Shown here: piece by piece, positions 1-64,000 of the stretch
How positions within the stretch are numbered: the stretch's first letter is position 1
Layout of the letters: the number at the start of each line of letters is the position of its first letter
NCBI GenBank assembly: GCA_000310025.1
Contig: FN648568.1
Coordinates: 1 to 64,000, forward strand
Reading direction: 5' to 3'
Origin: Ectocarpus siliculosus
Taxonomy: Eukaryota > Sar > Phaeophyceae > Ectocarpales > Ectocarpaceae
DNA length: 64,000 nt
The notes under the pieces: model-generated
Told to the model about the DNA's origin: nothing
Database searches by the model: none
Seen by the model: only the letters and a program-made list of their open reading frames with translations
Made by a program: the position numbers and the translations under genes

Positions 1-1037
1 ATAGGAACCTTGAAATCTAACTTTGGACACGCCCGGCATTGAACCTATTGAAACGGGAGGTTGCCTTTGTTGATGAAAAATGTGATCGGGCACAACGAGG
101 ACAGGGGTTCTTTCGCAGTTGTGAGTTTCGAGAATTGCACGGATCGCGACGGGAGAACGGAAGATAGGTGACTGAGCCAAGGAGTTTGGTGCACGGTCGG
201 GGATTCCGAAAAGAAACAGGTGACGGCGTAGGTCAACCTACATGTGAATGCGGAAGATTTGTGATGTATGTATCGCAGATCTGTAGATTATACATGGGGT
301 AATTGAAGGGGGTGAGTCGGTGGTCGAGACAGAAGGGTAATGCAATCGACATTCCGTGTGTGTGTATGGAAGCATGCTTGCAATCGTAATCCGGCGCGTT
401 TGCTGAATTCAGGTGGCGTGGCGGTCTCACGTATGAACACTGAACCGTTGCACGTGTTGGGAACGTGGGTTGAAGTTCCCATGACGGTCGTGGAAGGTTG
501 CAGGCTGGCGGAAGAAGAGGCTATGAGCGATTCGAGGGAAATCGGGTGAGAAATGTCTGCATGTGTATGCATACGCGCATGCATAGGGGTGTTCAACGTA
601 CAGAAGAGGAGTAGAAGTGTGTTGGTTGGTTATTTTCGATCCTTTGTAGTTATGGGAGGATTATATGTGGACGGGCATGTCCATTGTTGGGCTTTATTGT
701 AGTTGTTGTCCATGCGGCGAAGGCGATGAACGGCGTTGAGGTAAGTACGTTTGGACGTATGCCAGACCCGTGGTCGCCATGGTGCATTCCGGCATCGGAT
801 TAAGGTGGTATTGCATCGCGTGTAAGACTCTTGTTGTCACTCGTCATGGGTGTGTAATGTTTGTGTGACAATCGATGGACACTTATTATTCATATTATTA
901 TTGAACTTGTCCCATTCGTAGTGGTTCGATACCGAAAAACGCAAAGGCGGTAGAACCACGTTGATATGCACACAGCACCATAGTTGCATCCCTCCGCCAA
1001 CACTTGTACGACGTGGCGGTAGATATATTTTCGACGC
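1..1037. other. Region with no supported gene
   Basis: Only short, mutually overlapping open frames of low quality occur here, with many His/Thr-rich shadow translations. I see no splice pattern, RNA gene or tandem repeat that I can defend. Confidence 0.5.
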
Positions 1038-1910
1038 ATGTCGTTTTTTGTCGACGTTCTCCGTCATGGCACGGAAGTGATCGGCTCGATGGCTTTCTTC
1101 GCGGGGGCGTTGGATGCGGGAACGACGCCATTGCATAATGTGGTAAATGCAAAAGTTGCCGCAAGGTTAATCATGGACGGAATGAAGCCGACGTCGGGTG
1201 ATGGTACAGGGGACCATCCGTTACATGTTGTGAAGGATCCTGTAGTCGCGGTGATGTTCATTGCTGGTGGTGGTGATGTAAACGCGAAGAACGAAATGGG
1301 TTTGAAACCCCTCCACATGGCATCAAATGTCGGTGTTGCGTCTGTATTGTTCGCTAATGGAGCGTGCCCTTTTTCCCGCACAAATACTGGACGGAGTAGC
1401 ATCCATTGGGCGAGGAACGATTCAATTGCGCGGGTATTGCTGGCACGTGGTGTGGACGCGAATGATCGGATAGATGGTATTGGGGACACACCTTTGATGC
1501 ACGCTCTCACATTGGAAATGTGCAAGGTGTTGATTGAAGGTGGCGCAATGGTCGATGCGGTCGATTCACAGGGGAGGACAGCGTTGTTGAAAATGTGTGA
1601 AAGTTTGGGGAAGGCACACAAACGTGACAAAGACAGATATGCACGAATTATTGAGTATTTGGCAAGAGAGGGCGCATCTTTCGAGATTATGGATACTGGC
1701 GGTCATGGCGTCCAAGGGTTGTCAGGGGAACAGTTTGAGGCAGTCGTGCTGCCCATTTGGAAGAGGACCATGGTGGGAAACATGCAGAAGGTAATCGAAA
1801 AGCAGGGTCTCAGCCACAGTGCGAAGGTTGCATGCAGGAAGAACAACATAATTTGCATGACAATGGCGATGGATGGAGATGTCTGTGACGGTATAATGGC
1901 GTATGTGTAA
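1038..1910 (+). CDS. Ankyrin-repeat protein, short-type repeats
   Basis: A 290-residue uninterrupted ORF. Residues about 25-190 carry five to six ankyrin-like units built on a TPLH or PLH-type start, a short helix pair ending in LL/LIxGA, and a D/N-rich turn with VNAK, VDAN or VDAVD. Units are about 28-33 residues. Several are shorter than the canonical 33 because the usual loop between the helices is trimmed, so the first helix is followed directly by VAxxL. Ankyrin repeats are protein-protein binding scaffolds. The last 100 residues show no repeat or known domain, and no signal peptide or membrane segment is visible. The ATG is the first in frame and the ORF is intact. Compact ankyrin repeats occur in stramenopiles and in large DNA viruses, so a viral or host origin cannot be told from sequence alone. 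Confidence 0.75.
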   Translation: MSFFVDVLRHGTEVIGSMAFFAGALDAGTTPLHNVVNAKVAARLIMDGMKPTSGDGTGDHPLHVVKDPVVAVMFIAGGGDVNAKNEMGLKPLHMASNVGVASVLFANGACPFSRTNTGRSSIHWARNDSIARVLLARGVDANDRIDGIGDTPLMHALTLEMCKVLIEGGAMVDAVDSQGRTALLKMCESLGKAHKRDKDRYARIIEYLAREGASFEIMDTGGHGVQGLSGEQFEAVVLPIWKRTMVGNMQKVIEKQGLSHSAKVACRKNNIICMTMAMDGDVCDGIMAYV

Positions 1911-2690
1911 AGGGCCCAGTGGGCACAAGTGATGTAAATATTAGCATGTCGATACGGTGCAAATGATTTTTTCGTATTTGACGAAATACGAATCGGTCTT
2001 TGGTACGAACCGGAATGATGGTAAAGATGTTGTGTACGGTACAATCCGTGGTCGTCAGGCGAATGATGGTAAAGATGCTGTCGGCGGAAAAATACGTTGT
2101 CGTTAAGAGGTTGAACATGGGAAATGCGTTCGGTGTGGCGGTGGTGGCGCAATGTTTGTCGAATTGAACGGTATCCACAACGCGGTATGAAAGTGGGAGG
2201 GGTACGACACAATTGCGTGAATGACATTGTTCCGGCGACAAAAACGAGCACGTGGGAATCGCTGTCTTCCTTTCTCAACGTGCTGTTTTGGCTTCACCTG
2301 AAACCGAAAGTGTTCTGGGGTGGATCAACACGGCGGATGTTGATTCTTGTCGAACGTCACCGTTCCCATATGCTGGGACGACTGGACCTCCGAAACGGCA
2401 TCATTCCTGTAGACATAATAATATTTGCTGGAAAGTCTATGCCGAGGGGTTGTCTCTATCGGTAAACAATACCCGGAAACTACGGTGTGCGCTCCGGGGA
2501 AGGCATGTATCATGATGAGTATGATCATGTCGGCGGATCGCGCACACGAAAAACGGCGACACATAAAGCGCGTGTAAGAACGAGTGACAGGGCGCTATGA
2601 AGTCGACGTTATTATGGCCTCCTCTCCGTACGTCGCAATTTCGGTACTGGTCGTACATCGAGGTCGACTAACGTTGTAATAAAATTTGGG
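1911..2690. other. No supported gene; short direct repeat
   Basis: Overlapping open frames only. A 17-bp word beginning GAATGATGG is directly repeated at 2013 and 2061. Nothing else is assignable. Confidence 0.4.
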
Positions 2691-2694
2691 CACG

Positions 2695-3330
2695 CATGAA
2701 AGGGGAGTACCGCTTTGAAGAAAATGAAAGAAAACGTCGAGGACAACATCGCCAAATTCAACAAATGACGCAATGGGAGGAGAAAGGAACGGGGGTCTTT
2801 ACCGACGCTGGTACGATAGAACGATTCCAAAAAAGGTCGAAAAAAAGTGGAAAGAAGCAAGAAACGATCGTAGGCGGGTCCCCCCAGTCCTCCACCGGGC
2901 CTACGAAAAACGCAAAATGTACGTACCGGATACCGTCCATCGAGCCTACGAAATACATACCGGATACGACAGTAAACGAATGGATTACCTACGCCGACAA
3001 TACGGACATGGGAAGGTGGTCAATCCTAGTCCGCGTCGCGTACCAACCATTGAACAACGTCGTGCATGCCGTGGAGCCCGGTAAAGGGGACTACGCCAAG
3101 AAGGGGAGTACCCTTTTGAAGAAGAAATAAAAGAAACTCCCGAAGTTCGACAGGTGGGGTAATTGGATCTGAAACGAACGGGAGTCATTACCGACGCTAG
3201 TATAAAAGGGGGAAAAAAAAAGAGAGAGAGAGAACGTGAAAACAAGAAACAAACGACTGTAGCCAGGTGCCCCGAAGTCTTCAGTGGACGCACCAAAAAG
3301 GAACAACGTACCCCACTGAGGGGTAAACGA
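2695..3330 (+). repeat. Diverged direct duplication (about 400-bp spacing)
   Basis: Two diverged copies of one block are visible at about 2695-2920 and 3100-3320. Shared landmarks in the same order are a GGGGAGTACC word, a TTGAAGAA/GAAAGAAA purine stretch, GAACGGG-GTC, TTACCGACGCT(G/A)GTA, a purine-rich run and a CC(C/A)-GTC(C/T)TC word. The spacing differs slightly between copies. No protein is supported here. Confidence 0.55.
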
Positions 3331-3375
3331 TTGAAATATCGACAATCACAGGAACCACATGGCAAGGTGGTCAAT

Positions 3376-4355
3376 CTAATCTGCTTCCGCTAGCAAACTC
3401 TTGAAAACCACGTTGTGAACTTTCGCAAAGACATCACCGTCGATCCTGTCACTAGTAGTGAGGATGATGATATCGTCAGACTTGCGTACTCGAGACAGGC
3501 CGACATACAAATGCCCGTGCGCGAAGGGGTGACGCGTGAGGTCAATACAAGTTTTGTCCAACGTTTGTCCTTGCGCCCGATGCACCGTCAAACAGAAGCA
3601 CAAACGTACGGGAAACTGGACGCGCTTGACCGCTACCCCCTGATCCGTCACAAAATTGAATGCGATACGTGGCAACCAGAACATTTTACCGTGGTCCAAT
3701 GTCTGAAGTTTTAACGTAAAGGGTTGAATCGCGACAACAACAACTTTCGTGCCATTCGTGAGGCAGTCATCTATGGACAAATTCCTGCAAAGCATTACGA
3801 CGACCCCTACGTTGAGGTTGATGTCGTGTGACGGGACGCCGCTGTGCTCCATCTGGTTCAAAAACTGAGACATACGGAAGAAATCATCGACGTCTGGGTC
3901 GAGGTGCTTGTGATCGAGCATCGTTCTACCTTGCAAGGTGTACGTTTCACCATTCACTCTCGCCAATACGGCCGCATTGACACGAGCGACGGAATCATTG
4001 TGGGTAGAAATGATGCCGCGCTTGGCACAAGCAGAGGGATTTTGGAGGACGTCATCAGGAAAAACGAAATCGATGGCGACATCCAAAGCTTCTTCAGTCC
4101 GCACGCCAGTAATAGTTATCAACCCGGCTTCATCAATATCAGAAACGCCATCACCTATGTCATCGACCATTTTAGAGTATCGGGGGTCGTCCTTGTTGCG
4201 CATTGTTTTGCTGAGATGAAATATTTCCACGTTGTCGCGGTAGTATGCGCTCGACAGCACGGATGCCGCGGTGGTCTCGGCTTCGCCTCCATTTGGTACG
4301 ACGGGTGGCAGTTGTCTCGTATCTCCAGCCAGGACGACCACTTTTCCAGGAAAGG
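3376..4355 (-). CDS. PIF1/Helitron-type DNA helicase, C-terminal part
   Basis: This minus-strand ORF carries the second half of a superfamily 1B (PIF1/RecD-like) helicase. Reading from 4355 down there is motif III (LAGDTRQLPPV), an LSKTMR block, a segment with NLNVGVVVMLCRNL and an NGTKVVVV word (motif V region), and motif VI in the form HRAQGQTLDK followed by FAHGHLYVGLSRV. The frame stays open to 4524, but residues before 4355 resemble nothing. A good acceptor (TCGTACAG) precedes the conserved part, so an upstream exon is likely or was lost. I could not find Walker A or the DE(x)M Walker B on the minus strand in the next kilobase. The family unwinds DNA or powers Helitron rolling-circle transposition. 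FAHGxLYV is shared by Helitrons and free-standing PIF1s, so the choice between them is open. Without Walker A this copy is probably inactive. Confidence 0.75.
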
Positions 4356-5324
4356 CTGTACGAAGAGTAGATATCGGGGAGGATATGCACGGCATCGGAT
4401 TCGAGGCGGGAGGCGGTTGAATGGTGACGGAGTTGAGTGGGTCGTGATGAAAGCGTCGACAAATGCGCACGTACATGTATGTCGATGTGGGTGAAATATG
4501 TGCAATGGGGTTGTTCGGCATCAATGGGCGGTGGGATGTGATGAAGACGTCGGAAAATTCACAGGGATATACGTACTTGTCAGCGTGGCAAAATAGACGA
4601 TTTTGCTCACCTCCTGTCGACGGGGAAGAGGCCGTGGGGGGGACATCGTTTTGGAGAACGTCGCGGTGACAGTCGACGACGGGGTCTGTGGCATAGTATC
4701 ACGCAAGGTATGCAGTTGACGCGCGGTGGGAAGTATGGTAAATGCTGTGCCGGATGACGCCTTACGTTGAAAACCATGCGTAGAGGATTTGTGAAATGTC
4801 ATTCATTTTGGATTTGAAAGTGACAGTCGAGTTCTGCAAAAACACATGTATCGCTGTCGGTAGCCGGGTGGGTTGACGGGTGTCATGATCGCGGGTTGGC
4901 CAACATGTTTTGGTCCGTATGCACGAATGCATCGCTTGCGATGACGTCTCGAAATCCAGTACCGATTCATGCTCCACGCACAGGTGGCGTAGGGCGTGTC
5001 GGACCCGAAAAGACCAATATGTATGGTGTTCGCACCACTCAAGTAGCGATCGTAGAGAATTCGCAAACATTCCAAAGGTCATCGGTTCGCATCGAAGCCG
5101 TTTCCCGAGTTCAAACGATTTGTGACGGTCCGGTATGGGGCAGGGAATAATCCGTCGAAGTGGAATCGCTATCGGACACCACGAAAGTGAGAATTGAAGT
5201 TTGTGTAAAGCATTAGAGGGAAGAGGGGTAACGCGGAACACGGTCCGGGGTGGAATAGGGAAGTCGTTTGGTCGCGTACATGAAGAGGAATATAGGTATA
5301 GTACTCCTATACAAATGAACTCAC
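4356..5324 (-). other. Possible exons linking helicase and charged protein; unresolved
   Basis: Two open minus-strand frames overlap at about 4763-5355 and 4803-5075, and a consensus donor (GAG then GTGAGC) sits near 4608. No known motif is visible. They may be exons of one gene running from 6460 down to 3376, but no consistent joins could be chosen. Confidence 0.25.
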
Positions 5325-6460
5325 CAACCATTCCTTGGCGTTGGTTGGTGAACATTTCTTCGCCGTACGCGTCTTGGAAATGTGGCTAGTATCGCGTGTT
5401 TCGCGCAACGTGACTATGGCGCGGCATACAGGCAACTGTGACAAAATTGTGGGATCCAGGGTTCGGGAGCCGTGCTGTCGTCCCCCTTGGCCGCGAGGAA
5501 ATATCGAGAAATTATTGCATGATCGGTTGCCATAGAGGGGACCCTGGTGCCGCATGCCACAAACGTTGGGCAACCTTCTGTCGTACATACCTCGATCCCT
5601 TTGTGGGCCCGGGCCTCGAGAGCCTTTGCCCGGCTCCCCCTGACCCGCTCCGCCTCGAGAGACGCTTTGTAGGCCGTCTGCCTCTCCTCCTCGGCCTCGC
5701 GCGAAGTCCGCTTCGCTATTGCATCTAGCGTTGCTTTATCCTCACGGCTCTCGGTCAGCCGTGCATGCATTTGCCCCTTGTCCCCCTTGTCCTTGGCCGC
5801 TTTGCCCTTGCCTTTCTTGGCCTTGCTCCCGTCGCCCTTGCCTTTCTTGCCCTTGCCCCCGTCGGCCTTGCCTTTCTTGCCCTTTCCCCCGTCGGCGCTG
5901 CCCTCTTTCTTCTTGCTGTTGTCTGAAGCCAGATCCACTGGCGCACCGGCTGCTCCAGCGCGCTTTGAGGTGGGATGTTTGTTTGCTGCTGCGGCGCTCT
6001 TAGAAGAGCTTCCCTGAGCAGGGCGCCCTGCAGGGCCATCCTCCGCGAGATTCAAGATGTCTGCGGCCGCGCCGGGATGCTTGCTCGCTTTCCTCGCGGA
6101 TGCGGCTGCAGGCCTACCGGCGGAAGTACGTGTCGCCCCCTTCCTTGCCCCGGACTTCCGCGACATGCTACCGCCGCTCGAATCCTCCTCGTCGACCTCC
6201 TCCACGTCGCTGTCCTCCTCCTCGGTCACCTCCTTGTCGCTGTCCTCCTGGGCGCCGTCGCCCTCATCGCTTGATGAGCTGTCCGAGCTATAGGAGCGAC
6301 CGTCGTCAGTACCCCGGTCCGAGTCGCTCAGGACGTCGAGGTTAAAGCAGCTCCCTTTGCCGGTGGACCAGGGACAGGGCGAAGCTGACCCTGACCTTGT
6401 GCGTGACGCCCTTACAAGCGTGTCGCGCTGCGTTGAGGAAAGCCGTCGCGTAGGGGGCAT
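5325..6460 (-). CDS. Charged Lys/Gly- and Asp/Glu-rich protein, first two exons
   Basis: Exon 1 runs from an ATG at 6460 down to 5591, exactly 290 codons, and stops at a consensus donor (GAG then GTATGT). Exon 2 is predicted at 5435-5325, 37 codons, between a TTTTGTCACAG acceptor and a GTGAGT donor. Both junctions are phase 0. Exon 1 encodes a Ser/Asp/Glu acidic tract at about residues 45-90, an Ala/Lys/Ser-rich stretch, a GKGKKGKADGG-type tandem repeat at about 175-215, and a charged, probably coiled-coil segment rich in Arg, Glu and Ala at about 230-290. This composition is typical of nuclear or chromatin-associated proteins but matches no family I can name. The next exons downstream are unresolved. 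The start lies about 50 bp from the retrotransposon Gag reading frame on the other strand, so the element may have landed in its promoter or leader. Confidence 0.5.
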
Positions 6461-6509
6461 CGTAGCGCGAAACAGTTTCCGCAGTGACGTTAGGGAAGGG
6501 AGGTGTGAA

Positions 6510-7330
6510 ACTTGGTGAGGAAGAGCGGCGACGGGCTCAACAAACCACAGGATTCCCACCGAGGGAGGCACGGAGACTCGCAGTCGGAGTTCCTCAGAGA
6601 TCACTACCATCTCGGCCGGTGGACCAGTGGGACGCGTCAGGAAACGGCGTAAACCTCGCAAAAACTCGTCCAGCTCGTCCTCTTCGAGCACCTCTTCGTC
6701 CAGCTCGTCTTCTTCGTCTTCATCGTCTTCTGCAGCAGGTGATTTCCAGGCTCGTTCTCTAGACACTAGACTTTTAGGTCTCACCATTGACGGATTAATC
6801 GAGTTCGTCAACACCAGCATTTTTGCGACGTCTGAAGCGAAGGATGCTGGCCTTGCGCTAGTGTACAAGATCTCGTTCGATTTAGCTTCTCTGCGTGATC
6901 AGACGGCTGGACGTCTGCTTTACAGCCCCCTTTGGTCGTCCAAGAAACGTCGGCGGCTTGAGCGGCTGGTGATTGATCTGCGTAGTGTGCGGGCGGCGGA
7001 TGTGGGCATCTCCGCTCGTCCGAGGGAGGATGTGGACACTTCTGCACGTTCGAGGTCTGGTTCGGCGGGCTCGGGGGGTCGCCGCTCCCAAATGGGGGGG
7101 CAACCCTCGGAACCTTCCAGGTGGGGCACTTCTGCGTCTGCTGGGTCCTACCATTCCTCTCGTACTCACGACCGCCCGCATACACAGAAATACCTCAGGC
7201 AGGATGCAGGCCGTTCGCGAGGACATGACTCCCGCGGACGCACGGATGCTCATCCGGGTGCCGGCGGGGATAGCCACCGGAATGACGGGGGAGGTAGCCG
7301 CCGGAATGCCGGGGGGGGGAGGCTTCTGAC
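6510..7330 (+). pseudogene. Gag N-terminal region (Ser-rich, basic)
   Basis: An open frame from about 6510 codes for a Ser/Thr/Arg-rich start, a basic block (GRVRKRRKPRK), a long serine run at 6668-6735, and a folded-looking segment (LLGLTIDGLIEFVNT onward) followed by an Arg/Gly/Ser-rich tail to about 7320. It then runs out of frame. Fragments of the continuing protein can be read in the second frame at about 7330-7430 and the first frame at about 7436-7605 before joining the long Gag frame at 7562. I infer a once-continuous Gag broken by several indels, one next to a G9 run at 7311-7319. No single start codon is certain. Confidence 0.55.
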
Positions 7331-7561
7331 CGTGGCGGGCACACTCATCTCTCCTACTATGGTCCGACTAATAGCAGGCAAGCACAGTATGGTATCGCAG
7401 GACAAAATGTGCCGTTTTTTTCCAGCAGCCGTGCGCCGTAGATGCGCTTGGAAACCCGTACCCGTTGCAGCCGCCGTTCATGGCTCCAGGGGGTCAACAG
7501 TGGCCGGTGACAATGCAGGACCCGATTACTGTCGCTTCTGCCCAAATGTCTGTCGGCCACC

Positions 7562-9757
7562 ATGCCCCCGGTCAGTTCTTTGCCGCCTCACATTGCTGAA
7601 ACGTCGGTCAAAGCGACCCAACCCATCGTTGACCACCCCGAGCCTGAGCTAGAACGTGCACGACAGCTATTGCATCGCATGTCTTTGTCGAGTTTTCCCC
7701 AGCAGCGGCAACCGTCGGCGACGGCGTCGCCGTCGGTAGCGGCTTTTGACGTGCCGTCGTCGAGACTTCCGTCGCCGATGTCGCCGCTGTCGGGGCCGTC
7801 GCCGCCGGTACCGCCGTTGCAGATGCCACCGCAGCCGGTGCTGCAGCCGTCGGTGCCGCCGGTGCCGATGCCGCAGGTACCGCAGCCGTCGGTGTCGCAG
7901 CCGCCGGTGCCGCAATCGTCGGTGCCGCAGCCGCCGGCGGCGCAGCAGCTGCCGGCACCGCCGCCGTCAGTGCTGCAGCCGCCGGTACCGCTGGTGCCGC
8001 CGGTGCCACCGGTGCCGCAGCCGCCGGTGATGCCACAACAGCCCGTGCCATTAGTAAAGTCAGAGCCACTGTCAGTAGCCTCCGCTTTGCCATCGCATAC
8101 ATCATTTGCCGCTGTGAAAACAGAGGTACCGCCCCCCGCCTCCGTTGTGAAAACGGAGACGACACAGGTTTCTGGGGTGGTACCGACGCTCGCCCAACGT
8201 GTTTTGCCACAGGAACCACCCGTCTCGGCTATCGCGGTGTCGGTAGCGAGGCCACCGCTGCCGGCCGTGCACGCGGCCGCCAGCGATTCCGCTGATGACC
8301 GGGCACTGCCCCTGTCGTCTGCCGGTGCACGCACCGCGCAGGCACAGCTTGATGCAAACGCCGTTGCCGCCGCAGAGGCGTACGCCCTCAGCGTGCGCAA
8401 AGGATACGGCAAGCTTAAAGTGAACGAATTGTATGCGGTAGTGCCGCTTCCCCCGGCAGAATTTTCTGCCTTCGCTCGTTCGACCGAAAGTGTGTTGGCT
8501 GAAATCCTGTCGGCCCCCGATCCCTCCGGCCAGCAGAACATCAAGTCGCCCTCATGGGTGGCTGGATGGTATGCCCCCTTTCACAAGCGTGTCCTCATGG
8601 CCATTTCGAACCCTCAAGGCGCCAATGCCGCAACCCGCGAATTGGTGGATTCTTCGTTTTCTCAGGTGAAACGTTTCTTGGAGACGAAGGACAAGTCGGG
8701 GCCTTCGGCATACCGTCGGCTGCTCAAACTGCTTGCCGATGAGTGGGAACCGAAAGGTTTCAACCGGGGCATCGACAAGCTGCAGGATTTTGGTGTGCCC
8801 AACGGCACGCCGTACAGCAAATTCGTTACGAAGTTTAAGGCGTTAGCAATGTCGGAGTTGGCCTCGCATAGGGCTTTCGCGCCGGATCTGCGCATGGTAC
8901 AGCGTGCGCTTCGGGACGCTTTGTTGGAGCAGTACCCGAATGTTCTCTCGTCTTTGCCGTTGAAAGAGAAGATTCTCCACAACGTGGTGTTTAGTGATCA
9001 GGATGAGCTTTGGGATGCTTTGTCGTCGGAGGAAGCACTAAAACACTCGCCCGCCTGCAACGGCGACCGTTATTTTACCACTGTCACCTCTGGGTTTTCA
9101 TCGGCGCCCACACGAGCCATGACTGCGACCGTGGGGCAGCAGCGGCCGCCACCGCCGCCGCCGCTGCAGCCGTCCGGGTGGTCGCCGGGAACACAATTTC
9201 CCGCCGGGGTGATGGCTATCGACCCTGTGCCGTCCGATAACACATGTCCATTCGAGCAGGACTACGACTGCTGGCCGTTGCGTGGTCACTACGGCTTTGT
9301 GTACAGCGTTGTGGCAAGTATGGCTAACATGGACCCCCCTTTGTTTACACCGCTGTTGACCCCTGCCGACCGAGCGCAAGCTCTGCGGCGATTTTCTGGC
9401 CATTGTCTCAACTGCGGGCAGGCAGGCCACAGCCTCAAAACTTGCCCGTATGCTTTCACCAATTACACCGGCCTCTTAAACCCGGCCATTGCTTCTCATG
9501 CTGATAGCGTTCACGTTTTTCAACGTCGGCAAAGCCGCATGAAGTCGCACCGCCCGCGTGTACACAATAAAAATGGCCCGGGTAAGAGCAGCGGCCATAC
9601 ACAGGGCGACGGCCGCCGCTCTGGGAAGCGTAACTCAACTACACACGCACCACCTCCGGCGCCGGCCGTAGGCGCCGCCGCGACCCCGGCGCCCGCCGCC
9701 GTACCTGGAACTCCGTACACTCGAAGTTCCGGAACCCCGCACACGCGGGGTAACTGA
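7562..9757 (+). CDS. gag: Gag polyprotein core with CCHC zinc knuckle
   Basis: A 731-residue open frame. Residues about 70-165 are a Pro/Val/Gln-rich tract. A helical capsid-like region spans about 265-500. A CCHC zinc knuckle with C615, C618, H623 and C628 has perfect CX2CX4HX4C spacing. Basic Ser/His/Arg-rich and Pro/Ala-rich tails follow to the TGA at 9755. Gag forms the particle and binds element RNA through the knuckle. The listed start is only the first in-frame ATG; the true protein probably started upstream in what is now another frame. The same frame stays open past the TGA into the following segments, so the stop is either a mutation or a suppressible Gag terminator. Strong antisense open frames here come from the GC-rich codon repeats. 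Confidence 0.8.
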   Translation: MPPVSSLPPHIAETSVKATQPIVDHPEPELERARQLLHRMSLSSFPQQRQPSATASPSVAAFDVPSSRLPSPMSPLSGPSPPVPPLQMPPQPVLQPSVPPVPMPQVPQPSVSQPPVPQSSVPQPPAAQQLPAPPPSVLQPPVPLVPPVPPVPQPPVMPQQPVPLVKSEPLSVASALPSHTSFAAVKTEVPPPASVVKTETTQVSGVVPTLAQRVLPQEPPVSAIAVSVARPPLPAVHAAASDSADDRALPLSSAGARTAQAQLDANAVAAAEAYALSVRKGYGKLKVNELYAVVPLPPAEFSAFARSTESVLAEILSAPDPSGQQNIKSPSWVAGWYAPFHKRVLMAISNPQGANAATRELVDSSFSQVKRFLETKDKSGPSAYRRLLKLLADEWEPKGFNRGIDKLQDFGVPNGTPYSKFVTKFKALAMSELASHRAFAPDLRMVQRALRDALLEQYPNVLSSLPLKEKILHNVVFSDQDELWDALSSEEALKHSPACNGDRYFTTVTSGFSSAPTRAMTATVGQQRPPPPPPLQPSGWSPGTQFPAGVMAIDPVPSDNTCPFEQDYDCWPLRGHYGFVYSVVASMANMDPPLFTPLLTPADRAQALRRFSGHCLNCGQAGHSLKTCPYAFTNYTGLLNPAIASHADSVHVFQRRQSRMKSHRPRVHNKNGPGKSSGHTQGDGRRSGKRNSTTHAPPPAPAVGAAATPAPAAVPGTPYTRSSGTPHTRGN
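7780..8045 (+). repeat. Proline-rich coding repeat in Gag
   Basis: Imperfect 9-12 bp units (CCG CAG CCG or CCG GTG CCG with variants) encode runs such as PQPSV, PQPPV and VPPV. The low-complexity CCG repeat creates long open frames on the opposite strand (Gly/Thr-rich or Ala-rich), which are shadows. Confidence 0.7.
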
Positions 9758-10279
9758 CACGCCGGTGACGGCCTTTTGCACACATCGCCGTCAACAGCAC
9801 CGGGTGTGCGGTGTACGACTAGTTCCCAAGATGTTCGTATCACACAGACGCCTTCGGGCTCGCCTATGTTAGTTTCTCAACCTTTTGTTTCCCAGATGTC
9901 GCCTCACGCCTCATCACAGCCTGTTTTGGATGACCGACGTGACTCGTCGGCGCCGAATACAGTCTTGTGGTGTGGGCGAGGGGCCGACCAGACTTCGGGT
10001 GTCTCTCAGACGCTCGCCCGGATGTCTACGCCCCCCGGAGGCATGGCTCCGGCTTCTCCCACCGTTTCGGCGGCTCCGGGTGGTCTCGTCAACCACGCTG
10101 GAGCACAGGAACCTTCGGGACAACCGCAGGCCCGCCGCGGTGGCTCGAGTACGCTTGTACCCACCGCGCCCCCTCCGGACCCCTCGCGACGTTCCTCTAC
10201 GGAGCACCAACGTCGCACGGTGCTGACTGCACCGCCGTTGCCGAGCGCAAGTAATGGTTTCCCCAAATCGGAAGGTTAA
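9758..10279 (+). pseudogene. Gag-to-protease linker between two in-frame stops
   Basis: This stretch continues the Gag frame without a break. It lies between a TGA at 9755-9757 and a TAA at 10277-10279. It encodes a Ser/Pro/Thr/Arg-rich, probably disordered peptide of about 173 residues with no known domain. It looks like part of one Gag-NADAR-protease frame. Whether the stops are decay or read-through signals cannot be settled from one copy. Confidence 0.55.
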
Positions 10280-10285
10280 TGTTCT

Positions 10286-12136
10286 TTGTCACGAAATAGC
10301 GGTCCCGAGCCTCCCGCGGCCACTGACCATGTTGGTCGAGCGCCCGCGATGAAGGCCGCTTTTAATGAACAGGCCTACGCCGACGTTTTGCGCGAAAACG
10401 CCCGCGTAGACCGCTTGGTTTCGCACGCTTCTGCGGCTGGTTCACCGCTCTTGCCTGCCTCTCCTCGTAACCCACAATCCGGCCCGCCTTCGGGCGGCAC
10501 CCAGATTGTCCTGCCGGTTGCCGGTGCCATTTCTCTTGATGATATTTCTTCGGGGAAGGTAAGCGCACCCGCGCGGCAGGCCCCTGTTTTTGACGGTTGC
10601 CAGGAATACTATAACGATGAGGTTTTCCTCTTTTGGAAACCGCCGTCCTTTCTGTCTAACTGGACGCCCTGTGAGTTCTCGGTTCATGGCATTCGCTACG
10701 TGTGCGGCGAACAGTTCATGATGGCGGAGAAAGCCCGCAATTTCGACGATGATGCCGCTTATGCCAAAATCATGGCTACCTCCGACCCGAGAGAACACAA
10801 GTCCCTTGGTCGCAAGGTACGCGGTTTTGACCATGCTCTATGGGAACTCCGGCGCGAGGATGTTGTCTTTTCGCTTTTGTATGCAAAATTCGCCCAAAAT
10901 GTTGATGCGCGTGAACGTTTGTTGGCTACGGGTGATAGACAGATAGCGGAGGCCAGTCCTTATGACGGATTGTGGGGCATTGGTGTTGATGCCTCCGATC
11001 CGCGTGCGGCGTCGCCCTCCAAGTGGACTGGTAAAAACCTCTTGGGCAAAGCGCTTGTTGCGACGCGCACGCTTCTGCGTGTGCGCCCGGTCGAACCCGA
11101 TAAGCCTTTACGCCCTGAACACTCGGGGCAACCTGCTCCCGTGTGTCCCACTATCCACGAAATTGCGCCCCCGGGTGAGGACTCTTCGGCCAATGATTCC
11201 TCGCCCGAGGACGCGCGCGGCCCGCTGGACGTGCCAGCCAACACGCCCGCGGACCACTCGAAACAGGTGCTGCATATTGCCTCTGCTGCTTTTCGCGAAG
11301 CCGCCGCTTCCCCACCGCCGCTATTGGCGGAACACGGCCCAGATTTGGTGAGCGGTGATGTTTTAGTAGATTGCGATACCTCTACGACGCGAGTCCGCGT
11401 TCATAGTGGTACCGGAGCCGTGTGTACAGCGCCTGGTGTAGCCCTTTTGGACTCGGGCTCACCTTCATCTTTCATTAGTGATGCTTTCCTTGAAGCCATG
11501 GAGGCGTCAGGAGCTGCATCCGTCCACAGTCGTCGTTCGGTGCCCGTTCGGCAGTGGGGTGGTTTTGGCTCTGGCAATGCCCTTGAAACCACCTCATCCG
11601 TGCGGCTGTCCGTTCAATTTTTTTATGGTGATAGTGCCACCGCTTCGTTAGCGGTGTGGGTGTATGTTGTCCCAGCTGCTGCCATGGGCCACGCCCTCCT
11701 TCTTGGACGTGATAGTTGGATGCGTTTTAACTCTCGTTTGTCCACTACTTTGCCCACGCGGTCGGCAAGTGGACGCATTATGGAGAAACTTTCTCTGTCA
11801 TCGGATTTTGCGGCGGGAGCTTCCGCGTATGTCGCTGGACCCTCCGCCCCCGGGGCATCTTACTTCCTGCGGTACGCCGGCAGGAAGGGTGTCTCCCTTT
11901 CAGATAAACCCACTTTGACGAGGGTGAACCTCGTTCGCAACTCTGGCACCCTCGCTCTCACCGGCAACTATCTTGTCACGTTTTTACCGAAACACGGCGC
12001 CCTCTCGGCGTCGGACGCGTTTGTTTCGGACGGGCCTCAAAACATCCCATTGACAGGGTGCGCCGAGTTGGAGCCAGGTGAGGTGCTTGGGAGTGGCGAC
12101 TGCCCCACTTGTGCAGATTCCGCTTGCGTCGATTGA
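10286..12136 (+). CDS. NADAR domain fused to retroviral-type aspartic protease
   Basis: A 616-residue open frame in the same frame as Gag. Residues about 105-266 match the NADAR (YbiA/DUF1768) fold. They include FLSNW (122-126), GEQFMMAEKA with Glu142, a KFAQN segment, an ERLLATGD block, DGLWGIG (Asp227, Trp230) and WTGKNLLGKAL before a TRTLLR end. In the family the Glu, Asp and Trp sites line the pocket. Characterised members act on ADP-ribose-linked guanine or on riboflavin-pathway intermediates by N-glycosidic cleavage. A disordered linker follows, then the protease: DSGS at 389-392 and the LLLGRDSWM flap-side motif near 475. The protease frame ends at 12136, where pol continues in the next frame. 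The NADAR pocket motifs are all intact although the rest of the element is broken. Confidence 0.85.
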   Translation: MSRNSGPEPPAATDHVGRAPAMKAAFNEQAYADVLRENARVDRLVSHASAAGSPLLPASPRNPQSGPPSGGTQIVLPVAGAISLDDISSGKVSAPARQAPVFDGCQEYYNDEVFLFWKPPSFLSNWTPCEFSVHGIRYVCGEQFMMAEKARNFDDDAAYAKIMATSDPREHKSLGRKVRGFDHALWELRREDVVFSLLYAKFAQNVDARERLLATGDRQIAEASPYDGLWGIGVDASDPRAASPSKWTGKNLLGKALVATRTLLRVRPVEPDKPLRPEHSGQPAPVCPTIHEIAPPGEDSSANDSSPEDARGPLDVPANTPADHSKQVLHIASAAFREAAASPPPLLAEHGPDLVSGDVLVDCDTSTTRVRVHSGTGAVCTAPGVALLDSGSPSSFISDAFLEAMEASGAASVHSRRSVPVRQWGGFGSGNALETTSSVRLSVQFFYGDSATASLAVWVYVVPAAAMGHALLLGRDSWMRFNSRLSTTLPTRSASGRIMEKLSLSSDFAAGASAYVAGPSAPGASYFLRYAGRKGVSLSDKPTLTRVNLVRNSGTLALTGNYLVTFLPKHGALSASDAFVSDGPQNIPLTGCAELEPGEVLGSGDCPTCADSACVD

Positions 12137-12650
12137 TCCTACACCGCAGACGGCCGAGGGTGTTGGGTTGAGTGACCCTCCGCCGCCAGCCCGTTCCGCG
12201 GATGAACCGCCGCCTCGCGTGAATTCTTTGCATTCAAACATCCCGGTTGCGGATCCGGAGATCTCGGATTCCCCCGCGGCCTCACTGCCGCCGAAACCGC
12301 CGCCACCGGATCTGTTGGAACGCCTCTCAGAAGCGCAGCGAGTGAGTTTTCGCGAGTTGTGGCAACGTTTGGCTGCACATTTGCACGATGTGACTTTTGA
12401 TTTACATGACTCGGGTTGGACCCCGGAAGCCATCGACAGCCTCGCGGATGTGCTGTGTGACTTTTCGGATGTGTTTTCGCGGTCACCGTCCGATTTCGGT
12501 TGCTGTTCCGTGAAACCGTTTCGTTTGGAAGTGCCCCCGGGCACGAAACCGTTGGCCTCGCGTCCCTATAGGCTCAACCCACTGGTGGAGAAAAAGGTCG
12601 ATGCAATTCTCGATCAATACCTTGCTGCCGGTCTTATTCAGCACTCGTAA
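12078..12650 (+). pseudogene. pol: Pol: linker and N-terminal part of reverse transcriptase
   Basis: After the protease the reading frame moves from frame 2 to frame 3 at about 12090-12110. A Pro/Ser-rich linker leads into LLERLSEAQRVSF, an ADVLCDFSDVFSR segment and the fingers of RT (FRLEVPPGTKPLASRPYRLNP, as shorter motifs around 12500-12580). The frame stops at TAA 12648-12650, immediately before the conserved SPWAS block, which is still readable in the same frame after the stop. The stop is therefore a mutation inside RT. Confidence 0.75.
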
Positions 12651-12677
12651 TCGCCGTGGGCGAGCCTTCTGGTTGTC

Positions 12678-14789
12678 ATGCCTAAAAAGGACGGCAATCT
12701 GCGTTTGACCGTGAACTACAAAAAGCTTAACAAATTGTGCAGCCTTGGTCAACAACCGCAGCCGCGAGTTGACCACATCATCGATTCCCTGCACAAGGGC
12801 AAGGTATTTTCGATTTTCGATCTTAACTCCGCTTTCCACCAAATCACCGTCGAAGAGGACACGGTTCAGCTTACGGCGTTCTGTACGCCCACGCAACTTT
12901 TCGAGTGGCTTCGCATGCCTCAGGGAAGCTCCGTGTCACCGTCGTGGTTCACCATGGTCATCAACGAAGCGGTTAACGGTCTGGACCATGTGCTTGCATA
13001 CCTGGACGATGTGATTGTGTTTGACGCCGACCCCATCCACCATGTCGCCAACATACGGCTATTTTTGGAGCGTTTGCGCAAGTTCAACCTCAAGCTTTCT
13101 CTATTCAAGAGTCGCGTCGGCGCTAAGGAGGCTGTTTATTTAGGTCACACAATCTCCCCTGCGGGTGTTAGTCCTCGTGCCGATAATGTCGAAGCCCTCA
13201 CAAAAATGCCGCTGCCTAACAACGTCAAAAAGCTGCGTTCCTTGCTGGGTGGGCTTTCGTATTACCGCCAATTCATCAAGGGTCTGGCCATGCGCGTGAA
13301 ACCACTCACAGACCTTTTGCGTAAGGACGCGAAATTTTGTTTTACGCCGGCTATGGCGGATACTGTCAAAGAACTCTTGACGAAACTGTCCGAACCTCCG
13401 GTTTCGGCTTTCCCGGATTGGGACGCTGTCGCAGATGGCAGCCGCCCACTCCGGCTTTGCTGTGACGCCTGCATCGATGGTTTTGGTGCGGCCCTTGAAC
13501 AGGAACAGGCCGATGGTTCAATCCGTCCCATTCTGTTCGTTAGCCGCGCTACGCTCGAATCCGAGCCCAATTGGACAGTGCTCGACTTGGAAGCTGGAAG
13601 TATCGTGTGGGCAATTAAACGCTTACGCGGTTATTTTTGGTCTACGCAATTTCTGATTTATTCGGATAACAAGGCTTTGGAGAGCATCGTCAAGGTGGGT
13701 GAACACAACGCCCGCGTCCAACGTTGGCTCGAGTTCCTTTCCTCGTTCAATTACACCCTTGTCTACCGCAAAGGCACTGCCAACGCCAATGCGGATATTC
13801 TTTCGCGGTTGCCCCTGCCGGCAACCGACGCGGATAGACGCGGTGACACCAGTATCGCAGTCGATGACGCCGCGGGCGTGTATCTCATTCGTGCGTGCGG
13901 ACGGAGTTATCACTCTAGTTCGACGCCGAACATTGGCTTGGGTGGGCTTGACATTGACGATCAACGAGACGCGTTGGCACACGCGCCTCTGACGGAGGAT
14001 GACTTTGGGGACTTCCGCCGTTTTGGGCCACAAATGGTCCTGCCGGCTCTGTCGCTCCCCTCCGTAGTGGATTCGTCGAAATTTTCGCCGCCTGGTGTTT
14101 TCGCTGTCGTTTGCGATGCAGCCCCCGAGAGTTCTGTGCCCGATGGACCTCCTCCGGCGGAGCCAGACGTCGCTCCCTCGTCCACCGTCGGAACCTCCTC
14201 AGCTGCCCTGTCGCTTTCGCGTGGCCCTCTGATTTTTTCTCGTACCCGGGCGAGAACGAATTCGGCCTCGGGCATGGCTCACAGCCGTCCCAATTATTTT
14301 CCGCAACAACCACGGGCCGTTGTGGTGCCCAGACCGCCGCGACCTCCTCGAACGCCGGCCCGGTCGAGCCGTGCCGCGCGGTCTACGAGAACCGTGGGTA
14401 GCCCTACTTCTGGCCCGCTGCCTTCTTCGGCGCCGGCTGAATTGCAGCCGCCGCCGCCCGCACCTGCAGCCGTCACCCCGGCGCCACCGCCGCCCGCGGC
14501 GCCCATGCCGACAGTGTTGTCGCCCGCGGGTACTAGCCCTGCGACTTCCGTGGTGCCACCCACGGCCGCTGAGGAAGCCCACCTCCGCGACTGTGTGCAT
14601 ACACTCTCGCATGCCGATTGGGCCCGAGAACAGCTGTCAGAAAGTGAGTGTGTAGCGGCTATACATTTTTTGTCTTTGGGATCCCCGGCGGTTTTGCCGG
14701 ATACATTCTGGGATTGCTTGCCCTGTGCGCGACGGCCGGCGTTGTCTGATGTTGTCGCCCTCGCATCTAAAACATGCCTACATAGATGA
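12678..14789 (+). CDS. pol: Pol: reverse transcriptase and RNase H
   Basis: A 703-residue frame, continuing the previous one after its stop. RT shows VPKKxG-like MPKKDGNLRL, the first catalytic Asp in SIFDLNSAFHQI (Asp48), and YLDD at residues 108-111 for the other two. RNase H follows with CCDACIDGFGAAL, LDLEAGSIVWAIK, YSDNKALE and ANADILSRLP, supplying the D-E-D-D residues. From about residue 380 a long Asp/Ser/Pro-rich linker with PPPP runs joins RNase H to integrase. A short folded segment before the frame end (about 14590-14780) belongs to the integrase N-terminus. RT copies element RNA and RNase H removes it. All catalytic residues are present, yet this copy cannot be made whole because of flanking breaks. 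Confidence 0.9.
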   Translation: MPKKDGNLRLTVNYKKLNKLCSLGQQPQPRVDHIIDSLHKGKVFSIFDLNSAFHQITVEEDTVQLTAFCTPTQLFEWLRMPQGSSVSPSWFTMVINEAVNGLDHVLAYLDDVIVFDADPIHHVANIRLFLERLRKFNLKLSLFKSRVGAKEAVYLGHTISPAGVSPRADNVEALTKMPLPNNVKKLRSLLGGLSYYRQFIKGLAMRVKPLTDLLRKDAKFCFTPAMADTVKELLTKLSEPPVSAFPDWDAVADGSRPLRLCCDACIDGFGAALEQEQADGSIRPILFVSRATLESEPNWTVLDLEAGSIVWAIKRLRGYFWSTQFLIYSDNKALESIVKVGEHNARVQRWLEFLSSFNYTLVYRKGTANANADILSRLPLPATDADRRGDTSIAVDDAAGVYLIRACGRSYHSSSTPNIGLGGLDIDDQRDALAHAPLTEDDFGDFRRFGPQMVLPALSLPSVVDSSKFSPPGVFAVVCDAAPESSVPDGPPPAEPDVAPSSTVGTSSAALSLSRGPLIFSRTRARTNSASGMAHSRPNYFPQQPRAVVVPRPPRPPRTPARSSRAARSTRTVGSPTSGPLPSSAPAELQPPPPAPAAVTPAPPPPAAPMPTVLSPAGTSPATSVVPPTAAEEAHLRDCVHTLSHADWAREQLSESECVAAIHFLSLGSPAVLPDTFWDCLPCARRPALSDVVALASKTCLHR

Positions 14790-15770
14790 TGGTACGCGAT
14801 TGTTGGTGCGAAATTCTGCCCCACTGCCTCTCGGTAGTTCGGGCGCGCGTATCACTCGCCTCCTGCCGTCGAAGACTCCGCGCATATACGTGCCTATGCT
14901 ATTGCGACCTTGGGTCCTACAAGCATGTCACGCCACCGCGTCTTTTCACCTGGGCACCGCTCAGACTTTACGTATGTTAGAGCGAAATTCTGGTGGATTG
15001 GGATGGATTTGTCCGTTCGTTGGTGGCTTCGGCATTGTTAAATTTGCCAAGCGCGCCAAGACTTCCCGGCAAACGTATCGCTGGCCTACGCTCACTCTGC
15101 CCCTCCCGAATGGGCCGGGTATTGTAGTGAGCGTCGATTTTTTTGGGCCATTGCCGGTCACGTCCCGTGGGAATGCATATATACTTTTGTTTACGGACCG
15201 TTTCAGTCGACGGGCGGATACGTATACCACTACCAAGGCGGAATTTACCGCTAAGGGAACGGCTAACATTTTCGTCAACCGCTACATGGCGTTGTGGGGT
15301 TGTCCGGTGACCCTTCTTTCGGATAACGGTATGCAATTTTGTTCCAAGTTGTCCATGGCTATTTACGGGCTGATGAAGATCAAGAAAGTCTCCACCAGCT
15401 CGTACCACCCCCAAACTAACGGTGGGGCCGAGCGTGTTAACCACACCATGGCTCAAATGCTTGCTGTTGTGGTCAATGAGCGTCAGGACGATTGGGACGT
15501 CCATCTTCCCCATGTCGAGTTTGCATACAACAACTCGGTAAACACCGCCACAGGTTTGGCGCCGAATGAAGTGCATATTGGACGGTTGCCCCGTCTCCCG
15601 CTTTCTGTTTTGGACCACCCTAGCGTGGGTGGTCATCAAAGTTTAGATCGAGACCAGCTCGCTTTCTGCAATCTTGCGGTGGAACGCCAGAGACGAGCGT
15701 ACGCGTTGGTGCGGGAACAACATGCGATTACGGTGTCGCGTGTCGAACGTCGTAACTCTGCACTGACTGT
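14788..15770 (+). pseudogene. pol: Pol: integrase (zinc-binding and DDE core)
   Basis: Frame 1 takes over at about 14786. The catalytic triad is complete: Asp in VSVDFFGPLP (codon at 15136), Asp in LLSDNGMQF (15322) and Glu in GGAERVN (15430), with exactly 35 residues between the last two. The HHCC zinc finger keeps its two His (CHATASFHLG), but the paired Cys are out of frame. Between about 14985 and 15057 two indels shift the frame and restore it, and the lost segment, with both Cys and a stop between them, is readable in another frame. At about 15770 the protein passes to frame 3. Integrase inserts the DNA copy. Confidence 0.85.
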
Positions 15771-16415
15771 TTGGACGGTCTGCGTCAGATCCCGAAATAC
15801 GAAGTTGGTGGTTGGGCTTGGGTCTACAACTCTGCCGCTACTATTCGGCAGGGTGTGCGGAAACACACCGATGATTCGGTGCTCAAAGCGAAGCTTTCGC
15901 TCAACTACACCGGACCGTATAAAATCCTTGCTGTTGGCCCGGCCAAAGCGGAGGATTCACCGGATGGAAACCCTGTGGAGCGCAAACTTCTCTACCTGGA
16001 CCTGCCGTCAGACATGCTAGGACCAGAATCCTGCAACCGTGTCTCCGTCTTGCGGTGCAAACCGTGTACCAACCCATACGACACGGATGACCTGCCTAAG
16101 TATATGCCGGCCAATCTGTCGAAATATGTTTTGCACTCGTATAGTAACAAGTCTCCCCCATATAATTTGACTGCTGATGATATTTTAGCGGAGTCTAGTC
16201 GTCTGGATGTTGAGAATATTTCAGGACACCAAATTGTACGCGGTGGTGTGGTAGCTGTCTTGTACCTGACCCATTGGATTGGTTTGTTGACACCGTCGTG
16301 GGAAAGGGAGTCTGATTTGCAGGAATACAGAAAACACATTCTGCTTTACTGGTCTGGTAACGCTAGTCAGCGCGTACAAGGAAACCGAGCTTATCGTAAT
16401 GCTCGGATACTGTAG
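15771..16415 (+). pseudogene. pol: Pol: integrase C-terminus with GPY/F module and chromodomain
   Basis: The frame begins mid-protein. It shows the GPY/F module (NYTGPYKILAVGP, about 15903-15941), a VSVLRCKPC segment, and at about 16230-16345 a chromodomain-like block with GGVVAVLYLTHWIG and SWERESDLQEY. Chromodomains on gypsy integrases bind histone marks and direct insertion. The frame ends at a TAG shortly after the domain (16413), with protein continuing in frame 2. Confidence 0.75.
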
Positions 16416-16416
16416 C

Positions 16417-16735
16417 TTCGGCCGACCGAGAACTTGCTCGGAATCAGGCCGAACGTTTCATTGCTCCTGGGTACGAGTTGGTTTCGCGTGACATTTGGTT
16501 GGCTCGCTTCTCTGTTTCTGTTTTGCCTGTCGGAGCCCACATTTGGTACAAAGCTTTAGATGGACTTTGGTGGCTTGGGCAGATTAGCAGTACATTGTTC
16601 GATTTTTGGACACCCCCGGCCCTCGAAAGCTTTCTCTCCCGGAATATAGTTACTCCACGGTTTGGATGCTCCTTGTGGTTCTTGGTGCTTGCAAAAACAC
16701 CGTACTCGTGGTTTGACCAACCCTTCCACGGATGA
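16417..16735 (+). pseudogene. Tudor/Agenet-like tail of the retroelement
   Basis: Frame 2 from about 16417 reads ADRELARNQAERF and then, near residues 25-40 of the later ATG frame (16478), VGAHIWYKALDGLWWLGQIS. The WYK-x-DGxWWLGxI arrangement is that of a Tudor/Agenet-like beta-barrel strand pair, which binds methylated residues. A further indel at about 16600 moves the end of the domain into frame 3. The fold call is by pattern only. Confidence 0.5.
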
Positions 16736-17460
16736 TGGCGTTATGTCGCGAACACCAGGCGTTGTGGCACAGTTGGCTGTTGCCCCATCTGGATCTGTTC
16801 TTTGATATCATGCCGCCTACGGGCCGCTACATGTTTTTTATGTGTTGTTCTACATAGTACGCAGTGGTACGCTAGCGCGTGTGTGTTTGGGTGGTGTGAG
16901 CTTCTTCTATTGTTGCAATAGTCACCCCGACCTTTGCGTGCCCAACGCGACCGAACCCCATTTTGATTCAGACTGGTTCCGTCGTTGGCGATGTGATTCT
17001 CAGTAGTCATCACTGTGTGGTGTGGGGATGGTTTGGAGTATTTGTCGGGGATGGAATATTTTCTCTGACCCTAGTTGCTTTTATTTTATCTTATTTTGAC
17101 GATGAAGTATCTGCATCTACGACTTCCCAGGGTGGGCTAATGTAATGGAGCAACTAGTGTATTTGCATTGTACGAGCGTTTCATGAACGTTGTATGAGCG
17201 CTTATTGGATATTTTGAATTTTCTTTGGATATGGATATTTGGCGACGTTGAGGGGTATTGAAGTAGCTTGAAGGAAGATCAAAATCCCAGCCCCGCTCCC
17301 TCACTCTCCGAGTGGGCGCTAAGCGGACCTGGTCAAAGAAGGCTAAACAAGAGATCAAACAACAACTGTGAGTACCCGAAGCCAGGCGCAACGAACTTGC
17401 TCCCTTCCCTCTTTTATTTCTCTGTTCCTCCATAACATTGTGGGGATTGTGTGTGTACCC
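16736..17460 (+). other. 3' non-coding end of the retroelement; candidate LTR
   Basis: No protein is visible after about 16735. A purine-biased CCAGGGTGGGC at about 17128-17138 precedes TGTAATGGAG at about 17141, which could start a 3' LTR ending in ATAACA near 17440. I did not find a second copy upstream of Gag, so this is only a guess. Confidence 0.3.
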
Positions 17461-18306
17461 CAGCACGTAGCAGCAGAAGCCGACGCCCACCGACGCTAGT
17501 CGGTGTGATAGCTCGTGGAGCTTGTCGCAACAGAAGCACAGCAGTACTTCAGAAGAAGACGGAGATAGGCAGAAACACCAGACAGACGGTTGTAGTCCAG
17601 CCAATATGCCAGCAGCATCCAAGGTACGACAAGGAGAGCTAGAGTACCCAGACGGTCTGACAGATCACAGAGAGAGATCCCAAAGAGTGGTATCGTGCAC
17701 CGAACAACAGAACGAGCTACAAACTACGTACAGCTCTCAGTTCCTAACCCTCCGCATACGTTACGTTCCAACCGATACATACATAACACATTCGTCATTC
17801 GTCTACATACTAGGCAGTAGTACATTTACTACGATAGGACATGCGTAGGCATTTCCATAACAGGGGTCATATTCAAAACATGGTGTCCACGTGTTCCAAG
17901 AAGTCCACTGTAGTTTGTAATGGCGCAATCACTACGGAGTTGACGTTAGCAACACACAATACAACGAAATGTGAGAGCTGCTCTGTACGTTACACACCAT
18001 CTACAACTAGTATTATGACAGAACAAGGCACGTCCCACTCGTCTACCATGCCAGAAGCCTACCCACGCCGTCGAAGTCTACGACACATTCACCGGACATA
18101 CAACCGTCACCTCGAAGGCACAAAACGTTGGAACCCACAGCACATCATCCTCCACCCTCGGGTGAATCTATATCCCGATGCTGGCCATAAACATTGGTGC
18201 CTAGCCACCATAGTGCCCGTTTCCCCCCCAAAAATGCGTTGATGCCGATTGGCCCGCGGTCAAGACTACCCTTTGGGTGCCAACCATTGGTACTACGCCA
18301 TCGAAG
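17461..18306. other. No supported gene; small perfect hairpin
   Basis: Short plus-strand frames occur, rich in Ser, Thr and Arg, without domains. A 7-bp stem (CACCGAC/GTCGGTG) with a 4-base loop lies near 17488-17505. Nothing else is assignable. Confidence 0.4.
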
Positions 18307-19358
18307 TTAGCGTTCGTCCAGTGGTTGTACGTCCCAGCGAAGCGCCAGTGTCGGAGGAAGAAGTCTGGCCATGGTAGTGTTCATGAACCGTATGGTTTCT
18401 ACGGGAAGACCGTGAGTACCATAACCTCCGTCATGTGAACGTTGTTGATGAGCATTCCACACTTCGGCTGCCTGTGCTTCAGAACACTCAAGGCCGATGA
18501 AAGCGGCTATGGCGATGAATCCAATGTGGCTTTCCTAGACAACGTAAGTGAAAGTAACGAAACAAAATATGATGATGGTTAGGCAGGTGTAGTACACATA
18601 TGTGAACGAAGCATTCTCCGGGTTAGTCATCGCTTCATAATATCAGGCATCAGGCAGGTTGACACTTTGTCGCGTCTCTTTCTCTACTTTACACTGACTG
18701 ATCTTTGAAACAACAAATAAATGCAACAGTTTGAAGCGCGCATACAACTTTCGGGGTGTTGCAACTGTAGTGGGGCGTCGATTCTGGAACGACATCGTAC
18801 AACACCTGCGTACCTGCAAGTCATCGTAAACAACGACATGGGACGAGCGTTCCATCAGGGGGCCAGTATGCCACATGTATCGTTGATGCATCCACGAGAC
18901 TATCACCTGCATTGATGCAGGTGCGTTATCCAACAAATTCTTTGTCGGTGGGTGTCAAAGCGCCTAGCGCATATTGCCGACGGGTGAATGAAGCTTGCCC
19001 ACGTTCACAGGCGCCATTAGTGGACCCTAGCTTACCGCAGAACCACAATGCCGGTACCCTCAAATACATATGTCAATAACGATCCTCACCGAAGACACCA
19101 AGGCTCTCGACAGGCGTACATCGCAGTGCAAGTAATTTCAATCCATGTGCCGAACTCTAGACTGCAAGTTATTTGCGCCTCCAACCACAAATGAATTGTT
19201 CGACTCACAATATGAATTCTTGACTCACCTCGAACTTCCACTTGACAAACTCGTCCAAGGAACGATATCCGACGGGCATGGGGTTGCTACCGCCATTTGT
19301 CCGCATCTTGTACTCCGATATCACAACGTTTCGTGGGTCCCGCATGATGACTAGGGAC
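18307..19358 (-). CDS. Sulfotransferase, three 3'-terminal exons
   Basis: Three exons join in perfect phase. Exon A is 19358-19229 (acceptor TTCCAG, donor GAG/GTGAGT), exon B is 18906-18814 (acceptor TGCAG, donor CAG/GTACGC, 31 codons) and exon C is 18534-18307 (acceptor TCTAG, 76 codons ending in TAA). Exon A holds the PAPS 3'-phosphate site VIMRDPRNVVISEYKMR. Exon B has a WMHQRYMWH helix and HVVVYDDLQ, the family's (V/I)xYEDL position. Exon C has IAAFIGLECS, YGTHGLPVETIRFMN and MARLLPPTLALRWDV, a usual C-terminal helix pair. The enzyme would move sulfate from PAPS to a sugar or other alcohol; such genes are numerous in brown algae. The 5' PAPS loop exon was not found. The sequence upstream is non-committal and then low-complexity, so the gene may be truncated. 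Frames are intact. Confidence 0.75.
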
Positions 19359-19690
19359 CTGGAAGTGTTGAACGCACGAAAGGCACGATGACCACAACGC
19401 AATTTTTAGACACGATGACCACACTGCTTTCCGTGTAAAACGAGTTACGATTTTCGACCAGAATGGGTTTGGGGTGCTCGGCAGAGTATACTGTGTACGG
19501 GGCCTCCGGGAGGGTACGCGGATGAAATATGTTGATGGGCATGCTGTATGGCGATGGTGTTGCCTACCGCGTGTCTCTTACTTTCTAAGCAACAAGGTCT
19601 TGAGTCAACCTTCGTTCTCTTTGGGCCTCTGACGAGCTACCGCACGCAAACACAATATATGGCAGTGTTCCCCCCGCGGCAGCGGCAAGG
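19359..19690 (-). other. Upstream of sulfotransferase exon A
   Basis: A minus-strand open frame (19542-19351) contains an EAPYTVYSAEHPKPILVEN-like stretch that might be a further exon, but no donor of the right phase is convincing. Confidence 0.2.
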
Positions 19691-19693
19691 GGG

Positions 19694-20578
19694 ATGGCCG
19701 GAGTCCCCGCGGTGGCAGCAGGATCAGCGGCAGCAGCTCCAGCGGCAACGGCGACGACCTCTTGTGGTGGTGCGCTCCCCGCGACGGCGGCGGAGAAAAT
19801 GGCCGGGGTGCCTGCAGTGGCGGCAGAAGCGGCGGCATCGGCAGCAGCTCCAGAGGCGACGGCGGCGACCTCCGGCGGCCGTAGTGTTTCCCACGCAGCG
19901 ACGGCGGAGGAAGCGCCCGGAGGGCTCGCCGTGGCAGCTGGAGCAGCGGCATCGGCGGCGGTTCCAGCGGTGACGGCGGCGGTGCCCGGCGACACTCTTA
20001 TCTTCGCCACGGTGGCGGGAAGAACGACCGGAGCGCCCGCGTTGGTGGTTAGAGCGTCGGCATCCACGACGGTTCCAGCGGCGACGGCGGCGGCACCCGA
20101 CGGCATCGTTTTTCCCACTGCGGCGGCCGGAAGATTGGCTCGACAGCGGGCGCAAGTGGCGACATCGGTGACAGGACCACCCGCGACGGGGGTGCGAGGC
20201 GCCAACGATCCCGGGGTGGATGACCTGGTCGGTGGCTCCTGTAGCAGGAGCAGGAGCAGCAGCGGCGGCAGCACTAGCAAAGACGAGGCAGAGGGGATGG
20301 ATGTGGCCTGGTTTCGGGCACTGCTTCGCCCCTTCGACCCGGGAAGGCTGTGCCGGCTAAAGGCTGGGAGAGTGGGGCCGGTGCTGGGTGTGGACACCCC
20401 GTTCGACCGTGGACACGACCAGAGCAGCGGCAGGAGGACTGTGAAGCAGAGAAGGGAGTTCGGGGGATCGGGCGAGTCCAATAATGACGGCAAGCAGCGC
20501 GACTTCTGCTGGGGTCTTTATCTTCCCAAGGCACGTGATTGTTTAGTGTGTATTCTTTTAGGTTTCATTTGGTGTTGA
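19694..20578 (+). CDS. Ala-rich repeat ORF (33-34 residue units)
   Basis: A 294-residue frame. The first 150 residues are four to five tandem units of 33-34 residues, each with an (A/G)xPAxAAxAAAxxxPAATAA core and a conserved G-x(2)-F/LPxTxAG spacer. The DNA is a 99-102 bp GC-rich minisatellite. The second half is Arg/Ser/Gly-rich with FRALLRPFDPGR and no known domain. Opposite-strand frames are equally open, so coding on either strand is uncertain. Related repeats recur at 44.3 kb (minus) and 48.9 kb, which suggests a dispersed repeat rather than a single-copy gene. Confidence 0.35.
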   Translation: MAGVPAVAAGSAAAAPAATATTSCGGALPATAAEKMAGVPAVAAEAAASAAAPEATAATSGGRSVSHAATAEEAPGGLAVAAGAAASAAVPAVTAAVPGDTLIFATVAGRTTGAPALVVRASASTTVPAATAAAPDGIVFPTAAAGRLARQRAQVATSVTGPPATGVRGANDPGVDDLVGGSCSRSRSSSGGSTSKDEAEGMDVAWFRALLRPFDPGRLCRLKAGRVGPVLGVDTPFDRGHDQSSGRRTVKQRREFGGSGESNNDGKQRDFCWGLYLPKARDCLVCILLGFIWC

Positions 20579-21470
20579 GCAATCTGTTGATTTTGTGTTT
20601 GGTCTTCAGATCCCAATATAACTGCTGCACGTTTCACCGTTGTTTGAATGCCTGCAAATCACTTTTCCTATCGTTGGCGCGTTCGCAGGTCTTGATTTGT
20701 AGAGATATCCACTAGCGTTTTACCTAGCACAGACACTAATTTCCACGGTAGATTATTGTCGTTTCTCCGGAAGGCAGACGGAATGTTGCGGCCGGGGCGC
20801 TGTTGTTTGGCAGAAAAATATCTCAAACGGCGGTGGTAGTATAATTTCTGCGTACGGTTTGTTCCCCTTTGGTTATTCCTTCATTCATGGGGTAACGGTC
20901 TCTAGGGTAGTCAACGCTATGTTTTTCTGGTGGTACTGGATGTACGTAGGCATTCGCTTGGCGTGCGATGTGCTGGGTAAAAACGTTGGGAGGCACCCAC
21001 CGTTTCTCTGTCCCTCCGATGTACCGGTACCCGACGAGTCAACCGTTGCGGAGTACCAATTTTCCTTCCGAAAGTAGGCCTGTGGTGGACGTGTGACGTA
21101 CTTTTGTTTGATATATGTTGGCTTCTTGTTTCGCTTCTTGTTTTATCCATGATGGAGTTGGAATGCAGAATTGGCATGCTGGATTGTTTCCAAGGATGCG
21201 GTTGCGCGTGACTGCTGTTCTTTATTAATACCTAAAGTAAGAAATGTGTGACAACGCGTCGACCATCCTGCAACCCTATATAGCATGGTAGCATGATAGC
21301 ATGAGTCAGTTTCAAGACATTTGGATGGATCGAACTAACGTGTCCCAACCGATGGGGTTGTTTCCGTGTCTGTCTCGCTTCGAAGACCTGTGCTTACCGG
21401 GGGCCTTTGTGGAAACAATGCTAGAGGAAAAACCACAGCTTTATTGTTTTCCTTCGAAGTACATTTTATG
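20579..21470. other. No supported gene
   Basis: A 72-residue plus-strand frame (20859-21077) with a hydrophobic start is the longest clean frame, but nothing supports it as a gene. Confidence 0.35.
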
Positions 21471-21474
21471 CAAA

Positions 21475-21750
21475 GACTCCACTCCTGCCAGCTCCAGAGG
21501 CTGGCACACCACTAGAAGACCACTTCGCTAGATGTCTCTGCGATACTCTCTCTCTGGCACGCTAAGACCCTGTGGACACAAGGCTTAAACAGAATGGCAA
21601 TACATGCGAGTCCTCCTCTCGAACCGAGGGGGCCCCGCAGTACGCAGTACGTCCCGGGTACCCCAATATAAACAGTATGGCGATTCGAGTTGTTTCAATA
21701 AACCTCGGTTTGTTTTGTCTACGCCTCAAACAAACCTGCCCTTTGAAAGT
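21475..21750 (+). repeat. LTR-like dispersed repeat, plus copy
   Basis: About 240 bp are clearly homologous to an inverted copy at 34371-34645. The shared words, in order, are CTCCAGAGGCTGGCACACC, a GACCACTTCGCTAG word, GGGGGCCCCGCAGTACGCA, CCCCAATATAAACAGTATGGC and TTTCAATAAACCTCGG with an AATAAA signal. A TATAAA-like box and AATAAA close together suggest the R/U5 side of a solo LTR, but ends and target duplications are not resolved. Confidence 0.55.
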
Positions 21751-21839
21751 TGAGCGCGGCTTCAGGTTCGCGCGAACACACCAAAAAAGACGCCTGAAAA
21801 ATAACCTTTTTGCCTCGAAGCGTATATTGCCATAACTAA

Positions 21840-22470
21840 TGACGGCAGACGGACAGTGAGTTGTCTTTCATGGACTTCCATGGAATTTTTCAACGGTATG
21901 TTCTGGAGGGTCTGTAACTTTCTGTAGGGTATCCGAAACTGTCACAGAACTCACAGAACTATCGGGTAGGTATTGGAAGTGTTACAGAACTCCACAGATA
22001 TAATCGGGTTTGTGAGAAGGTCGTACAGAACCCACAGAACATTTCGGGTAGGTTCACAAATCTCTACAGACGTTTTCTGTACTGTCGTGTCACAGAACTC
22101 CCAGAAGTTTTCTGTAGGGTATTGAAAGTGCAATAGATCTCACAGAAATATCCGTTTGTAACGCAAGTGCCACAGAACTCAACAGAAAAAATCGGGTTTG
22201 TGCCAAGGTCGTACAGAACTCACAGAACCTCGCGGGTAGGGTATCAAATGCTCACAGAAGTTTTCTGTAGGGTATTGGAGCGTCGCCGAAGTCACATTTC
22301 CTGTAGGGTATTGTAGCATCACAGACGTCACAGAAGTGTCCGTAGGGTTTTCAAGTGTGACAGAACTCACAGACGCTTTCTGTAGGGTATTGCAAGTAGT
22401 GTGACATACTCGTCTGTAACGTTCTGTAGGGTATTGCAAGTGTCACAGAACAGAAAATAGGGGGTATTTA
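21840..22470 (+). repeat. CACAGAA/GTAGGGTATTG minisatellite array A
   Basis: Units of about 45-60 bp alternate GTCACAGAACTCACAGAAG with TTCTGTAGGGTATTG. A longer subunit with AATCGGGTTTGTG and GGTCGTACAGA repeats about every 190 bp (near 22005 and 22195), so there is a higher-order structure. Open frames here are artefacts. Confidence 0.85.
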
Positions 22471-23417
22471 AGCATGTTGCTCAAATGAGAGAATACTCCA
22501 GGTATATCCCCCCCCCCCCCCGGTCTCTCTGCATCCGGTTGTTCGCCCTGGTAACTCCACAAGGATGTGCTTGACGCGCCGAGAAGAGAGCGCCGGAAAA
22601 GGTGTGTCTTGGGCAATGAGCAACCCCGTGAGATCCCGCCAAGTTGTGCCAGATGAGAAAACGCTGAAGGGCAAAAATTTTTCCACGACCATCTTCACAG
22701 CCAGGAGCTGACGGACTCTGCCAAAGGGAACGAAATAGAAACAGAAATACAATACAATGTACCGTATCGGCACAGCATTGCAAAGGGGAGAACGGGACAA
22801 GCGTGAGATACCAACATCAGTCAGTTGGTTACGTGGTTCGCGCAGGTAAGGTTTCCTCACGGAGTACTACTGCATGCAGTACAGCAGTCACACATACACA
22901 TACATGCATAGACTACATGTACACACACAACAAGCAGAGAAACCTGACGCACACACCTGTCCGTCCCAACACCCGAGTTCTTGCTCGCCGCGAAGTTTGC
23001 CGTGATGCTCTGCTTCGCTGCCTTTCTCTTCCCGTCCTTCACGACGCCACCCACCCCCTGCACTCCGTGCCCATTCTTGAGGTGCGAGTTGACGTTGCTG
23101 CGGTCGCCGCCTTTGCAGGGGATCATCTTGTTCTTGCGGCGGCACAAGGAGTCGGCCATGCAGAAAAACTGGTGCTTGCTTGTCGCTGCTCGACGCCTCG
23201 ATGTACACTCGTAGCGTGTACGACTTCTCGCGGGACCCTTTCCTCACAAAGCCTGCTGGCACCGTGAAGTCATCGACTGCCTTCACCACAGCCGCGTCCA
23301 CGGCATGCGGCTCCCCGTTCTTGTTGTAGACGGCTGCGGGTGCGATTACGGGCACGCCTGCATCACCGCCTCCCGCGTCAACTATCTCTACCGCTCCCTC
23401 GCGTTCTGGTGGTGGTG

Positions 23418-23458
<41 letters not shown>

Positions 23459-23538
23459 TCTGCCCGCGTTTTGACTCCTCCCGCAGCGATCGATGATCCG
23501 CTCGGAGGGTCCGCGGTGATGGTAGAGTTAGAGTTCAT
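22471..23538 (-). pseudogene. hAT-family transposase fragment with BED zinc finger
   Basis: Exon 1 starts at an ATG at 23538 and codes for a Ser/Ala-rich leader with an 11-Ala run, then DDFTVPAGFVRKGSREKSY and a BED-type finger: C-x4-C (FCMADSLC) and a NSHLKNGH His pair. A 4-bp duplication (CAAG) near 23172 shifts the frame just before the finger. Exon 1 ends at 22957 (GACAG/GTGTGT). Exon 2 starts at 22717 after TTTGGCAG and joins in phase: RVRQLLAVKMVVEKFLPFSV, then a SGTTWRDLTGLL helix and PALSSRRVKHIL. This is the region after the BED finger where hAT transposases begin their dimerisation/RNase H fold. No DDE core follows; the gene stops against a C14 run and the minisatellite at about 22510. 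The two arrays of the same minisatellite on both sides suggest it lies inside an array. Confidence 0.65.
23405..23460 (+). repeat. Trinucleotide (GTT/GCT)n microsatellite
   Basis: About 50 bp of TTG and GCT triplets, coding on the minus strand for the Ala run of the hAT-like leader. Confidence 0.85.
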
Positions 23539-23739
23539 GTCCCTCTCTTCCACAGCGATACAGATGCGTCGTGGTTGTTCACAATGATGTGTATGTGTGT
23601 GGTGTATGTGTGTGTGTGGTGCATGCTCACCATGATGACTTGTGTGCGAGAACCACGTGATTTGTACTTGTTCTTTTTCTGCAAATAATTGACAAGGTGC
23701 GCTTCAAGTTTGGTTGGTGGGCCTGACTCAGAACATCGA

Positions 23740-24235
23740 ACGTACAGACGTAGCCCGGTAGGTAGGGTATTGACAGCGTCACAGATCGAACAGAAGTTTC
23801 CGGTAGGGTATTGGAAGTGTCACAGATCTCACAGAAGCGTCCGGTAGGGTATTTGAAGTGTGACAGAACTCACAGAAGAATTATGTAGGGTATCGGAAGG
23901 CTTACAGAACCTCACAGAACGATTCTGTAGGGTATCAGAAGTGCCACAGAACTTACAGATATATCCGGTATTGTATCGCCAGTGCCACAGAACTCAACAG
24001 ATAAAATCGGGTTTGTGCGAAGGTCGTACAGATCCCACAAAACGTAGCGGGTAGGTTAACAAATGTGTACAGAGGTTTTCTGTAGGGTATTGGAGCGTCA
24101 CAGAACTCATAGGCGTTTTCCGTAGGGTATTGGAAGTGCCACAGATCTCACAGAAGTATCCGGTATTGTAGCGGAAGTACCACAGAACTCGTCTGTAACG
24201 TTCTGTAGGGTAAATACCCGGAAAAATAATGCCGG
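23740..24235 (+). repeat. CACAGAA/GTAGGGTATTG minisatellite array B
   Basis: Same family and orientation as the array at 21840-22470, including the AATCGGGTTTGTG/GGTCGTACAGA higher-order segment near 24005. It lies on the other side of the hAT fragment. Confidence 0.85.
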
Positions 24236-24239
24236 TACC

Positions 24240-24634
24240 ATCTGTGGGTACCCTACAGAACACACCCTTGGAATTTTTACATGGAAAGTTTATGAACATC
24301 CATAAAATTTCATGAAACATTTCTTGGAAGTCCATGAAATGTTCCATAAACGTCCATGAACATTTCGTAAACGTCCATGACATAATCCGTGGACTTCCAT
24401 GGAATTCCATGCAACATCAAATGGAATTCCATGGGACATTCCATGGAGATCCATGAAAGTCCTTGAAACATTCCATGGATGTTCACCGTGGAGTTCCATT
24501 AACGTCCATGGGCATCCATGAACCCCTACTGCTATGAACGTCCACGAGATTTTTTCATCGAACGTTCCATGACACCTCACGGAATACTTCCATGAAATAT
24601 TTCATGACATAAATATCATGAACGTCCTTGATGT
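24240..24634 (+). repeat. CCATGGA/GTCCATGAA degenerate satellite
   Basis: Irregular short units (TTCCATGGA, GTCCATGAA, CATTCCATGG) fill this block. It is the left flank of the LTR element at 24640 and is related to the 49-bp array at 27202. Confidence 0.8.
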
Positions 24635-24639
24635 TTGTT

Positions 24640-24870
24640 TGTGGTACTTGGATGTGAGTCCGACCTGTGCGTCCTCTGTGAAGGATACGCGTATAGGAAG
24701 TATGTGTGTGATGGGTATGTATGCCGTTGGCGTCCAATGTGGCCCTTCCCCCGAGAGAGTACACGGTGGTGTGCTCCTCGCACTTGCCTGAGGGGCTAGC
24801 GTGTTGGTGACCAGCTTGCCTGAGGGGCTTGCGTGTCGGATAAATAATACATGGTCCTCTTCTTCCTGAG
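24640..24870 (+). repeat. 5' LTR (3' end degraded)
   Basis: Homologous to 26889-27156 over about 230 bp. It contains an extra 30-bp tandem of the TTGCCTGAGGGGCT(T/A)GCGTG word relative to the 3' copy, and a TAAATAATACATGG promoter-like stretch. Confidence 0.65.
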
Positions 24871-24901
24871 TGGGGCGCCGATGCAACAGTAGCAGCAAGG
24901 T

Positions 24902-25300
24902 ATGGGTTGCACTCGCGATTGGAGGACTGTCGATACGGCTGGTGAGTTTTATGTCGGCAGTGACCCGAGGAGATTTCACGGGCCTCCTCGGTGCGATCGG
25001 TGCGGTCGTTCTGGACACATGAGCATCAAATGTCTGGCACCAAACCACGAAATGATCTACCGGAAGTACAACCAACCTGACACATTTCGGCAGCAGCCGA
25101 GGAACGGCGAGTTTGGCGGCGGGTCAGCAGCAGCAGCAGCCACCAGGCGTGGTGTACGGCGGTGACTCTCAGCAACAGCCGCGGCAACAACAGCTAGCAG
25201 CCGGATTCACCGGGGGTTTAGGTGGACAGGTTAGTGGTGTGGTGTTTGTTGGTGTAAACGGGGGGGGGGCTGCTGCCGGTTCATTTGCGGCGTTATTTAC
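24902..25300 (+). pseudogene. Gag fragment with CCHC zinc knuckle
   Basis: The frame from 24902 encodes CDRCGRSGHMSIKC with C31, C34, H39 and C44, a perfect CX2CX4HX4C knuckle, as found in retrotransposon Gag. It is followed by a Tyr/Asn/Gln-rich tail. At about 25110 the frame shifts to frame 3, where a Gln/Gly-rich tail (GQQQQQPPGVVYGG, then QQQPRQQQLAAGF) continues to about 25300. The start codon is uncertain because the 5' LTR end and leader are damaged. No other Gag part is visible. Confidence 0.6.
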
Positions 25301-25369
25301 CGGTAAAAGCCTCCGCCAAATTAGCTTCTCTCAACGTAAACACACGCTCCGCCACTCTCACTTCCCCCT

Positions 25370-25965
25370 CAATCTTTCCGTGGTCAAAAGTGTGCGTCGG
25401 GGCTCGGCTCCAGGTTCAATCCAATCCCCTGTCCCCGTCCCCATCGCCGCTGCTATCCTCGCCGCTGTTGCTACAGTTCCCCCTGATGCTGTTATTGCTC
25501 ACGTCCCCCCCAGCACATTGACTATCAAGCTCCTCCAGGACTGGCAATGGCGTGGTTGTCGCACTGATCGCCTCCTCCAACTACTCGTCACACATTTCCG
25601 ACACCGGTGCTGCCGCCGCCGCCGCCGCCGCTGCGGGCGTCTGGACACCCGATGCCAACGTGGCGACCGGGGACGCCGCTGCTGATGCTGCCGCTTCCGA
25701 CGAACAACGTGATACGATCCAATCATGTGTTCCTCCGCTACACGTCTACTTCTCTATCCGCCCTCCATGAGATCCAGCTCATCGCGTTGCCGCATTACTG
25801 CATGTGCTACAAGTGATGTCGGGGGCCGCTGGGGAGAAGGAGCAGCAGCAGCAGCAACAGCGAGGGAAGCGGCGGCGATTGAAGCGGGGACGAGGTATCG
25901 GATGAAACCTGGAGTGGAGCCCCGACGCACCCTTTCGACCCCGGGAAGACATATTCGCGTGGCGC
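25370..25965. repeat. Inverted repeat inside the LTR element
   Basis: About 100 bp at 25372-25472 and the complement of 25850-25962 are homologous; both contain GGTGCGTCGGGGCTC or GTGTGCGTCGGGGCTC, CTCCAGGTT(T)CA-TCC and ATCGCCGC. Arms are about 380 bp apart. A third, weaker copy lies near 20300-20350. The arms could pair as a hairpin. Confidence 0.55.
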
Positions 25966-26199
25966 GAGGAGACGGGGGGCGGAACCAGGCCTTTCGATAG
26001 GGGCAGGAACGGGGGTGGCAGCTCCGGCGGTGACACCGGCGGGGGCAGGAGCTACGGCGGGAGTGGTGGCTTCGGCCAGAGCTGCGACGGCATAAGCAGA
26101 CGGCAGCGGCGGCTTCGTCCAGAGCCCCGTCGGTAGCAACGGCGACAAGGGCGGTGGTCGCGTTTATTCGACGAACTTGACACTTTTCCACTTAGGATA

Positions 26200-26880
26200 T
26201 TCCGACTTTTGGTTTTTATGTTAGGTCCTGAGTTACGTGGTCGCTCTCTGCGGAGTATTTCTGGCGGCGCGCACGAAATGAGATGATACCGCGTTGTTTG
26301 ACATGCATGAAGGCAAACCGCTCATGGAGCAGGGGGGCTTTTGGACCTCAAGTTGAGGAGACAGTTTGCATGCGGTACAAACTTTCTTTGGAGTTTGATG
26401 CCTTGTGTGTAACGTGTTTTCATGTTTTTGGTTTGTATCGCATGTTTTGCTGCTCTTCATCTATGACCATGATCCTAGAGGACATGAACATCAATCGTAT
26501 TGGTTTGTTTCCTAGTCTTGGGCTACTTGTTTGTTCGGTGAACGGCAAAGTAGGGGGGCGTTGGCATCGAGTTTTAAGCTCGGGGTAAATTTTGGGAGCT
26601 GACAGCAGGGGGGTGTTCGCTTGGATGCTTGCTTACATTTTCAATCGTTTCTTGGAGAACAGTGACGGTACCGATTAGCGGGTGCGCGCTGTTTAGGACT
26701 TGGTCCTTGACCACTTTATTGGTTGGGGCCATTATGCTTTACGAATTCATTCTCGTTTCGATTGGTCAAGAAGTTGAGTTCTTGTTTTGTTTAAGGATTT
26801 GGTGCAAACTCTTCTGAAGTTGTTTTCTACAGAACTGTCCGTTTTCGTGAAGGGTTGCATGATCGCACGTTTAACTAGGG
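26200..26880. other. Internal part of LTR element without a gene
   Basis: Short frames only. A hydrophobic 62-residue plus-strand frame at 26629-26817 has no support. Confidence 0.3.
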
Positions 26881-26888
26881 GGGCTGTT

Positions 26889-27156
26889 TGTGGTACTTGG
26901 ATGTGAGTCCGACCTGTGCGTCCTCTGTGGGGGATACGCGTCTAGGAAGTATGTGTGTAATGGGTATACGTGCCGTTGGGGTCCAAGTGTGCCCCCCCCC
27001 GCGAGAGCACACGGTGGCGTGCTCCTGGAACTTGCCTGAGGAGCTTGCGTGTCGAATATATAACACATGGTCCTTCTCTTCATTTGCTGTTCCTGGGATA
27101 ACAAAGGCCCCAGCTCCAACACCACAGACTGCCGAGGGCGGCAGTGCACAAAAACA
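26889..27156 (+). repeat. 3' LTR
   Basis: 268 bp beginning TGTGGTAC and ending AAAAACA. It contains a C9 run near 26993 and a TATATAACACATGG promoter-like motif at about 27055. Confidence 0.65.
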
Positions 27157-27201
27157 TTGTTTTGTGGAAGTCCTTAAAGTATGAATAGAAGTGCATGAAC
27201 G

Positions 27202-27447
27202 TTCATGACATTCCATCTAGTTCCATGGAAGCCATGAAAGTCCATGGAAGTTCATGACATTCCATCTAGTTCCATGGAAGCCATGAAAGTCCATGGAAGT
27301 TCATGACATTCCATCTAGTTCCATGGAAGCCATGAAAGTCCATGGAAGTTCATGACATTCCATCTAGTTCCATGGAAGCCATGAAAGTCCATGGAAGTTC
27401 ATGACATTCCATCTAGTTCCATGGAAGCCATGAAAGTCCATGGAAGT
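27202..27447 (+). repeat. 49-bp tandem repeat, five near-identical copies
   Basis: The unit begins TTCATGACATTCCATCTAG and ends CATGAAAGTCCATGGAAG. Starts at 27202, 27251, 27300, 27349 and 27398 give an exact 49-bp period with essentially no differences, so the array is recent. It is built from the CCATGGA/GTCCATGAA words of the satellite at 24240. Confidence 0.95.
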
Positions 27448-27514
27448 TCATGGAAATCCATGGACTTCCACAGAAATTTCCATTAACTTCCATGGAAAAG
27501 TACGAAAATGTACA

Positions 27515-27995
27515 AACCCGGAAGATCCAAGGCGACACGCGACAAAGGTGTACGACATAACCCAAACGCGCAGTTGGTATCGGGAAGGGTCAACAAGCGT
27601 TCACACCCTGCGATATGCGTGGAGAAGAGAGGAAACCCGAATATATTGCTTGCAACTACCGATGGACAATCGGACGTCCGTATGTACCTCTGGATACGTG
27701 CACCCAAAGCGACCCACGACAAGGGTGTACGACATTACTCAAACAGGCGTAGGCGGTACTGGGTAGCACAAAGAAACGTCCACGCCCAGCGATGTGCATG
27801 AACAAGTTAGGAAGCACATGTTTGATGTGGAGTTAACCATGGACACTCACCTACTTGGATAGCCCTGGTCGTGTACATGCAAAGAGATGTCGGGACATTC
27901 TGCACCCAACAAAGGTGCAAGACATGAGCCAAATATTCGTCGACACGAGGTACTCCGCTCTGATTCGAGCATAAGAACAATTCTATCAATCGTTA
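27515..27995 (+). repeat. Diverged tandem repeat, period about 187 bp
   Basis: Three copies at about 27530, 27710 and 27895 share GGTG(T/C)A(C/A)GACAT, followed by A(C/G)CCAAA or ACTCAAA and a preceding CACCCAA(A/C). Divergence is high. Confidence 0.6.
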
Positions 27996-28154
27996 CTAAA
28001 CGGATTCCTTTTATAGTAGTGCCAGGTAGGAGATATATTCAAGGAGCCCCTTTGCGCGGCGACCACCATGTGGGGTCATAAATCATGCTAAATAAACAGT
28101 ACTCTTGCAGGATGGTCGACGTGTTATATTTCTCACTTTTAGTATGGATGGATC

Positions 28155-28530
28155 AGACACCGGAGAAGGTTCACGTTCAGTCACTCGCAACAGCATGATG
28201 AAGAGGACACGCGTCGCTAATGATTGATTAACAGCACGGAGTATAGGCCTACTGCAAGCCATTAAGGAGTAGCGCGGCTCTGGTAGCACGCATGCATGGC
28301 TTCACACCACGCTGTTTTACGCTGCTGCAGCATGCAGAGCAAAAGATGAACACGTTCACTCACGCACAGATAAAGGCCGACACACGTCGTAAAAGATTGA
28401 CAGCATAGAATAGACGCGCAGCACGGGCGGGCCGTACTTGCCGCAAGCCAAGCAAGGTTTGAGCGCAGCTTTGGACGCACGTGTACGTAAATCGACAGCG
28501 GCACCACGCTTGATACGACAGCAACATTTT
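28155..28530 (-). repeat. Diverged tandem duplication, about 180 bp
   Basis: Two copies share a GTTCA-TCAC start, GACACGCGTCG/GACACACGTCG, GATTGA-(T)AACAGCA, a TACTGC/TTGCCGCAAGCCA word, GGTAGCACGCATG/TGGACGCACGTG and CACCACGCT. They lie at about 28165-28310 and 28345-28515. Confidence 0.5.
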
Positions 28531-28599
28531 CCTTTTCGCGAAACAGCGATCCACACGACACGAGACAAAACACTCTACTGCTGCAATCTGGTGCATGTC

Positions 28600-29011
28600 C
28601 CTATCCATCAACACGAAAGCAGAGGGAGTTGCGGCCGCTGTCGTCCGCCCAGCACACCAATCTGGACCCTGCTGTGCACCCGCCCTCGCAGTCTTATCCG
28701 ATATTTTCAAATATGATACGTGATGTTGCCGGCTGCAGCACAGTGCTCAGTATCGGGACGTCACGTACAGCATTAGACACGTCCCGGGTTCTGGCTAGGC
28801 TGGTTGCTCTTTGTTATTTTCCCCTTATTTTTCCGCATGGTGTCCATGTGTCCACAGCGGTTGTCCAGAGCTCCCGACGTTGTTCATCAAAGATATCAAA
28901 CAGTCTTCACTACTCGGAGTATATGGTTGATAGGTGTACACATTAGGGTTGTAGTTCATGCACACAAAATCCTTTCTTCTTTCGATTCCATACCATGGGG
29001 CCACGGTGATA
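28600..29011. other. No supported gene
   Basis: Overlapping short frames on both strands with no domain, splice or repeat signal that I can defend. Confidence 0.35.
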
Positions 29012-29014
29012 TTA

Positions 29015-30068
29015 GACCCCGATTTATGGGAACAAAATCTTGTCGATAAATCTTGATCTTGGCCAAGATCTGTCAGTTTCACGTCTTATGGGAACAAAAT
29101 CTTCCGATATATCTTGGCCAAGATTCCTCGAGGCCCGAAATCTGCCCTTTCGAACAAATCTTGACCCAAGATTTGTCAAGTCGAGCCTTCCGACAAATCT
29201 TGAGGCGGCGTAACAAATCTTGCCTCAGTGCGGCGCGTTCACCGAAGGTCAGTCAACCTAATCGTCCATAACGCCATGAAATCTGCACGTGGCGCACTCG
29301 CAAGGGTCTCTAACGCACCCTGGCGTCACTGTGTTGGCGCCACGGGCGCCGACAGCGAACGAAAACAACCAAGGCGCGCGAAAATAATGCGTATTTGCCC
29401 TGACTCGTTCCACGTGCGTCATCACCAGTCTGTGGAGGGACCGTTCAAAGAGTACTTTATTTTGAAGTAGAAAAATAGAGCAGGAGGAACGTTTTGCCAG
29501 CACTGCTCTGTCGTGTGCGACGCTTCTATCTCTTCATCGAATCACCCCACACCCAATCCGTTTGCACCCGAGCCAAATCCGTGGGTGCAGATGACAGCGC
29601 CGGAGGTTTGACCTCGGTACGCCTGCTACATCATGAGATACGTGCATGGGTGTCATCGGCCTCGGGTTGATGCACTTTCTTGTCAGTTGGACAGCAATGG
29701 AACAGTTTTGTTTCTCCGCTTGACATGAGCTCGTGGGCAACGGATTCAATTTTGCACCCCAGGTAGGCGCCCATCGCTAGTATCCACCCACAGTGTTGAG
29801 GCAATACAGCTGGGGGAGGGATGCCCCTTTTACAACTGCGTCATGCTCCCTTTTCGCCACACCTTGGCATTTTCTGTGGACCAAGTGGCCGTTGTGGCTT
29901 TTTCAACTTCAAGCAGAAGAGAGGAACAACACGCCGCATTTTCAACATTCAAGATATTTCCCCCATAAATCGCGATACTGCAAATCTTCGCGGAGATATA
30001 TTGTGAGCAAATCTTGGGTCAAAATGCCAAGATATAATTGCAAGATTATGTTTCCATAAAGAAGGGTC
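29015..30068. mobile_element. MITE-like element with subterminal AAATCTTG repeats
   Basis: Terminal inverted repeats align well: the left end begins GACCCCGATTTATGGGAACA and the right end, read inward, begins GACCCTTCTTTATGGAAACA. The next 30-40 bp on both sides contain several (A)AAATCTTG or CAAGATTTG words. Each end is bounded by TTA (29012-29014 and 30069-30071), the 3-bp duplication typical of PIF/Harbinger-type transposons. No transposase is visible in the 1,054 bp. The family call is inference from the TTA duplication; the terminal GAC is not a classic signature. Confidence 0.65.
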
Positions 30069-30164
30069 TTATGTGCTCGTATTTACTTCCTTTTAGTTCC
30101 TCGGGTCACTCTTGGTGCTTCTTCCAACCGTAGTACAGTATGTACTTCATCAAGTTGCAATCGT

Positions 30165-30685
30165 TGCTATCGCCAAGAGCTTGCAAGAATTAATCTGTAG
30201 ATCGATCGACTATTGCCGCAATGAATGAAGGATGTCGATTGGTGACGCGCGTATTGGTTGTATGTGAGAACAAGTAAATGGTTTGAACACGAAATTATTT
30301 GCATGATTAGACTATGTATTAGGCTACCCACGAGGTGAAATGGTCGAGAGATGGTAAATGATTGACAGCATCGACCGTAGCCGCGCAACACACGTCGTCG
30401 GCCGTGCTCGCAGACGACCCACCCCACATCTGTCACACCATATGTCCCTCCGCCCACTGGGGGCGCGGGGGCCGATCCTTCCCCCTCCTGTGCCCTCTCG
30501 CTCTTCGCGAACGTCTTCACGTCTGAATTGCGTCTATATACACCGTCCCTTTTTGCACTTCTAACGTGTCGTCTTCCTTCTTCATATTCCCAACTTCCAC
30601 CCAAACCCTGACCGCCATCCGTCCGAGTATGGCTGCCCGCCCCATTGGGGGGCGGGGGGCCAATCCTTAACCCTAGTTACCTATA
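30165..30685 (-). repeat. Dispersed repeat family, copy 1 (minus)
   Basis: Complementary to 52735-53255 along its whole length at roughly 75-80 % identity by eye. The head reads GGTTAAGGATTGGCCCCCC on the minus strand. Shared blocks include GAAGACGACACGTTAGAAGT, ACGTTCGCGAAGAGCGAGAG and GGTCGATGCTGTCAA-CATTT. A head fragment also occurs at 44165-44240. No coding capacity is convincing. Confidence 0.8.
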
Positions 30686-30689
30686 CGCG

Positions 30690-32168
30690 TATGGTTATTC
30701 GTATCGCATTGAGGTATGCTTCTTCGTCGCAGGGGGTATCCCATCCAGTCATGGTCGTCGCCGTAGCCAAACGTTCTTATTCGATGTCTGGTCCACACTG
30801 CCGTACCCAAGAAAATAAAAATCGAGCTACCATTTTTGTCCATACTGCGCAGAACAGTAAGTAATGCGTCACGACACGACGACCATCCTGTGAGTACAAA
30901 ATATAACATGATATTGTGACACGATTTGACCGTACTTGCGCAATACATATTCGAACGGATCTTCCAAGACTGGCGCATACGCACTCGCAGGAAAGTTGGA
31001 AAAATACACATGAGGGTCGGAAAAACCTACACACCTGATCGCCCTCTGCTTCAGCAGTACCGCAAAACGATCCGCATCTACCAATACTGCCGCCGACATG
31101 TATCAACTTGTGCTACTGCTGTCCACGACTCCCATCAGGTACGTTCAGATTTTCCAACCGCAAGAAGAGCGCATCGTCCACACTCATTGTTGTGCACCAC
31201 GAAAGCCGGCACTATGTGTGGGTTTATGTAGCCGGACAGAGCGTCAGGTTGGCTACTACTGCTGCGCCTTCACATACGGAGAGGATTGGGCGTCGGCGGG
31301 TGGGTGCGTGCTTCTGTAGATATGCGAGAAATAGCGAAGTGTCACCACCTCTGTCGGGGTGAGGTATCTATTTTGGGGACAAATTCATGTGAAAAGGGGT
31401 CATCTGTTGTCGTAGCACGACCAAACAGGTGTGACGAAGAGAGTGATCCATCTTTCGTTCTCCTCGGATGGCAACAGGTCGTCAACCAGTGCCCACAATC
31501 TCTGCATTGCGTTAAAACGTAGAGGTATTTCGCCTTCCCGGGAATCAAACGGGGCACCTGCATCGTGTATTAGAGCCATTTTTCCACCATGGGATAAAGG
31601 GAAAAAATGTCGATCTTCGCGCTCCGCGTTTCATTACTGTTAGTTGTTTCGTTCCCAGCAAAGCTCTTACCGGATCGGTCTTGTTACCTTCGGACGACAC
31701 CTTAATTTCATCGGTCAGATCGCCAGATGTAAGATTTTCCGCAAAAGTAAAGCAAGAGGGTCTCCAGGGCCGTCAAATCCGAATGTCGGAATGGGCGAGC
31801 TTCGCTTACCGGACAGAAGGGCGGACGATTGACATCCGTTTCGCACAGCTTGGGGATGTTTTCCAGAGGCAAGAAGTGAGCCGCTGTCTTGTAGGCGATT
31901 CGTCCAGCTCGCATGGCGGAAGATCCATAAAGGAATCCGGGTGCACTCGTCCTCCATTGCGGCATTCAGCGGGAAGCCCCGGTTGATTCATTCCTGGAAT
32001 CTTGTGTTTATGTTGCCCCTTTTTCGAGGAACAAGCGGCACGAGGCATGATTCACACTTACATTAGTGTCCATGCCTGCTATTCTTGGTTTGTAAACGAC
32101 ATACATTATTTCGGGGTTTACTCTTGCATGTGGCATACGATGAAGGTGCATACGCAGGACCGTCTCAC
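30690..32168. other. No supported gene
   Basis: Overlapping frames of moderate length on both strands; none shows a domain. The lower part may hold late exons of the minus-strand gene beginning at 33424. Confidence 0.3.
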
Positions 32169-33424
32169 GTAAAAGTGTAGGAAAACATCCGCGTAGTGAT
32201 TGCCGTCCGCGGTATTGTTGAACAGTTCGAACTCGTAACATGGCGCAGGGACGTTCGGGTGCACCATCAATCCTCCAAGCTGACACCTGTAGATTTTGTT
32301 ATACATCAATCGAAAGAGAAATCATAGTAGCCCCGGCCAACCATGGGAACGTATTTACACTCCACAGTAGTACGTCCGCTGGACAAATGTAAAGCATGCG
32401 CCTTGATTATGAAAAAAAAAGTACGTCGGGCAAATCCCAGGAACATGACAACGAACCGGATGAGAATGGAAGCACCACAAATCCGCACACCTCGCGAAAC
32501 ACCATTTTGGGATTCAGAATACCGTACCATGGAATGGAGAAAAGGACGACACGACGATAACGGGCCGCTCAGTATTCCCAAGAACACCACCAGCGACGGA
32601 CCATCGCCGTCATCCGGGCCCCCTAAATCACTTTGGCATGGTTTAGGTCATACACAACGGCTTTCGCACCATGGGTTGTTGAAGCTTCCGCAAAGCTCGA
32701 TCGCAAGCGCCGGTACCATTCTTCCCATCCAAGTTGTGGCACTTTTAGGTTCTTTAGGTTGGGGTCGGACAAAACACGTACGGCGAACAGACGAAAACAG
32801 ACGACAACATCGATCAACTCGGGGTGTTCAGAAAACACTGCTACACAGATGTTGCATATTTCCGGGAAGATTAAAGGAAGACAACCGCTGGTTCTGGAAC
32901 GAAAAAACAAACTGAAGGGAGTCGTCCTCCCACCAAACTCCCACACAAAGAGGTTTCGTCGTTTCTCAGGCGAGTGTACAACGCTGAAATTGCCGTATGG
33001 TACATACCGCCGAGTGCAAGAAGAGAAATTCCTTGTCGTTGTTTCCACACGCCACCTAAACCTGAGCGTTTCGCAAAGCAACAGACGGTAGAGAACGCAC
33101 TTAGTGGTTGCGAGGACCTGGTTGGAGGCGACCGGCCAGAGGATAGCTCCAGCGTTTCCAACAACACCACCGTCGTGCTCCTACAATCGAGCGATCGGCG
33201 AGAGCGATAGACAAACGAAAACAGCAGGTTAAAGCGAACAATGAAGGTGCCTGTTTGGTTCATACGTTGACCTGGCCCCGTAGATGAAACACTTAGCATT
33301 ACACGCACGCCTGCCTTCTCGATTACTCACCAGGGCTTTCGATAAACGGCCTGTCGACAGGCTGTATCGAGGTTTCCTCATGCGGTTCCTTAAGCAGTCT
33401 TGTACTCTCTCCATCGTTCGCCAT
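32169..33424 (-). CDS. Unrecognised multi-exon gene, partial exon set
   Basis: Several splice-bounded open blocks lie on this strand. An exon from about 33424 down to 33331 ends at CCTG/GTGAGT. The next, 33180-33062, follows a GATTGTAG acceptor, joins in phase 0 and reads EHDGGVVGNAGAILWPVAS. Another, 32286-32169, sits between CTACAG and GTGAGA and reads YEFELFNNTADGNHYADVF in one frame. An open block at about 32760-32626 reads LGWEEWYRRLRSSFAEAS and YDLNHAKVI. The last two blocks faintly recall the histidine-phosphatase half of PPIP5K/VIP1 inositol kinases, but I see no RHG motif, so I do not assign it. The exon order between 33062 and 32286 is not resolved. Confidence 0.3.
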
Positions 33425-33429
33425 GGTCC

Positions 33430-34230
33430 TTACTGAGACACTATCACATCGAACCGTACAAATGCGGCGGGTGTTTCTTGTTGGTATAGGTCAACGCCGC
33501 TTCATCACACGCACACTTTGAAGCTTCCTTCAAAGCAGTGTACGAACTCTGTCCAGATACCAGCAAACCACTGTGCAATTGCTCACGGGTCACTGTTGAC
33601 GACCTCGGTTGATAGGTTCGAGTTTGTTGAGTACCTGGCTCGTCGAAACAAGCGAGGAAATACTCGTTTCGGAAGCGGAAGAACAGTGAGCCCGGAATTC
33701 GTGTCGATGTGCAGGAAACGCTTGGAGAACGGAAAAAAACGACAGGAGCCCATTCGTGTACGCTTCACGTCGTAGAGGGTTTCGCAACCGTGTTGTATCG
33801 CATAGTACAACAAAACCCTTGACGACGACCCGGACAACCGCAGGGTTTAGATGAAGGCCCTACACCCCTGTTACCGCGTTCATTTTCTCGCCAAATGGCT
33901 TCGATCCCCGGATCCACAGTCTACTGTTACAAAAATGAACCGGCAAGACTGACGCTGCGGTATACGGTTGGGGTACATATTGGTCCAAGTGTTCAAATCT
34001 CGACTGTAATGCTGTCCCACCGCATCGTCGATACCTGTCACTCGTCGCCGCTGATTCATCAACCTCGCATCTCTCTCTTAAAGCCGGCGTCGCTTTGGAT
34101 AAACTTGCCTCGTGTCTCGAACGTCGACGTCCGAGTGGATCCTCCATGACTCCGATGCGGTGCCAAGTGATGCCTCCGGATAATGTAGCCGTTTCGTGTT
34201 GCCGGCACCGCCAGCGGTCACAATGAATAC
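33430..34230. other. No supported gene
   Basis: Short overlapping frames on both strands. Nothing assignable. Confidence 0.35.
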
Positions 34231-34370
34231 TGAAACGATGGCCTTCAGAACCTTTGCCATCGTGTCGTCGGCTGTAAACGGAAACCCAACAGCGACAACA
34301 AATTGTGTGATTTCTTTCAAGGAGACACTACCAGAACCATCCGTCTCAACATGACCACGAAGGACAGGTT
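34231..34370 (-). pseudogene. EF-hand exon fragment
   Basis: The minus strand reads GHVETDGSGSVSLKEITQFV followed by a FPFTADDTMAKVLKAIV helix. The 12-residue loop E-T-D-G-S-G-S-V-S-L-K-E has acidic or oxygen ligands at 1, 3, 5 and 12, with Gly at 6 and Val at 8. It fits a calcium-binding EF-hand apart from Glu in place of Asp at position 1. A possible donor (TCA/GTATTC) lies at 34230. The upstream side abuts the LTR-like repeat at 34371, so the exon appears cut by an insertion. The partner hand was not found. Confidence 0.5.
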
Positions 34371-34645
34371 TGTTTAAGGCGTAGACAAAGGCGTAGACCA
34401 AACCAACCGAGGTTTATTGAAACAACTCGAATTGCCATACTGTTTATATTGGGGTATCCGGAACGCATTGCGTACTGCGGGGCCCCCTCGGTCGAGAGGA
34501 GGAGTCGCATATGTTACCATTCTGTTCAAGCTTTGTGTCCACAGAGTCTTAGCGTGCCAGAGACATAGTATCGCAGAGACAACTAGCGAAGTGGTCTTCT
34601 AGTGGTGTGCCAGCCTCTGGAGCTGACAGGAAGTGGAGTCTTTTC
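34371..34645 (-). repeat. LTR-like dispersed repeat, minus copy
   Basis: Inverted counterpart of 21475-21750, about 85 % identical by eye over 240 bp, including the AATAAA and TATAAA words. It directly borders the EF-hand exon fragment. Confidence 0.55.
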
Positions 34646-34904
34646 TTGCCTCCTCTTCCAGTTGGGAAATCGGGCTACCCGAGCTACAGCAGTCGTAACT
34701 GAGAACTCGGGGTCCCGAGATGGGACGAGAGCGGAAGGAGAGCAAGGACGCCAGGCGCCGGCAGGTGTGGCATCTAGGGCGCAACACTGAGCGGTATGTG
34801 TTGTGATGTGATGACAATGTGGGATGATGTGGGAAAAGAGCAAAACCCACAATGTGTTTTGGTGTGTCAAAAAAAAAAGGAGAGACACAACCGCAACGGA
34901 GTGT

Positions 34905-36420
34905 TCTGCACCACACACATAAATAGTGTGTGGCGGGCGTGGTTGGTGGGCGTGTTTTCGCAAGAGCGCTACTTGCCAGGGTTATTGCCTGTGTGGCGAT
35001 TCACGCATGAATACAGAGGGTATGAATGCCGGCACCACACACATAAACAGTGTGTGGCGGCCGTGGTTGGTGATCTTGTTTTCGCAAGAGCGCTACCTAT
35101 TAGGGTTGTTTCCTGTGAGTGATTCCCGCATAAATACAAAGAAAGTGTAAAGACCGGAACCACACACAGGAAAAGTGTATGGCGGCCTTGGTCGGTGGGC
35201 TTGTTTGTCAACAGCGCTACTTACCGGGGTTGTTGCCTGTGGGGCAATTCACGCATAGTTACAGAAAGTGTAAATGCGGGAACCACACACATACATAGTG
35301 CGTGGCGGCCGTGGTCGGTGGGCTACTTACCAGGGTTGTTGCCTGTGGGGCAATTCACGCATGAATACAGAAAGCGTGAATGCCGGAACCACACACATGA
35401 AAAGTGTGCGGCGGCCGTCGTTGGTAGGCTTGTTTGTCAATAGCGCTACTTACCGGGGTTGTTTCCTGTGGGCAATTAACGCATGAATACAGAAGTGTGT
35501 GAATCCCGGAACCACACGCATGAGAAGTGTGTGGCGGCCGTGGTTGGTGGGCTTGTTTGTCAACAGCGCTAACCCTAAGGGTTGTCGCCGGTGGGCGATT
35601 CACGCATGAATATAGAGAGTGTAAATGCCGACACTATACACATGAATAGCGCGTGGCGGCCGGAGTTGGTGGATATGTTCCGTTTTTCAACAAGCGCTAC
35701 CAACGAGAGTTGCCGCCGGGGGTGATTCACGCATGAATACAGAGAATGTAACTGCCCGAAACCCACGCATGAGTAGGGGTGGCGGTCGGAGTCGGTGGAC
35801 TTATTTGTTTTCAACAAGTGCTACCTACGAGAGTTGTTGCCTGTGGGGCGATTCACGCACAGGTACAGAGAGCACTGGCAGAACCATACACATGAACAGT
35901 GTGAGGCGGCCGTGTTTGGTGTACTTTTGTTTTCATCAAGCGCTAACTACTGTACGAGACTTGTCGCCGGGGGCGATTCACGCACAGACATAGAGAGTGT
36001 AACAGCCGGAACCACACGCATGAGTAGAGAGTGGCGGCCGGAGTTGATGGACTTGTTTTCGCAACAGCGCTACATGCCTCCTCGAGTTCTCGCCTTGGGC
36101 GATTTACGCAGTCTGTTTATGCCAGAACCAAACACACCAATCGTGTTTGGCGGCCGTGGTTGGTGAGCTTGTCGTTTCTGAACATGGCTATCTACCAGGG
36201 TTGTCGCGTGGGGCGATTCGCGCAGGTCAGTTTCGCCGGAACGTAACACATCAATCGTGTTTGGCGGCCGTGGCTGGTGAGCTTCGTTTTGAACAGTCGC
36301 ACCTGCCAGGGTTGTCGCATGGGGCGATTCACGCAGTTTTTTTTTGTTTTTATGCTAGTACCGATCGTGTGTGACGGCCGTGGTTGGTGAGCTTCTGCTG
36401 CCTACCACACCACGAAATAG
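34905..36420 (+). repeat. Satellite array, about 105-125 bp units
   Basis: About a dozen units. The consensus order is GTGTGGCGGCCGTGGTTGGT, GGGCTTGTTT, CAACAGCGCTAC, AGGGTTGTTGCCTGTGGGGC, GATTCACGCATGAATACAGA and GCCGGAACCACACACATGAA. Units diverge steadily toward 36.4 kb, where the sequence turns into MGR-type variants. Open frames crossing the array are periodic artefacts. Confidence 0.95.
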
Positions 36421-37075
36421 ACCGTGTACCAGGTAGGCTTCTATTTCTGCTGCTACATAGACGAGTATATTGCCGTCGGTAACGGTGATCGGTCGCTGGA
36501 TTTCTCGCACTATTGCCAAAGACCGAGCCTATTGACAGATGACTTGTGCAATCTATTGCAAATTGAAAGGCCTGTCAAATGTCACGATAGACATCGTTGG
36601 CAACAACAGACTTCGAAGGCTTCCTTCCGGTAGACATTGCGGGCAGTATTAGAAGAAGCCTTCGAACATGTTCTCGTTGCAAGTGGATATCCTTTACGAC
36701 CTTGAGGACAGATTGCTCGAGATAACGACGATCGATGTTGCGTTTCGATATATATCGGTAGCCCGCTCAAGAATCTACTGCAGTAAAACGATGTATATCG
36801 ATGACATATGATGAACCCAGTGGCAATGGCTTCCGAGAAAACCGGCGAACGTCGGTTGCTATGCACAATTCATATCAATAGGCACCATCGAAATCTGTTA
36901 CGGTTGACATAAGATATCGACGGAACCTTTTGAATAATTTGTTGTCCTTGACAAGGGAGGTCGAAAGGAGCTTTCAAAATCTACTGTTTTGGACAATGGA
37001 TATCGGGACAAACCTCTCAAAATCTATGGTCCCCAACAAGGGATGTCGATATTTGATGTTGTCACTCGTGGTCCA
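36421..37075. other. Spacer between satellite blocks
   Basis: Not satellite. A local duplication of about 35 bp (AAAATCTA-, GGACAATGGATATCGGGACA and CAAGGGATGTCGATAT words) lies at 36945-37060. No gene is supported. Confidence 0.4.
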
Positions 37076-38580
37076 TTGTAGCAACCTACCAGGGTTGTCG
37101 CATGAGGCGGTTCGTCAGATCAGTTTATGCCGGGACCAAACACATCAATCGTGTTTGGCGGCCGTAGCTGGTGAGCTTCACTTTGTACAGTGTTTCCTAC
37201 CAAGGTTGTGGCCTGGGGAGATTTTGCCAGGGTTGCCGCATGGGGCGATTCTCGCCGGTTTGTGTATGCCGGGACCAAACACACCAATCGTATTTGGCGG
37301 CGGTGGTTGGTGAACGTCATTTTGGAACAGTGCTACTTGTCAGGATTGTCACATCGGGCGATTCACACACATTTGTTCATGCCGGAACCAAGCACATAAA
37401 TCGTGTTTGGCGACCGTGGTTGGTAGCTTCTTGTTTCTGAACATGGATATCTACCAGGGTCGTCGCATTGGGCGATTCACGCAGATCAGTTTATGCCGGG
37501 ACCAAACACATGATTCGTGTCTAGGGGCCGTGGTCGGTGAGCTTGACCGCAACAGTGCTACGTACGAGAATTGTCGCAGATTGACGCAGACTTGTGTATG
37601 CCGGCACCGGACGCATCAATCGTGTTTGACGGGCCAGGTCGGTGCTTCGTATTGACCAGTGCTAACTAGCAGGGGTTCCGCAGTGGGCGACTCAAGCAGA
37701 TATATTTCTGCCGGGATCGTGATTGGCGACCGTGGTTGGTAGGCTTGTTGTTTTCGCAGCAGTACATACCAGAGTGTCGCATCGTGCGGTCTACGCAGCC
37801 CATTCTTTTGCGGGGACCACAAATATCACTTGTGCTTGGCGGTCACGAAGTTTGCGGCATATCACAGATGTCGCTTTGCACGGTTCACGCAGCCATGAAT
37901 GAATCACGAGGAAAAAAATCTAAGTAGGCGACGGAACTAAACACGTCTACAATGTTTTGAAGATAGGGTGGGAGCGTTAGGTTTTCGAAGCGATGCCAAC
38001 TGCGATGGTCGCGCTTTGACGATTCACGCGGTCTTACCATCCATTCATATTGTGCTCGGTCAGTGTCTGCCGAAACAAGACACATCAATCGTGGCTGGCG
38101 GTGGTGCGGTAGTTGTTGCAACGATGTTGCCTACGGAGGCCGTCGCATTCGTGTGATTCCTGCAGACATGTCGATCACAACTTGGTTGCCAGTATCTGCT
38201 TACACCACCCAATCTAACGTGTCCCAGTCTTATCATGGTGATTTCTGCCAGTGGTGATGGAGCTCCGGTTGCAAAACGCTGTCTAATGCGGCCAGCGCAT
38301 TCGCAAAAAAAAAAAAAAATGGCAATCATGGCAATTAAAATATGTTTTCAACATTGCCACTGCGAATCACATGAATTTGTGATTGGCGACTATGATTTGT
38401 AGGCTTGGTTTCGAACAGTGCTGACAGGGTTTTCGCAGTGGGCGATTCATGCGGATATATTATGCCGACAACCAAACACATGAGTCGTGAATGGCGGCCG
38501 TGGGTGTGGGCGTGTTGCTAGCAACAACAGTGCTTCCCGCGGTTGTCGCATTCGAGCGATTCTCACTATCCAGTAGAATC
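37076..38580 (+). repeat. Diverged continuation of the 34.9-kb satellite
   Basis: Units keep GGGGCGATTC, GCCGG(A/G)ACCAAACACAT and CGTGTTTGGCGGCCGTGGTTGGT, with spacing of about 105-130 bp. They decay progressively, and isolated unit pieces continue to about 38900. An A14 run lies near 38306. Confidence 0.85.
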
Positions 38581-38899
38581 ATGAACATGGTGTGGATTTG
38601 TCAGTATCCACCAGGACAAAACAACCAACATTCGTTGTTGGTTCTGTGGTAGGGCCGCCTGTTTCATACTATAGTGCCGTTCCTGCGGCCGCCGAGTTTG
38701 TGCGATTACGCCGTTGTTCATGTATATCGTGCAGATGATATGCAATCGGTATGTGCCGGGGCGAAACACATCAATCGTGTTTTGGTGGCCTGGTTTGGGG
38801 GGGGGCTTATTTCAACAGCACTACCCACATTTACACAGTCGGCATTCGTGCGATGTACGCACGAAATCTTTAAACGCCAATTTTTCCGCTATTCGCGTG

Positions 38900-41160
38900 G
38901 ACGAAACGCATCAACTCGGTTTCGTCTTGCTCTGTTGCTTGTTGTGAAAGGGAGCGCTTGCACACTCGCAGATGGCGATTGAATCGAGGTCACGCCTGGG
39001 CAGGGCGGCAGGATGCGGGCGGACCGGTGCGTGGGGTTCGTGGCCGGCAACGCCAGGTGTTTCCTTTCAGAAGCCATGACGGCGGATATGTCCGCCGGGT
39101 GCCCCACGCCGCGACCACGCCGCGACCGTCTTCATGGGAGCCAGGGCTTACGCCCGCTCGGGGAGCAGCAAGGCGCCCGTGCCGTGCACGGTCTTCTCGG
39201 CGGACCGCAGACCGCGGCCTAGGGGCGGCGGTGGAATCAAAAAGATGTTATTGAAGGGGTCGCCGAGAGCTGAGTGAAATAAAACACACGGCCGAATGAG
39301 GGCGGCCCGACGGCATGGCAATAAGGGCTGCAGCGAGATTTAAGGCACAAGCGAACTCAGACCTGATGGACGACCTCATCGGGTCCTCAATCGCGGAGCG
39401 GGGCAGCTGGTCGATGCGGCGGCGGTGTGTAGGAAGCCACCCGTATCACCGCCGGGTGCCGATTATTCCTGCCGTCGTCACGCCGGAGTGGTCGGGGTTC
39501 TCCTCGTGCATCGCATCAGGCGATCCAAGAATCGGGATGAGGTTAACGACCCATGATCGGGATACAGAGCAGACGGTGGAGCAGTTGCTCTGGTGGTGGC
39601 GTCGTTGTCATGTTGTGCAACGTTGCCCGATGACGCGCCGTTAACACCCTGTCTTAGTCAAAGGTTGTGCAGTGGAAGTTCTGAATTATGCTCAAGCCCG
39701 CGGAGCTTCGAGGCAAATAGTTACGAAATAGGGGTGAATCCCAGAAACTAACGCGCGCTGCACCATTTAGCTAAGGATTTGGGAATTTGCTGTCTATGGC
39801 TGTTGGGGGCAAACATTGGAACGAGTATCCCGAAGGGCGGGAAGATGAAGTCAGAGGAATGTGCAGGAGCCGCCCACAGTGGAGGACTCGCAAGGGGTGT
39901 CCCGTTCGGTACGACATAGCGAGTCGGGAGGCAATCGGGGGAAATCACTGTGTGCGGTAGGTAGGCAGAAACAGGAGCTAATCCCACTCCACGAGTAGTG
40001 TCATGATGACCTCGATGTTGGCGAAGAAAATGGTAGGGTACCATTTTAGGGACTTGGTCATCTGAGACTACTGTGTGCAGTAAGATTGGTTCCCTCCACC
40101 GCAGGAGAGGGCACCCTCAGTTGCTGTTTGGAGGGAAGAGAGAGACAGTCTTTATTGGGAGAGAGGCAGAGGCACGATAGAAAGGCCGCAGAAACGTGTC
40201 TGCGGGAAATGTGCTCTCTGCCAGTTTGGTATCTCTCTCTTCCCTCGGGCGGTAGAAAATATTTATAAATGCAATTCGAAAGAAAACAATAAAGGCGCGA
40301 TGTGATCTAAATTCGTTGATGCTAGAAAACCAAATTACAGCCTATATGCGACATATAGACAACCTGTTTGTGTCGATTCGCGTTTCCACGAGGAGGCCAG
40401 AAGTGTTGACGGTTGTAGTTCGACAGCGTCTTGACATACACATTTTTTTGTCTTAACTTCACATCGGCGTCTACAGCATTTGTGCCGGTCGCTCCAACCC
40501 ATGGTCACGCAGTGATTTGGGTTCTCAACAGAGTACTGACCTACGGCCCCCCGGGGGTCACGTGAACGATGTGTGTATCATGGATACGATACGCACGGGG
40601 ACCCTTTTGCCTGGCACATAAATCTTTCAACCTCTAATTAATAAGGTAAGCAGAGACAGAGTGCACTCCTGTAGACGCAAAGCTATCTTCACCCATAAGC
40701 GATGAGGGCAGCCGCGACAGGACGGTAAGCGCAGACAGGGTCATAGGGTTGATGCGTGGTCGTGGTGCGGTCGGTAGGGCAGGTAAGGATTGTAGAGCTC
40801 GAAACGATCAGTCGGCAAGCCGCCTAAACTTTTCTGTTTTCAGTAGTCTATGTTCGAATGATCAGTGAAAATGGTCGGTGAGAGGGCTTGTAGACCCATA
40901 GCTGGTTATTGTCCTTCTGTACCTCTCTTCCCCGTTCCCAATGTGAGCCTTGCCGGCTCACTACAGCTCCTGAGCTTTCTCCGAAATCCCCACATGTACG
41001 CCCGACGAACTGCGCATACCTACCTTTGCAGCAGTTGCGCTTCAGGTTTGGGCGAGGGTATGTGGGCTGTGATGATAGTGTGTGTGTTACTACTGTATGT
41101 TGGACTCGTCTATGCTGCTAGCGCTGTGTAGTATAGCTACTGACACGATGAGTGCTGAAT
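38900..41160. other. No supported gene
   Basis: A 109-residue plus-strand frame (39315-39644) and a minus-strand frame (40044-39748) are the longest; neither has a domain. A GGCCCCCCGGGGGTC near-palindrome lies at about 40543. Confidence 0.35.
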
Positions 41161-41289
41161 TTTCAATTTGGGTGTGTCTAAATCCCCCCCCGTCTGTATC
41201 TCCACCCACAAGGCGCCAATCGAGCCAGGACATGGACGGCCGTGTTGCTGTGATGTAAGGCTATGGCGAGACCCACCGAACAGCCGAAA

Positions 41290-43730
41290 CGGTGCAGGTT
41301 TGGTGCAGCTATGGCTGACGGGCAAAATGCGACTTCCTGAAGTCTCTGGAAAGCGAGCCTGGCATTTACTCAACCACACACTGGATGTCCAGGGGCGACT
41401 GGTGGATGTTTTTTGGTCCACCATCGAACAGCAAGCCCAAATTGCAAGATTTGGTGGGTGCATCCAGCTGGACACGACGGTGTTCACTAACAGGTACAAA
41501 CATGATTGAACCTCTGCGAGAGGTTGCTTGTCTCGACGTCAAATTCAGCTGATAAAGGGGTGTCAACGCCAGTCCGCGTATTGTGCAACTCCCCAAACCA
41601 TTGCAATCCAAAATGCCTTGGTGACAGATATGTGTTCAGCTACCAACGGTACTGATGTGCTCCGGCTGACCGTGTTCCTCTTTAGGTACAGGTGCCCTCT
41701 TCTGCATTTTGGGGCAGGGATTGCTGCGGTCAGAGTGTACAGAAACATTCGAGTGGATGCTCAACAGATATGAAACTGCTGCCGGTGGGCGGAGGCCGAA
41801 GTGACCCTAGCGTCATGTCCGCATCATGTAGGGTTAGGGGTGGTCCTTAAACGCTTTGGTACGGAGTCAGGATGATGTACAACAATACCATGCCTTCAGC
41901 GACAGGAACAAAGTGACGTTCGTTTTTTTGCCGCCGATAAGTCGAGCTGTGTGAACGGCCAGGAACTGTGTGGACGACCAGGACCTTCTCCATGTGCTGG
42001 CAACATCAGCGAGCTATTCCACCTATCGTCAACGACACCCTTTTCGCTGGTATTCCCCACAGGAAATCTTGACCGATGCTGATCTTGCGATGACGGCTGC
42101 AATAGCATCCTGTTCGCCAGACACGATGCATTTGCACTGCTTGTGGCACATCTTCAAGAATGTCCTCAATAACTGCTCGTCATCATTTCCAGACAAGGAC
42201 TCTGGAGGTGCGATACCAGTCCATCGTGTTTTCCCGCTACAAGATGGCCCCAGACGTGCATCGGTTGGTCTATTACACCCCTTGACCGAGTCATAACGAG
42301 CTGTAGACATCAATTGTGGCGGCGTATCAGCGTACAAAGGACCTAGCTGCATAGGGTCACTCAATGCACATAATGTTTCATCCATTTGCATTCGGTTGGA
42401 AAACCTGGTGGCCGGGAAGTGCGAAGGTTACATGATTATCTTCCAGCTGTTTAGTTGGGGGACGTGCTTGGATTCGGTTGATATGATCGGCTAAGGTATG
42501 ATGGTCACGTCTCTACGCTCTATTCTCTGCTAACGGCCCACTGTTCTCACACTAGGCATGGTTATCACTCAGCGCACGGAATGTTTGTTCGGAGTGGCGA
42601 TACGCTTGGGTGTCGAGAAGAAGGTGTCACACTGCGCTCTTTGGGATCGCCTTCAACACCTCAGGAAGATGGTTGCCATCGAGACAGCGAGGTGCGAGTT
42701 GACTTTGTACGTTACCGTTACCCAGAGGCTTTGCGTGCGAGGGGGTAAATTAACACGCTCAAGGACAATGACGGTACTTGACGTCATACATGAACCTCTC
42801 CCGTCGCCACTTATCATACACCTCATGTCATGCAGCACTCCGATGCAATGCATGCAGGTTAGCTACCCCCAATCACCCCTGGGGTGGCGTTCCGGGACAA
42901 GCACGTGGAGGAATTATTCCAGCCCGTGAAGCAAGAGCTTTCGGACTGTGGTGCCAGCCAGTACTGCCAGTTAGTAAGTCGTGGGGCATGTATTTGTACA
43001 TCAATAAAATGAATCGTTGCTCTTGATTTCGGAGACAATTGTGTGCCCGTGGCTTCTCGAGCTTGACCACAAACAGAATCCTAGCCACCTCGTCGCATTC
43101 GAGCCTCCCAACTTCCACTTGTGTTCCTGCTTACAGCTTTTGCGGCGTGGACTGGCTTGCCGGCACTACTTCGCGGTTTTTGTCAACCTCATCGGGTGTA
43201 CTGGCGGGGAGGAACAGGTAAGCCTCACGCATGCCTTCGACGGTGCGTGTGTCCACTACCGTTCGCGTCGAGCAGACGACGAAAAGGATTTGCCATGGAG
43301 CGTCTCATCATTTCTGTCGTCGTCAGGCCACGGCGAAGGGTGGGACGGGCATCCCCAAGAAAGTGATGACCACTGCTGGGGACCAACATGCGATGAATCG
43401 CTCGATGGCGCACACCCCGCTAAACCCGCGGTGCGGGCCGTGCAGGATTGAAGCGCTGCCGACAAATGTCGCCTCTACGCCCATCTCATGGCAAAGAGCA
43501 AGGAGGACGTAGGAGATAAAACGAGGTCCGGACCCATTCACCTAGCACTGTCCGTCCAGGTCAAGATTGACGATTTTCTCGGGTATCGTCTGAAGGAGAC
43601 CGCGGGAGGCACAGGAGGATCCCACAATCCGTGGCAAGCACTCAAGAAAGGGAGACCGAAAAAGGACGGCAAAGAGGGAGCTGGCAACCCTGCGGGCCTA
43701 AGGAGAATCCCGTCAGACTAGGAGGATGAG
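41290..43730 (+). pseudogene. Mutator-like (MULE/FAR1-type) transposase, decayed
   Basis: Blocks of one protein appear in order but in different frames. They are LLNHTLDVQGRLVDVFW and FGGCIQLDTTVFTNRY (first catalytic Asp, about 41360-41505); TFEWMLNRYETAAGGRRPK (about 41745-41805); PQEILTDADLAMTAAI with LHCLWHIFKNV (second Asp and the C-x2-H motif, about 42055-42170); TQRTECLFGVAIRLGV (third acidic residue, about 42567-42620); and a SWIM finger, CSCLQLLRRGLACRHYF (C-x-C...C-x-H, about 43118-43170). A charged C-terminal tail with KKGRPKKDGKEG ends at 43719-43721. This is the MULE transposase layout also seen in FAR1. The residues survive, but repeated frame changes and stops show it is dead. 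Terminal inverted repeats were not found. Confidence 0.8.
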
Positions 43731-44160
43731 GGACTTCTGCGACGTGCCACGGGCGAACAAGAGGAGAAAGCTGAAAAATCCTGATACCAGCACCTGACCA
43801 GCTACCGTTGTCCCGTTACTTCCACATGTGTTTACATGACCAGTTCTTTTCCTTCCTGCTTTTTTCGTGCGAGCGTCTTTGCTCAGACAGAATCTATGGA
43901 AACGGCCGGTATGAAAAATGGCGTGTACCTTAGTCTAACTTTAACGTCGCATGGACGAACGGGAGGCAACACATTCGTGGCGGCGAACGTACGTTCATCA
44001 CCTATCTCTCAAATGTTTCGTTTCGTTGACGTGTGGGATTGTTTGGGATTGTTTGCGTTTTCTTTGTTTCTTCTTCGGTTTTCTAATGGCGAGCGAGACC
44101 AAACGAATGGGTCATTAATCCCTTATGTGATAAACGTTGCATTGGGGCACTGTAAAATGT
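43731..44160. other. Downstream of MULE; no supported gene
   Basis: One 111-residue plus-strand frame (43836-44171) with a hydrophobic middle; nothing recognisable. Confidence 0.3.
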
Positions 44161-44164
44161 ATAG

Positions 44165-44240
44165 ACATTAGGGTTAAGGATTGGCCCCCCGCCCCCAATG
44201 GGGCTTGGGGCCAACATCCAGGACGGATGGTGGTGAGTGT
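44165..44240 (+). repeat. Dispersed repeat family, head fragment
   Basis: Matches the head of the copies at 30685 (minus) and 52735 (plus): TTAGGGTTAAGGATTGGCCC, GCCCCCAATGGGG and GGATGGTGGTGAGTGT. Confidence 0.6.
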
Positions 44241-44274
44241 CCGGGAGGAAGGAAAGAAGAAGAAGGTGAGAAGA

Positions 44275-44472
44275 TTTGTCGGGGCGGGAGGGCCTGCGCC
44301 CCGGCCGCCTCCCCCACCGTCGCCGGGGGGAAGACACTGCTGCCGGGGGCCGCCGCTCCAGCTGCAGGTGCTGCCGCCGATGCCGCCGCTCCTGCCGCGA
44401 GGGCCTGCGCCCCGGCCGCCTTCCCCACCGTCGCCGGGGGGAAGACACTGCTGCCGGGGGCCGCCGCTGCAG
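44275..44472 (-). repeat. Ala-rich coding minisatellite, two units
   Basis: A roughly 96-bp unit is duplicated almost exactly: GAGGGCCTGCGCCCCGGCCG and GGGGGGAAGACACTGCTGCC occur twice. On the minus strand each unit codes for a 32-33 residue Ala-rich peptide (PGSSVFPPATVG then AAGAQAL), related to the units at 19694. Confidence 0.75.
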
Positions 44473-44474
44473 CG

Positions 44475-44800
44475 CTGTTGAAAAACAAGCCCACCAACCA
44501 CAGCCGCCACACACTATTCATGTGTGTGGTTCCGGCATTCACACGTGCTCTAACTATGCGTAAGTCGCCACACAGGCAACAACCCTGGTAAGCAGCGCTG
44601 TTGGGGAAACAAGCCCACCAATCACGGCCGCCATACACTATTCATGTGTGTGGTTCCGGCATTCAGACGTGCTCTAACGATGCGTGAATCGCCACACAGG
44701 CAACAACCCTGGTAAGTAGCGCTGTTGCGAAAAACAAGCCCACCAATCACGGCCGCCACACACTATTCATGTGTGTGGTTCCGGCATTCACCCTTTCTGA
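44475..44800 (-). repeat. Inverted array of the 34.9-kb satellite
   Basis: Three units on the opposite strand show the same order of words (GCCGGAACCACACACATGAA, GTGTGGCGGCCGTGATTGG, CAACAGCGCT, AGGGTTGTTGCCTGTGTGGC). Period is about 120 bp. Units are closer to the early part of the main array than to its decayed part. Confidence 0.9.
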
Positions 44801-45482
44801 TTTCATGCGTGAAGGGACGGTGTTGGGAGAGGCAAGGAAGTGGTGAAGAATTTCGGCACTCGACGAACGCGCGGTCCCGTCGGGAGTGAAAGGGAAATGT
44901 CAGTCCGTAGTCTTGTCTCTATCGAAATCGAAAAGCCGGAAAATTGAGGTATACATATGTACATAACGATGGAGAAGGCCGACGACGAAGGTACGAAGAG
45001 ATGGAATTGCACCCCACGTTCGAAGTCGGTGTGACAACCGCTGCAAGGAAGGAGTGCGGAGGGAACAAAAACAAAAACGGAGACGTCGACGTTTGCGTCG
45101 TGGAACGATCCTTCGGTATAACGCAGGTACTCACCAATGCAAGACAAAGAGGTAAAATACCCATCGTGAAAGTCAAAGCGCATGTCATAACTGCATAATA
45201 TGACTCATGCGCGGAGAAGTTATCACGGAGACTTATCAACAAGAAATTTGAAGGCCGGCTGAGAAGGTTTGAAGCGACAAACACTTCAGCGACCATGGCA
45301 AGCGCAACGTCAAAACTTCACAGGAAGAAAAGTGCATACAAAAAAAGAACAGGCCGGATGCCGACCTGTGGCTCTCTCGAAATGAAGGGATTCCCACAAT
45401 TTCCAACAGGTAATCCACATGTACGGACATATGATGAAGTTACTGGGTAGAGAGAGATCGGAACGGTTTTTCATGTGAAGAT

Positions 45483-45513
<31 letters not shown>

Positions 45514-47020
45514 ATGAAGGTCGACCCGTCTTGAGTCGTTCGGTGTAAAATGATAAATGCGACAGGTGGACTGCGTTAAGATCCAGCGGTCTTTTTCGGC
45601 AGTGGCAAAGAAATAAATATGCAACCACATGTCGAAAAAAGAAAAGTTGAGCGTGATACCGTGGTAAATAGAACACCGCCTTCTCTGTTGTTGCAGGCAG
45701 GTTTGCTTCCACAACCCGGGAACCCAACCCACTCTTGTATTTCGGCCTACAAGACTCGAATCGACGCAAGCACCAGTAGGAGAGTGCGTAGAAGATGCCG
45801 TGACAGCACAACTCCACTCTCCTACGACATCTATGTACAGTAGTACTGCTGTCGTTGTAGCACCATGTGAAAGATCTCCGAGGAGTCCTCCTGCGCGGTA
45901 ACGACAACATGGCGAGAGCTCTACGTGTACCTGTCGTCGACACATGTGGCAGCCTTGCGACACACGAACGGATGTTTGCATCGCACTGTACTATGGTTCG
46001 CCGTGGCAGGAAGTATCTCATCCAGTTAGGTCGTTGCCGTAGTACGCGGACGTCGTTCGGAGTCTAGTCCATGCTGCTGTTGCAAAAACACAGCAGTAAT
46101 CGAGCAATGCATGCAATATTTTGGTCTGGTTCACACTTTTGCCTCCACATGGGACGGAGGACGAAGGTAGAATTCTTAAGGTAAGGTAGTTGGAACAGCC
46201 TTGAGATGAAGGTATTCCGGGACACTTTGGTAGGGTTGATCAGGTTGACCAACAATTTAAAGGATCTCTGAATTGATAACAGCAAAGAAGGATTCGTAAA
46301 AAGTGTTTTGTTGGTAAGGGGTTATGGAGAATGTCGTTGATGTGATCTGTAGGTTGCGTTTTTAGAAGGCATGCTCCATCACCGATTTCATTGACATTTA
46401 GTCAAGATCCTTGGTTGTTGTGTTTCCCGTTGCTAGTGTTGCTGTTGTTGTTGTTGCCCGCACCTGGTCTTTTTCATGAACACTGGCCGGAATTTTACGG
46501 AGTATGAATGAAGTCATTGGTCTGGTCAATGTTATCATTTGTGGGTGCCAGAATGCCATGGTCGAAATAATATGGTGTGGTTAGTTTCTAGAGATCGGGA
46601 TGGGCTTTGACAATGGGGGTCTCCTAATTCCTTTGCTCCGTCACAGCTCGCGGGCTGCGGGCGGGGTAGCTGGTGGGGCACCCCTCGCGGGCGGCGGGTG
46701 TAAAAGCAGGCGGTGAAGACCTCCGCGAAGAGAGGATCCAGCGGTGAAGGACGATGCCTTGTCAGCGGAGCTTGCGGCGTCGGCGCGGGCTCGGCGAGCC
46801 ATTGATATCTGGCGTAGATTGATAAAAGGAGACAAAGTATGATAGGAAGATCCAGCGCGGGAGCGAGTTCGGGCAGATAGATGGGTTTCGCATGGACCGG
46901 CAGATTAATATATATGTACATATCAGATTTAGTCACTCTTCATGCTTCGGCGTTTCTTTCTCTCGCGGCAGCGAGTCTTTTCTCGCGGGTCCTTCTCAGG
47001 GGCACGCAGGAGGTTCGTCG
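44801..47020. other. No supported gene; (AAC)n microsatellite
   Basis: Overlapping frames on both strands, none recognisable. An (AAC)n tract of about 30 bp lies at 45481-45511. Confidence 0.4.
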
Positions 47021-47780
47021 GTATATTAACGCCCGTGCCCGGAGCTCGGTAGCCCTCCGTTGCGCGTGTGGTTGACGGCCAAAGTTGCGAAAACTGGCTC
47101 AAAACCCCGGGCACATGTTCCGCGCTGGCAAAGCCTGGCGAACCAATTCTGAAACCTACCAAACCCATCAAATACGGCGGTTTGAAATTCGTCTCTTGCT
47201 TGTCCACTTTCGTTCGTTTATTCATTCATTCATTCGATGATTCATGGCTGTGACTCTTCGTGTCATCGCATTGTCCAACAGCAGCACCTACGTTTATTTC
47301 ACTTCGCAGCGGGCCAAGTGTAGACAAGTCTGAGATCATGCATCCAGCCGTAGTGTTGAACGTGTCCCATTGATGGTGTTGTTTCGGCTTCAAATTCGGC
47401 TCTCATCGAAAATCTGCCATCATCAATCAAAGACATCATGGAAGTCTGAGTTCGCTGCCAAAATACTGTCCGCTCGAGCTGGCTCCATTGTGGAATAACA
47501 ACGTGCGCGATATTTTGTGTGGAAATACAAGCGTTGTAAGACGCACAGTCTCTCTTCGGGCAATGCGCATGTGGTCTTGCGTCGCCTAAGGGAGGGTAGA
47601 CACCCACGTCCCGAAGGGAGACGTTGTATGTACGGTACATTAACGCCCGTGTCCGGAGCTCGGCAGACCTCCGTGGCGCGTGGAGGTAACCGTCAAAGTT
47701 GCGAAAATTGGCTCAAAACCCAGGGGACGCGTTCCGCGACGACCATGCCTCCCGAACCAATTCCTGAAGCCTCCCTGTTG
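47020..47780 (+). repeat. Pair of 140-bp direct repeats
   Basis: Copies at about 47022-47165 and 47636-47778 share TTAACGCCCGTG(C/T)CCGGAGC, CAAAGTTGCGAAAA(C/T)TGGC and CGAACCAATTC-TGAA. They are 614 bp apart in direct orientation, like LTRs of a very small element, but no TG/CA ends or target duplications are clear. Confidence 0.55.
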
Positions 47781-48060
47781 CCCAGGAGATGTTTCCTCCG
47801 CACATTTTGAGAACACGGTCGATAATTTGTGGAATCATTTCGATGGTTCCTAATCGGTGTATTCTAGTATCATAACAGCCTTTACACTGTGTGCGTCCAT
47901 GCGTACGTTTCTATGCAGTATCGTGGTTCTCCACCCACAGCTTCGGGCCCGCGACTCTGCTTTGAACTCTCACCTCCGGTTTGCAAATGTTTAGTGTGAA
48001 AGATTCATATGTTCACAGACCTAATTCATATTTCATGGTTGATTGGAACACGTCATGCCA
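47781..48060. other. No supported gene
   Basis: Nothing recognisable. Confidence 0.3.
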
Positions 48061-48550
48061 GTCACATAATTTTTCGGATCTTTTCTTCAAAGGTCAAATC
48101 TCCGATTTTCTCCGAATGGGTGCGGGCCATCACTGCACCAGCTGCTGGCTCCCCAGAGATGGATCCACAACAGCAGCAACACATGTATTTCATTTACACA
48201 TACTGTGCGGTGTATGCATCTGCATCAGCACTCCTTCTCGGGGCTGGTCATGTATAGAACTATGTGTCTATACATGTACAGGAAAAAGTCCGATTCAACA
48301 CAAGCTCAAAACGAAAAAACCTGACAGGTAGAAACGTGCCGATCACTGAATGTTTCGGATCTTTTCTTCATAGGTCATATCTCCGATTTTGTCCGGAAGG
48401 GTGCAGGCCATCGCTGGCGGGCCATCACCGCACCAGCTGCACGCTCCCCGCACGGATGGATACACGACAGCAACAACACTCATTCATTCATTCATTACGG
48501 CGTGGTGTATGCATCTGCAGAACAATGTGTCTATTCATGTACCATGGTTC
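48060..48550 (+). repeat. Tandem duplication, about 290-bp period
   Basis: Two copies (about 48066-48285 and 48350-48545) share TTTCGGATCTTTTCTTCA, TCTCCGATTTT-TCCG, CACCAGCTGC, GTGTATGCATCTGCA and a T(A/T)CATGTAC word. An (ATTC)n tract lies at 48479-48497. Confidence 0.75.
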
Positions 48551-48864
48551 CAAAAGCAAAAATCTGCCGTGGCATTCAAATATTCGGCTGCCCGCACTCG
48601 CTCTCACGATGGCCCTTCTCCCAATACCTATTCTACACCCTACCTCTCGTCACAAATCACAGCTCACACCGCCAGAGCAGCCTCCACCCTCTCTCTCTCC
48701 CTTGGTCAATAAACACCGTACATCCTTGCCTCGCCACAGCCGCCAAGCCTCCAGCGACGCTACCAACGCATCGTCCGCAACAGCACTCGAAAGGCTAGCA
48801 GACACGTGCCTACCCGCTTTTGGCGAAGAAATTATGCCTACAAGGAAAGAAAGAAGAACTGGAG

Positions 48865-48975
48865 CTTGCCGCACGGCGGTGGCGGCAGGGGGGGGGGGGC
48901 GGCCGGGGCGCAGGCACTCGTGGTGGCAGCGACAGCATCGGTAGCAGCGCCGGCGGCGAACGGTGGGACCACCGG
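48865..48975 (+). repeat. Ala-rich repeat unit, single copy
   Basis: One plus-strand frame (part of 48806-49027) reads AAGAQALVVAATASVAAPAA, matching the 44.3-kb and 19.7-kb units. It follows a G10 run at about 48889. Confidence 0.55.
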
Positions 48976-49079
48976 CAGTCACGTGTCGGCGCGTGTATTC
49001 CATTATCACGCTCCCGGGCTCCTGTAGAGAACGGTTTCTGCGCAAGGGAGTGACCCAAGGTCCGCCCAAAACCTACGCA

Positions 49080-52000
49080 CGCCCTTGCGTATATGCACTA
49101 CTTCTTGTAGCGAGGAAATCATACTCATGCCGACTACTAACTGCGGTCTGGAAACCCTGTTGGACATGCAGACCGGCAACACTGCTCAAAGCAACATAGA
49201 TCTAGTCTACACAATACCGATCCACATGGGAGAAAGGCCCGCCGATATTTCTACACCCCAAACATGCATCGGGCTCACGAACGAGAGCAACAAACGACGA
49301 TAGTTGCTGTCTGTGCACGTAAGCGAATGAGTGACACATAGGGGTGTGTGTCAAACGCTGAACGCTGACAGACAGAGAAATGGTATACCTCCGAGATTTC
49401 CGCTGTGGTGCATCGACTAACGCGTGGGGAATCCAAAACATCAAACAAATTGCTACTGCCGGAGCAAAGAAGGATAAATACCCATCCACCACAGGTGAAA
49501 ATTGATTTTTAAAGGTGGGGGCGACCCATAGGACCCCAACAAACTGTTCCAAAAAATATGAATGCTCGAGAGGCCCGGAGGGACGAAAAGAAAGCTGCAT
49601 AGCAGAGCAGCAGTAGACGAAATGTAATACTTGGGGTAGGACCCAGAGAAACTATCTGAGACGAGAGAGTTCGCGAATCCTATGCAGCATATATATGTAC
49701 ATTAACATAGAGGAAATAAGTCCTTTATGTTGGCGAGCAACGCTTCGCGAGGAAATCTGATGTACTTTGGATGAAACGGCAGCGATAAGGGCGGCAATCG
49801 CCGGCCATAAATCCGAGAAAACATTATTTACAAGGAAGCATTTCAAGAGCCGGAAAGGGGAGGGGCGGAGAGCAGAGAAAGGGGGCTTATGGGCGAAGGC
49901 GTATGTAGTAGGCGCTTCCTCCGTGGTGGAGATGGCCCAACAAACTGCACCCTGTGTGACATGGAAAGCGTCATCAGTTGGTGGCTTGCGGCTCTCTCGC
50001 GGTCACGGCACACACCGACCACATTATGAGCAAGGAAGGACGGATAGAAGTCAACTTGTGAATGTGAAGAGGGAAGGCAGTTGCACAACCTGTCAACTTG
50101 TCAACGTTCCACGTAGACCTGTGGAGCCGCGTAGATGCACACCACACCGCCGAACCATGTACTGCAGCAAGACCAGGGGCAGTGATCGCGTCAGTTGATA
50201 TGCGGTCCGGAAACCCTGCTTCATATGCGTTCCAGAAACACTGCTCGAAGCAACCACACAGGAAACTGAAAAAACAAACACACGCATGGAAGACAAACGA
50301 AAGGCCGATAAAGCGGGACGGCCACCTAGAAGCAAAATCATTGTCACTGTGTGGTGAGCGTTGCATTGGCCGTGACTTAAGCGGAGAAGGTCGTAATTTG
50401 CATGTAACTCAAAGCAGAACAACTACTTTTGTTTGGCGTAATTTATTTCGAAACAAGTACCTTTATGTCCGTACACAGGAAGTCGGCACTATCGAACTTG
50501 GAACATACGAAAATAACGTACGCTTGAAGGAGAAGCCGAAATAAACGCGGAATATCGGAAACGCGCATGAAGAAAAGACACTGCAGAAGAAACCAATAAT
50601 ACACGTAAGTTTATGTCCGGGTAACGATCAGACCACGGTCACGGCCATGTTTCAGAACATGAGGTGAAAGATGGAACTACTGCAAGTGGACTACATGCGC
50701 GTCTGTTGCTGCTGCCGAACTACACAACACCGCACATCATGAATGTGAGTCTGTCTACTGCTGCTTGCTGGCACACACACCGATAGTTGTGTGGTAAGGC
50801 TGAAAACTACGTTACGGACGGTCCAACTTGCTCATTGTTGCCACCCTGAATGTTTGGTCCCGGTCAACCCCAAAAAACTGTTGAAGATGCTTCTCAATGT
50901 GGTTGTACACGTAGCAGAATAAATCATTATTACGTGTTATATCTGGGTAACGATCGGACCATGGTTTGGCCACGTTTCAGAAGATGAACTGACCGCAAAA
51001 TGCGACGCACTGCTAACAACGGCATAACCTTGGTTATTGCAAGTGTTGTACGAATATACTTAGTAGAAAAACAAGAACAAAGAAATAAATGAAACTAATG
51101 GAAGTAGGTCGAACTTTCTCTGTATCGCACAATTGCGTTCTCTCGATGTAAAGAGGATCCGTCTTGCAGACGAAGAAGCATCCTTGACTGTTCGTCGTCT
51201 AAGCGCCAAGTCGTTCCGTCTGTCCAATTGACTCCCGGTGCATTGTTGCGAAGGCGACGCCTAACTGCCGGTACGCGTGATGAAAGCACCTCAACGTTGT
51301 TGGTTTGTCTTTTCGGATGAGGTAGGTGGTGCGAAAAAAGTATGAACCTTTGGGGCGGATGCGCGGAGGCTTGTGCGCGGAATAACTTTAACCGTTTCGG
51401 ATACGTTTATTCAAATATTGTGTTCGACGATCTGATTGGATCAAAATGCGGCGAGATTCGAGTTGAAAGGCTTTTTCGCTGCACAACTTGCCACGATGAC
51501 ATACCGCAGGCGTGGTATACATGCACGTATCAATACGAACGTGCGAAGGACGGTGTGTGCTTTGAAGTATACAGTACAGACACGAATTCATTCGTGCGAA
51601 TGACGGATATACGGAGGTGATATTTCGGCGGGATGTGATTTGTCTGCAGGCAGGCTGATGCTGCCATCTGTTGAACGAGCGTCCTAAAAGGTGCACCATA
51701 GTTTTGCCAATGTTCCCAACATTTGTGGAAGTGATGCGCCGGAATCTTGTAGTGGATAAAAAGGGGTAACAAACCACAAAAAAAAAGAAGCTGAAAGCAT
51801 ACTAAAATCAAGATGCACGCGTCATAAGCTCTCCTATGTAAGGATGTATAATTCCGAACATGCTCATGAATGAGAGCAACGATCATTGTTGATGTCCGTA
51901 CACGTTTAAGGTTGTGAGTGACGCGTACGGGTGTCCAATCCTCACAGAACGAGAGACCATATACCTCCGACATGCCCGGTGTGGTGCATCAAAACAGCGG

Positions 52001-52700
52001 CCAGAGGGATATATACCATCAAGGTGGCATAATCAAGATGAAAAACCCCAATCAGTACAAAATGTGATGCATCGGACGGCCCCTCTTTGTCTGTTCAACC
52101 GCCTGTTCAGCGGACGACATAGACAAGGCCAACTGTTGTCGGTCACAGGAGGCCGAACTTCCTCAAACTCGGGAAGGGGTGATGGTCTGCGATTCCCCTC
52201 GAGATTCCTCTAGATTATTTGCATTGTAGCTCGAGATCAGCATTTCGGGCCGGGTCAGGCAAGGGGTAGGGTAGTCGAATGAAACATGGATATTGGTCTG
52301 GGAAGCTGAATCTAAAGCTTCTCAATTTTGGCGTTCTTGGCAGCTGCGTTGCTCCCTGGAACCAGCGCGTCTCCGCATCTTGCACAGCATCGCAGATGGA
52401 CTACTGCAAGGTATTGACTTGTCACCCGCGGCTTATTACCCCCCCCATTATATAGTACTATGTGGTGGATGACTGTGTGCTGCCTTGAAGCACTACATAC
52501 AGCAGCCAGGCGGATACTCCTACAAGTCAGTACGACCATCCTACTATGGCAGGCTTGAGCCCCCTTCCTCACTCAAGAAAAAACAAATTATATTTCATAT
52601 TGTGATTCACCGGACCCTCTTTGTCTGTTCAATCGCCCCGTTCGGATTGCGAAAGACCCCAACAAGCTGTTACACAACAAAAATTAGTGTAATAGAGGAT
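49080..52700. repeat. Block of diverged dispersed duplications, no gene
   Basis: Pairs of similar segments occur: 49300-49450 and 51880-52030 (ATACCTCCGA, GTGGTGCATC), 49150-49200 and 50200-50250 (GGAAACCCTG, ACTGCTC(A/G)AAGCAACA), 50600-50660 and 50935-50990 (GGGTAACGATC-GACCA, GTTTCAGAA), and 52070-52110 with 52605-52640 (CCTCTTTGTCTGTTCAA). Frames are shadows; a 92-residue plus frame at 51342-51620 has no support. Confidence 0.5.
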
Positions 52701-52734
52701 ATACAAAGCGACGAAGGGCTTGTAGCCGTGCACG

Positions 52735-53255
52735 GAGATATGAATCCTACTAAGGTTGAAGATTGGCCCCGGCCCCCGAAGAGGGCGGACGGCCACAACG
52801 GGATGGATGTCGGTGAGGGTTGGGGGGAAATTAATAGAAACAAAAAGGAAGACGACACGTTAGAAGTAGCAAGAACGGGCGGTGTATGGAGACGCAATGA
52901 AGACGCGAAGGCGTGCAGACGTTCGCGAAGAGCGAGAGGGCACAGAAGGGCGAAGCATCGGCCCCCGCGCTACCAGTGGGCGCGGGGCATACGGTGTGAC
53001 AAATGTCGAGACGGTCTGCGAGAACGGCCGACGTGCGCTGCGCGGCTATGGTCGATGCTGTCAACCATTTACTACGGTACATGTTGTACAGTACGGGGCT
53101 CTCGACCATTTCATTTCGTGTGCAGACTAAAAGTCTTCATGTTCGAATCATTTGTTGTATCATACAACGAAGACACGCGTCACCAATCCACGCCCTTCAT
53201 TCGGTGCGGCAAAAGTCGATCCATCTACATATTTTGTGCAAGCTTTTTTGCTGTT
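52735..53255 (+). repeat. Dispersed repeat family, copy 2 (plus)
   Basis: Counterpart of 30165-30685. It begins AAGGTTGAAGATTGGCCCCG and ends near a TTTTGTGCAAGCTTTTTT word. A long plus frame crosses it (52485-53330), but the other copy is not open in the same way, so I do not call it a gene. Confidence 0.8.
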
Positions 53256-53429
53256 GGACGAAGAAACAAAATCGACCCGAGAAACGAAAACGAAGAACGA
53301 TACACGACTACATATACATCGAGTAGATAACACCGCAGCCCCCACTATAAGAAATCAAAGAAGAGTAGTTATTTTGTGTGCATACAACGGTAAAACATGA
53401 ATGTAAATGAATGAATGAATGATCACTTT

Positions 53430-55550
53430 CAGTCCAAGGCCTAACCCACGCACTTTGTTGAGCCGAACGCCCGAGACGCGAGAAATCACCCGATAGGCCG
53501 TACTGCACTACTTTAGAGGCCCTCCGCAAGCTTCAGCTTGATTAGCGCCTTCTATGTTGACGGTTGGCTGTGTCGGTGACCGGCACTGTCAGGCGCAAAG
53601 CACGAACATGTGCAGCAGATACTGCCGACACCAAATTCTCCGGTCTCGATCGATTTGTGCCTGCATGTTGATTATCCTTCACCATGTTGAAGGCCCGTCC
53701 AAGCTACAGCTGGCTTGATTGACAAGTCCTTCGACCCTTGAATAGTTGTGTGCCTACCAATTTTGCCTGCAAACGAGAGGTTTGGGTCACACCGCTGCAA
53801 CCTCCCGACGGTTTCAATTCTGTTTTCGTGCGTACGCGAACGTTTGGGTAACACATACATCACCAATCAATTGAATATTTGTAGATTGTTATTATCCCGA
53901 CATGTGTGCCCCGCGATAGACTATTCGACGCGTTTCGAGGCAAACAATATTTGTCCTTGTACATACGCGCGCGCATAAAAGGATAGCAGTAGCGATTAGG
54001 TTGTGCTTGTGTATCAATCTCCTTCCCCAACAGTCTTGCACTTTGCATACCTGCGAAAACATGGTACAAACGCGATCCATGTGTCTAACGCACGCGGGTT
54101 GTCACAGCTGTTTCTCCTATTTGTAACCTCATGTATGTTCCACCGCATTGCGCAGGAGAAAGAATGTCCCGCCACCTTTAGCATGTACACCAACAACTTG
54201 ACAACTTTGATGGTTGACGATTCTCTTTTCTTCGTCGGAACACATCCACCCATGCATCCATTGTACAATAACTCTAATCTCGACCAGTTCGCGCGAGAGT
54301 AAGTTGCCTCCCTCCCCGCGATTACCCTGCGAACGACGGTTTCAAAATACTTTCGCGCGCGCAAAATGTAGTGGATTTCATCCTAGTCGGAACGACACGC
54401 ACTGTACGTACGTGTGCTCCGTTATAGGTTATTTGCGGCGTTTCGGGGGAAACAGTATTGCTCTTGTACATACGCCCGCGCGTAGAGAGACGGAAGAAGC
54501 GGTCAAACTACGTACCGCCTTCTTCTTGCCCTGGCCGTCGTCGTAAGGGTGCAACAAGATTTATCACACTACTGTGCGCATCTTCATCCATTCACTGCTC
54601 TCTACACCACATTAAAAAAAACAAGAATCTCGTAGAGGACCAACACGGTTGCCCGAGGCAAGCTTTGACGCCAAAGGTATCACAAAACAGAAAAAGGATA
54701 TAAATGTGAATGGAAGGGTGAATTATCCCTTTACGTCCGAAGGACTTCACCACGGACTTTGCTGAGCCGAACGCCGGAGACGCGAGAACTCACCACGTCG
54801 GCCCTCCTGCACTACTTTAGAAGCCCTCCCCAAGGTTCAGCTTGATTGGTGCGTTCTGCGTTGACGTATAGCTCTAGCGGTGACCGGCACTCTTGAGCAC
54901 GAAACACCTGCATTCGACAAGTGCTGCCGACATCAAGTTGCTCCGATCTCGATCGATTTGTGTGTCAACGTTGCCAATCCTACATCAAATTGAGGCCCCG
55001 TCCAATGTACAGCGGGATTTGCTGTGTGCCTACCAATTTTGCCTGCCAACGAGACCACGCCGCTGCAACTTCCCGACGAGGAAGTAGACTAATATGTTCT
55101 TCGCGAAACGGCGGTTTCGAATATTGCGCGCGCGTGCCATGTTGCGGAACAAACATAACCAAATCATTTTTAGATTATTATCCTGATCTCGACACGTGTG
55201 CCCCGCGATAGACTATCCGCCGCGTTTCGAGGGAAACATAATTCGTTCTTGTATGTATACGCGCGCATAGATGGACGGATGGAATCAGCGATTTGTGCAG
55301 GCGTGCTTGTGTACTGGGTGCGTGCAAGACATGGCACCCACGCGATATATCAGTCCAAGGCATACTGGTCGTCACAGCTGTTGTTTTCCTTTAATGTCTC
55401 GTTCCACCGCATTGCGCAGGAGCAAGAATCTTGCGCCGAAAACAAGCATGTTCGTCGCATGTTGCACGCGAATCAACTTGACAGTTACTGGTTGACGACT
55501 CTCCCGACCAATTTGCGAAAGTTGCCTGCCTCCCCGCGATTTTCCTGCCA
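53430..55550 (+). repeat. Tandem segmental duplication, about 1.29-kb unit
   Basis: About 53430-54180 and 54740-55445 are two diverged copies in the same order. Landmarks: GAGCCGAACGCC, CTGCACTACTTTAGA, CGGTGACCGGCACT, TCTCGATCGATTTGTG, GTGTGCCTACCAATTTTGCC, TGTGCCCCGCGATAGACTAT and CACCGCATTGCGCAGGAG. A further piece (GGCGTTTCGGGGGAAACA) lies at 54437. No protein is conserved between the copies, so this is probably non-coding or a decayed element. Confidence 0.8.
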
Positions 55551-56039
55551 ATGACACCCTACCAGCTGTATCTCGCTCTACAAGACTCCAATCAGCACAG
55601 GACTTCACCGAATGTGTTTTTCGCCAGAAACCACGATAAGGGAAAATTAATCAGTTGTAACAGCGGAGGGAGGCTCGTTTTGCGGGAAATAGTAAAAGAG
55701 TTTTCCGGTTTAGCAACATTCTTGCAAGGCCAGCCCCCAGCGACAAGGCCCTGGAGTTGGCGCGGCACCAACAAGAGGGAGGCTGCACGGTCAGGAAGCC
55801 AAGTTGAGCTTGTTTGCGCGGCTCTAGGTCAGCACCACCCGCCCGTCACACACAGACAGGTTGAGGAAAGGAGGAAGAGGAGAGCGAGCGAGGGAACCGC
55901 GGAGATCCCGACAACCGATGACGTCGAGGTGGTGAAGGCACCGCCGACAAAGAGGAGTAGACAGACAGGAGGAAAAGAACACGCAGTGACCTCATGGTGT
56001 AGATGGGCGCGTTCTTCCCCGCGCAAGATTTTTCTCTGA
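55551..56039 (+). CDS. Unrecognised basic protein ORF
   Basis: A 162-residue intact frame starting at ATG. It is hydrophilic, with a long charged middle (ERRKRRASEG), an acidic DDVEVV and a nuclear-localisation-like PTKRSRQ near residue 135. No domain is recognised. It begins immediately after the 1.29-kb duplication. It is more protein-like than neighbouring frames, but no second line of evidence supports it. Confidence 0.3.
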   Translation: MTPYQLYLALQDSNQHRTSPNVFFARNHDKGKLISCNSGGRLVLREIVKEFSGLATFLQGQPPATRPWSWRGTNKREAARSGSQVELVCAALGQHHPPVTHRQVEERRKRRASEGTAEIPTTDDVEVVKAPPTKRSRQTGGKEHAVTSWCRWARSSPRKIFL

Positions 56040-56214
56040 TGGTTCTCTTATAGCATAGAAAAAGAGCCTGACTTGATGTGGCATCGTTCCAAAAACCTCT
56101 CCTCTCCGGAACGCTTGAAATGCGACACAGCAATTCGTGCAGAGGCTGCCGGCCAGTGTAATTACTCCTTTCCTGTCTACGTTCTGGTACGATTTCGTGT
56201 CTGGGGTTGAGGGG

Positions 56215-56275
56215 GGTGACACACACACACATTGCATGGACGCACACTCAGCACCAGAGAGAGAGAGAGAGCGGT
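56215..56275 (+). repeat. (AC)n and (AG)n microsatellites
   Basis: A short (AC)n tract at about 56219-56231 and an (AG)n tract at about 56258-56271. Confidence 0.8.
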
Positions 56276-56670
56276 GTCAGCAGGGTGCAGCTGTCACACA
56301 GAGCACCACAAAAAGGCAGTACCACCTGCGGATAGGGGAAGTTCGTCGGGTGGGAAAGGAGAACTGTTGCCCCTCAGCCGATCATCTGAAGCCGGTTAAA
56401 TCTAAAAACATTTGCCTGCACGAAGTTTCCAGCAAGATATCAAAATTGTGAATATGCTTTCTTAAATGTCGACAACAAATCTCCCCTATACATAAGCAGA
56501 TGTTCCGCAGAGATCAGTGATACACGTCCGCACATAAGACTACCATGGTTACAGTGTCCACGTCAAGAAGACGGCCAACAACGCTATCCGGCACGCGAAA
56601 CACGGACACCGATATGACGGCGCCAATAAGACGTTATAGCACGGCGAGATCTACTACCGTAGTCTATACC

Positions 56671-57225
56671 TTATTCTTGACGCGGCGCGTGAAAAGATTC
56701 CCACACAACTTGAAAGTGTTTTCCTTGTTTTTTCGTTGGCACCAAGCGGCAAAGCACGTCTGGTTTGTCGTGTGCCCAGTGGGCAGCACATTTTTTTAAC
56801 TTCCGTCCCCCGAAAGAGGCGGCACTCACATGTGGGCACTTCCCTAATCGCAAAAGCCCCTCCTCTAACAACGAGCCCTGATCGCAACTCATGCGGTTGC
56901 GGTCAAAGACCCCCAAGGTCCCACGTAGCCCCCCTTCGCTCGACACCAGCACAGTGTACCATGGCAAAGCATAGGTCGCGACGTTCGCATCCACGAACGT
57001 GGCCGTCTGACGGTCAGGCTGAGGAGTGGAGGTAAAAGCGGGCCCACCGATGAGCTCGCGACCGCTGGGGCCGACACAGCCGCTGCCCAGCAGTCGCCGA
57101 AGCCACCGCGGCGGAACGCCGCGTGTTGAGAGGCGGCTTGTTGCTCTCGCGAATGTTTTCCTTCTCGATAGGTCAGCGTATATCGGGAGAGAGAGAGGAC
57201 TGAACAAGGTAGAGTCATTTTTCAA
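56671..57225 (-). CDS. Unrecognised ORF with EsV-1-7-like Cys/His motif
   Basis: A 184-residue open frame on the minus strand with an Arg/Ser/Gly-rich first half and a folded-looking middle (ATYALPWYTVLVSS, GLRGTLGVFD). Residues about 130-165 read GKCPHVSAASFGG, KKCAAHWAHDKPDV. The spacing C...SFG...C-x2-H resembles one degenerate EsV-1-7 repeat, a motif known mainly from brown algae and their viruses, but the second Cys is missing and only one copy is present. Codon-level quality is better than in the opposite frame. Start and any introns are not settled. Confidence 0.4.
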   Translation of the reverse strand: MKNDSTLFSPLSLPIYADLSRRKTFARATSRLSTRGVPPRWLRRLLGSGCVGPSGRELIGGPAFTSTPQPDRQTATFVDANVATYALPWYTVLVSSEGGLRGTLGVFDRNRMSCDQGSLLEEGLLRLGKCPHVSAASFGGRKLKKCAAHWAHDKPDVLCRLVPTKKQGKHFQVVWESFHAPRQE

Positions 57226-57229
57226 GATG

Positions 57230-59360
57230 CTTCATGCGATACCTGTTTTCCAAGATGCTTCATGGGATATCTTACTCTTCCTGATTTCGTTGTCTCTTAT
57301 CCTACATTACTTGGAGTAGATGTATCTTAGGTTGAGTAGACACACAAAATTGTTTGCGCCATATGGTAGAACGATGTGTTGCAAAATCAACACTTTTGTC
57401 GCAGGTTGGGCCAAGATGCGTTGGGGTTTCAACATATTCTGGTGGCCGACCTGCACGATATATGGGCAACCCAATACGACGTCACTCTTCAATATGAACC
57501 ATTGTACACGAATTGATCAAGTGTTGTATTGTCCAGGGTGTGGTCATATGTCGACGTGTCCTAGGGCGACAGACACAACCCTTCCGGTCTAGCCAACTTA
57601 CTTTCTGTTTTTGACACCAAAACAGAGGCCCAAACGAACCAAATATTTTGGGAGGGTATCGGGTGCCAAAGATGCTCCTTGTGCTCAACAGGGAACTACA
57701 CGATGAGGCTTCCTCAAGCCGAAAACCTGGACTTCGATACTGGGTGACGCAAAAAACAAACGCAAATTGAACTGCCGTGTGCTGAATCGAAGTATTCTAC
57801 CCGAGTTGGACGGCATCCCTTTTGCACCCCCGGTGATGAGCTGAACTCTTGTTGGCGTTACCCGTGACTAGACCGCTTGTGGCACACTCGCCGTGCGACA
57901 CCTACACGCAACGCCCCACTGTCCTCTCCTGGAAAAAAGCTGTATTGCAATGATTCTGTGAGCGCGTCAACCTTTCGCGCTGGTTGGGTTGCTGTGGGGG
58001 TTGCTTTCCAATATCTACCATGTCAAAAAGTCAACGGCCGGTTGTGTGCAGCGAGACAGTCCGAACAACAGTTGCAGAGCAAGCCTACGGGTTAGGCTTG
58101 GACCTCTGGCACCGCCTGTTCATGCTTGGCTTCGTGTGTGTGCTGACGCATTTTTACAGCTCCTGTGTGGTGCACAGTTTATTGTACATCTCGCTACCTG
58201 ATGGGTTACCACTTGACCTGACGGCAGCGATTCCGCCGCATTTGGGTGTTGTTGAACCTTGATGTACGAAAGCTTTGTTCAAACGACGAAAGCCCTAGTT
58301 GGTCAAATTCCCAATTGGCCCCATCTCTATTGGGTCCTCAATTGAGGCGCACCTCCTTAGCGTTAAAACAGGCAAAGGGCCTGTTAATAGTGCCCGTATT
58401 AAGGACCCCCCGAAGATCTATGTTGTCTACAGGGTTGGTTCCAAAATCGGCCCGCCCTGAGTCCAACACCCTCTCCTTCCGTGAACCACTGCGAGACGAA
58501 GACGCGGCGCTGGATGACACAGCAGTTACGATCCGATCGATACACTGGCCAGGCTATTGACCACAAACTGTGATAGGTTCAGCTGCAATCATGAGCTAGG
58601 AAATCGGTGCTCGTCGCAAGATTTGCCGCTGCTGCATGAATATTTTGCGGACCAGAGCAGCAGCCCGGGACGACGCTTTCGTCCTATCTTAGGTGATTAA
58701 GGTTTCTACGAGTAGCCCTCAATCTCTGCGGTCGTGTGGTAGCGTCAGATTCTCGTGTACGTGTTGCCAGCTTACATGCTGGGACGCTCAAGAGAGGGGC
58801 CCGTGAAGGCACCTAATGGAGCCTTGAGGAAGAGAAACACACACATAGGTGTCGGAAAAATGCGGTAGAGAACTACGCACGATGTTGGATATGGTCATAC
58901 TTGGTATACTTAGTGACCTTGCCGAGTTTCGAGCGGAGAGAGTCCCCAACACAAAAGTTATTGGTGGTGCCGAGAGTCCTGTACAGCAGTCCGCGATAAG
59001 TTTACTTATATATGGACGTTTTCGTCACTGCCAACCTTTTAGACCCGCGTAAACGATAGCTCAAACAATGCGCCAGACAAATACTCCTGATGAGATCCTT
59101 AACACCAGGTTCCTCTCAAAATTGGTCAAGTCACAGTGTTTCCCGTACTAGTGCTGTAGAACATTTACTACTAGGGATTAAATACTGAAAGAACGGCCCC
59201 TCGCGGCTTAAATGTTGTCCTCTCCGTGCAGGTAGCAATGCATGTCATGCCGGTAATTTTTTGTGTGTACCGCTGCTCCAGGGCGGCCAGAATGGACCAA
59301 TAAAGTAGGATCCACGCATTTTTAAATATTTTTTTTCACCATTTTTCGCGGCATCACTAT
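57230..59360. other. No supported gene
   Basis: Short frames only. One from 57984 to 58262 (+) has a membrane-like segment (LWHRLFMLGFVCVL) but no other support. Confidence 0.35.
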
Positions 59361-59363
59361 ATA

Positions 59364-60050
59364 TTGAAGGTGTTGTTAATGGTGCACAGAACCTGGGGAG
59401 GGTGTAAATGGTTTGAAGTGTGCCCGTATGCCTTTGCGGCTGACTGTTTCCCGAACATTACGGTGGAACGTGGGGCTTCACCTTCCTCAATATTTTCCCG
59501 ATGCTTCGTAAATGGTCGCTTGGTTGTTGCAGGTGGTGCCATGGACGATGGGCGTCAAACAATGGACGCTGAAGAACTTGACCACTTACTACGACATATC
59601 GATCCCAGGGGGTGTTGGCCCAGAGTGCACAGCGTAGAGCGTGTGCTGGCGCTTGGTAACAATACCATTGGCTCCTTCATTGAGTCCACAAACCCCAAGC
59701 AGTGCGGCAGCACTAGGCGCGAAACGACACTATCGACCTCACAAATTAAGCTCCAAGGGGCGGGTGTCTTTTTCAGGCCGGGGCATGTCGCGGTGTGCAC
59801 CAAGGGGGACACGATGCCTTCCTTGAGGGGGGGGCAAAGTATTCAGACATCGGGGAGCCTACCCGAAGGAATGCCACGGACGAAACCCCCACCGCTAGGC
59901 AGCCTTGTTCGCCAAGCTCGAGTGAGTCTTCCGGTAGTGCATCATACATCACACCGACGATCACGTGCGATAATGGGCCTCAATAAAGTCACTCACTATC
60001 GAACAGAGAGGAGGGGAGTTCCCCAGGCAGTAAGGATGGCAAACGTTTAG
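59364..60050 (+). CDS. Unrecognised ORF
   Basis: A 228-residue open frame. The first half contains DDGRQTMDAEELDHLLRHID and ERVLALGNNTIGSFIE; the second half is Arg/Pro/Ser-rich and probably out of frame. No domain is recognised. It may be an exon or a decayed element gene. Confidence 0.25.
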   Translation: MKVLLMVHRTWGGCKWFEVCPYAFAADCFPNITVERGASPSSIFSRCFVNGRLVVAGGAMDDGRQTMDAEELDHLLRHIDPRGCWPRVHSVERVLALGNNTIGSFIESTNPKQCGSTRRETTLSTSQIKLQGAGVFFRPGHVAVCTKGDTMPSLRGGQSIQTSGSLPEGMPRTKPPPLGSLVRQARVSLPVVHHTSHRRSRAIMGLNKVTHYRTERRGVPQAVRMANV

Positions 60051-60596
60051 CGGAAATATAAGGTGACGTCCATAACGTGGGCGTCGATTCCGAGGATGAG
60101 TTGATGGGACATGTCCGGGAGGTAGGCCGGCCCGAGTCAATTGGGAGCCCACTTCCTGGAGATCGCCCGCCCAGCGGGCGCACACCGATTGCGCCAACCG
60201 CGACTGCGGCATGGAGGTATCCATCGATGACTGGGTGGAATGCTCGACCTTTCATTGCTAGTTCACATCCCCTATTGGCCCAATGTGCAGTGTGTGTGCC
60301 CCCCCCCCAACCCTACCACCCACCCCCCCGCCATGACGGTTGTCGACATCATACGCACGTCATTTCCCCAATACGTTGGACGTTGTTTCTATAGCCGACT
60401 CCGGATTGTGGCTACGTCACCATGTGAAAGTGACATCAAAAGTATCCCGAGGGTGCTGTCGGCATACAGGCGTCGATCTAAGTGTCTCTAACGCCCTTGC
60501 GGGTTACACCAGGCCAGGCTCGCCCCAACTATCTTCCTGATTGACTCCGTCTCACTGTGCGCAGTGAGGAGCTCGCGACCAATGTCGTCTTCGTAG

Positions 60597-61058
60597 CGTT
60601 CGATCGGACCAATACTTACAAGCACATCGTTTTGCGTGGGGTATCTTGCGGAACTACTCCGTCAAGATGTCAAGGAGATCGGGCGGATCCTGAAGGATGG
60701 GAGCCGCTTGAGACTGCACGACGGGTACACCTTTCTGCGATCGTTTGGAAGCATTCCGAGGGAGCACTACAGCAGGACGCACTGGTGTTTGCTTGGACTC
60801 AGAAGAAAAGGATGAGGAAGAGGGCGTGTGGGACAGCGAACTCCGAAAGGGAGCAACACGGACAAAAACGACAAGCTGGTATCGGAGGCCCGCATGGAAG
60901 GACGCGAGACCGGCGGCGTGTGTACATCTTGGTTCGATGCACTCGTTGGCCACGCGTATCTGGTGAAACGCAAGCACGCCAGGAAAGTGCCGAAGATTGG
61001 CCCTCAGGTTCGAAAGGATTGGAAGGATCACCAAGCAACTCTGGGACCTAAGTCGTAG
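60597..61058 (+). pseudogene. Unrecognised ORF interrupted by one in-frame TGA
   Basis: Frame 3 is open from 60597 to the TAG at 61056, apart from a TGA near 60813. Before it the protein reads YLAELLRQDVKEIGRILKDG, YTFLRSFGSIPREHYSR and HWCLLGLRR; after it, NDKLVSEARMEGRETGGVC and WFDALVGHAYLVKRKHAR. Both sides look like one helical basic protein. I do not recognise the family; a transposon origin is possible. Confidence 0.35.
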
Positions 61059-61059
61059 C

Positions 61060-62350
61060 ACGGAGATGAGCTACGAGTAAGTTCTGTTTTGCGCTCCCCT
61101 CTGCCTGACAATATTTTCTCCGTATCGGCATATGCCTAGTACGCGCGTGCTAGCAGGAGATACCACAGCGGCAGATAAAGGTATGGGTAGGTCAGGCGTA
61201 ACTCAGAGTGGAGTTGCGAGTAAGTGAGCGAGGAAATCGAATTGAGTCGGCTCGTGCCACTAGCAGGTCCGTTTCGTCGCGAAAAAAACGGAACCGTCGT
61301 AGGGTATGGACAGCCTGGTAGAAACAACTGTGTTGAATACCGCAGCGGTAGTTGCGGAGCTCTCCAAATCTGCATATTTCATACCTGGTAGAGGTTACCC
61401 CAGACCCCAGACCTGAGTGCACGGCGTCACCACCCTGTCTCCGCCATAGGGGGGGGGGGGACTGGGTCGTGGCAAAAATGGAACATTACGGTTTACTTCC
61501 ATTTTCCAAACAAAATAGAGAAAGGAAACAGGCTCAAGTCATTCGGGGTCGCCTGAAGACAACTCAAGTGCATGTGTGTCGCAAAGTATTTGTCTTCACA
61601 CCAAAAACCGATCCGGTCTCCGCACGGCACCTTCGAAAGTTCGTGCTGGTTCAATTCACGCGTACGCATGCCGTGGTTACAAGTCCAACTATTCATGATG
61701 GGATACACCTTTCTAGGCATTGTTTTTTAACAGACACCATCGCCTCTGGAACGCGCGGAAACGCTGCAAAGAGTCGCTCCTAAACAACCCCGGAACAAAA
61801 ACAACCTCCTTTTTGATCTCTACCCCCGAGACACAGCACCACGGTCAAATGCGAGTCGAAGGAAAACATTGGGAGACCTGGAGCTGAATGGCCCATCCGT
61901 TAGTGATTCACGTTACCCAACACTCGTGTCGAAGGCGTATATATGACGGCGCCTTGGAACAATACGTCCACTCATAGCACAAAGCGCGGCCTAGTACTTG
62001 CACATGGCACCCACATCTCCGACGGAATTCCGTCGCGTCCTTCTCCGGCGTACACCTGCAACGCACCGTTCATGAAGGTACCCGCCGTACACTGGTTATC
62101 TTTTCCGTGGCAGTCGACATCCTTCGAGGTGACGTCATACACCTGATTGCGGACCCGCTTCTAAAACAATATCCAGGGTCGCCGTCGCTTTTGATTTCGC
62201 GGTCCAGCACCTCCTGCGGATTTTTCGCGCGTAAGACATGGCGGGTTGGTCATCCGTATTCTGTTAGAGCAGTTGCCCGGCTGTAGGGCGCACGTATCGG
62301 TTTCCCATTTGCGCATACAAATAACGATTTAGTCCGAAGAGGAAGCAAGT
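61060..62350. other. No supported gene
   Basis: A 143-residue plus frame (61352-61783) has no domain; a G10 run lies at about 61451. Nothing else is assignable. Confidence 0.35.
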
Positions 62351-62359
62351 TCTCGGCGG

Positions 62360-62890
62360 TGTCGAAAGTGGCTGCGCTGGATCCGCTACCTGTCGAGGTC
62401 TTTGGAAAAATTGTCCGTTGTTGAATGCCTCATCGTCGTCACGAGGAAACAGAACAACAGTAACTCGACCCAGGGTGTGTGTGGTTTCTCATGTCACGTT
62501 GGCTAGATGTTTATATAACAATTTCTTTCGAAGCGACAGCAAGCCTGGCGGTGCCGGATGTAGCTGCGCCGGATCCGCTACCTGTCGAGGACTTCGGAAA
62601 AATGATCCGTTATGGAATGCATCGCCCTCGTCACGAGGAAACACAACCACAGCAACTTGACCCAGGGGGCGTGTGGTATCTTATGTCACGTCGGCCGGAT
62701 ATACGTATAACGAATTTTACAAACCGGCAGCAAGTCTGGCGGTGCCGAAAGCAGCTGCGCTGGATCCCCTACCTGTCGAGGACTTCGGAAAAATTGTCCG
62801 TTATGGAATGCATCGTCCTCGTCACGAGGAAACGGATCAACAGCAAGTCGACCCAGGGGGCGTGTGGTATCTCATGTCACGTGGGTGTTG
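62360..62890 (+). repeat. Coding-like tandem repeat, about 189-bp period, three copies
   Basis: Units start near 62371, 62560 and 62750. Copies 2 and 3 each translate to the same peptide, in different frames: LDPLPVEDFGKIVRYGMHRP, RHEET, then LDPGGVWYLMSR. Copy 1 has the same DPLPVE(V)FGKIVR followed by a stop. The conserved peptide across frames suggests descent from a coding unit of about 63 residues. No family is recognised. Confidence 0.6.
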
Positions 62891-62994
62891 AAAAATGGGG
62901 GTTTACGAACGTCCTGTTTCGTATTTAAAGTATCTAGCCCAGGTACCCTTGTAATCCCCGTAATTTCATGAGCCCTGGCATCGCCAGTACATAC

Positions 62995-63489
62995 GGTATT
63001 CCAAATGCGATCGCATCTCTTCTTTGCTACTGCCACATAGTAGCCAGCGTATGTTGCATGGGTGCTCGCCTGCTCATGCTGGCACCCCGACTCCCTCGCC
63101 CACCTGACGGCTGTCTGTTCAATCAACTCGCGGATCGTCTCAGGCTCGTCAATCGCGTGCTGCGTGATGAGAGACAGCACCCGCGCAGAGGATGTGCTCG
63201 GGCGGGAGAGCCGCCGTAAGCCTTCGAGCTCCTCACCTACCAGCTCCTCCGGGTCGTCGAATAGCGCATCCTCTCTTCCCTCCTTCGCAGCCCCGTCGGG
63301 CCGGGCGGTCATAGAACGTGACGCCGCGCCTGCTGCTGCTATGCCTTGCTCCGGTGGGACCCAACTTGCTGCTCCTGGTGAGATTGTTCTACCGCAGCGC
63401 AAGCTTCCTCTTTGTCGGGCGTCTCTTTCGCGTTGTTGGACCTGCGAGCCCGTTTCGTTTCGGGGATCTCCACACCGTCCTTTCCCCAC
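62995..63489 (-). CDS. Unrecognised exon with helical acidic region
   Basis: An open frame ends at a consensus donor (AATACC/GTATGT) at 62995. It codes for an Arg/Ala/Gly-rich first half, an acidic segment (DDPEELVGEELEGL) and a helical part (DEPETIRELIEQTAVRWARE, then HATYAGYYVAVAKKRCDRIW). No ATG lies at the left limit; the next in-frame Met is about 60 residues in. No domain is recognised and the partner exons lie beyond what I can resolve. Confidence 0.4.
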
Positions 63490-64000
63490 CGATGTGTGGT
63501 AGTGGGTCGTCTATGTGTGCCTTGTGGCGCCTGTGGGTGCTGTGGCGGGCTGTGAACAATACCGCGCCCTGAGGCTACATGTTTTCACCCCTTGTATGTT
63601 CCCGGGGAAACATCCAGAAATCTTGGCATTTGATGTATTTATTCTGTTACAGTTGAGAGGGGCTTTTTTACCACGCTATTCTGGGGGCCCTTGACGTCAA
63701 AACTTGCAAACTTGCCACCTAACTATACATAGACACCCCGCAACAACTGCGTTTCGGGGGGCTGAGGGGGGCAAAAAACGCTTATTAGGAAAAACAGCAT
63801 GAGGTCTTCGCCGCCCGAAAACGCCGGACTTCGAAATTTTTGGCGGAGCACCCATACGTAGGGCAAATTATAGGTTGGACCGGAAGAACAAAAAAAATCA
63901 TCAAAGTTTTAGAGGGATGGAGCCGGGTGGATGCCGTCCTCTTACCAATCACATGTGGACCATGTAGGACATTATGTGGGACAGAGAAAGATGATTGGGC
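63490..64000. other. No supported gene
   Basis: No assignable frame, repeat or RNA; the end of the window may cut the beginning of the gene on the minus strand. Confidence 0.35.

Follow-up and report, generated by a model that had tools for sequence, protein, structure and literature searches.

A Ty3/gypsy retrotransposon family of the brown alga Ectocarpus siliculosus carries a NADAR domain in the N-terminal part of Pol, behind a UGA codon that is conserved at the gag/pol junction. Sequence comparison of the copies places the domain under purifying selection in the element lineages, and the reading to which we give a probability of about 45% is that the element NADAR acts inside the particle, where it would strip ADP-ribose from the RNA or cDNA of the element itself. 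A NADAR-Gypsy fusion in Ectocarpus is already published (PMC12477816, Genome Biol, September 2025), and there one of four Ectocarpus Gypsy lineages has NADAR. Among the open-licence papers listed by the literature searches, no NADAR-retroelement fusion was seen reported beyond that paper, whose main text does not contain the words 'readthrough' and 'stop codon'. Added here are the layout of the UGA junction, the selection test, the comparison of RT with NADAR, the lineage set, and a second, apparently amplified lineage.

The window, i.e. the whole stretch of 64,000 nucleotides analysed (contig FN648568.1), contains a decayed copy of the element (Table 1). The order Gag-PR-RT-RH-IN is present with the integrase behind RT, as Ty3/gypsy requires, and the RT motif YLDD is found at 12999-13010. 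The Gag frame gave no match in the Pfam search, and the protease shows a weak RVP_2 match (E-value = 0.017) that is under the Pfam cut-off. For the possible chromodomain, a lineage C copy also displays a sub-threshold match (E-value = 0.016) and a lineage B copy displays none.

Table 1. Features of the NADAR-bearing element in the window
Feature	Positions	Strand	Remarks
Ty3/gypsy element, decayed	6561..17438	+	matching span in other copies from 6561 to about 17438
Gag open frame, 748 aa	7511..9757	+	CCHC zinc knuckle 9404-9445
In-frame UGA between gag and pol, next base C	9755..9757	+	same in lineages A-F
Putative readthrough signal	9766..9809	+	6-bp stem, 9766-9771 with 9788-9793, 8 nt past UGA
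Open pol part of window copy: linker, NADAR, protease	10280..12136	+	
NADAR domain, YbiA-type Glu	10631..11080	+	pocket codons 10709 (E), 10730 (K), 10949 (E)
Aspartic protease core, LLDSGS ... LLGRDSW	11444..11719	+	LLDSGS 11444-11461
Reverse transcriptase and RNase H frame	12651..14789	+	RVT_1 6.6e-30, RT_RNaseH 1.3e-26
Integrase frame	14656..16020	+	rve 1.8e-8 (Pfam)
Frame with possible C-terminal chromodomain	15756..16415	+	E 0.013, under Pfam cut-off
3' LTR	17141..17438	+	TG...CA termini by eye

The 3' LTR has stretches of 98% and 97% identity at two other loci of the genome (L126 and L127). No LTR-like direct repeat is present between 6500-9000 and 14001-18600, and as no 5' counterpart of the 3' LTR was found, the window copy appears to be 5'-truncated. 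Decay is also seen in an extra TAA (10277-10279) and in two frame changes, one lying between 12136 and 12651 and one upstream of the integrase; the RT-RNase H and integrase frames are not in the Gag/NADAR frame of this copy. In copy L021, a single 2175 aa open frame covers the part that is broken in the window.

Several other features of the window and of the LTR were recorded. The left flank of the element (5400-6562) shows 99% identity to C117:23826-24988 up to the element border; past the border the C117 sequence has no match in the window and therefore is not a plain empty site. L126 (C30:2362900-2363600) is an internally deleted copy, with an LTR, 14 bases, and then the 3' end of the element, matching window positions 16138-16443. 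At 34910-37544 and 44469-44791 there are tandem arrays whose units, approximately 106-124 bp long, look related by eye and on opposite strands, and a 49-bp tandem unit at 27189-27452 is repeated 5.4 times with 98% matches and thus is probably recent. A frame with Pif1-like helicase domains is found at 3376-4698 on the minus strand, for which a Helitron origin is a guess, and an ankyrin-repeat frame at 1023-1910 on the plus strand.

The sequence-only reading of this DNA had described a full NADAR domain sharing one open frame, in the frame of Gag, with a DSGS protease. All of its motifs were located: FLSNW at 10649-10663, GEQFMMAEK at 10706-10732, DGLWGIG at 10964-10984, and WTGKNLLG at 11024-11047. 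The Pfam check it proposed for 10286-12136 yields NADAR (PF08719) at residues 118-267 of the open reading frame 10280-12136, with an E-value = 3.7e-46 and 157.8 bits against a cut-off of 35.1. Its placement of the domain after Gag and before the protease, in a Ty3/gypsy element, stands as to position. The gag frame continues through 9758-10279 before the NADAR-protease frame (frame-wise translation), and two in-frame stops, TGA at 9755-9757 and TAA at 10277-10279, separate Gag and NADAR; thus NADAR lies in the N-terminal part of Pol and not in Gag. The position of the TGA is kept in other copies, and the TAA is missing from two of them (L027 and L028).

Sequence matches in the PDB are to 8bau, a 'NADAR domain-containing protein' (4.8e-22), and to E. 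coli YbiA, 2b3w (2.5e-6). We take 8bau to be the Phytophthora nicotianae NADAR, as the residue spacing agrees with the numbering of the published protein at an offset of 2. By sequence both belong to the same family as the element NADAR; both are described as free-standing, whereas the element NADAR is part of Pol. The residues that surround ADP-ribose in the P. nicotianae protein are named in PMC11543638, where statements on K75 are not uniform. These positions were transferred by hand via the 8bau alignment, in which chain and published numbers differ by 2.

Nine of the 11 pocket residues are identical to P. nicotianae in the majorities of all seven copy groups, and Tyr84 is replaced by Phe in all. 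D86 is the sole pocket position that varies among the group majorities; the ten constant ones fall within the 65 of 153 columns where all majorities agree (hypergeometric probability = 0.0009, a value that ignores the family-wide conservation of pocket residues). E43 and K50, the catalytic Glu and Lys in P. nicotianae numbering, are present in the window copy and in 87 and 86, respectively, of 88 open copies. The Glu of E125 likewise occurs in the window copy and is kept in 87 of the 88. At this last position Glu marks the YbiA subfamily, Asp the BC4488 type, and His the phages (PMC11543638). Eleven database copies, from the same and other lineages, show the pocket pattern apart from isolated substitutions: Cys (P0124, P0143) or Lys (P0126) at R93, Ile at K75 in P0127, and Arg at W133 in P0126. 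The pocket residues are intact in the decayed window copy, as the sequence-only reading had said, and the element NADAR is probably active, with an intact ADP-ribose pocket.

Conservation of the UGA is seen at 28 of 28 recognised junctions, 23 of them from 26 stretches and five from lineage D, many being close copies. The junctions of L016, L023, and L028 fall outside the search pattern, although that of L028 has TGA where it would be expected. All six lineages show UGA-C followed at a spacer of 8 by a stem, with 6 pairs in A, B, C, and F and 5 pairs in D and E. Lineages A and B have U-A as the outer pair, C and F have C-G, and D and E have U.U. At the third pair, A has A-U, B has G-U, and C-F have G-C; at the fourth, D has U-G and all others have C-G. 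The stem arms were located by eye, the MAFFT alignment having placed the 3' arms out of register. Per lineage, the observed run of this stem is reached by 88-679 of 5000 shuffles, and A, D, E, and F also contain runs of equal or greater length at other spacings. No single lineage is convincing, so the weight of the stem is its recurrence at one aligned place, and the stem is thereby supported without being proven.

In the window, the loop GCACAC is able to pair with 9804-9809. A second stem of 4-6 Watson-Crick pairs, with its 3' arm 9-11 nt past the first, is found in all six lineages; runs this long occur in 87-1435 of 2000 shuffles, depending on the lineage, and the second stem is weak by itself. 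The two stems may form an H-type pseudoknot. The spacer after the UGA, CACGCCGG and its counterparts, is not purine-rich. According to PMC2194720, the junctions of MuLV and Tca2 have an in-frame stop and an 8-nt spacer, as in the NADAR elements, and a potential pseudoknot on the 3' side, to which the possible pseudoknot of the NADAR elements would correspond; the stop of Tca2 is likewise UGA. The spacers of MuLV and Tca2 are purine-rich, whereas those of the NADAR elements, in which readthrough is putative, are not.

The genome searched consists of 189.5 Mb in 492 contigs. A NADAR search gave at least 150 matches (150 of 230 candidates were scored and all 150 were above the cut-off). A search with the RT of the window element gave 430 candidates, of which 150 were scored, with identities of 51% to 100%. 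NADAR is found upstream of RT on the same strand and within 4 kb in 126 of these 150, and the distance is 1500-1800 bp in 121 of the 126 pairs. The pairing is present at all levels of RT identity: 24 of 30 at 84% or more, 31 of 37 at 65-75%, 62 of 72 at 56-61%, and 9 of 11 at 51-55%. Two of the 24 RT matches without an upstream NADAR sit within 2.4 kb of a contig start. The domain is thus at the same place in related copies, and its absence from relatives, which the sequence-only reading had named as a sign of chance insertion, is not what is found. A chance insertion is ruled out by the number of genome matches together with the RT linkage. At two loci (C3:3913787 and C489:435177), NADAR matches lie in frames of 10887 and 6365 aa, far beyond the length of Pol; stretches of N read as open might account for these.

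Selection was assessed on 101 NADAR copies (the window copy and 100 of the other 149 matches). Ninety are open, and with two frameshifted ones dropped, 88 copies remained in seven groups (16, 18, 3, 25, 19, 1, and 6), some of the copies nearly identical. Protein identity between groups is 55-80% and synonymous sites are mostly saturated, dS being infinite in 14 of 21 group pairs. The one clearly unsaturated pair, B versus B', shows omega = 0.18 at dS = 0.87; six other finite pairs give 0.08-0.18 at dS of 2.2-3.3, near saturation, e.g. 0.08 at 2.2 for D versus E. Pooled pN/pS within groups is 0.17-0.67. Single-base codon variants private to one copy are 129 nonsynonymous to 76 synonymous; for variants found in at least two copies the ratio is 16 to 47 (odds ratio = 5.0, Fisher p = 2.3e-7, nominal given the relatedness of the copies and the exclusion of those with stops). 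This comparison took 84 of the 88 copies and excluded the two smallest groups, of 3 and 1. Groups A, B, and D supply the signal; lineage C has shared variants of 2:3, which is uninformative, and E has one shared variant. The omega of B versus B' and the variant test agree with the past selection that had been suggested from the intact pocket.

Among 11 lineage C copies, shared nonsynonymous to synonymous variants are 9:4 in the linker, 2:1 in NADAR, 2:6 from NADAR to RT, and 0:7 in RT, with too few in NADAR to separate the linker, NADAR, and RT. With one copy each of A, B, and C compared, identity is 55-63% in NADAR, 57-69% in RT, and 22-35% in the linker before NADAR.

RT and NADAR trees of seven rows (A, B, C, P0123, P0125, P0127, and P0126) have the same topology. 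Of the rows from the database, P0123 is C-like, P0125 is D, P0126 is F, and P0127 is labelled E with a NADAR nearer to D; from the genome searched, lineages A, B, and C supplied the RTs, and D, E, and F did not. The topology is still shared when P0143 is added as an eighth row, but some forks lack support: 46/7 for P0143 with A and B in the RT tree and 55/51 for F with C in the NADAR tree. A single acquisition of NADAR followed by vertical descent is the simplest account, and the trees support it without proving it. In a tree of 65 NADARs, 20 of 21 element rows and the database fragment P0001 group together (92/89). P0128 has no supported place in that tree, and a constraint that puts it with the element rows is not rejected (p = 0.56).

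With the NADAR part of one pol piece as query, 5.8 billion proteins were searched and 12 matched. Both NADAR and RT are annotated in six of these, of which Ectocarpus sp. CCAP 1310/34 contributes four and ENA sources two. The Pol NADARs of Ectocarpus sp. CCAP 1310/34 sit among the element lineages of the window genome, and those of the Ectocarpus sp. polyproteins P0124-P0127 are placed with lineages D/E and F. When residues 245-660 of P0128 were used as query, at least 157 relatives were found (8000 candidates scored), with NADAR annotated in 116 of the 120 listed. The biggest clusters consist of 126, 89, and 76 sequences, and the contigs are up to 2.5 Mb. This suggests a second, more distant NADAR-Gypsy lineage, approximately 50% identical to P0121 of lineage C, that is amplified in at least one genome. 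Elsewhere in the database, NADAR is found together with PF03747 in P0129 and P0130 and together with PF13671 in P0131 and P0132. We take these partners to be an ADP-ribosylglycohydrolase and an AAA-type kinase domain, respectively, and they are possible context for NADAR substrates.

The host also has a standalone NADAR gene, seen as four tblastn pieces, probably exons, at C24:2125206-2127066 (L124). The pieces are 83%, 95%, 90%, and 62% identical to a protein of Ectocarpus sp. 13 AM-2016, and the 62% piece probably extends into an intron. The gene is kin to the Ectocarpus proteins P0007 and P0016 and pairs with the database NADAR P0003 (91/95), apart from the element NADARs. A clade of host and element NADARs is not rejected (AU p = 0.60-0.62), the constrained trees being 4-5 log units above the free tree. 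The published proposal for the origin of the element NADAR is horizontal transfer from bacteria, which these trees neither favour nor contradict.

Accessory enzymes of this kind have counterparts in other elements. The NC-dUTPase of MPMV and MMTV is made by frameshifting and not by UGA readthrough. It is an accessory enzyme fused to the nucleocapsid in the protease frame and carried in the virion (PMC8961515), a likeness to the putatively particle-borne element NADAR, to which the dUTPase itself is unrelated. Gypsy-12_Ec32 and kin, the NADAR-bearing Gypsy lineage of Ectocarpus sp. 7, are by description the closest known system to the window family; a C-terminal chromodomain is reported for that lineage, whereas the window element shows a sub-threshold match only (PMC12477816). 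The same paper describes NADAR in the Tx1 LINEs of Crassostrea gigas, also retrotransposons but non-LTR, with the domain in ORF1.

In the proposed mechanism, ribosomes would occasionally read through the gag/pol UGA, and NADAR would be made solely as Gag-NADAR-PR-RT-RH-IN. With the in-frame UGA before pol, the domain is probably a Gag-Pol product only and particle-carried, packaged at Pol stoichiometry and perhaps freed by the element protease. In the particle or pre-integration complex, it would take ADP-ribose (guanine adducts) off the element RNA or single-stranded cDNA, and so may protect reverse transcription against host marks or damage. The sequence-only reading had offered two ideas, the undoing of host ADP-ribosylation and a particle-borne enzyme; we infer that the latter is the more concrete, since NADAR is in Pol behind a conserved UGA. 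According to PMC11543638 and PMC11125620, NADARs of oomycete, bacterial, and phage origin, YbiA among them, hydrolyse guanine-linked ADP-ribose in vitro. In RNA-virus polyproteins, NADARs are proposed to counter host ADP-ribosylation (PMC9503650), and for the element NADAR a processing of the RNA intermediate has been proposed (PMC12477816). Several observations count against ADP-ribose removal from element RNA or cDNA. An exon-by-exon search of the genome, in which misses are likely, gave 0 matches for DarT, 0 for KptA, and only four short PARP-like exon matches, so that no writer of guanine-ADP-ribose was found in the alga's genome. E. coli YbiA is active in vitro and did not protect cells from DarT1 (PMC11125620), and for Tca2 a junction of similar layout did not drive readthrough in S. 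cerevisiae (PMC2194720). The uninformative variants of lineage C, the stem runs at other spacings, the 5-pair stems of D and E, and the shuffles of the second stem also count against it.

The conserved pocket would also suit an enzyme active on small molecules, either soluble ADP-ribose derivatives (signals or RNA-repair by-products) or riboflavin intermediates. According to PMC9503650, riboflavin intermediates are cleaved by NADARs acting as N-glycosidases, and soluble ADPr derivatives are the supposed targets of phage NADARs; the separate host gene suggests that the substrate is probably in the cell. A Pol-tied domain, however, would be scarce if made by readthrough, likely locked in the particle, and poor at metabolite clearance, and we regard a small-molecule role as somewhat unlikely. 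Whether NADAR only binds, either reading ADP-ribose or giving structure to the polyprotein, was also considered, as Ectocarpus Gypsy lineages are reported with chromatin readers too (PMC12477816) and activity of an element NADAR was not found reported in the literature searched. Both glutamates and the lysine are nevertheless kept in 87, 87, and 86 of the 88 open copies, and an ADP-ribose reader would depend on the ribose pocket, with no obvious need for the two acidic residues; a role in binding only therefore seems unlikely.

A protein target for ADP-ribose removal, such as Gag, integrase, or an antiviral factor of the host, would fit the four short PARP-like exon matches and the role proposed for RNA-virus macro domains (PMC9503650), but the activity demonstrated for NADAR in PMC11543638 and PMC11125620 is on guanine-linked ADP-ribose, and we hold a protein substrate to be very unlikely. 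There is practically no chance that NADAR is a passenger, i.e. a host or bacterial gene caught in one copy. The decay of the window copy would agree with a passenger, and against it stand the genome-wide matches, the RT linkage, the matching trees, the selection, the relatives from other sources, and the published presence throughout an Ectocarpus lineage (PMC12477816).

Accessory enzymes in Pol, e.g. the dUTPases of some retroviruses, hint at a threat that an element encounters as it replicates. Selection that maintains NADAR in elements with RTs down to approximately 51% identity would mean that ADP-ribose chemistry matters to a retroelement. Brown algae might tag invading retroelement nucleic acid with ADP-ribose, and this Gypsy lineage might counter with a particle-borne ADP-ribosyl-guanine hydrolase made solely by UGA readthrough, a retroelement counter-defence comparable to viral macrodomains; we hold this speculation to be quite unlikely as it stands. 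As NADARs hydrolyse guanine-linked ADP-ribose in vitro, the element NADAR offers a direct handle on whether brown algae ADP-ribosylate nucleic acid at all and whether this restrains retroelements.
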